Virus record (IMG/VR): IMGVR_UViG_3300042319_001788
Span: 1-26,085 of that record
DNA: 26,085 bases
Source: a virus
Strand: one strand, 5' to 3'
The number at the start of each line of letters is the position of its first letter. Positions within the stretch are counted from its first letter, which is position 1. Of the stretch, positions 1 to 26,085 are shown piece after piece. The notes below the pieces were generated by a model. The model did no database searches. It saw only the letters and a list, made by a program, of their open reading frames with translations, and was not told the origin of the DNA. A program made the position numbers and the translations under genes.

Positions 1-425
1 TCACAGACGGCGAGGTGACTGATTACGACGTCATTGAGGACGACCTGCGCGCGAATATGGCCGCGCTGATGGTGCGCGAGATACCGTTTGACCCGTGGCA
101 GGCCACGCATCTGGCAGGCCACATGCTTTCAGAGGGTGCGCCGATGGTCGAGTACAGGCAGGTAGTCCAAAATATGAGCGAGCCCATGAAACAGCTTGAG
201 GCGCTTGTATTGGCCGGCCGCTTAACACATGACTCAAACCCGATGATGGCGTGGATGATGAGCAACGTGGTTTGTCACGTCGACGCCAAATCTAATATCT
301 ACCCGCGGAAGGAACGCGATGAAAACAAAATTGACGGCGCGGTAGCTGCGATCATGGCCCTTGGTCGCGTAATAGCTCAAAAACCTGCAAAAAAGCCTAA
401 TGACGGGACTGTTTTTATGGTATAA
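1..425 (+). CDS. Terminase large subunit, C-terminal part (5' end outside window)
   Basis: This is the last ~141 codons of the DNA-packaging motor. The reading frame is open to the left edge (first full codon at base 3), so the GTG at base 15 is an internal valine and not a start. The end carries the conserved C-terminal pattern of phage large terminases of the HK97/YmfN type: a segment reading HDSNPMMAWMMSNVV (bases 228-272), then a DAKSNIYPRKE stretch and KIDGAVAAIMALGR. This region belongs to the RuvC-like nuclease half that cuts concatemeric DNA at the prohead portal. The ATPase half and most nuclease residues are outside the window. The stop (TAA) lies nine bases before the portal start, the usual terminase-portal order of head operons. 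Confidence 0.9.
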   Translation, partial: TDGEVTDYDVIEDDLRANMAALMVREIPFDPWQATHLAGHMLSEGAPMVEYRQVVQNMSEPMKQLEALVLAGRLTHDSNPMMAWMMSNVVCHVDAKSNIYPRKERDENKIDGAVAAIMALGRVIAQKPAKKPNDGTVFMV

Positions 426-434
426 ACTGAGCGC

Positions 435-1694
435 ATGGGAATACTCTCGAACATTTTTTTGCGCGGCGCGATATTGGCGGGTTATAGCCCGCGAGACCCC
501 GCTATCGCTGCGATTTTTGGGCGCGGGAATATGTCCACGGCGGGGACAAACGTCACGCCTGAGACGGCCATGCAACACACGGCGGTATGGGCGTGCGTGC
601 GCGTGCTCGCTGAGACGGTGGCGTCTCTGCCGCTAATAATGTATCAGCGCACCGACAAAGGGCGACGGCGGGCGATTGAGCATCCGCTCTATGCGATTTT
701 GCAATCACGCCCAAACAACTGGCAGTCGTCGTTTGAGTGGCGCGAGCAGTGTATGGCGCACATCGCGTTGCGCGGCGCTGCCTACTCGCGCATACAGCTA
801 CAACGCGGCAAACGCACACTCACCGCGCTCAATCCTGATCGAGTCAAACCGCACCTGCACGACGACGGCACGTTGTCCTACGAGGTGCAACAAAAAAATG
901 GGGACACACTCACGCTATTACAGGAAGAGGTGCTGCGCGTCCCATTTTTACTGATCGACGGGGTGCGCCCCGTGACACCAATTGAGGCGACCCGCGACGC
1001 CCTAGGTACGGCGATTGCTACCAATGATTTTGTGGCGAGATACTATAAAAACGATACTAAACCACCACTGTGGATTGAGGCACCGCCAGCCGGATTCCAG
1101 AACGAGGAGGCGAAACGAAAATTCGCCGCCGGATGGCGCGAGGCGCAGGGCGGCGAGAATCGCGGGTCGACGCCTGTACTAGACAACGGGTTCAAAATCC
1201 ACGAATTGAGCGTCAACGCCTCAGACGCTCAGTTGCTCGAATCACGCGCCGCCAGCGTGATTGACATCGCTCGCATCTATAGGATGCCGCCACACATGAT
1301 AGGCGCGTTGGAGCGTGCGACCAACAACAATGTTGAGCAACAGGCTATTGATTTTGTTGTGCATACGATGCGGCCTTGGTTTATCCGTTGGGAGCAGGCG
1401 CTGGCCCGCGATTTACTCACGGAGTCCGAGCGCGGCGAGTATTATTTTGAGTTTTTAGTCGACGGCCTGCTACGCGGAGACAGCGCGGCGCGAGGCGAGT
1501 TTTACACAAAACAGTTTAACATCGGGGCGATGAATCAGGACGAGATTAGGGCGGCAGAAAATCGCGATCCGCTACCTAATGGCGAGGGCCAAAAATTTTA
1601 TGTGCCGCTGAATATGATTGCAACAAATGGGGACACACCTCAAAATAAACGCGACCAACATGGCGCGGCAGGAGAAAACAATGGCAGAAATTGA
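435..1694 (+). CDS. Phage portal protein, HK97 family
   Basis: 419 residues, the usual size for this family. The protein forms the dodecameric ring at the capsid vertex through which DNA enters and to which the tail attaches. Recognisable parts are an N-terminal segment with TAVWACVRVLAETVASLPL (about residues 49-67), a following HPLYAILQSRPN block, and the later RIYRMPPHMIGALE region with an adjacent NNNVEQQ stretch. All are typical of HK97-type portals. The position between terminase and prohead protease agrees with this call. Translation starts at ATG 435 shortly after the terminase stop. The 3' end overlaps the protease start by 14 bases, which suggests coupled translation. Lysine codons are all AAA and glutamate codons mostly GAG, a bias seen elsewhere in the window. 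Confidence 0.95.
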   Translation: MGILSNIFLRGAILAGYSPRDPAIAAIFGRGNMSTAGTNVTPETAMQHTAVWACVRVLAETVASLPLIMYQRTDKGRRRAIEHPLYAILQSRPNNWQSSFEWREQCMAHIALRGAAYSRIQLQRGKRTLTALNPDRVKPHLHDDGTLSYEVQQKNGDTLTLLQEEVLRVPFLLIDGVRPVTPIEATRDALGTAIATNDFVARYYKNDTKPPLWIEAPPAGFQNEEAKRKFAAGWREAQGGENRGSTPVLDNGFKIHELSVNASDAQLLESRAASVIDIARIYRMPPHMIGALERATNNNVEQQAIDFVVHTMRPWFIRWEQALARDLLTESERGEYYFEFLVDGLLRGDSAARGEFYTKQFNIGAMNQDEIRAAENRDPLPNGEGQKFYVPLNMIATNGDTPQNKRDQHGAAGENNGRN

Positions 1695-2280
1695 AAAACG
1701 AATGTTTGACGCAGAGGCGCTCACGGTGCATCGGCGGGACGACGATAAATCACCAATGATGCGCGGCCACGCCGCCGTGTTTAATGAGTTGTCGGGCGAT
1801 TTAGGCGGGTTTCGGGAGCAAATCATCCCCGGCGCGTTTGCCGAGGCGATTGAGACGGATGACGTTCGCGCCCTCATCAATCACGACTCTAATTTTGTTT
1901 TGGGACGCAACCGCGCCGGGACGCTCGCGATGCGCGAGGACGTGCGAGGGCTGGCGGTAGAGATCACGCCGCCGGATACCGCGTTTGCGCGTGACCTAAT
2001 CGTCTCGATGGAGCGCGGCGACGTGACGCAGATGTCATTTGCGTTCCGCGTCCGTCCCAACGGAGAGGATTGGGCAAAAAATGATGATGGCGTGTGGGTG
2101 CGCAGCGTCAAGCGCGTGAGGCTCTATGACGTCTCGGTAGTGACGTACCCGGCATACACACAAACAGATGTCGCTATGCGCTCTTTGGACGCATTTGTGC
2201 GTACTCTCACACCATCAACCGACTACATTGTGACGATGCAGGCGCGGGCGCGGCAGATTGCAATTGCAGAGGCTCTATAA
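1681..2280 (+). CDS. Prohead serine protease, HK97 family (S78/U35)
   Basis: 199 residues from the preferred ATG at 1681, which has an AGGAGA Shine-Dalgarno site about seven bases upstream. In-frame ATGs at 1618 and 1660 lie inside the portal gene and lack such a site. The enzyme removes the delta domain of the capsid protein during head maturation and then digests itself. The family pattern is clear: a GHAAVFNE segment near residues 29-36, the catalytic histidine in LINHDSNFVLGR (His68), and the serine in the QMSFAFRV strand (Ser119). The C-terminal part contains VRLYDVSVVTYPAY, also typical. It lies directly before the major capsid gene, its substrate. Confidence 0.94.
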   Translation: MAEIEKRMFDAEALTVHRRDDDKSPMMRGHAAVFNELSGDLGGFREQIIPGAFAEAIETDDVRALINHDSNFVLGRNRAGTLAMREDVRGLAVEITPPDTAFARDLIVSMERGDVTQMSFAFRVRPNGEDWAKNDDGVWVRSVKRVRLYDVSVVTYPAYTQTDVAMRSLDAFVRTLTPSTDYIVTMQARARQIAIAEAL

Positions 2281-2304
2281 CATGTTTTTGGCAATCCGAG
2301 CGGC

Positions 2305-2357
2305 GGCAGGCGCGCGGATGCCTTATAGGTGTCCAGCCTGCCAATTTTTTATTTTTA
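2305..2357 (+). terminator. Long bulged hairpin plus T-tract upstream of the capsid gene
   Basis: The gap between protease and capsid genes folds into a compound hairpin. GGCAGGC (2305-2311) pairs with GCCTGCC (2336-2342). Inside it GGATGCCT (2316-2323) pairs with AGGTGTCC (2327-2334) through six Watson-Crick and two G-T pairs around a TAT loop. A T-rich run (TTTTTTATTTTT, 2345-2356) follows directly. This is the shape of an intrinsic terminator or attenuator. It could reduce read-through from the head genes, or mark the 5' end of a processed capsid mRNA. The run ends just before the capsid Shine-Dalgarno site. Confidence 0.6.
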
Positions 2358-2369
2358 ATGGAGATTGAT

Positions 2370-3590
2370 ATGAGTAAAAAAATTATTGAATTGCAGGAAA
2401 AACGCCTAAAGGCCGTGCATGATGCGCGATCTTTGAACGATTCCGTCGCCGCAGAAAAACGCGATATGACGGGCGAGGAACAAACGCGATTTAATGCGTT
2501 TATGGCCGATCAGGAAAAACTGGGACAGGCCATTAAAGACGAACAGCGCCTGCTTGACGCCGAGCGTGAGACCGCAGCGGGCGAGCAGCGCGGCGGCAAA
2601 ACGACGACCAAAGCAGACGACGGCGCGCCTACTGACAAACGCGCCTCCGCAGAGTACGCCGAGGCGTTTGGTGCGTTTCTGCGCGCCGAGAACCAGGCGC
2701 ATCAACGCGCTTTGCAGGCCGATTTGGACACCGATGGCGGCTACGTTGTCTCGCCTAAACAGTTTGTAACCGCGCTCATCAAATCTATTGATGATCAGTC
2801 ATTCGTCCGTCAAAATGCCACCGTCCTGCCGCTCAACAACGCGGCCAGCCTCGGCGTACCATCGTTGGACGCCGATCCAGCGGATGCGGACTGGACGTCA
2901 GAATTGGGGACAGGCAACGAGGACAGCGCCATGAAATTCGGGGCGCGGGAATTTAAACCATTGCCGCTGGCGAAGCGAATCAAAATTAGCAAAAAATTGC
3001 TACGCTCGAGTGCTATCCCAATCGAGCAACTTGTGCAGGAGCGTCTCGCGTATAAATTTGCCGTGACCCAAGAAAAGGCGTTTATGCTTGGTAACGGCGC
3101 AGGCCAGCCATTAGGATTGTTCGCCGCCTCGACAAATGGCATCACAACGGCGCGTGATGTGGCCACTGGCAATACAACAAGCGCAATCACGATGGACGGT
3201 CTGATTAACGCCAAATACTCGCTCAAATCCGGGTACCTAGCGAGTGCCAAATGGCTGTTCCACCGCGACGGCGTGCGCGAGGTGGCGAAGCTCAAAGACA
3301 ACGATGGCAGCTATCTCTGGCAGCCATCTAAAATGGAGGGCGAGCCCGACATGCTGCTCGGCCAGCCAATCATCATGTCGGAGTACGTTCCAAACACGTT
3401 CACAAGTGGCCAGTACGTCGGCATCATTGGCGATTTGAGCTACTACTGGATTGCAGACGCCCTCGATATGCAAATCCAAGCGTTGTTTGAGTTGTACGCC
3501 GAAGCCAATCAAGTCGGCTACATCGCTCGCATGGAGACCGACGGCATGCCAGTATTGGCCGAGGCGTTTGCGCGAGTCAAATTGGCCTAA
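2370..3590 (+). CDS. Major capsid protein, HK97 family
   Basis: 406 residues from ATG 2370, chosen because GGAG at 2361-2364 is six bases upstream. The in-frame ATG at 2358 would put the ribosome site inside the gene. Residues 1 to about 95 are charged and helix-prone, as in the delta scaffolding domain removed by the prohead protease. From about residue 110 the HK97 fold begins: DLDTDGGYVVSPKQF, a following DDQSFVRQNATVLPL block, then EFKPLPLAKRIKISKKLL. Near the end are GQPIIMSEYVP and the P/E-loop region up to the C-terminal RMETDGMPVLAEAFARVKL. It forms the icosahedral shell. It is flanked on both sides by strong hairpins, fitting separate control of this abundant product. Confidence 0.96.
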   Translation: MSKKIIELQEKRLKAVHDARSLNDSVAAEKRDMTGEEQTRFNAFMADQEKLGQAIKDEQRLLDAERETAAGEQRGGKTTTKADDGAPTDKRASAEYAEAFGAFLRAENQAHQRALQADLDTDGGYVVSPKQFVTALIKSIDDQSFVRQNATVLPLNNAASLGVPSLDADPADADWTSELGTGNEDSAMKFGAREFKPLPLAKRIKISKKLLRSSAIPIEQLVQERLAYKFAVTQEKAFMLGNGAGQPLGLFAASTNGITTARDVATGNTTSAITMDGLINAKYSLKSGYLASAKWLFHRDGVREVAKLKDNDGSYLWQPSKMEGEPDMLLGQPIIMSEYVPNTFTSGQYVGIIGDLSYYWIADALDMQIQALFELYAEANQVGYIARMETDGMPVLAEAFARVKLA

Positions 3591-3598
3591 CATCAAAC

Positions 3599-3622
3599 GG
3601 GCGGCGATTAAAATCGCCGCCC
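3599..3622 (+). terminator. Perfect 11-bp inverted repeat after the capsid gene
   Basis: GGGCGGCGATT (3599-3609) is followed by AA and its exact complement AATCGCCGCCC (3612-3622), nine bases after the capsid stop. In RNA the inner pairs would open to give a smaller stable loop. Only a weak, interrupted T-rich tail follows (ATTACAATTTT). It may therefore be a partial terminator or a 3' stabilising hairpin for the capsid mRNA rather than a full stop. The next gene has its own AGGAG site just downstream. Confidence 0.6.
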
Positions 3623-3652
3623 ACGTCATTACAATTTTCTAGGAGATTAAAA

Positions 3653-4093
3653 ATGAATTTATCCCCAAATGTGAAAGTCACGCGGGTTGTCACAGCTCAG
3701 GCCGCTGGCACTTCTGCGGTCAATGGTACCGTGCTCGATATGCAAGGATTCGACGGCGTGGTTTTTGTCGCATCTTTTGGCGCGTTGACAGCAACGCAGG
3801 TCACTAGCCTCAAAGCGCAGGACGGCGCGACTGCCAATTTGTCGGACGCCGCAGATTTGGCCGGGTCGCTCACTGGCCCACTGGCGGACACCGATGGCAA
3901 CCGCTCGTTGGTGCTCGAGATTTGTAAACCGTCAAAACGGTACATCCGTCCGGTCATCAATCGCGCGACGGCAAATGCTGTGATTGATGGCGTTGTGGCG
4001 ATCCAGTACTCGTCTAGCAAATCGCCAACCACTAACGACGCCACGGTGGCGGCCGCCAAGCTGCGGGTCTCGCCAGCTAACGGTACGGCCTAA
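3653..4093 (+). CDS. Small virion protein next to capsid gene (possible decoration protein)
   Basis: 146 residues with an AGGAG ribosome site at 3641-3645. I do not recognise a named family with certainty. The sequence is rich in Ala, Val and Thr and looks beta-strand forming: FDGVVFVASFGALT, then RYIRPVINR and GVVAIQYSSS. There is no signal peptide or membrane segment. Small genes placed immediately after an HK97-type capsid gene are often capsid decoration or head-completion proteins. That is inference from position, size and composition. The gene is isolated by strong hairpins on both sides, suggesting that its dosage is tuned separately from the capsid gene and the connector genes. Confidence 0.5.
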   Translation: MNLSPNVKVTRVVTAQAAGTSAVNGTVLDMQGFDGVVFVASFGALTATQVTSLKAQDGATANLSDAADLAGSLTGPLADTDGNRSLVLEICKPSKRYIRPVINRATANAVIDGVVAIQYSSSKSPTTNDATVAAAKLRVSPANGTA

Positions 4094-4104
4094 TCAGCCG
4101 TTTG

Positions 4105-4134
4105 GGTGCCGGGGCAACCCGGCACCATTTTCTG
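4105..4134 (+). terminator. Perfect 9-bp hairpin with GCAA tetraloop and short T-run
   Basis: GGTGCCGGG (4105-4113), loop GCAA (4114-4117), CCCGGCACC (4118-4126), then ATTTTCT. The GCAA loop is a member of the very stable GNRA tetraloop class. The hairpin begins eleven bases after the upstream stop codon. It is a good intrinsic terminator candidate, though the T-run is short, so partial termination or a processing site is equally possible. Confidence 0.7.
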
Positions 4135-4145
4135 AGGGGTGAAAA

Positions 4146-4397
4146 ATGATCAAACTTACAAAAATTTTGGCGGGCCCGGGTGGCTGCTACGATATTGGCA
4201 ACCGCGTTGACCTGCCCCCGCACGTAGAGGCTGAGATTGTGGCCGCAGGCGCTGCGGAGTACGTCGCCTCACCGCAGACGGCCACCGCACCTGACGTTGT
4301 AGAGATTGCCGTTGCGCCTGACGCCACGGCGGCGCAAGCGACGGTGCAAAAAGTGCCCGCAGAAGCGCGGCAAGGCCCCGCCAAGGCAAAAAAATAG
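4146..4397 (+). CDS. Small protein of the head module, function unknown
   Basis: 83 residues, with a GAGGGG ribosome site at 4134-4139. The first ~40 residues look folded, with a GPGGCYDIGNRVDLPP turn and a VEAEIVAAGAAEYV helix. The last ~40 are Ala/Pro/Lys-rich and probably disordered, ending PAKAKK. Short proteins with this N-terminal pattern lie between capsid and connector genes in many siphoviruses, but I do not know a defined role. Good ribosome site, codon use matching the neighbours, and tight spacing to the next gene (17 bases) make it a real gene. Confidence 0.6.
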   Translation: MIKLTKILAGPGGCYDIGNRVDLPPHVEAEIVAAGAAEYVASPQTATAPDVVEIAVAPDATAAQATVQKVPAEARQGPAKAKK

Positions 4398-4414
4398 AGC
4401 GCTAGGGGGAACAT

Positions 4415-4999
4415 ATGGCGTTGAGGTTAAAAACGGCTGCAATCGCTACACCCGTCACAGATGCGGCGCTCAAATCTCACGCCCGCATCACCGACGGCAG
4501 CGAGGACGCCGATGTCGCCGCGCTCAATCTAGCCGCCACCCGCGCCGCTGAGGTGGCGACACAACGCGCCCTAATGCCACAGACGTGGGTTTTGACCCTA
4601 GACCAATTTCCGCGTGGCGGCGTCATTGACGTGCCCGTACCCCCGCTCATATCGGTGACGAGCCTGAAATATCTCGATGTTGATGGCGTACTGACTACTC
4701 TGTCATCAGCCGAGTATGTTGTTGACAACCAGACCGAGCCTGGGCGCATCGTGCCGGCCTACGAAAAAACATGGCCAGCCATACAGCTAATGCCTAATGC
4801 CGTGACGATTGAGTTTATCGCTGGCTACGCCAACGCGGCAGCGGTACCAGACCCTATCAAACACGCGATAAAAATGATTTTTGGTCATTATTGGATCCAT
4901 CGCGAGGAGGCTGGCGAGCGTCAAATGTATGTCACGCCAGTAGGTGCCAAACACCTGCTCGACCCATATCGCGTCTACTCGTTTGGCCGCACCTTATGA
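4415..4999 (+). CDS. Head-tail connector protein, phiE125 gp8 / HK97 gp6-like
   Basis: 194 residues. The pattern matches phage connector proteins of the phiE125 gp8 type: an N-terminal helical part (TPVTDAALKSHARI), a central PQTWVLTLDQFP segment, the repeated beta motif IDVPVPPLISVTSLKYLD, then FIAGYA...VPDPIKHAIKMIFGHYW and RQMYVTPVGAKHLLDPYRVYSF at the C-terminus. Members form a ring below the portal to which the head-tail stopper docks. The ATG of the next gene overlaps this stop as ATGA. The gene lies between capsid and head-tail adaptor, the expected site. Confidence 0.85.
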   Translation: MALRLKTAAIATPVTDAALKSHARITDGSEDADVAALNLAATRAAEVATQRALMPQTWVLTLDQFPRGGVIDVPVPPLISVTSLKYLDVDGVLTTLSSAEYVVDNQTEPGRIVPAYEKTWPAIQLMPNAVTIEFIAGYANAAAVPDPIKHAIKMIFGHYWIHREEAGERQMYVTPVGAKHLLDPYRVYSFGRTL

Positions 5000-5331
5000 G
5001 CGCAGGCAATCGGCCCCATCGCATCGTTTTGCAAAGCCCCGGCGGCGTCACGGACAGCGTAGGCGAGCGCACTACCGTATGGACGGACGCTGCCACCGTG
5101 TACGCTGAGATACGCGGCCTAACCGCTCGCGAGATGATGGCCGCCGGGCAGCGGCAGGCTACTACCAGCCATGTTATTGTTTTCCCGCACGGCGCGAATG
5201 TCGCTGCCGTGGATGCGGCTTGGCGCGTAAAATACGGGACGCGCATTTTTACCATCGAGGGCGTCATCAACATTGATGAGGCCAAAAAAACAATTCAACT
5301 TTTTTGTACTGAGTCGGTACGACAGGAATAG
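4996..5331 (+). CDS. Head-tail adaptor / stopper protein, SPP1 gp16-like
   Basis: 111 residues from ATG 4996, which overlaps the upstream stop (ATGA) and implies translational coupling. A longer in-frame extension to 4891 lies wholly inside the upstream gene and is not used. The fold pattern is that of phage head-tail joining proteins: HRIVLQSPGGVTD, then TVWTDAATVYAEIRGLTARE, a central TSHVIVFPHG strand, and WRVKYGTRIFTIEGVINIDE with a final strand pairing (TIQLFC). Such proteins close the capsid after packaging and dock the tail terminator. The next gene starts ten bases after the stop with an AATAGGGGACACACC leader. Confidence 0.8.
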   Translation: MSAGNRPHRIVLQSPGGVTDSVGERTTVWTDAATVYAEIRGLTAREMMAAGQRQATTSHVIVFPHGANVAAVDAAWRVKYGTRIFTIEGVINIDEAKKTIQLFCTESVRQE

Positions 5332-5341
5332 GGGACACACC

Positions 5342-5623
5342 ATGCCAGCGGCCATTAACAGATTCTCCTCGTTTTCAACCGGGCTCGACAGTCCGCCCAC
5401 AACGCTCGAAACAGTCACGCCTTCCGACAGCGTTTTTCTCGCGCAGGTATGCCGCGCCGTGTACGTTGGTGTAGGAGGCGACGTCGCTGTAGTCGTCAAT
5501 CAGGCGGGCGCCGATGCGACGTTTTTGCATAAAAATGTGCCCTCCGGGACGTACCTGCTTGGCCTGATACACCGCGTCAACGCGACGAACACTACCGCGA
5601 CCAACATGATCGCCGTCAGCTAA
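5342..5623 (+). CDS. Spike-base-like protein (GTA head-spike base family, tentative)
   Basis: 93 residues from ATG 5342, preceded by the GGGGACACACC leader. The body reads as one small beta-domain: TVTPSDSVFLAQVCRAVYVG, then GGDVAVVVNQAGADATFLHK, then VPSGTYLLGLIHRVNATNTT. This arrangement (TPSD, RA-YVG, GDV, N/K-VP-G, I-RV-ATNTTAT) resembles small phage proteins that include the head-spike base of the Rhodobacter GTA (rcc01079 family). That match is from memory of the family and was not searched. Its stop overlaps the start of the fibre gene as TAATG, so the two products are probably made together, as expected for a base and the fibre it carries. Confidence 0.55.
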   Translation: MPAAINRFSSFSTGLDSPPTTLETVTPSDSVFLAQVCRAVYVGVGGDVAVVVNQAGADATFLHKNVPSGTYLLGLIHRVNATNTTATNMIAVS

Positions 5624-7077
5624 TGCTCTCTCTCTCGCTGTCTCTGACCTCTGTTCTGCGGCGCGTTTTGAGCCGCGCAGCGCCGCCTATACTCGATCAG
5701 ATTGGCGTTGCGAGCGCAGCCGCGTACAGCCTGCGTAAGCTACGCAATGCATACACGGGCAGCGCGATACGGGTGCGCCGGTCGAGCGACAATGCGGAGA
5801 CCGATATTGGGTTTACCGCCAGCGGTGATCTGAATACCGCTGCTTTGATGAACCATGTGGGGTATCAGAACTTATTGACCTATTCGGAGCAGGCTGATAA
5901 CGTAGTTTGGACGTTTGGGGATGCAGTAACCCCTAACCTTATCACCTCACCCGATGGAACAACAACTGCTGATTTAGTTCAAGTAGTAGGGGCGAGTACT
6001 TTACGGCAGGCATTCACAACACCAATATCGGGGCAAACTGTAACGGCTAGTTGTTGCTTTAAATTAGGGCTTGTTGGCGAATGGGTTAGGATTTCTGTCT
6101 TTGACCCACTCGTACCTACTAATCAGTTCCGTGCATGGTTTAACCCTAATACAGGGCAGCTTGGTGTATCCGACCAAATAGGTACAGGCGTGCATATTGG
6201 TGCAGGTATTGAGAATATTGGAAACGGGTGGTACAGGGGTTGGGTTACTGGGCAAATACCAAGTACATCTTTGACCATTCAACTTTCTAATGAAAACAGC
6301 AACGGTGTTACAGCTAGAACAGCAGGGCAGAATCGGTATCAATGGGGTGCACAAATCAATTTAGGTACGTTGCAACCTTACCAACAAACAGTAGCTACAG
6401 CTAGAGCTGGCAACGGCTTTGTTACCACTTGGTATGACCAATCAGGCAATGGGCGCAACGCTACGCAGACCACGGCAGGATTGCAGCCGCGCATTGTCAA
6501 CAATGGCGTGGTAGAGGCTATTAACGGAAAGCCGGAAATTACGTTTGATGGCGTAAATGATTATTTAGCTGCCGCTTCTCCGCTTATTGGCACAACGCAC
6601 AGTTTGTTTATTCTGTTCACACCGACGATTGAAAATGAATTTGGGACTGTTTTTGGGCAGTGGAAATCGGGGGAAAATGGCCGTTTTTACGTTATTGCAA
6701 ACCAAGAATCGGCTGGGCCTATTTCGGCTGGGCGCTTAAACGTAGCCAACACTACAGCGACGGGAGGCAATGGAACCAACGGTTTAGCCGCAGATGTTGC
6801 TATTTCAAATACACTCACTTTGATCACATCTATATCAACCACCGGAAGCGAGCAGTGGAAACTGTTTAAGAACGGCGCGGAATGGGATAGCGCAACAATT
6901 ACGACCGTCTTTACGGGGGTCAATAGCGCGATAGGTTCGTTGAATGGAACTGGATCATTGCTCCCATTTGAAGGCACTTTATCAGAATTGATTTCGTTCC
7001 CATCGGCACTCTCCACCACCGACCGCCAAACGCTTGAGCGCAACGAGGGCGGGCACTATACAATTACAGTTTCATGA
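5623..7077 (+). CDS. Head or tail fibre with split arabinofuranosidase-like domain, inserted carbohydrate-binding module and LamG-like end
   Basis: 484 residues. Residues ~24-80 (ILDQIGVASAAAYSLRKLRN, then AIRVRRSSDNAETDIGF and GDLNTAAL) and ~263-340 (GNGFVTTWYDQSGNGRNATQ, then QPRIVNNGVVEAINGKP) are two halves of a domain common in phage fibres and related to arabinofuranosidase-type sugar binding. Between them, residues ~81-261, is a separate module starting NLLTYSEQADNVVWTFGD and ending near RYQWGAQINLGT, the pattern of carbohydrate-binding modules of phage fibres. The rest (ITFDGVNDYLAAA onward) looks like a LamG/concanavalin fold. The insert is visibly AT-richer than the flanks. The product probably binds a cell-surface glycan. 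Coupling to the spike-base-like gene favours a head spike; a tail fibre is the alternative. Confidence 0.65.
   Translation: MLSLSLSLTSVLRRVLSRAAPPILDQIGVASAAAYSLRKLRNAYTGSAIRVRRSSDNAETDIGFTASGDLNTAALMNHVGYQNLLTYSEQADNVVWTFGDAVTPNLITSPDGTTTADLVQVVGASTLRQAFTTPISGQTVTASCCFKLGLVGEWVRISVFDPLVPTNQFRAWFNPNTGQLGVSDQIGTGVHIGAGIENIGNGWYRGWVTGQIPSTSLTIQLSNENSNGVTARTAGQNRYQWGAQINLGTLQPYQQTVATARAGNGFVTTWYDQSGNGRNATQTTAGLQPRIVNNGVVEAINGKPEITFDGVNDYLAAASPLIGTTHSLFILFTPTIENEFGTVFGQWKSGENGRFYVIANQESAGPISAGRLNVANTTATGGNGTNGLAADVAISNTLTLITSISTTGSEQWKLFKNGAEWDSATITTVFTGVNSAIGSLNGTGSLLPFEGTLSELISFPSALSTTDRQTLERNEGGHYTITVS
5863..6405 (+). other. Inserted carbohydrate-binding-like module within the fibre gene
   Basis: In-frame segment of about 181 codons that separates two halves of one domain in the fibre protein. 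A 60-base sample inside (6241-6300) has 23 G/C, while a sample in the left flank (5701-5760) has 37. The borders are inferred from protein pattern: the left half ends at AALMNHVG and the right half resumes at GNGFVTTWYDQSGN. The exact borders are uncertain by a few codons. This looks like module capture by recombination. Confidence 0.6.
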
Positions 7078-7097
7078 TTTACAAATAGGGGACATAC

Positions 7098-7448
7098 ATG
7101 AATAAATTTTTTATTACTACACCGGAAATTGCGAGTGCGCTTGAGATGGCGACTGGTATCAGCGCGGAGAAAGCTCGTCAGCAGGGGTGTGAAGGCGTCA
7201 CCTCATTTTGGTGGAGTGTTGTTCGGCATCCGGACGGCGAGCAGGCCGCGCTGGAAATACATGATGCGCCGGAGGCTGGTGGCGTTATGCAGCAAATTGG
7301 CGAGAACAACGAAATTGTAATCGGGGACACACCAGCAGCGTCAAACATCGTGTATCAAAACGGCGACCTCGTTATCACGACCGACGATCTAATCGACGAG
7401 CTGCCGGCGGATTGGCATACGGTTGATCCTAGTGCAGACGCACCATAG
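7098..7448 (+). CDS. Hypothetical protein after the fibre gene
   Basis: 116 residues, not recognised. The start ATG 7098 is preceded by AAATAGGGGACATAC, nearly identical to the leaders at 5329 and 18757. The protein is acidic, with a helical start (TTPEIASALEMATGISAEKA), a central TSFWWSVVRHPDGEQAALEI strand region and an acidic C-terminus (DDLIDELPADWHTVDPSAD). No signal peptide, membrane segment or catalytic motif is visible. Its place directly after a fibre gene would suit a small fibre chaperone or attachment protein, but this is only position-based. Confidence 0.55.
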   Translation: MNKFFITTPEIASALEMATGISAEKARQQGCEGVTSFWWSVVRHPDGEQAALEIHDAPEAGGVMQQIGENNEIVIGDTPAASNIVYQNGDLVITTDDLIDELPADWHTVDPSADAP

Positions 7449-7460
7449 GACGCCTCCCGC

Positions 7461-7997
7461 ATGATCGAGATTAAAACTACCGGACTGGCCGAGCTCAAAA
7501 CGGTCTATCGGGATCTGCCCGACAAAATCAAGCGGCGCGTTATTACTCGCGCTGCGAAGGGAGCCGCAAACGTCTATTTGGCCGAAGCTCGGCGCGTGGC
7601 CCCGGTGAGGGCTACGCCTATGCGCGGCAGAAATAAACGCCCGGCAGGCACGTTAAAACGCGCCCTAATCGTCAAACGGGCGCGGGAGCTTAACACCGCC
7701 ACATCGACGGGATTTTTGGTGACTGTTTTGCGCGGCAAAAAATTTCAGCGGGTCGGCAAAAAGGGCATCAATAAAGATGCGTACTACGCCAACTGGGTGC
7801 ATGACGGGCACCGAGTCGTGCCGCGCAGATCAAAATCCAATCAGAGCGGCATCACAGCACGGCGGCGCGGGGCCGCTGGGCGCGTTGAGGGCAATCCGTT
7901 TTTGCTCAGAGCGTTTGAGTCTGCGTCTACGCGGGCACTAGACAAATTTTCCGAGACGATGCAGGTTATTTTGGCCAATCCATCCGCGCTCAAATGA
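7461..7997 (+). CDS. Tail completion protein, HK97 gp10 family
   Basis: 178 residues. The N-terminus MIEIKTTGLAELKTVYRDLP and the basic helix ITRAAKGAANVYLAEARRVA followed by a proline-containing loop and KRPAGTLKRALIVK are diagnostic of the HK97 gp10-like family. The middle contains YYANWVHDGHR, the usual conserved aromatic strand, and the C-terminal helix begins GNPFLLRAFESASTRALDKF. Members help to terminate or join the tail to the head. The stop overlaps the next start by four bases (ATGA), and the next gene is the DUF3168 partner, the normal order in these phages. Confidence 0.88.
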   Translation: MIEIKTTGLAELKTVYRDLPDKIKRRVITRAAKGAANVYLAEARRVAPVRATPMRGRNKRPAGTLKRALIVKRARELNTATSTGFLVTVLRGKKFQRVGKKGINKDAYYANWVHDGHRVVPRRSKSNQSGITARRRGAAGRVEGNPFLLRAFESASTRALDKFSETMQVILANPSALK

Positions 7998-8347
7998 CAA
8001 CAATCGACCAAGACATCATCGCCGCGCTGTCAGCCGCTCCCGCACTAGGGTTTGCCGTGTACCCGCAGGTAGCCAGTCAGGACGCCAAAAAACCGTTTGT
8101 AATTTATCGCCGAACGTCCGAACCTGTCATGACGATCCACGGGTACGCTGGCATCACTAGCCACGACGTGATTTTTGAGTGTTGGGCAAATCGCGCACTC
8201 GATGCATCGGCGGTCGCGCTCGCGCTGCGCGCTCGCATCGCATCGACGGCGGGGCTGGTGTGGCAACAAATCGCCGCGCCTGAAAACGATTACGCACCGG
8301 ATACCGATGAGTTTTTAGAGCACGTTGCATTTCGATTTTGGAAATAG
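7994..8347 (+). CDS. Tail terminator / completion protein, DUF3168 family
   Basis: 117 residues. Family features are the N-terminal helix IDQDIIAALSAAP, then FAVYPQVASQDAKKPFVIYR, THDVIFECWA-type strands (here SHDVIFECWANRALDASAVA) and the C-terminal FLEHVAFRFW strand. DUF3168 proteins correspond to the lambda gpU-type tail terminator that caps the tail tube. The start overlaps the gp10-like stop (ATGA). The tail tube gene follows after about 40 bases with an AGGAG ribosome site of its own. Confidence 0.83.
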   Translation: MTTIDQDIIAALSAAPALGFAVYPQVASQDAKKPFVIYRRTSEPVMTIHGYAGITSHDVIFECWANRALDASAVALALRARIASTAGLVWQQIAAPENDYAPDTDEFLEHVAFRFWK

Positions 8348-8386
8348 CAACACAATTGCAGGTTTAATTTTTTATAGGAGCAGATC

Positions 8387-9028
8387 ATGGGACAAAACAT
8401 TTTATTACTCAACACTAAGGTCGACATGGAAAACACGCGGGGGACGGCTAAAACCATTACCGCGATCACCAAGGCGACCGAGGCGGTTATCACAGGCACA
8501 CACGACTTCGCCATTGGCGATTACGTTTTTATCGAGGGCGTAGTTGGTATGCCAGAGATTAACGGGCGTGTGGTGAGAGTCAAATCGGTCAGCACGACTG
8601 TGTCGTTTGTGGCCGAGGGCCTAGACTCGACGCTGTTTAGCACATACGTGTCCGGTGGATCGGCATACAAAATCGCGAGCTGGTACGCTTTTGACAATTT
8701 GACCAGCTTAAATTACCCGGAGCCGACCCCGAACGCGATTGACGTGACCACTATCCACAATAACCAAAAATTTGAGGTTTTTGGACTGGATGACGCGCCA
8801 ACAATCACACTCAACACGATCAGCGATCCAACATCTGTCACGACCAAAGCTGTGCGCGCCGCATCGGCCAAAAAATCAATCACCGCGTTTCGCGTAACGT
8901 TGCAGACTGGTACGATTTTAATTTTCACCGGCTACGTCGCGGGCGGGCGTGGGCTCGATGGTGCGGTCGGCGCTTTGGCCACTGGTCAAATCTCGATCAA
9001 GCTGGCAGCGCCTGAGCAATATCTGTAA
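8387..9028 (+). CDS. Major tail tube protein with embedded FCCH-like segment
   Basis: 213 residues with AGGAG at 8376-8380. The N-terminal MGQNILLLNTKVDMENTRGT and the C-terminal AFRVTLQTGTILIFTGYVAG and GQISIKLAAPEQ strands fit a siphovirus tail tube subunit, which polymerises around the tape measure. Residues ~40-90 (GDYVFIEGVVGMPEINGRVV ... STTVSFVAEGLDSTLFSTYV) match a small beta module found in many phage proteins and named after the E1-enzyme FCCH domain. Here it would decorate the tube surface. The gene sits immediately before the chaperone pair and tape measure. The stop overlaps the next start as TAATG. Confidence 0.8.
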   Translation: MGQNILLLNTKVDMENTRGTAKTITAITKATEAVITGTHDFAIGDYVFIEGVVGMPEINGRVVRVKSVSTTVSFVAEGLDSTLFSTYVSGGSAYKIASWYAFDNLTSLNYPEPTPNAIDVTTIHNNQKFEVFGLDDAPTITLNTISDPTSVTTKAVRAASAKKSITAFRVTLQTGTILIFTGYVAGGRGLDGAVGALATGQISIKLAAPEQYL

Positions 9029-9372
9029 TGAGCCAAGCCATTATTGACAAAATCCGTGCGGCTCGCGCCGTGCGGATTACAGCGGGGAGCGTGGTATTTT
9101 TTGCCACGCGCCCAACCGTCTCGCGATTTGGCGAGATGCACCGCGCCGTCGCTAGGGACGCCGACATCTGCCGAGAGTGTGTCACTGGTTGGGACAATGT
9201 GCGCGAGTGCGACATCATTGATGGCGGCGGCGACGACATCGTCGCATGGGACGCCGCGCTTTTTGGCGAGTTGATTGTTGATCGTGTTGACTGGTCGGCG
9301 GCGATTGTGGCCGCCATTGTGGCGGCGACATTGGCACAAATGACGGCGCGGGCCGAGCAGCAAAAAAACTAG
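9028..9372 (+). CDS. Tail assembly chaperone, lambda gpG-like (frame-0 product)
   Basis: 114 residues, overlapping the tube gene stop (TAATG). It is placed between the tail tube and tape measure genes, where lambda G sits. The sequence is alpha/beta with an acidic centre (CDIIDGGGDDIVAWDAALFG) and a helical end (AAIVAAIVAATLAQMTARAE). It ends in a run of A bases immediately followed by TAG TAG. The last codons form the slippery sequence A-AAA-AAC, and a long open frame continues in the -1 frame. The call rests on position and the frameshift site more than on sequence. The protein would coat the tape measure protein until tube assembly. Confidence 0.8.
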   Translation: MSQAIIDKIRAARAVRITAGSVVFFATRPTVSRFGEMHRAVARDADICRECVTGWDNVRECDIIDGGGDDIVAWDAALFGELIVDRVDWSAAIVAAIVAATLAQMTARAEQQKN

Positions 9373-9596
9373 TAGGCTGGCTTGAGATAAACGCGCTTAA
9401 AAAACGCGCCCCCGGCATTAGGCCAGTCGAGTTGTCGCCGGAGAACGCTCAGGTCGTGCAGGCATGGCGGCGCATGGGCGGCATTGATTGGGCGGCGCTG
9501 CCGCTCATAGTAGAGCTGCAAGGCGTGCGCGACATCGAAAATTTTGTTTTTGGACTTGAGCAAATCCGCGATTATTTTGAGCAGCAGCAAGGGTGA
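9028..9596 (+). CDS. Tail assembly chaperone G-T fusion made by -1 ribosomal frameshift
   Basis: Frame 0 is read from 9028 to the AAC at 9367-9369. A -1 slip then makes reading resume at CTA 9369-9371 and continue 75 codons to TGA at 9594-9596, for a 189-residue product. The extension begins LVGWLEINALKKRAPGIRPV and contains AWRRMGGIDWAALPLIVELQ followed by a helix ending DYFEQQQ. The extension frame has no ATG near its beginning, no ribosome site, and fills the 228-base space before the tape measure gene. By analogy with lambda gpGT, the T part recruits tube subunits to the chaperone-coated tape measure. The frameshift is inferred from sequence, not shown. Confidence 0.82.
9363..9369 (+). 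promoter_or_regulatory. Programmed -1 frameshift slippery site A-AAA-AAC
   Basis: In frame 0 the bases read caA AAA AAC TAG TAG, which fits the X-XXY-YYZ rule for tandem slippage into the -1 frame. Two consecutive stop codons follow directly in frame 0. No strong stimulatory stem is obvious downstream; GCGC copies around 9393-9408 could pair only weakly. Confidence 0.82.
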
Positions 9597-9599
9597 CGA

Positions 9600-12116
9600 A
9601 TGAGTAAGCGCGTTGGATCACTTGGGATCGAGATTGCGGTAAACGACGCGGAACTACGCGCCGCGATGAAACGCGCCGCCGACTCGACTACGCAGGCATT
9701 TACAAAAATGGAGGGCGCGGCAAGCAAGGCTGGCAGCGTGCTCGCCGGACTTGGCGTGGCGGTTGGCGCTATTGGCCTGGCTACCACCGCGTTTAACAAA
9801 TTTGCTGGTGCCATTACCCAGCTCGACGACCTCAACGATTTGTCCAAACGCACGGCGGTGTCAGTCGAGACGTTGGGTGCGCTCAAAATCGTTGCAGAAC
9901 AATCCGGCACCAGCCTAGAGGGGCTGGCGACTGGATTAAAACGATTGCAAAAAGCGCAGATCGCCGCTGCGGACGGCGACAAAGCGATGCAGGCAACGCT
10001 TTCCGTTTTGGGTGTCACGGCCCGAGACCCAGAACGCGCTCTAATTCAGCTTGCGGCGGCTTTTGAGGCGCTCGACGAGCAATCTAGGGTAGAGATAGCC
10101 ACGCGCCTCGGGAAAGGCTTTGACGCGCTTATACCGCTTTTGAGTGGGGGTGCGGCAGAGCTTGAGCGGATGATTATTGTTGGGCGACAACTAAATCCAG
10201 TCACAAAACAATCTGCGGAGGAGGCTGATAAATTTAATGACTCACTTATTGAGTTAAAAGCGTCAGGTAACGCGGTTTGGACGCAGCTCGCGTCCGAAGC
10301 CCTGCCTGCGCTCGCTCGCATCGTTGGGGCGATGCGCGAAGCGCAAAAGGAGGGCGGTACTTTAAAAGCGGTTTGGGTCGGTATTGGTGGCGTGATGGCT
10401 GAGGCGGTGTCGGACGTCAACGCCGCGCCGCTAAACAAATTGCAAAAGGAACTCGCATCTGTAAATCGGCAGATTGAGTCCGAGACGAAACGGCTGCAAA
10501 GCTCTTTATTTGAGACCAACTCTCGCGCTGGTATCGAGGTCGCGATTGAGGCGGCGCGCACGCGCAAAGCGCAATTGGAGGACGAGATTAAGGCGATGGG
10601 TGACGTCATTAAAACGCCTGCCGCGCCGGTCCCTGCGAACAACACGATGGCGCAGCAGGTGTGTGAGATGACGGGCGGGCGCTGGAACGGCAAATCGTGC
10701 GAGCGCGGCGCGGGCGCGGGCGCTGAAGACAACACCAAAAAAATACTTGACGGCCAAATCAAAGCACTTGAACGAGCGGGAGCGGAAGAGCGCGATATTT
10801 TGGCGTCAAATTTTAAGGCGATTGATGCGCAGCTCGCGGACAGTGCAATCTCGTTTGCAGATTATTATGCCGTACGAAAAACGCTACAAGAGCAAGCGAT
10901 TAAATCTCAAATCGCGGCACTTGATGCTGAGATCGCCGCGTTGGAGGACTACAAAAATCGCGCTGCGAAAACCAACGACAAGCTCGATGCAGAAAATAAA
11001 ATTGCAGACGTACTCCAAAAACGTAGAGCCCTCGAACGCGCCGCAGGCGATCAGGCGGTAGACGAGGCGGCGCGTCAAAAAAAATCTTTTGAGGATTTAG
11101 AAAAACAAATCAGACTGAATAACGCAGCGGTGCAGGAGCTAGAGGGCAGCCTATCGGACGCGGCGGCGATCAGGTTTGATGAGGCCAACAGGGAGATCCG
11201 GCTGCGCCTAGTTGTGGAGGGACGCGACGAGGCGGTCGCCCAGCTCGATAGGCTGCGGTCGTACACCGTTGCACAGGCCGGTATAAACGCGCTCAATGAG
11301 GAGGCTGACCGCATATCGCAGCAGCGTGCAAACTCCGAGACGTTGGTGAGCATCGCGCAGCGGAACGGTGCGATTACTGAGCTAGGGTCATTGCAGGCCC
11401 GCAGCGAGGCGCGCGCGCGTGAGGTCGAGGAGCTACAGCGCATCTATGAGGTGCGGCTGAAAATCGCGCAAGAGTCCGGCAACCGTAAACTGTTGCAAGA
11501 CGCAGAAAATCTGCGCGTGCGCATCGAGGAGCTGAGGGCGTCAACTGATTTATTGGGGCAGGCATTTGACAACATTTTCGTTGGCAGCGCCGCCGATGCG
11601 TTCGCCTCGTTTGTGACTGGTGCAAAATCGGCAAAAGATGCGTTCAACGATTTTGTGGGGAGCGTTGTCTCACAAATCTCGCGACTGGCCGCGCAGGATA
11701 TCGCGGGCTCGCTCTTCAAGGGGTTGGGCGGTGGTGGCGGTGGTGGTGGTGGATTGTTAAATTTATTCTCTTCATTTTTTGGCGGCGGAAGCGGCTTCGC
11801 CGGACAAACAGCCGGCGGCATGTTTACGCTGCCCGGCGAGGGGTACGCCAAAGGCGGCGCGTTTACAAATGGCGTTGTAGACACCACAACATTTTTTAAT
11901 CCGGCGATGATGGGCGAGGCGGGGCCCGAGGCTATAATGCCGCTGGCGCGAGACAGCAGCGGGCGGCTAGGCGTGCGTGGCAACAACGGCGGTAGTGCTA
12001 ATGTCAACATCACGTTCAATATCTCGACCCCGGACGCTAATAGTTTCCGCGCCTCAGAGAGTCAAATTTCTGCGCGCATGCATGCGGCTGTAGTCGCCGG
12101 GATGAGGAATAGATAA
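9600..12116 (+). CDS. Tail tape measure protein
   Basis: 838 residues, the long coiled ruler that sets tail length. The start ATG 9600 follows the G-T stop by three bases. Residues ~1-75 contain IEIAVNDAELRAAMKRAADS and the hydrophobic segment GSVLAGLGVAVGAIGLATTA, then the typical LDDLNDLSKRTAVSVETLGA block. A Cys pair lies in CEMTGGRWNGKSC (around base 10660-10700). From there to ~residue 650 the sequence is charged coiled coil (QIAALDAEIAALEDYKNRAA and similar). The C-terminus has a GGGGGGGG linker (~residues 712-719), a hydrophobic/Gly region, PEAIMPLARDSSGRLGV and a terminal helix. This order is that of lambda-type tape measures. The stop overlaps the next ATG by one base. Confidence 0.94.
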   Translation: MSKRVGSLGIEIAVNDAELRAAMKRAADSTTQAFTKMEGAASKAGSVLAGLGVAVGAIGLATTAFNKFAGAITQLDDLNDLSKRTAVSVETLGALKIVAEQSGTSLEGLATGLKRLQKAQIAAADGDKAMQATLSVLGVTARDPERALIQLAAAFEALDEQSRVEIATRLGKGFDALIPLLSGGAAELERMIIVGRQLNPVTKQSAEEADKFNDSLIELKASGNAVWTQLASEALPALARIVGAMREAQKEGGTLKAVWVGIGGVMAEAVSDVNAAPLNKLQKELASVNRQIESETKRLQSSLFETNSRAGIEVAIEAARTRKAQLEDEIKAMGDVIKTPAAPVPANNTMAQQVCEMTGGRWNGKSCERGAGAGAEDNTKKILDGQIKALERAGAEERDILASNFKAIDAQLADSAISFADYYAVRKTLQEQAIKSQIAALDAEIAALEDYKNRAAKTNDKLDAENKIADVLQKRRALERAAGDQAVDEAARQKKSFEDLEKQIRLNNAAVQELEGSLSDAAAIRFDEANREIRLRLVVEGRDEAVAQLDRLRSYTVAQAGINALNEEADRISQQRANSETLVSIAQRNGAITELGSLQARSEARAREVEELQRIYEVRLKIAQESGNRKLLQDAENLRVRIEELRASTDLLGQAFDNIFVGSAADAFASFVTGAKSAKDAFNDFVGSVVSQISRLAAQDIAGSLFKGLGGGGGGGGGLLNLFSSFFGGGSGFAGQTAGGMFTLPGEGYAKGGAFTNGVVDTTTFFNPAMMGEAGPEAIMPLARDSSGRLGVRGNNGGSANVNITFNISTPDANSFRASESQISARMHAAVVAGMRNR

Positions 12117-12694
12117 TGTTTTTGGAGACGCCACGATTTCCCGACGACGTAACCTATGAGTTTGAGGGCGGCCCCGCGTTTTCGACCGAGGTCGTCATCA
12201 ACGCAGGCGGGTACGAGTCGAGAAATCAAAATTGGGCACAGGCGCGAAGGTCGTGGCGCTGCAATCACGCGCCCAAGGATCGCGCACTGACCGACGTGCT
12301 GACGGCGTTTTTTCACGTTGCCAATGGCAAAGCACACGGATTTAGGTTTAAGGATTGGACAGATTACGAGGCCACGGCATCGCAGGGCGTGTTTGTAGCA
12401 ATCAATGCCACTACATACCAAATGTATAAACGCTATGGCGCAGGCGCGTTTTCGCACGACAGAAAAATCGTCAAACCCGTCTCAGGCACGATCACAGTCA
12501 CAGGTGGCAGCGGCGTCAGCATCAATCACGCGACTGGCATTGTGACGGTGGCGAGCGGAGCACCTACGGCATGGGCGGGCGAGTTTGATACTCCGGCGCG
12601 TTTTGATTCTGACGAGATGCGATTGCAGGTCGTACAGACGTCTCCGCGCCGATATGTGTGGGGTGACATCAGTCTCACGGAGATTAGGCCTTGA
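12116..12694 (+). CDS. Distal tail protein, DUF2460 family (GTA gp12-like)
   Basis: 192 residues. DUF2460 features are clear: the FPDDVTYEFEGGPAFSTEVV start, SRNQNWAQARRSWRCNHAPK, FFHVANGKAHGFRFKDWTDY in the middle, and the C-terminal PARFDSDEMRLQVVQ followed by SLTEIRP. In the Rhodobacter GTA the homologue is the distal tail protein, which forms a ring between tube and hub. It is the first of four genes in the order distal tail, hub, peptidase, tail-tip protein, the same order as in GTAs and many siphoviruses of proteobacteria. The start overlaps the tape measure stop, and the end overlaps the hub start. Confidence 0.92.
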   Translation: MFLETPRFPDDVTYEFEGGPAFSTEVVINAGGYESRNQNWAQARRSWRCNHAPKDRALTDVLTAFFHVANGKAHGFRFKDWTDYEATASQGVFVAINATTYQMYKRYGAGAFSHDRKIVKPVSGTITVTGGSGVSINHATGIVTVASGAPTAWAGEFDTPARFDSDEMRLQVVQTSPRRYVWGDISLTEIRP

Positions 12695-13560
12695 AGGCCG
12701 TTTCTGAGGCGTTTAAGCAGCATCTCGCAAGCGAGACCACAACGCTCGCGACATGCTGGCTGGCCACTTTGCAAAACGGTACGGTCTACGGGTTCACGTC
12801 GCACTCGTCCGACATTGTTTTTGGCGGTCGCACATACGCGGCAGCGACAGGCATAACGCCGTCCGCGATTGCATCAAACGCGGATTTGGCAGTTGACAAT
12901 CTCGACGTTGACGGCATGCTTGACGCCTCGGTCATTACCGAGGCAGACATCGCCGCCGGCTTGTGGGACTACGCGGCAATAGAGATTTTTATGGTCAATT
13001 GGTCTGACCTATCGATGGGGCAGATCAAAATGCGCTCGGGCAGATTGGGCGAGGTGAAAACAGGGCGAGTGGCCTACACCGCAGAGCTGCGCGGTTTGGC
13101 TCAAAACCTACAGCAGGTCGTAGGTGAGCTGTACTCACCGACGTGCAGGGCAGCGCTTGGCGATGCCCGGTGCAAGGTCTCGTTGGCCGCGTACACACAC
13201 AGCGGCACGGTCGCCAGCGTCCTGACTCAAGAAAGTTTTTCGGCGGCCCTCACGCTGCCGGATGACTACTGCACAAGCGGGCGCGTGACGTTTTTGAGCG
13301 GCCAAAACAGCGGACTGGCCATGGAGGTCATTGCATACTCGCGTGGCGTTTTTACTCTCGCGCTGCCGATGCCGTACACAATCGCAGTGGGTGACGCTTT
13401 TACAGCGGTCGCCGGATGTCAAAAACAATTTTTACGCGATTGTGTCGGAAAATTTGCCAATGCGATCAATTTCCGCGGCGAGCCATACCTGCCCGGCAAT
13501 GATGTGATGACGGCGAGCGGGTACAACAACGCGGCCCCGAGCGAGGAGCCGCAGACGTGA
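12691..13560 (+). CDS. Tail hub protein, DUF2163 / BR0599 family, probable Fe-S binding
   Basis: 289 residues from TTG 12691, which overlaps the distal tail stop; no nearer ATG fits. Family features include a start with FKQHLASETTTLATCWLATL, the VDGMLDASVITEADIAAGLW segment, and the C-terminal NFRGEPYLPGNDVM motif. Four conserved-looking cysteines lie at residues 152 and 161 (TCRAALGDARC) and 243 and 251 (GCQKQFLRDC). This spacing suits a metal or iron-sulfur cluster, as reported for the lambda hub-region protein gpL and, as I recall, the GTA hub. The protein would form the trimeric hub plugging the tube end. The stop overlaps the peptidase GTG start. Confidence 0.9.
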   Translation: MKAVSEAFKQHLASETTTLATCWLATLQNGTVYGFTSHSSDIVFGGRTYAAATGITPSAIASNADLAVDNLDVDGMLDASVITEADIAAGLWDYAAIEIFMVNWSDLSMGQIKMRSGRLGEVKTGRVAYTAELRGLAQNLQQVVGELYSPTCRAALGDARCKVSLAAYTHSGTVASVLTQESFSAALTLPDDYCTSGRVTFLSGQNSGLAMEVIAYSRGVFTLALPMPYTIAVGDAFTAVAGCQKQFLRDCVGKFANAINFRGEPYLPGNDVMTASGYNNAAPSEEPQT

Positions 13561-13988
13561 TTAAACGCGCTCAGGTGGCCGCAGAGGCTAGGACGTGGCT
13601 TGGTACACCATGGCAGCATCAAGCGCGACTCAAAGGCGTTGGGTGCGATTGTGTGGGCCTTGTTATTGGCGTTGCTCGCGACCTTGGCGTTGTAGATGCG
13701 GATTTTAATGTTGATGGGTACAAGCGCATACCCGACGGCGTCACGTTGATGACGCAGTGCCACGCGCACATGGCGCGGATTGACGCGGCATCTATTGATG
13801 TAGGCGACGTTTTGTTGATGCGGTTTAAGGGGGAGCCGCAGCATCTCGCCATTGTTGGCGACTACGCGCATGGCGGCCTGTCAATAATCCACGCCTACGC
13901 GCTCTCGCGCGCGGTGGTCGAGCACGCTCTCAGCGATCAGTGGCGGCAGCACGTTGTTTGTGCCTATAAATTGCCGGGAGTCGCATAA
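13557..13988 (+). CDS. Tail-associated NlpC/P60 cysteine peptidase (GTA gp14-like)
   Basis: 143 residues from GTG 13557, overlapping the hub stop (GTGA). The NlpC/P60 catalytic motif is present: Cys32 in GCDCVGLVIGVA, a histidine at 96 in QHLAIVGD, and a third polar residue His112 in IIHAYAL. The LGTPWQHQARLKGVGCDC start is typical of the phage tail form. The enzyme cleaves cell-wall peptide cross-links locally when the tail contacts the periplasm, helping DNA delivery. It is not the bulk lysis enzyme, because it lies in the tail-tip cluster. There is no signal peptide, in keeping with a virion part. The stop overlaps the next ATG (TAATG). Confidence 0.92.
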   Translation: MIKRAQVAAEARTWLGTPWQHQARLKGVGCDCVGLVIGVARDLGVVDADFNVDGYKRIPDGVTLMTQCHAHMARIDAASIDVGDVLLMRFKGEPQHLAIVGDYAHGGLSIIHAYALSRAVVEHALSDQWRQHVVCAYKLPGVA

Positions 13989-16900
13989 TGGCGCGGCTGG
14001 TATTAGGGGCGGTTGGTGCTGGCATTGGCGGGTTTATGGGCGGCTCGATTGGCGCATCTATTGGCTGGTCGGTTGGCGCAGCTCTAGGCGGTCTAGTTGA
14101 CCCTCCTGACGCGATTAAACAACAGGGCCCTCGATTAGGCGACCTAAAACTACAAGCGTCAAGCTACGGCGCACCAATCCCCGTCGTCTACGGCGCGGTG
14201 CGGGTAGCTGGCAACGTGATATGGGCATCGGAGATACGCGAGACGGCCACGACGACGAGCGAGGGCGGCAAGGGCGGCCCGGAGGTAGAGACGACGACCT
14301 ACACCTATGCGGTCGATGTGGCAATCAGCATAGGAGAGGGCGAGCTGGTCGGCGTTAGTCGTATGTGGGCCAATAACCAACTGGTCGCCAATTTTTCGAC
14401 GACTAATACGGACATTGCGGAGTCCGTCGTTTTTTATTCGGGGACAGAGACGCAGCTACCCGACCCAACAATGGAGGCCGCCTTAGGTGTTGGTCGCGTC
14501 CCCGCTTATAGGGGACAGGCCTATATTGTGTTTGAAAATTTACAGCTCGCGGATTACGGCAACCGAGTCCCAAATTTTGAGTTTGAGATAGGCGCTGGCG
14601 AGTTGACCGGGGGGGGGCCGCCGATCATCGTCGACACGGGTTTGCCAGCCATCGACTACCAAAATTTTAATACCATCGACGCATACGATTGTTTGTGGGT
14701 GTCGCTGCCAGACGCAGAGACTCTCGTCCGGTATGACCTAAAAACAAAAAAAACGCTGGTCACACGCAGCAACGTGTCCACGATCCCTCAGCAGGGCGGC
14801 ACGCAGTTGCTGCGGCCGTACGCGATCAACGATGCCGGTGTATTGTTTTGTGACCGCCAGTATTATACTGGCGCGTGCTACCTGCTACCCAGCGGCGGCG
14901 AGGTGGTTGCAACAACGACCGCGTGGATTCCACCGACTCGTGGAGAGTTTGGGCAAATTCTTGCTCCCGGTTTTTATATAACCGAACCCCCGGCAAACAC
15001 AGGGGTTTTATCGTTTAGCTCAGGCGGCAGCGGCAATCTAGGCATTTTACAGGCCAATAAAAAAGTGCTTGCCGTTGGATCCGGCTATTTTGGCTACGGC
15101 GTGCGATTGTATGAGGATGGGGTTCAGGACACAAAATGGGAGTTTATTAGCTCGTATTTCCCGGCCCCCGACCCGCTGGGCAGCAGCGTCCGCTACGGCA
15201 ACACCACAGTCCCCAACCCGCAGCCGTTTGGTAATTTTACCTATGGCCTACTCCCACCACACTGGCACAACGGGATCGTATTTAATCAGGTTTCGCCTTT
15301 TATCAATGCCCCTCAGTCTGGCCGGAGAATAAAAATTGAGGGTGTCGAGACGGTCGCGCTGATCCGGTCAACAACTAATGACGGGTATCGCACCGGCCTC
15401 TATAATCACGTTGTTTTGGCTACCGTATCCGACGGTGGGTTGGACCCACTACTCACAAACATGGACGTCGCCGCGTGCAATGCGGTGCAGGTCGATCCCG
15501 ATGGCACGATCTACCTAATTTCGTCATCCGCTGCAAAAATTTATAAATATGTCCAGCAATATCCGGACGACCCTGCGAAGCAGCGCGAATTTATTTTGAC
15601 GGCGACCCTAGATATCGCATCCCTCCCGTCGTTTAATTCGGCGAGTGCTCGCATTCCGTCAAGCGGTGGAATAATGGTGGCGTTCTATGGCGCGCAGTAC
15701 TCTGCCCGTGTAGCGTTTATTAATCTCAAAACGATGACGATTGTCAAAACCGCGCCGACGCCGAGTTTGTTCCAGCCGGCGATGCTGGACAACCACAAAT
15801 CCAGTCAAATCTTGGCTTGTATTGACGCATTTAGCCAGCGGATTTATACAATTGACTACAGACGAGCGACCAATTCGGGGGGTGGCGTTTTCATTCCCTC
15901 CAATTTTAGTGTGCCACTGGCTGATATCGTTGAGGATTTGTGCGAGCGATCAAAATTGAGCGCGTCACAAATCGACGTGACGGCGCTGGAGCCGTACACC
16001 GTGCGAGGGTATGCGCTCTCGCGTCAGGCATCGGCGCGGGCGAACATAGCTCAGTTGCAACAAGCATATTTTTTTGACGCGGTTGAGTCCGACCACAAAA
16101 TCAAATTTGTCCCGCGCACGCAAAGGTCTGTCGTGACGATTGATGTTGATGAGTTAGGCGCGTATGCCGCAGGCGGCCAGCCTAGTGAGTTGCTGGAGGT
16201 GCGGCGCGGGCAGGAGGTAGAGCTACCGTCGCGGGTTAGTGTGACGTACCCTGATCAAAATTTTGACTACCAACTAAAAACACAAAACGCACAACGATTG
16301 TTGACCGCATCGGTGGTCGAGTCCGCCGAGGCATTGGCGGTGGTGCTATCAGCAGACGAGGCACGCAGCGTCGCCAATCGCGCCTTGTATTTTGCCCACA
16401 TCGAGCGCACCAGATTTGCATTTGGGACAAGCAAAAAATACGTATACCTAGAGCCTACCGACGTGGTGACGATCAACGGCCCTAACAAATCGTACATCGC
16501 TCGACTACAAACCGCCTCAACATCCGGCGGTCTCATACAATGGGAGGCGATTGCAGCAACTGGCTCGGGAGCGGCGATTGGCGCGCCCACGATTATTAGT
16601 CCACTCAATGCCGGCGCGGTGGCAGGGGTGGCGTTTGCCTACACAATTTTGGCGACCAACACGCCAACATCGTACAGCGCGACCGGACTGCCTGCTGGCC
16701 TAACCCTAAACACGTCAACAGGCGCGATTACAGGCACCGTGGCGGCATCCGGGACGGCAATGGCTACTATCACTGCCACCAACGCCTCCGGGAGCGGCAA
16801 ATCGCCGTTAACGATTACCACGACGGCATCCGCCGTCGCACCAACAATTACGAGCGCAGCGACCATCAACGCCAAGGTCGGGGCGCTGGTTAATGCGTTT

Positions 16901-18067
16901 TTGAGTGCGACAGGGACATCGCCTATTGTGTGGGCTGTCACGAGTGGCCAACTGCCGGCAGGTCTGTCCCTCAATGCCTCAACTGGTGCCATTACAGGGA
17001 CGCCAACAACTGAGGGGACGGCATCATTTACCGTCCGGGCGGCTAACGGGACTGCGCCTAACGCGACATTGGCAATGACAGCCATTGTGCAGGCCTCAGG
17101 TCAGTCCCCTATTGATGTCGTTGTGCCCGGCGCGACCTACGCACAATATCTCGATATTCCCCTCCTACGCGACAAAGACGACGGCGCGGGATTTTATGTC
17201 GCACTAACGGGCGCGACCACCCCGTGGTCAGGGGCGACCGTGCTGCAATCGGTGGACGGCCTGTCATACACGTCGCTTGCTTCGGCGTTTTCGAGCGCGG
17301 CCTCAGGGTTTGCCACGACCCAGCTAGGCGCTGGATTTAACACCAACATGATTGACGAGGCGAGCTCGGTCACGGTCTACATCAATGGCGGCGGCACGCT
17401 CGCATCAATCACGACCGACGAGCTGCTCAATGGCGGCAACGCATGCGCCATTGGCGGCGAGATTTTGTGTTTTGGCACTGCCACCCTTGTGGCGGCTCAA
17501 ACATACCGCCTAAGCCGCTTTATACGCGGTTTGTTTGGCACTGAGGCAGCACAGGCTACGCATCCCGGCGGCGATGCGTTTGTGATGCTCAATGGCGGCG
17601 GCGTGGTGCGCGTTGCTGGCACGACCGCGCAGATTGGTCAGCCGCTGCAATATAAATCCATCACCAACGGCCAAAAATTAAACACGGCGGCGGCAGTACC
17701 GTTTACAAATTTTGCCGCCGGACTCAAACCGCTGTCTCCGGTTTTGGTCAACGCGAGCAAACAACCTAATGGGGATTTTGTAATTCGGTGGACGCGGCGC
17801 GGGCGCATCGACGCGGCTTGGCGGTCTACAGTTGATGTGCCACTAGGTGAGACGGTCGAGGAGTACGACCTAGAGCTATACACGTCTGGTGTGCCAAACA
17901 TTTTGAGGCGCACGGTGCGAGTCACAGCACCGACGTACACATACACACTGGCACAGCAGGTGACAGATGCAGGCAGCGGCATCGCGGCAGGCGCGCTTAG
18001 TCATCGCGTCTATCAAATATCGAGTGTGGTCGGACGCGGCTTTGGCTCGCCTATTGCAAACACGTAA
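13988..18067 (+). CDS. Tail-tip / host-specificity protein (GTA gp15 / lambda J-like) with propeller-like insert and two Ig-like repeats
   Basis: 1359 residues. Residues 1-~50 are Gly/Ala-rich and hydrophobic (GAGIGGFMGGSIGASIGWSV), then GAPIPVVYGAVRVAGNVIWA begins the conserved tail-tip domain, broken at ~208. Residues ~208-640 are a repeat-like beta region (CLWVSLPDAETLVRYDLKTK, later AIPVDPDGT-like turns such as AVQVDPDGTIYLIS) resembling a beta-propeller. The conserved part resumes at VPLADIVEDLCERSKLSASQ (~641) and continues to ~865. Two putative Ig domains follow at ~868-950 and ~951-1038, each with LPAGL-LN-STGAITGT. The conserved C-terminal region starts YAQYLDIPLLRDKDDGAGFY. It likely forms the receptor-contacting tip. 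The extra domains are inferred to extend host binding. Confidence 0.88.
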   Translation: MARLVLGAVGAGIGGFMGGSIGASIGWSVGAALGGLVDPPDAIKQQGPRLGDLKLQASSYGAPIPVVYGAVRVAGNVIWASEIRETATTTSEGGKGGPEVETTTYTYAVDVAISIGEGELVGVSRMWANNQLVANFSTTNTDIAESVVFYSGTETQLPDPTMEAALGVGRVPAYRGQAYIVFENLQLADYGNRVPNFEFEIGAGELTGGGPPIIVDTGLPAIDYQNFNTIDAYDCLWVSLPDAETLVRYDLKTKKTLVTRSNVSTIPQQGGTQLLRPYAINDAGVLFCDRQYYTGACYLLPSGGEVVATTTAWIPPTRGEFGQILAPGFYITEPPANTGVLSFSSGGSGNLGILQANKKVLAVGSGYFGYGVRLYEDGVQDTKWEFISSYFPAPDPLGSSVRYGNTTVPNPQPFGNFTYGLLPPHWHNGIVFNQVSPFINAPQSGRRIKIEGVETVALIRSTTNDGYRTGLYNHVVLATVSDGGLDPLLTNMDVAACNAVQVDPDGTIYLISSSAAKIYKYVQQYPDDPAKQREFILTATLDIASLPSFNSASARIPSSGGIMVAFYGAQYSARVAFINLKTMTIVKTAPTPSLFQPAMLDNHKSSQILACIDAFSQRIYTIDYRRATNSGGGVFIPSNFSVPLADIVEDLCERSKLSASQIDVTALEPYTVRGYALSRQASARANIAQLQQAYFFDAVESDHKIKFVPRTQRSVVTIDVDELGAYAAGGQPSELLEVRRGQEVELPSRVSVTYPDQNFDYQLKTQNAQRLLTASVVESAEALAVVLSADEARSVANRALYFAHIERTRFAFGTSKKYVYLEPTDVVTINGPNKSYIARLQTASTSGGLIQWEAIAATGSGAAIGAPTIISPLNAGAVAGVAFAYTILATNTPTSYSATGLPAGLTLNTSTGAITGTVAASGTAMATITATNASGSGKSPLTITTTASAVAPTITSAATINAKVGALVNAFLSATGTSPIVWAVTSGQLPAGLSLNASTGAITGTPTTEGTASFTVRAANGTAPNATLAMTAIVQASGQSPIDVVVPGATYAQYLDIPLLRDKDDGAGFYVALTGATTPWSGATVLQSVDGLSYTSLASAFSSAASGFATTQLGAGFNTNMIDEASSVTVYINGGGTLASITTDELLNGGNACAIGGEILCFGTATLVAAQTYRLSRFIRGLFGTEAAQATHPGGDAFVMLNGGGVVRVAGTTAQIGQPLQYKSITNGQKLNTAAAVPFTNFAAGLKPLSPVLVNASKQPNGDFVIRWTRRGRIDAAWRSTVDVPLGETVEEYDLELYTSGVPNILRRTVRVTAPTYTYTLAQQVTDAGSGIAAGALSHRVYQISSVVGRGFGSPIANT
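16588..17100 (+). repeat. Two tandem Ig-like (He_PIG type) repeats inside the tail-tip gene
   Basis: The first repeat contains LPAGLTLNTSTGAITGTVAA and the second LPAGLSLNASTGAITGTPTT, each about 83-87 residues. They are inserted between IQWEAIAATGSG and the DIPLLRDKDDGAGFYVA region, which are normally close together in this family. Such domains are often displayed on phage surfaces. Confidence 0.8.
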
Positions 18068-18078
18068 AAGGACAAAAA

Positions 18079-18729
18079 ATGGCAGACAGTACAAGCAACA
18101 TCCCGCAGATGTCGAGTTTCCAAGCCGCGAAGGAGGTCACGTTTAACTCCGTGGTCGATGCGCTCTCGCCTGCGTCAATTTTTGGGCGCAATTTTGCAAC
18201 AAGCTCCGGTCTCGTGTGGGGATTTTTGGGAGGACGGATTGAGGTCGATGCGGTGCCTACGCTCATAGCTAATGGCACTCTCACGCTCACGGCATCGTCC
18301 ACCTGTTATATCGAGGCGACGAGGGCGGGCGTGGTATCGTCCAACACGACGGCATTCACACCGGGACGAATCCCTCTCTATGTTGTTGTGACTGGCTCGG
18401 CCAGCGTCACGAGCTGGCAGGACGTGCGGCAGCCGGGCGCGGCGGTGTGCAACCGCGCCGTCGTCAACATCAGCAACGCCAACGTGACTCTCACAGCGGC
18501 GCAGGCGCGGTGCCAAATCATCGAGGTCACAGGCACGCTCAACTCGTCCCATCGCTCAATTATTGTGCCGCTCGCGTTGCAGCAATGGACAATTTTTGCA
18601 AACACGACCGGGGGTGTTGGCGTCAACGTCATCGGCGCGACTGGCACCGGCGTCACGGTGGCAGACGGTCATCGCGCCATCGTTTATAGTGACGGGACAA
18701 ATGTTGTTCGCGCAACGGCTGATGTATAG
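18079..18729 (+). CDS. Tail fibre-like protein following the tail-tip gene
   Basis: 216 residues, with AAAGGAC about eight bases before ATG 18079. The N-terminal part (FQAAKEVTFNSVVDALSPAS ... SGLVWGFLGGRIEVD) and the repeated beta segments (TLTLTASSTCYIEATRAGVV, then FTPGRIPLYVVVTGSASVTS) match a protein type found after the tail-tip gene in many proteobacterial phages. The C-terminal half is a different beta domain (NVTLTAAQARCQIIEVTGTL ... FANTTGGVGVNVIGATGTGV). I read it as a small fibre or tip accessory attached to the tail-tip protein. The exact role is not known. A T-rich run without a clear hairpin follows its stop. Confidence 0.7.
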   Translation: MADSTSNIPQMSSFQAAKEVTFNSVVDALSPASIFGRNFATSSGLVWGFLGGRIEVDAVPTLIANGTLTLTASSTCYIEATRAGVVSSNTTAFTPGRIPLYVVVTGSASVTSWQDVRQPGAAVCNRAVVNISNANVTLTAAQARCQIIEVTGTLNSSHRSIIVPLALQQWTIFANTTGGVGVNVIGATGTGVTVADGHRAIVYSDGTNVVRATADV

Positions 18730-18766
18730 TTATAATTGTTTGAGTTTTTTTTAATAGGGGACACAC

Positions 18767-18964
18767 ATGGACGGATTTTATTTAATTGCAGTTTTGTTAA
18801 TCACGATCATTATTTTGGGCGTGATTTTTTTTGCTGATCGCGAAGACAAGAAAACTACGCTCAAAGGTGGGCCCGGCGAGGGCCCCGGCGGTCATCCGTT
18901 AAGCGGTCGTCAAACTGACATTACCCCCGGCGGCCCCGGCGAAGGCCCCGGCGGTCATCCTTGA
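18767..18964 (+). CDS. Small membrane-anchored protein with two GGPGEGPGGHP repeats
   Basis: 65 residues, preceded by AATAGGGGACACACATG. Residues ~4-22 form one membrane helix (FYLIAVLLITIIILGVIFFA), then a short charged stretch (DREDKKTT). The tail consists of two copies of GGPGEGPGGHP (residues 34-44 and 55-65) separated by a ten-residue linker. The second copy ends the protein. I do not recognise a family. The protein would be anchored in the inner membrane with a flexible Gly/Pro tail. It is the first gene of the lysis region and overlaps the next start, so a holin accessory or antiholin role is possible but not shown. Confidence 0.6.
   Translation: MDGFYLIAVLLITIIILGVIFFADREDKKTTLKGGPGEGPGGHPLSGRQTDITPGGPGEGPGGHP
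18866..18960 (+). repeat. Two near-identical GC-rich direct repeats coding GGPGEGPGGHP
   Basis: Copy one at about 18866-18897 and copy two at about 18929-18960 both end CCCCGGCGGTCATCC, at a 63-base period. They differ at few bases, suggesting recent duplication or conserved use. Confidence 0.75.
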
Positions 18965-19356
18965 AAAGTGTCGCGGCCGCGCTTGCTATAGGCGCGGTGT
19001 TTTTTAATTTCTCGGCCGAGTGGGCGCTGCCGGGATTTAGCCCATACGCAACTTGGTACATCCAGCAGAGTATTTGGGTAGCCGTTTTGTGTGTGGTGGT
19101 GCGTTTGCTCATTGACTCATACCCGCGATCCGCCGTCTGGGCGCTCGCGTCAACGGCGTGCTTTGTAGGCGCGTCTGAGGGGCTACAAAACGCGACATGT
19201 AGGCTGCTCGTCGACAATGGCAGCAGCATACCGCGTGGCACGACCGTATGCGATTATGTGACTGGCCTACCCGTACAGGCAACGTCGGTCACGCTGTATT
19301 TATTTTTATTTTTGTGGAGCGTCTACAAATGCAGACCGAACCGCAGGATTTTATAA
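18961..19356 (+). CDS. Membrane protein of the lysis region, function unknown
   Basis: 131 residues from TTG 18961, which overlaps the upstream stop (TTGA). About four hydrophobic segments are visible: VAAALAIGAVFFNFSAEWAL, SIWVAVLCVVVRLLI, AVWALASTACFVGASEG, and TSVTLYLFLFLWSVYKC. Two cysteines in a loop (ATCRLLVDNG ... TTVCDYVTG) could form a disulfide if periplasmic. Proteins with a similar ASEGLQNATCR-type segment occur near holins in other phages, as far as I recall, but I know no defined function. The next gene begins inside its last ten codons. Holin or holin partner is the most likely role. Confidence 0.55.
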   Translation: MKSVAAALAIGAVFFNFSAEWALPGFSPYATWYIQQSIWVAVLCVVVRLLIDSYPRSAVWALASTACFVGASEGLQNATCRLLVDNGSSIPRGTTVCDYVTGLPVQATSVTLYLFLFLWSVYKCRPNRRIL

Positions 19357-19715
19357 CCGTCGTCGTCGCCATATTGGCGCTGGTGACGAGCAAGGAGCTA
19401 GCCGCGCTAGTCGGCCCATACGCCGGGATCGCGGCCTGCGCGTGCGCTGGTGCAGCCGTGTCTTTGTCAGGCAATGACGAGTCGATGACGGTGCCTCAGG
19501 CTCTTGGCTATGTGTTGTTGCGCGTACTGCTCGCGACCATCCTCACGGTAGGACTCGCCGAGCTATTGCAGCACGTCATGCCGGCGATTAAGCCGCGGTA
19601 TTCGCTCATTCCGCTGGCGTTCGGTATCGGCTGGATCCGGGACTACTCTAGCCTGCGCTCTTGGGTCGGCGACACCATACAAACCATAATCTCGCGCCGG
19701 GTGGATAGACCATGA
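19329..19715 (+). CDS. Probable holin-like membrane protein
   Basis: 128 residues from ATG 19329, with GTGGAG at 19314-19319. The start lies 28 bases inside the upstream gene, and an upstream in-frame extension to 19248 is not needed. Three hydrophobic regions appear: ITVVVAILALVTSKELAALV with GIAACACAGAAVSLS, then ALGYVLLRVLLATILTVGLA, then SLIPLAFGIGWI. The C-terminus is short and basic (IISRRVDRP). Small size, two to four membrane segments, a charged tail and placement before Rz/Rz1 fit a holin. The start of the next gene overlaps its stop as ATGA. No family name is assigned. Confidence 0.55.
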   Translation: MQTEPQDFITVVVAILALVTSKELAALVGPYAGIAACACAGAAVSLSGNDESMTVPQALGYVLLRVLLATILTVGLAELLQHVMPAIKPRYSLIPLAFGIGWIRDYSSLRSWVGDTIQTIISRRVDRP

Positions 19716-20008
19716 CTCAGGAACTGCTCACTGCGATCAATTTTATTATATGCTCCCTCGGCGGATTTTGTTGTATTTGCCGACTGCGGATTATGGGCGC
19801 GTCAACAAAAAAACCAATCCGATTTCAATATGCAATTTGGTTTGCCGTGTTTTTTTATTCGGCCTTCAGTTGGACGTATGGCGACCACCCAACAGGGATC
19901 CAAATCGTGCTAGGCGCTGCTGTGCTCGCGCATATTTTGCTCGGGTTTAGCGCGTGGCGCGACGGCCTGCCAAATTATGCAAAAAAAGAGGAGGCGAGAT
20001 GGAATTAG
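19712..20008 (+). CDS. Small three-helix membrane protein, holin candidate
   Basis: 98 residues, overlapping the upstream stop. Three membrane segments are visible: LLTAINFIICSLGGFCCICR, IWFAVFFYSAFSWTYG and GIQIVLGAAVLAHILLGFSA, with a basic loop (RIMGASTKKPIRF) and a charged C-terminus (KKEEARWN). This pattern resembles putative three-helix phage holins (Phage_holin_3 type), recalled and not searched. The stretch overlaps the start of the DUF5675 gene by ten bases. With the gene at 19329 it may make a holin/antiholin pair; which is which cannot be told from sequence. Confidence 0.6.
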   Translation: MTQELLTAINFIICSLGGFCCICRLRIMGASTKKPIRFQYAIWFAVFFYSAFSWTYGDHPTGIQIVLGAAVLAHILLGFSAWRDGLPNYAKKEEARWN

Positions 20009-20457
20009 AGCTAAAACGCCGCTCGTCATCGGAGACCTGCACCGTCGGAGAGTTGTTTGTTGATGGCAACTTTGAGTGCTACATACTAGAGGACGTGGTG
20101 CGAGAGATTAAGGGCGTTTCAGTCGCCGCCTGGAAAACGCACGGCGCGACGGCCATACCTGTAGGCACCTATCAAATCACCCTCACGCAGTCCCCGCGTT
20201 TTAAGCGCGTCTTGCCATTGCTCAATCGCGTCCCCGGGTTTAGTGGCGTCCGCATTCACCCAGGCAACGACGCCGATGACACTGAGGGGTGTTTGCTACC
20301 GGGCCTGACCGTTGACGACGACGGCGAGGGTGTCGCGTATTCTCGCGCCGCGTTTGATCGATTGTTTGACAAACTCACGCGAGCAGACGCCATAGGTCAA
20401 CCGATGTTTATCTCGATCGAAAACAGGCACACGACCGACGACGAGGCTGTCGCGTGA
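19999..20457 (+). CDS. DUF5675 family protein, candidate lysis enzyme
   Basis: 152 residues from ATG 19999, chosen because GAGGAGGCGAG lies just upstream; the in-frame ATG at 19954 is inside the previous gene. The conserved core is clear: IPVGTYQITLTQSPRF, PLLNRVPGFSGVRIHPGN (His87) and DDTEGCLLPGL (Cys98). The spaced His and Gly-Cys motif recalls the L,D-transpeptidase active site, but a catalytic role for DUF5675 is, to my knowledge, not proven. It occupies the place where an endolysin is expected, between holin-like genes and Rz, and no other endolysin is visible nearby. There is no signal peptide. It overlaps the Rz start (GTGA). Confidence 0.8.
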   Translation: MELELKRRSSSETCTVGELFVDGNFECYILEDVVREIKGVSVAAWKTHGATAIPVGTYQITLTQSPRFKRVLPLLNRVPGFSGVRIHPGNDADDTEGCLLPGLTVDDDGEGVAYSRAAFDRLFDKLTRADAIGQPMFISIENRHTTDDEAVA

Positions 20458-21023
20458 TCTCCGCGATCCGCATGTGGCTCGATGTTGTGCTGTCGTTTTG
20501 GCGCATCGCTGCGGCATTGGCCGCCGTCGCCGCGCTCGCTGGTGCGGTGTGGTGGGTGCGCGATACTGGAGTGCAGGCAGAGCGCGCCCGTTGGCAAATC
20601 AAAATGAGCAAATCCGACGCGCACTGGCAGGCTCAATTAGATGCGGCCAATGCGTCAAACCGCTTGAGCGAGCGGCGCAGCGCCCAGGCAATTGCAAACG
20701 TGTCAACCCGTTACCAACGCGAGATTAAAAATGTCGATGCTAAAAAAAATTATGATCGTAGCAGTGTGCAGCGCGGCAGCCTCCGGCTGTTCGACCGTCC
20801 CGATGACGCCACTGAGCAAAACAATTGTCGAGCGTTGCCCGCAACCAGTGACCCTGCCGCCTCCACCCTCGGACGTGATGGTAGAGAGGCAACCGAACTT
20901 TCGCAAGCGACTGCTGGAAATCTTTTTGACCTCGTTAACGACGCCGACGCCGTCGTCGCACAACTTTCAGCCGCGCAGTCCGTGATTTTGGAATATCAAA
21001 AATTATGTGGCGCTGGCCTGTGA
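20454..21023 (+). CDS. Inner-membrane spanin subunit, Rz-like
   Basis: 189 residues from GTG 20454, overlapping the DUF5675 stop. One N-terminal membrane helix (residues ~17-35, IAAALAAVAALAGAVWWVRD) is followed by a charged helical periplasmic domain (SDAHWQAQLDAANASNRLSE and RYQREIKNVDAKKNY) and a C-terminal helix (ATAGNLFDLVNDADAVVAQL). This is the i-spanin layout. It acts with the Rz1 lipoprotein to fuse inner and outer membranes in the last step of lysis. Rz1 is coded inside it in the +1-shifted frame. The stop is immediately adjacent to the stop of a leftward gene, so the late operon ends here. Confidence 0.85.
   Translation: MISAIRMWLDVVLSFWRIAAALAAVAALAGAVWWVRDTGVQAERARWQIKMSKSDAHWQAQLDAANASNRLSERRSAQAIANVSTRYQREIKNVDAKKNYDRSSVQRGSLRLFDRPDDATEQNNCRALPATSDPAASTLGRDGREATELSQATAGNLFDLVNDADAVVAQLSAAQSVILEYQKLCGAGL
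20731..20985 (+). CDS. Outer-membrane spanin lipoprotein, Rz1-like, embedded in Rz
   Basis: 84 residues from ATG 20731 (a second ATG at 20737 is an alternative start; the open frame extends to 20692 without a ribosome site). A basic start (MSMLKK), hydrophobic stretch (IMIVAVCSAAASGC) and lipobox ASG-Cys20 give a lipoprotein signal. A proline-rich part follows (VTLPPPPSD), then a basic amphipathic end. The gene is wholly inside Rz in another frame, the embedded Rz/Rz1 arrangement known from lambda. The lipoprotein is anchored in the outer membrane and binds the Rz periplasmic domain. Confidence 0.85.
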   Translation: MSMLKKIMIVAVCSAAASGCSTVPMTPLSKTIVERCPQPVTLPPPPSDVMVERQPNFRKRLLEIFLTSLTTPTPSSHNFQPRSP

Positions 21024-21036
21024 TCAGTCATCACAG
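21018..21036. repeat. Inverted repeat covering both stop codons at a tail-to-tail gene junction
   Basis: CTGTGAT (21018-21024), loop CAGTC, ATCACAG (21030-21036). The stops of Rz (TGA 21021-21023) and the leftward gene (TCA on the top strand, 21024-21026) lie inside this 19-base element. No T-run follows on either strand, so it is not a standard terminator. Confidence 0.6.
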
Positions 21037-21263
21037 ACCGCCTTCCGCGCTTTAAGCCGCCATTGCTGGCAGCGCGTAGGCGCTGCGCTTATCGCCACCA
21101 TCGCGCCTCGTGCATAGGCCGATTCGGCCCGCCTGTCTGCGGCTGCGTCAATCTCCGGGACAACAAAAAAATAAAACGTCATTGAGGCTATAGCCGCGCC
21201 AAGCGCGCAAAAAATCGTCAAAAGCGCGAGCGCAAAAATTGTGCGTTTATTGTGGTTTTTCAC
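21024..21263 (-). CDS. Small membrane protein, last gene of leftward operon
   Basis: 79 residues from a GTG start at 21261-21263 that overlaps the upstream stop (TTGTGA), with GAGG about ten bases before. A short basic N-terminus (KNHNKR) precedes one long hydrophobic segment, TIFALALLTIFCALGAAIAS and MTFYFFVV, giving one membrane helix. The remaining part is Ala- and Arg-rich (AAADRRAESAYARGAMVAIS). No family is recognised. It lies at the 3' end of an early operon, just against the late operon, so a superinfection or membrane role is conceivable but unsupported. Confidence 0.5.
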   Translation of the reverse strand: MKNHNKRTIFALALLTIFCALGAAIASMTFYFFVVPEIDAAADRRAESAYARGAMVAISAAPTRCQQWRLKARKAVCDD

Positions 21264-21466
21264 AATTTCTGTAACCTCATTTTGACAATTTTTATTTTTT
21301 TGTTTGCGATTTTGGTTTTGATTAGACCGATCTCGCGCTCAGTGTCAAAAATTTTTGTTTGCACTCGCCGCATCTCGCTCGCGTAGTCGGCTAGCAGGCG
21401 CGCATACGATGCGCGGTGGCACTGTTCGCGCCATTGCAAAAACGTCAAATATATTTTTGTAATCAT
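21260..21466 (-). CDS. Small coiled-coil protein with LTFLQWREQ motif
   Basis: 68 residues. The ATG at 21464-21466 overlaps the stop of the Gp157-like gene (AAATGA), implying coupled translation. The N-terminus reads ITKIYLTFLQWREQCHRASY and is followed by a basic, heptad-like helix (MRRVQTKIFDTEREIGLIKT then KIANKKIKIVKMRLQKL). No family is recognised. The LTFL-WREQ block recurs in the small protein at 22598, including at DNA level. It may be a nucleic-acid or protein binding adaptor of the early operon, on charge grounds only. Confidence 0.55.
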   Translation of the reverse strand: MITKIYLTFLQWREQCHRASYARLLADYASEMRRVQTKIFDTEREIGLIKTKIANKKIKIVKMRLQKL

Positions 21467-21957
21467 TTAATTTCCAATCGCGTCCCGGTTTGCAAACGCG
21501 CTCCCGGCACAAAATCGCCGGACTTTAGTCTGTCCCCGATTAGTTTTTTGTCAGGCACCGAAACGACTGGCGGGGTGCGTAAAAATTCGGGAGGAATAAG
21601 GGCTGCGTTGTCGACAACAACACTAGCCGGATTGTGTTTGATGGTCAGCGTCAAAAAAGGGCTGTCGATTTTTGTAATCCCGCACGCCTCCATGTTGGTC
21701 TTTAGGTATTCAGTAATTGATTCGATTTTTTGTTCTAACCTTTTTCGCCGCTCGGCCATTTGACCTTCCGCCTCGCGGATAGCCTTCGCAGTCGCCTCTA
21801 TGTTTTTGACAAACAAAGCGACGTTTTTTGATTTTTCCTCAATTGGGAATTGCAGTCCCTCCAGCGTGTCCCGTATTGTGTCTGCGTCTAAATCGGAGTT
21901 GTCAAGCACGGCCAGAGCCGTGCGGTATTCGGTCGTAAGTTCGTAAAGTGCTGTCAT
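21463..21957 (-). CDS. Siphovirus Gp157-like protein
   Basis: 164 residues. The family pattern is visible: an N-terminal ALYELTTEYRTALAVL, then DTIRDTLEGLQFPIEEKSKN, a long helical section with AEGQMAERRKRLEQKIESIT, the conserved YLKTNMEACGITKIDSPFLT then LTIKHNPASVVVDNAALIPP, and a C-terminal DRLKSGDFVPGARLQT. Gp157 proteins lie in early phage operons next to single-strand binding and recombination proteins. The original name came from Streptococcus phages, where a resistance effect was reported; the molecular role is not settled to my knowledge. Here it directly follows the SSB-like gene, the usual neighbour. Confidence 0.87.
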   Translation of the reverse strand: MTALYELTTEYRTALAVLDNSDLDADTIRDTLEGLQFPIEEKSKNVALFVKNIEATAKAIREAEGQMAERRKRLEQKIESITEYLKTNMEACGITKIDSPFLTLTIKHNPASVVVDNAALIPPEFLRTPPVVSVPDKKLIGDRLKSGDFVPGARLQTGTRLEIK

Positions 21958-21967
21958 AATTTATGAC

Positions 21968-22594
21968 TCAAAATGGGATGTCGTCGTCATCAAAATCGCC
22001 CCCGATTGGCTGGACGCCATGCCCTATATCCTGCCGCGCTGGAGGGGCTTGCAACGCCAAAAATTCTGGCGTCGGCGTAATCAAATTTTTGTAGTAGTCG
22101 GAGAGCGCATTAAATGACGCCAGAACAAACTCGTCGCGCTCAAGCGAGAAATAAAACGACGGATTGATTTGCTCGGGTACCGGCGCACCTTTTGGCAACG
22201 CCATTAGCGCGGTGATGCGGATTTTGTTTTTGTCGTTTGGCGTCAACTGTAGCATGCATGGCTTGCCCAAAATGTTTTTGGCGTCAAACCCTGCCAGCTC
22301 TGTTTGTGCAAACTCGCGACCGCGCCAGTTGACTAAATCGCGTCTCAAATTAGCCTTTTCGGCCAAGCTCGCGGTGTAGAATTTTGAGACAAAAAACGGC
22401 ATTCCGGCGCGCTCCCCATCCGGCATCAGCTCGTTTGGTAGCTCAAAACCAATTACAACCTGACGCCTAAAAATTTTCGCGCCCTTGTACTCGCCCGGCT
22501 GTGTGCCAATGTCGATCAGCCGCACGCATCGCGCAACGTGCGTACCTGCTGGTGCCTGCGCAAAATCGCTGCCGCCTGTATCAGTCCATTTCAT
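21968..22594 (-). CDS. Single-stranded DNA binding-like protein with acidic DDDDIPF tail
   Basis: 208 residues, with GAGGAT just upstream of ATG 22592-22594. The first ~150 residues look like a beta-rich nucleic-acid binding domain (AGTHVARCVRLIDIGTQ, EYKGAKIFRRQVVIGFELP, FVSKFYTASLAEKANLRRDL). The C-terminus is low-complexity and ends GGDFDDDDIPF, the acidic tip typical of SSB proteins that recruit repair and replication partners. Family-level naming is not certain; phage proteins of this type are found beside Gp157. Inferred role: protects single strands during phage replication or annealing. The upstream gene supplies its ribosome site within its last codons. Confidence 0.75.
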   Translation of the reverse strand: MKWTDTGGSDFAQAPAGTHVARCVRLIDIGTQPGEYKGAKIFRRQVVIGFELPNELMPDGERAGMPFFVSKFYTASLAEKANLRRDLVNWRGREFAQTELAGFDAKNILGKPCMLQLTPNDKNKIRITALMALPKGAPVPEQINPSFYFSLERDEFVLASFNALSDYYKNLITPTPEFLALQAPPARQDIGHGVQPIGGDFDDDDIPF

Positions 22595-22597
22595 TTT

Positions 22598-22792
22598 TTA
22601 ATCCTCATAATAATTTTGCTGCAATTTGTCAATTAAAATTTCTTCTCGCGCCGTTTTCCCGCGCGGATTAAAAATCTCACGCGGTTCGCGCCAGCCGGGC
22701 ACGTCGTGACCGCAGTCGTCTCGCGCCGGCGGTTGCTCGCGCCAATCCAAAAATGTCAAATCATACGATGATTGCTTAATTGTCAAGATCAT
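22598..22792 (-). CDS. Small protein with LTFLDWREQ motif
   Basis: 64 residues from ATG 22790-22792. This ATG directly touches a GGGAGGAGG sequence, leaving no spacer. The TTG six bases further in would be ideally spaced (start MTIKQSSYD), so the true start is uncertain. The sequence carries SSYDLTFLDWREQPPARDDC and a basic/acidic end (REEILIDKLQQNYYED). No family is recognised. The LTFLDWREQ block is shared with the protein at 21260. The start overlaps the end of the upstream small gene, so the two are probably coupled. Confidence 0.5.
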   Translation of the reverse strand: MILTIKQSSYDLTFLDWREQPPARDDCGHDVPGWREPREIFNPRGKTAREEILIDKLQQNYYED

Positions 22793-22961
22793 CCTCCTCC
22801 CACAAATCACGAACAGCGGCACAGTACACGCTTAAATACTCGGCGACCTCGTATCGGATGTCGAGCGCGCCGGCTCTGATTGACTCGCGGATTACGTCAA
22901 CGGTCCGTCCGTGGAGCGCGTTGATTTGATCAAAAAATTTAACACGGTCGTGCGATGTCAT
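22776..22961 (-). CDS. Small helical protein, first gene of the leftward operon
   Basis: 61 residues from ATG 22959-22961, with GGGAGG and a nine-base spacer upstream. The open frame continues to 23189, but the predicted leftward promoter lies at 23167-23196, so ATG 23187 is not transcribed and the extra sequence looks non-coding. The protein is helix-prone and charged (DRVKFFDQINALHGRTVDVI, then RYEVAEYLSVYCAAVRDLWE), with an acidic end EEDDLDN. No family is recognised. As the first product of the early leftward transcript it would be made early in infection. Confidence 0.5.
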   Translation of the reverse strand: MTSHDRVKFFDQINALHGRTVDVIRESIRAGALDIRYEVAEYLSVYCAAVRDLWEEDDLDN

Positions 22962-23166
22962 TTGCCGCTGCCTCCCTGTAAAAAAAATTTTGTGCTGTGC
23001 AATTTTGTTGCTTGTTGCTGGTCGCGCTTGCTTTTTCCGCAGATTTGCCAGATCGGTGGCCCGTAGGGTTTCGCTCACGCCGCACCGTCGCGCTGTCCCC
23101 GCGCTCGCTCGCCTATTGGCCACACTCCTGCGGGGAGCCGATGCAATACTGTACATCGACAACAAC

Positions 23167-23196
23167 ACTATAACGGATTGTGCTGCCATTTGTCAA
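23167..23196 (-). promoter_or_regulatory. Leftward early promoter
   Basis: On the minus strand TTGACA (23191-23196) and TATAGT (23167-23172) are separated by 18 bases. This matches the sigma-70 consensus closely. Transcription would start near 23160 and read the SSB-like/Gp157 operon after a ~200-base leader. Confidence 0.75.
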
Positions 23197-23229
23197 CAAT
23201 TTTTTATTATGTTTTTCAAGGTTGACAAA
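23189..23229. promoter_or_regulatory. Symmetric operator candidate spanning both -35 boxes
   Basis: TTTGTCAAC (23189-23197) and GTTGACAAA (23221-23229) are exact inverted copies, each containing a -35 box. A third related element, GTCAAC, lies downstream of the rightward -10 at about 23254-23259. Spacing of the two arms would let one regulator affect both promoters. The adjacent Cro-like protein is the obvious candidate. Confidence 0.5.
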
Positions 23230-23250
23230 ATCGCAGCGCGAGCGTAAAAT
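23222..23250 (+). promoter_or_regulatory. Rightward early promoter
   Basis: TTGACA (23222-23227) and TAAAAT (23245-23250) with a 17-base spacer, a near-consensus sigma-70 promoter. It would drive the Cro-like gene at 23282 with a short leader. Confidence 0.8.
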
Positions 23251-23281
23251 ACGGTCAACACAATAACCTGAGCAAAAAAAA

Positions 23282-23575
23282 ATGGTGCCTATCATAAAAT
23301 TAGATAAAAATTGTCCCGAGATCGACCTGATCATCCACGAGCATTTTTACGGCAAAACCCGCCTGCTACAGGAGGCGCTCGGCGTCACTCGCGCCTGCAT
23401 CTCAATCTGGCGTAGGCGCGGCATCCCGGCGATGAGGCGGTACCACATTGACGCTGTGATCCGGGAGCGTTCCGAGGGACCGAAGGGCGAGAGCGATGGC
23501 AAGAGCGAGGGCGATGGCCAAAGCAAAAAAAAACCGCTCCCCTCTGTTGAGGACATAATCGGAATTTATTTATAA
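23282..23575 (+). CDS. Cro/YdaS-like helix-turn-helix regulator
   Basis: 97 residues. Residues ~24-45 form a helix-turn-helix (GKTRLLQEALGVTRACISIW) followed by RRRGIPAMRRYHIDAVI, the pattern of Cro-type regulators in which IP-xRxxxI follows the recognition helix. The C-terminal third (GPKGESDGKSEGDGQSKKK) is hydrophilic and probably flexible, and the end (VEDIIGIYL) may be a short strand. The gene sits directly behind a strong promoter and beside a divergent one, as lambda cro does. No CI-type repressor gene is seen on the other side, which is unusual. Ribosome site is weak (GAGC, then an A-run). Confidence 0.78.
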   Translation: MVPIIKLDKNCPEIDLIIHEHFYGKTRLLQEALGVTRACISIWRRRGIPAMRRYHIDAVIRERSEGPKGESDGKSEGDGQSKKKPLPSVEDIIGIYL

Positions 23576-23588
23576 ATCGACACACGCG

Positions 23589-23660
23589 CTGCGGCATACC
23601 GTGGGATTGTCAGTCCGCTGGGAGTCGGTAGTACCCTGCCGCAGGCGTGGAGCGGCAGGG
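23589..23660 (+). promoter_or_regulatory. Alternative RNA stems (possible attenuator-like switch)
   Basis: CTGCGGCA (23589-23596) can pair with TGCCGCAG (23637-23644). Inside it TACCG (23597-23601) pairs with CGGTA (23626-23630), and GGATT (23604-23608) with AGTCC (23612-23616). The same 23637-23642 bases can instead pair within CCCTGCCGC (23634-23642) and GCGGCAGGG (23652-23660), a perfect 9-bp hairpin. The two folds exclude each other. No T-run follows the second hairpin. Confidence 0.55.
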
Positions 23661-23661
23661 C

Positions 23662-23690
23662 TTGACAATGTTGTAAAAATATGGTTTAAT
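23662..23690 (+). promoter_or_regulatory. Second strong rightward promoter
   Basis: TTGACA (23662-23667) and TTTAAT (23685-23690), spacer 17. It begins one base after a 9-bp hairpin and its transcript would start near 23697, just before the structured RNA. Confidence 0.8.
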
Positions 23691-23696
23691 TTTTTA

Positions 23697-23799
23697 GTTG
23701 ATTGCACAGTCATCAAACGATTTTTAGGCGAGAGTTCAGGGGCTTAGGCCCTGCCCGGCGTTGTGCACCGGGCCTCTCACCTAAAGGTCGTTTTTTTTT
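23697..23799 (+). ncRNA. Candidate small structured RNA with intrinsic terminator
   Basis: The proposed transcript starts ~7 bases after a near-consensus promoter and ends in T9 (23791-23799). Its closing stem is AAACGA (23715-23720), TT, TTTAGG (23723-23728), C, GAGAG (23730-23734), paired with CTCTC (23774-23778), A, CCTAAA (23780-23785), GG, TCGTTT (23788-23793). This gives 17 Watson-Crick pairs, two U-G pairs and one C-A mismatch. The top is a three-way junction with hairpins CAGGG/CCCTG (23737-23741 with 23749-23753) and CCCGG/CCGGG (23754-23758 with 23768-23772). It resembles a terminated sRNA or a regulated leader; no known RNA family is recognised. Confidence 0.65.
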
Positions 23800-24002
23800 G
23801 TCTCAAAATCCCTCAGCAACAAATCAGCACGAGGGAACCATGCGCGGGCGTGGGCTGGGCGCGAGCAATCGCGGGGCTGCAAAGCCGGGGCCCGCAGGGG
23901 CGCTGTCCGACGTCGACTCAGGGTCAGGTGCCTGCTCTCTCTCCCTTGGGGGGTAGGGGGGGCATGGGAACACGAACCGCGCAATCTAGGGTCAGGCAGT
24001 TA

Positions 24003-24048
24003 GGACAAACAAACAAACAAGCAAACAGGACAAACAAACAATCAAACA
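24003..24048 (+). repeat. CAAA-rich tandem repeat leader
   Basis: GGACAAACAAACAA occurs at 24003-24016 and again at 24028-24041, with more ACAAAC-type units between and after. The tract lacks G-C pairing potential and ends about 12 bases before ATG 24061. It could be an unstructured translation leader, or iterons of a replication origin, since replication genes follow. Confidence 0.6.
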
Positions 24049-24060
24049 TGAGGCAAGACT

Positions 24061-24339
24061 ATGAGCAAAAAAACATTGATAGGAGATTGGACGCCAGATG
24101 CCAAACTATTGGCGTGGTGCCACGCGCACGGGTACGACGCGGATGCACATTACGATTTTTTTAGGGATTATTGTTTGGCTAATGGTGCGAAATATGCGAG
24201 TTTTGACGCGGCATTCCGCAATTGCTGCCGCGCTGATTGGGGCGGAGTCCGAAAAAATCAAACGCTCGGCCAAAATCAGCAAACAAAACAGGATCGGCGA
24301 GCCAGTACAATCGCAGGTCTGGTCGGTGGCGAGATATGA
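24061..24339 (+). CDS. Small replication-type protein
   Basis: 92 residues from ATG 24061 with GAGG at about 24049-24052. The main block WTPDAKLLAWCHAHGYDADA then FFRDYCLANGAKYASFDAAF-RNCCRADW (around residues 10-60) has the F-DY-x(n)-FDAAFRNWxR pattern found at the C-terminus of phage replication initiators of the O/DnaT type. Here it stands alone without an initiator domain. The C-terminal 30 residues are polar (NQTLGQNQQTKQDRR). It precedes and overlaps (ATGA) a P-like gene, as O precedes P in lambda, so a role in primosome assembly is inferred. An origin may lie in the repeat-rich region just upstream. Confidence 0.6.
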   Translation: MSKKTLIGDWTPDAKLLAWCHAHGYDADAHYDFFRDYCLANGAKYASFDAAFRNCCRADWGGVRKNQTLGQNQQTKQDRRASTIAGLVGGEI

Positions 24340-24863
24340 GCGTCAACACCAGACTAGACGCGGCGACCGCGACCAAAACCGTTGAGCGCTTATTTGCTCG
24401 CATGGCCGCGCTGTACGGCTCTAAATTTGCCGATCAATGGGCGGGCATCAACCCCGTTGATGTCAAAAAATGCTGGTCGGAGGAAATCGCTGCCTATCCG
24501 ATGCGGCAAATCGCCGCTGCCGTCAACGCGCTCACGACCAAAAATTGGCCGCCGACCCTCCCAGAATTTTTGGAACTAATCGAAGATCAGCGCCCTGCGC
24601 TTAATACGGCGGCCTACAAGCCATCAAAATCCGTTGACGCGGTAGACACTCAAGCTCCTGACGTTTTGGCCGCCAAGGCGCGTTGTATGGCGTCTATGGC
24701 GCGTGGTTTCACCGCCCCAACGCCCGCTTGGGCGTATAGAGCAAAACGCCGCTGGCTTGATGGTGAGGTCAGGCACTCGCCAGACGTGACGGCCATGATC
24801 AATCGCGTCATTGAGCGAGACCGAGGTATGCACGACCCATTTTTACAAATTGAGCGGAGCTAA
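24336..24863 (+). CDS. Replication protein P-like, helicase-loader candidate
   Basis: 175 residues from ATG 24336, which overlaps the upstream stop; an in-frame extension to 24237 lies inside the previous gene. Features are VERLFARMAALYGSKFADQW, then SEEIAAYPMRQIAAAVNALT, and the characteristic WPPTLPEFLELIEDQ. The C-terminal part is helical with AKARCMASMARGF and RYRAKRRWLD-type basic segments. These fit phage replication protein P, which delivers host DnaB helicase to the origin. Weak similarity limits certainty. Neighbours (a small replication-type protein and a nuclease) fit an early replication operon. Confidence 0.68.
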   Translation: MSVNTRLDAATATKTVERLFARMAALYGSKFADQWAGINPVDVKKCWSEEIAAYPMRQIAAAVNALTTKNWPPTLPEFLELIEDQRPALNTAAYKPSKSVDAVDTQAPDVLAAKARCMASMARGFTAPTPAWAYRAKRRWLDGEVRHSPDVTAMINRVIERDRGMHDPFLQIERS

Positions 24864-24867
24864 AAAA

Positions 24868-25053
24868 ATGAAAATTGTGTTGGAAATTGACAACGATTGC
24901 ATCCCTACAATTAACGGGCGCGACGTCGGCCCAATTATTTTTGAGGCAATCCGGAGCAACCCGAGGTGGTGGTTTGACTCTGCCGATGTTGTGCAGATCG
25001 AGGGTACGTTTGGCCGGTACACGGAGGATCGGTACGAGTTGGGGCTGCGATGA
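24868..25053 (+). CDS. Small hypothetical protein
   Basis: 61 residues from ATG 24868, five bases after the upstream stop. The start MKIVLEIDNDCIPTINGRDV and the WWFDSADVVQIEGTFGRY segment suggest a compact alpha/beta fold. No family is recognised and no catalytic motif is seen. The stop overlaps the next start as ATGA. Upstream, GGAGC lies about nine bases away. It is accepted as real because of this spacing and coupling inside the operon. Confidence 0.5.
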   Translation: MKIVLEIDNDCIPTINGRDVGPIIFEAIRSNPRWWFDSADVVQIEGTFGRYTEDRYELGLR

Positions 25054-25283
25054 AAGCGGCGATTAAAAAACTGGTCGAGCAGGGCATTACCGACTCCGCC
25101 GTCATCGCCTGCACTCTCCAAATTAAACGCACACGAGTAGAGACCGCGCTCGCGTGGATTGCGCGGGACGCCAATCGCACAAAACAAAACGCGACAAAAA
25201 AATCAACGCGATCGCAGAGGCAAATTTGTTGGTCGACCATGCCGCTGGTAGTCCGAGAGGAGCGCGGCCATGCCGTCGATTAA
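25050..25283 (+). CDS. Small basic protein, possible helix-turn-helix
   Basis: 77 residues, coupled to the previous gene (ATGA overlap). Residues ~1-40 (IKKLVEQGITDSAVIACTLQ then KRTRVETALAWIA) have the helix-turn-helix look of an ITDSAVIA-x(n)-RVETALAW DNA-binding unit. The remainder is strongly basic (RTKQNATKKSTRSQRQ) with a short end. It overlaps the VRR-NUC gene by 14 bases in another frame. DNA binding is inferred; the partner is unknown. Confidence 0.5.
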   Translation: MKAAIKKLVEQGITDSAVIACTLQIKRTRVETALAWIARDANRTKQNATKKSTRSQRQICWSTMPLVVREERGHAVD

Positions 25284-25650
25284 ACGCAACCTCACTCCGC
25301 TGGAGACACATGAGCAGATCGCGTTTGTGCAGTGGTGCCTAATGGCAGGCGCACCCTACAACACGATTTTTGCCATACCCAACGGCGGCAAACGACATAT
25401 CACCACAGCGGCGCGACTCAGGCGCGAGGGGGTGCGCCCTGGCGTCCCCGATTTGTTTTTGCCGTTTGCCGCCGGCGGAGCGCATGGGTTATTTGTTGAG
25501 CTAAAACGCATCAAGGGCGGCGTGGCAACAAAGCATCAAAAATCGTGGGAGGACGTGTTGCAAAAAAACGGTTATGCACACGTCTACGCCATGGGGTGCG
25601 AAGACGCTATTAAAAAAATAAAATTGTACGTCAACGGCGGAGCAAAATGA
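25270..25650 (+). CDS. VRR-NUC domain nuclease
   Basis: 126 residues from ATG 25270. The VRR-NUC fold is evident: Glu15 in THEQIAFVQWC, NGGKR (residues 38-42), the GVPDLFLP metal-binding strand (Asp61), and FVELKRIKGG (Glu77, Lys79) followed by Gln90 in KHQKSWEDVLQKNGY. This order of E, D, E-x-K and Q is typical of the family. Small single-domain VRR-NUC proteins are frequent in phage replication operons and may resolve branched DNA, like junction resolvases. The stop overlaps the methylase start. Confidence 0.88.
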   Translation: MPSIKRNLTPLETHEQIAFVQWCLMAGAPYNTIFAIPNGGKRHITTAARLRREGVRPGVPDLFLPFAAGGAHGLFVELKRIKGGVATKHQKSWEDVLQKNGYAHVYAMGCEDAIKKIKLYVNGGAK

Positions 25651-26085
25651 CCAAAAAACTCCAAGCCCCGTTTCCATATTTCGGCGGGAAATCCAACGCG
25701 TGTGGCGTGGTTTGGCAGGCGTTGGGAGCAGTACAAAACTACGTTGAGCCGTTTGCGGGCAGCGCCGCCATGTTGCTCGGAGCCCCTGAGGGCAAACGGA
25801 TTGAGACGATCAACGATGCGGATGGATTTGTGGCCAATTTTTGGAGGGCGATCCATGCTGACCCTGAGGCGGTGGCGCATCATGCGGACTGGCCGTGCAA
25901 TGAGGTCGATTTGAGAGCCAGAAACTGGTGGTTAACCAAGCAACAAGACGAGCTCAAGGAAAAGCTGGGCGAACCGCATTTTTACGACGCCAAAATCGCT
26001 GGCTGGTGGGTTTGGGGAGTATGCAACTCAATCGGTGACAACTGGATCAGCGGCAAAGGGCCGTGGACGCACAACGGCAAAAAGT
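25647..26085 (+). CDS. DNA adenine methyltransferase, D12 class (3' end outside window)
   Basis: At least 146 codons, cut by the window end. The N-terminus has PFPYFGGKS (residues 8-16) and VEPFAGSAAMLL (33-44), the AdoMet-binding part of D12-class N6-adenine methyltransferases (Dam type), followed by INDADGFVANFWRAI. The catalytic D/N-PPY motif would come after the visible part. Phage forms may protect DNA from host restriction enzymes or replace host Dam. The ATG overlaps the nuclease stop (ATGA). Recognition site cannot be told from the visible part. Confidence 0.9.
   Translation, partial: MTKKLQAPFPYFGGKSNACGVVWQALGAVQNYVEPFAGSAAMLLGAPEGKRIETINDADGFVANFWRAIHADPEAVAHHADWPCNEVDLRARNWWLTKQQDELKEKLGEPHFYDAKIAGWWVWGVCNSIGDNWISGKGPWTHNGKK

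What the first reader, a model, noticed from the sequence alone, without database searches (positions are those of the whole stretch)
19999..21023. Lysis region without a recognised endolysin; DUF5675 protein as candidate
Membrane proteins and Rz/Rz1 bracket a single soluble gene, a DUF5675 protein with an IHPGN...DTEGC pattern like L,D-transpeptidase active sites. No lysozyme, amidase or transglycosylase is visible in the window. If it is the lysis enzyme, it would assign a catalytic role to this family.
Basis: partly seen in the sequence, partly recalled or inferred. Interest (0 to 1): 0.6.

Follow-up and report, generated by a model that had tools for sequence, protein, structure and literature searches.

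The report
Phage lysis cassette with unusual enzyme
This phage appears to burst its host using a small protein of officially unknown function (DUF5675) in the slot where a cell-wall-cutting enzyme normally sits; comparison with many other phages supports that role, but I found no experiment showing that the protein cuts the wall.

Summary
In a 26 kb viral contig, membrane proteins (18767-20008), a soluble DUF5675 protein (19999-20457), Rz (20454-21023) and an embedded Rz1 lipoprotein (20731-20985) form a lysis cassette. No Pfam endolysin matches the contig, or the rest of the genome as supplied by an overlapping relative. Across lineages DUF5675 lies beside spanin and holin genes. Of 53 DUF5675 contigs (24 kb or more), none has any of five common endolysin families, against 13 of 27 control contigs lacking DUF5675 (p=6e-8, records not independent). 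In the isolated Cellulophaga phage phi39:1, DUF5675 is the only candidate recognised. His87, Cys98, Gly89 and Gly97 are invariant in 135 homologues. The L,D-transpeptidase link is suggestive only: one confident model hits LD-carboxypeptidase Pgp2 (probability 0.98, TM 0.45), a second does not, and profile comparison is not significant. The idea is not wholly new: crAss-like phage homologues are deposited as 'L,D-carboxypeptidase/transpeptidase' near a holin. Pfam and PHROGs still call the family unknown; I found no experiment. Best reading: a holin-released Cys-His peptidoglycan peptidase acting as the endolysin. Two prophage loci appear to carry it beside another wall hydrolase, so it may be auxiliary in some.

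The parts
18767..18964 (+). small protein with one membrane segment and a GGPGEGPGGHP repeat; possible lysis-cassette member
   Evidence: ORF and sequence; no family match
18961..19356 (+). membrane protein, start codon uncertain
   Evidence: ORF; no family match; hydrophobic segments by eye
19329..19715 (+). membrane protein, holin candidate (ATG at 19329)
   Evidence: ORF; no family match; holin role inferred from position and hydrophobic segments
19712..20008 (+). membrane protein, two hydrophobic segments by scan, holin or antiholin candidate
   Evidence: hydropathy scan; no PHROG match
19999..20457 (+). DUF5675 protein, 152 aa, candidate endolysin
   Evidence: PF18925 E=3e-32; invariant residues in 135 homologues; confident model
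20257..20259 (+). codon of invariant His87
20290..20292 (+). codon of invariant Cys98
20454..21023 (+). Rz, inner-membrane spanin, 189 aa
   Evidence: PF03245 E=1.1e-7; phrog_2466 E=1.5e-12
20731..20985 (+). Rz1-type lipoprotein, 84 aa, embedded out of frame in Rz
   Evidence: phrog_3198 E=3e-4 on the longer ORF; lipobox ORF
13557..13988 (+). NlpC/P60-like tail protein; the only other wall-hydrolase-like gene, judged virion-associated
   Evidence: PF00877 just below cut-off; phrog_329 tail E=1e-12

Best explanation
DUF5675 is this phage's endolysin. It is made in the cytoplasm without an evident signal peptide, is released to the wall when the membrane proteins upstream form the holin lesion, attacks peptidoglycan, and the Rz/Rz1 spanin then disrupts the outer membrane. 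Chemically it is most likely a Cys98/His87 peptidase distantly like LD-carboxypeptidases and L,D-transpeptidases, hydrolysing the mDAP-D-Ala bond of peptide stems; cutting that bond in the donor stem of a 4-3 cross-link would open the link. Shown: the gene order, the invariant residues and the absence of recognised endolysins. Inferred: wall cleavage, the bond cut, and holin dependence.
For: Lysis cassette with Rz/Rz1. Spanin families commonest downstream, holin families among the commonest upstream, across lineages. Embedded Rz1 signature downstream in 10/110 loci against 10/1274 background ORFs, p=6e-7. 0/53 DUF5675 contigs against 13/27 controls carry any of five endolysin families, p=6e-8. 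No Pfam endolysin in the relative's stretch standing in for the missing region, in the P22-like relative sharing the cassette, or in the scanned part of isolated phage phi39:1. All 10 assessable Rz relatives keep DUF5675 next to Rz. H87 and C98 invariant in 135 sequences. First model hits LD-carboxypeptidase Pgp2; motif order collinear with YkuD proteins.
Against: No activity data. Second model does not hit Pgp2; profile comparison with YkuD not significant. Stem trimming alone would not open cross-links. Two prophage loci appear to have DUF5675 beside another wall hydrolase, and crAss001 has a separate annotated peptidoglycan hydrolase. Control contigs are not independent and few endolysin families were searched.
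Confidence: 0.58

Rival explanations
1. DUF5675 is a peptidoglycan peptidase but an auxiliary one: it trims stems or detaches outer-membrane lipoprotein from the wall (as some YkuD-family enzymes do, from my own knowledge), while the main cut comes from an unrecognised phage protein or a host autolysin.
For: Pgp2, its nearest structural match, trims stems rather than opening cross-links (abstract). Two loci appear to pair it with another hydrolase; crAss001 has Gp89.
Against: No other candidate found in the genome as reconstructed or in phi39:1; 0/53 contigs with five common endolysins.
Confidence: 0.22
2. The NlpC/P60-like tail protein, or another virion protein, doubles as the lysis enzyme and DUF5675 does something else.
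For: The NlpC/P60-like gene is the only other wall-hydrolase-like gene.
Against: It lies among tail genes and matches a tail PHROG, far from holin and spanin.
Confidence: 0.06
3. DUF5675 modifies peptidoglycan to exclude other phages or to regulate lysis timing rather than to lyse.
For: L,D-transpeptidase-like enzymes can remodel stems and exchange D-amino acids (PMC9638812).
Against: Recurrent place between membrane proteins and spanins, and absence of any other endolysin in those contigs.
Confidence: 0.08
4. DUF5675 is not a peptidoglycan enzyme at all and the His/Cys pattern is coincidental.
For: No significant sequence relative in the PDB; second model without a YkuD hit.
Confidence: 0.06

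Closest known systems
crAss-like phage Gp30 'L,D-carboxypeptidase/transpeptidase' (crAss001 and relatives)
   Same: Homologous DUF5675 protein, about 38% identical, in a lysis cassette after 'lysis regulatory protein/holin' genes
   Different: Bacteroidales hosts, podovirus-like phages; crAss001 has another annotated peptidoglycan hydrolase (Gp89); function annotated, no experiment found
Pgp2 LD-carboxypeptidase of Campylobacter jejuni (PDB 6xj6; YkuD family)
   Different: Two-domain secreted cell-shape enzyme; His-Cys spacing 17 against 11; TM 0.45 only, match not reproduced by the second model
Tlde1a, type VI effector of the LD-transpeptidase kind
   Same: Small Cys-based LD-carboxypeptidase and transpeptidase whose activity in the periplasm kills cells (PMC9638812)
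   Different: Delivered by a secretion system; motif HX(14-17)[S/T]HGC, which DUF5675 lacks
Lambda-type lysis cassette (S, R, Rz/Rz1)
   Same: Same order: membrane protein, soluble enzyme, Rz with embedded Rz1
   Different: The enzyme slot holds DUF5675 rather than a transglycosylase, lysozyme or amidase

Membership tests
DUF5675 (PF18925) | Match to the Pfam model above its curated cut-off | tested here: met
   111 bits against 26.7
YkuD L,D-transpeptidase (PF03734) | Match to the YkuD Pfam model | tested here: not met
   Only PF18925 reported at E up to 1
YkuD L,D-transpeptidase (PF03734) | Motif HX(14-17)[S/T]HGC | tested here: not met
   His87 to Cys98 is 11 residues and the motif reads TEGC
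YkuD L,D-transpeptidase (PF03734) | Invariant catalytic Cys and His | tested here: met
   H87 and C98 invariant in 135 sequences; that they are catalytic is inferred
YkuD L,D-transpeptidase (PF03734) | YkuD fold | tested here: inconclusive
   Pgp2 hit in one model, none among the 50 best of the other; profile comparison not significant
YkuD L,D-transpeptidase (PF03734) | LD-carboxypeptidase or transpeptidase activity | not testable with these tools
   Needs muropeptide assay
Holin-dependent phage endolysin (functional class) | Place in a cassette with membrane proteins and spanins | tested here: met
   family-wide
Holin-dependent phage endolysin (functional class) | Cleaves peptidoglycan and is needed for lysis | not testable with these tools
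   Needs bench work
Canonical endolysin families (GH24, GH19, GH108, Amidase_2, M15_4) | Match to the family model | tested here: not met
   No match for the window protein
Rz/Rz1 spanin | Rz profile match and an embedded lipoprotein ORF | tested here: met
   PF03245 E=1.1e-7; lipobox ORF 20731-20985

The most novel reading that the evidence does not exclude
DUF5675 is a widespread, unrecognised class of single-domain endolysin: a Cys-His L,D-peptidase that opens cross-links at the mDAP-D-Ala bond and is the sole wall-cutting lysis enzyme in phages of Proteobacteria and Bacteroidetes, and perhaps in some microviruses.
Probability: 0.4. Interest if true: 0.75.

Novelty: new variant of a known kind. 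Interest (0 to 1): 0.55.

Why it matters
Phages such as this one have no recognisable endolysin. If DUF5675 fills that gap it gives a function to a Pfam family still called unknown, adds a cleavage chemistry not usual among phage lysins (my own knowledge), and would explain lysis in isolated phages such as phi39:1 and perhaps crAss-like phages. It is directly testable with a 152-residue soluble protein and two point mutants.

Tried and rejected
Sequence searches of the PDB with one protein and with two profiles found nothing meaningful. Profile-profile comparison with YkuD was not significant against column-shuffled decoys (9 of 60 reached the observed score). A second structure model, made to see whether the Pgp2 hit recurs, did not show it. 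A search for relatives in which a canonical endolysin replaces DUF5675 beside the same Rz found none: all 10 assessable loci keep DUF5675, so no displacement could be shown. Portal relatives were too close or too far to serve as controls, so terminase relatives were used. The Muramidase search (PF11860) rang nowhere, controls included, and is uninformative. SLT domains occur in 5 of 53 DUF5675 contigs but in open frames of 615-942 aa, which look like virion proteins rather than free endolysins. One pattern scan was mistyped by a codon and is not used. The 480-residue DUF5675 ORF in L098 looks like an assembly or frame artefact next to a capsid gene and is not treated as a fusion.

Full report
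What is there. The window is a whole IMG/VR record of 26,085 bases, starting inside the large terminase and ending inside a D12 methylase. It encodes an HK97-type head (portal, S78 protease, capsid) and a long-tail module with DUF2460, hub and tip genes. After the tail fibre gene come four membrane proteins (18767-20008), DUF5675 (19999-20457), Rz (20454-21023) and, embedded in Rz out of frame, an Rz1 lipoprotein (20731-20985). The finding's coordinates and residues (His87, Cys98) are correct. The only other wall-hydrolase-like gene is an NlpC/P60-like tail protein at 13557-13988.

Is an endolysin hidden elsewhere? The contig is a fragment, so absence inside it is weak evidence. Contig G006 overlaps both ends: window 1-3285 matches G006 22472-25754, and window 11215-25648 matches G006 1-14392 apart from one variable stretch. 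The intervening 8 kb of G006 therefore stands in for the missing part, with the caveat that gene content differs at the junction, so it is a relative's sequence and not the window's own. It holds DUF1828, HNH, terminase and other genes but no endolysin by Pfam. G004 and G001 (37 kb) share the lysis and early regions at 92-94% but carry a different structural module; that of G004 is P22-like. G004 also shows no endolysin by Pfam; its weak P22 tail-4 match would be a virion protein. So the cassette travels between different phage types and DUF5675 stays the only candidate.

Family-wide context. Searches returned 167 DUF5675 loci in viral and bacterial contigs, and 194 annotated phage records at E up to 1e-3, rising to 226 at 1e-2. 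In 135 aligned sequences E31, K46, G56, V78, H87, G89, G97 and C98 are invariant. For the downstream gene, the commonest PHROG families are Rz-like spanins; for the upstream gene, holin families are among the commonest. An embedded Rz1-type ORF is found downstream in 10 of 110 non-redundant loci against 10 of 1274 background ORFs (odds ratio 12.6, p=6e-7).

Endolysin families. I searched five families (GH24, Amidase_2, M15_4, GH19, GH108) in 53 DUF5675 contigs of at least 24 kb and in 27 terminase-related contigs of at least 23 kb verified to lack DUF5675. None of the 53 has any; 13 of the 27 do (p=6e-8). Limits: the records are not independent, several controls look like related prophages with GH19, none is known to be complete, and five families do not cover all endolysins.

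Isolated phages. Cellulophaga phi39:1 (28.8 kb, complete) has DUF5675 a few genes after the pectate lyase gene and no other endolysin by Pfam in the 27.6 kb scanned; the first 1.2 kb holds three small unnamed genes and the start of the small terminase gene. Bacteroides VA7, in the 28 kb viewed, Vibrio 1.206.O and Campylobacter CJIE4-4 have no annotated endolysin; Vibrio 13VV501A has only an NlpC/P60 gene annotated in the part viewed. The main text of the Vibrio phage Virtus paper mentions neither endolysin nor lysozyme. A 6.4 kb microvirus also carries the gene. In crAss001 the homologue Gp30 is annotated L,D-carboxypeptidase/transpeptidase, shortly after Gp27 'lysis regulatory protein' and Gp28 'lysis regulatory protein/holin', but a separate 'glycoside hydrolase/peptidoglycan hydrolase' Gp89 is annotated elsewhere.

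Chemistry. A model from 135 sequences is confident (pLDDT 93.3, pTM 0.87). Its best PDB match is Pgp2, an LD-carboxypeptidase of the YkuD family (E=0.012, probability 0.98, TM 0.45); all other listed matches have probability 0.20 or less. A second model from a Prevotella member (pLDDT 97.9) does not show this match among its 50 best. Profile comparison with YkuD proteins is not significant, though the best full-length alignment is collinear over TPxGxY, IHG, xGC and the C-terminal helix and strand. I treat YkuD kinship as plausible, not shown. Pgp2 uses C174, H157 and G158 (PMC8038945); Tlde1a shows that such an enzyme free in the periplasm can kill (PMC9638812).

Counter-evidence. Two prophage loci, L152 (Nitrosomonas) and L188 (Prevotella), appear to have DUF5675 next to another wall hydrolase; the tally shows endolysin PHROGs among upstream neighbours and I assigned them by reading the sequences. 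DUF5675 may thus be auxiliary in some phages. Trimming stems alone would not open cross-links, so the endolysin reading needs endopeptidase activity, which is untested.

Novelty. The role was already implied by crAss-like phage annotation, but Pfam and PHROGs list the family as unknown, and only two papers in the library name DUF5675, in gene lists rather than functional work. The contribution here is comparative evidence that the gene occupies the endolysin slot across lineages.

Noticed in passing
window 14767-15177: Stretch inside the large tail-tip gene (13988-18067) that does not align with close relatives G003 and G006 although both flanks do at 92-95%; possibly a variable host-recognition part.
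   Followed up: no
window 18646-25913 versus G001 and G004: Lysis and early regions shared at 92-94% with 37 kb contigs whose structural module is different (P22-like in G004), so the whole structural module has been swapped.
   Followed up: partly
window 5623-7077: Gene between head completion and tail genes with several partial matches (82-92%) elsewhere in G001 and G004, as if duplicated and mobile there.
   Followed up: no
L040 (Dulem virus 260, 3649-4041) and other microvirus records: Small single-stranded DNA microviruses carry a DUF5675 gene, one of only seven in the 6.4 kb genome of Dulem virus 260.
   Followed up: no
BFVD A0A1L7N1E2 (Ralstonia phage RP31): A DUF5675 domain lies within a very large phage protein (1251 residues in the model piece), suggesting use in another context.
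   Followed up: no
L187:10001-10483: DUF5675 protein with an added C-terminal membrane segment and an altered motif (IHAGI...TEGC).
   Followed up: no
L152 and L188, gene directly upstream of DUF5675: DUF5675 appears to sit next to another wall hydrolase (PG-binding plus chitinase-like in L152; an NNPLNIR protein in L188), assigned by eye.
   Followed up: partly
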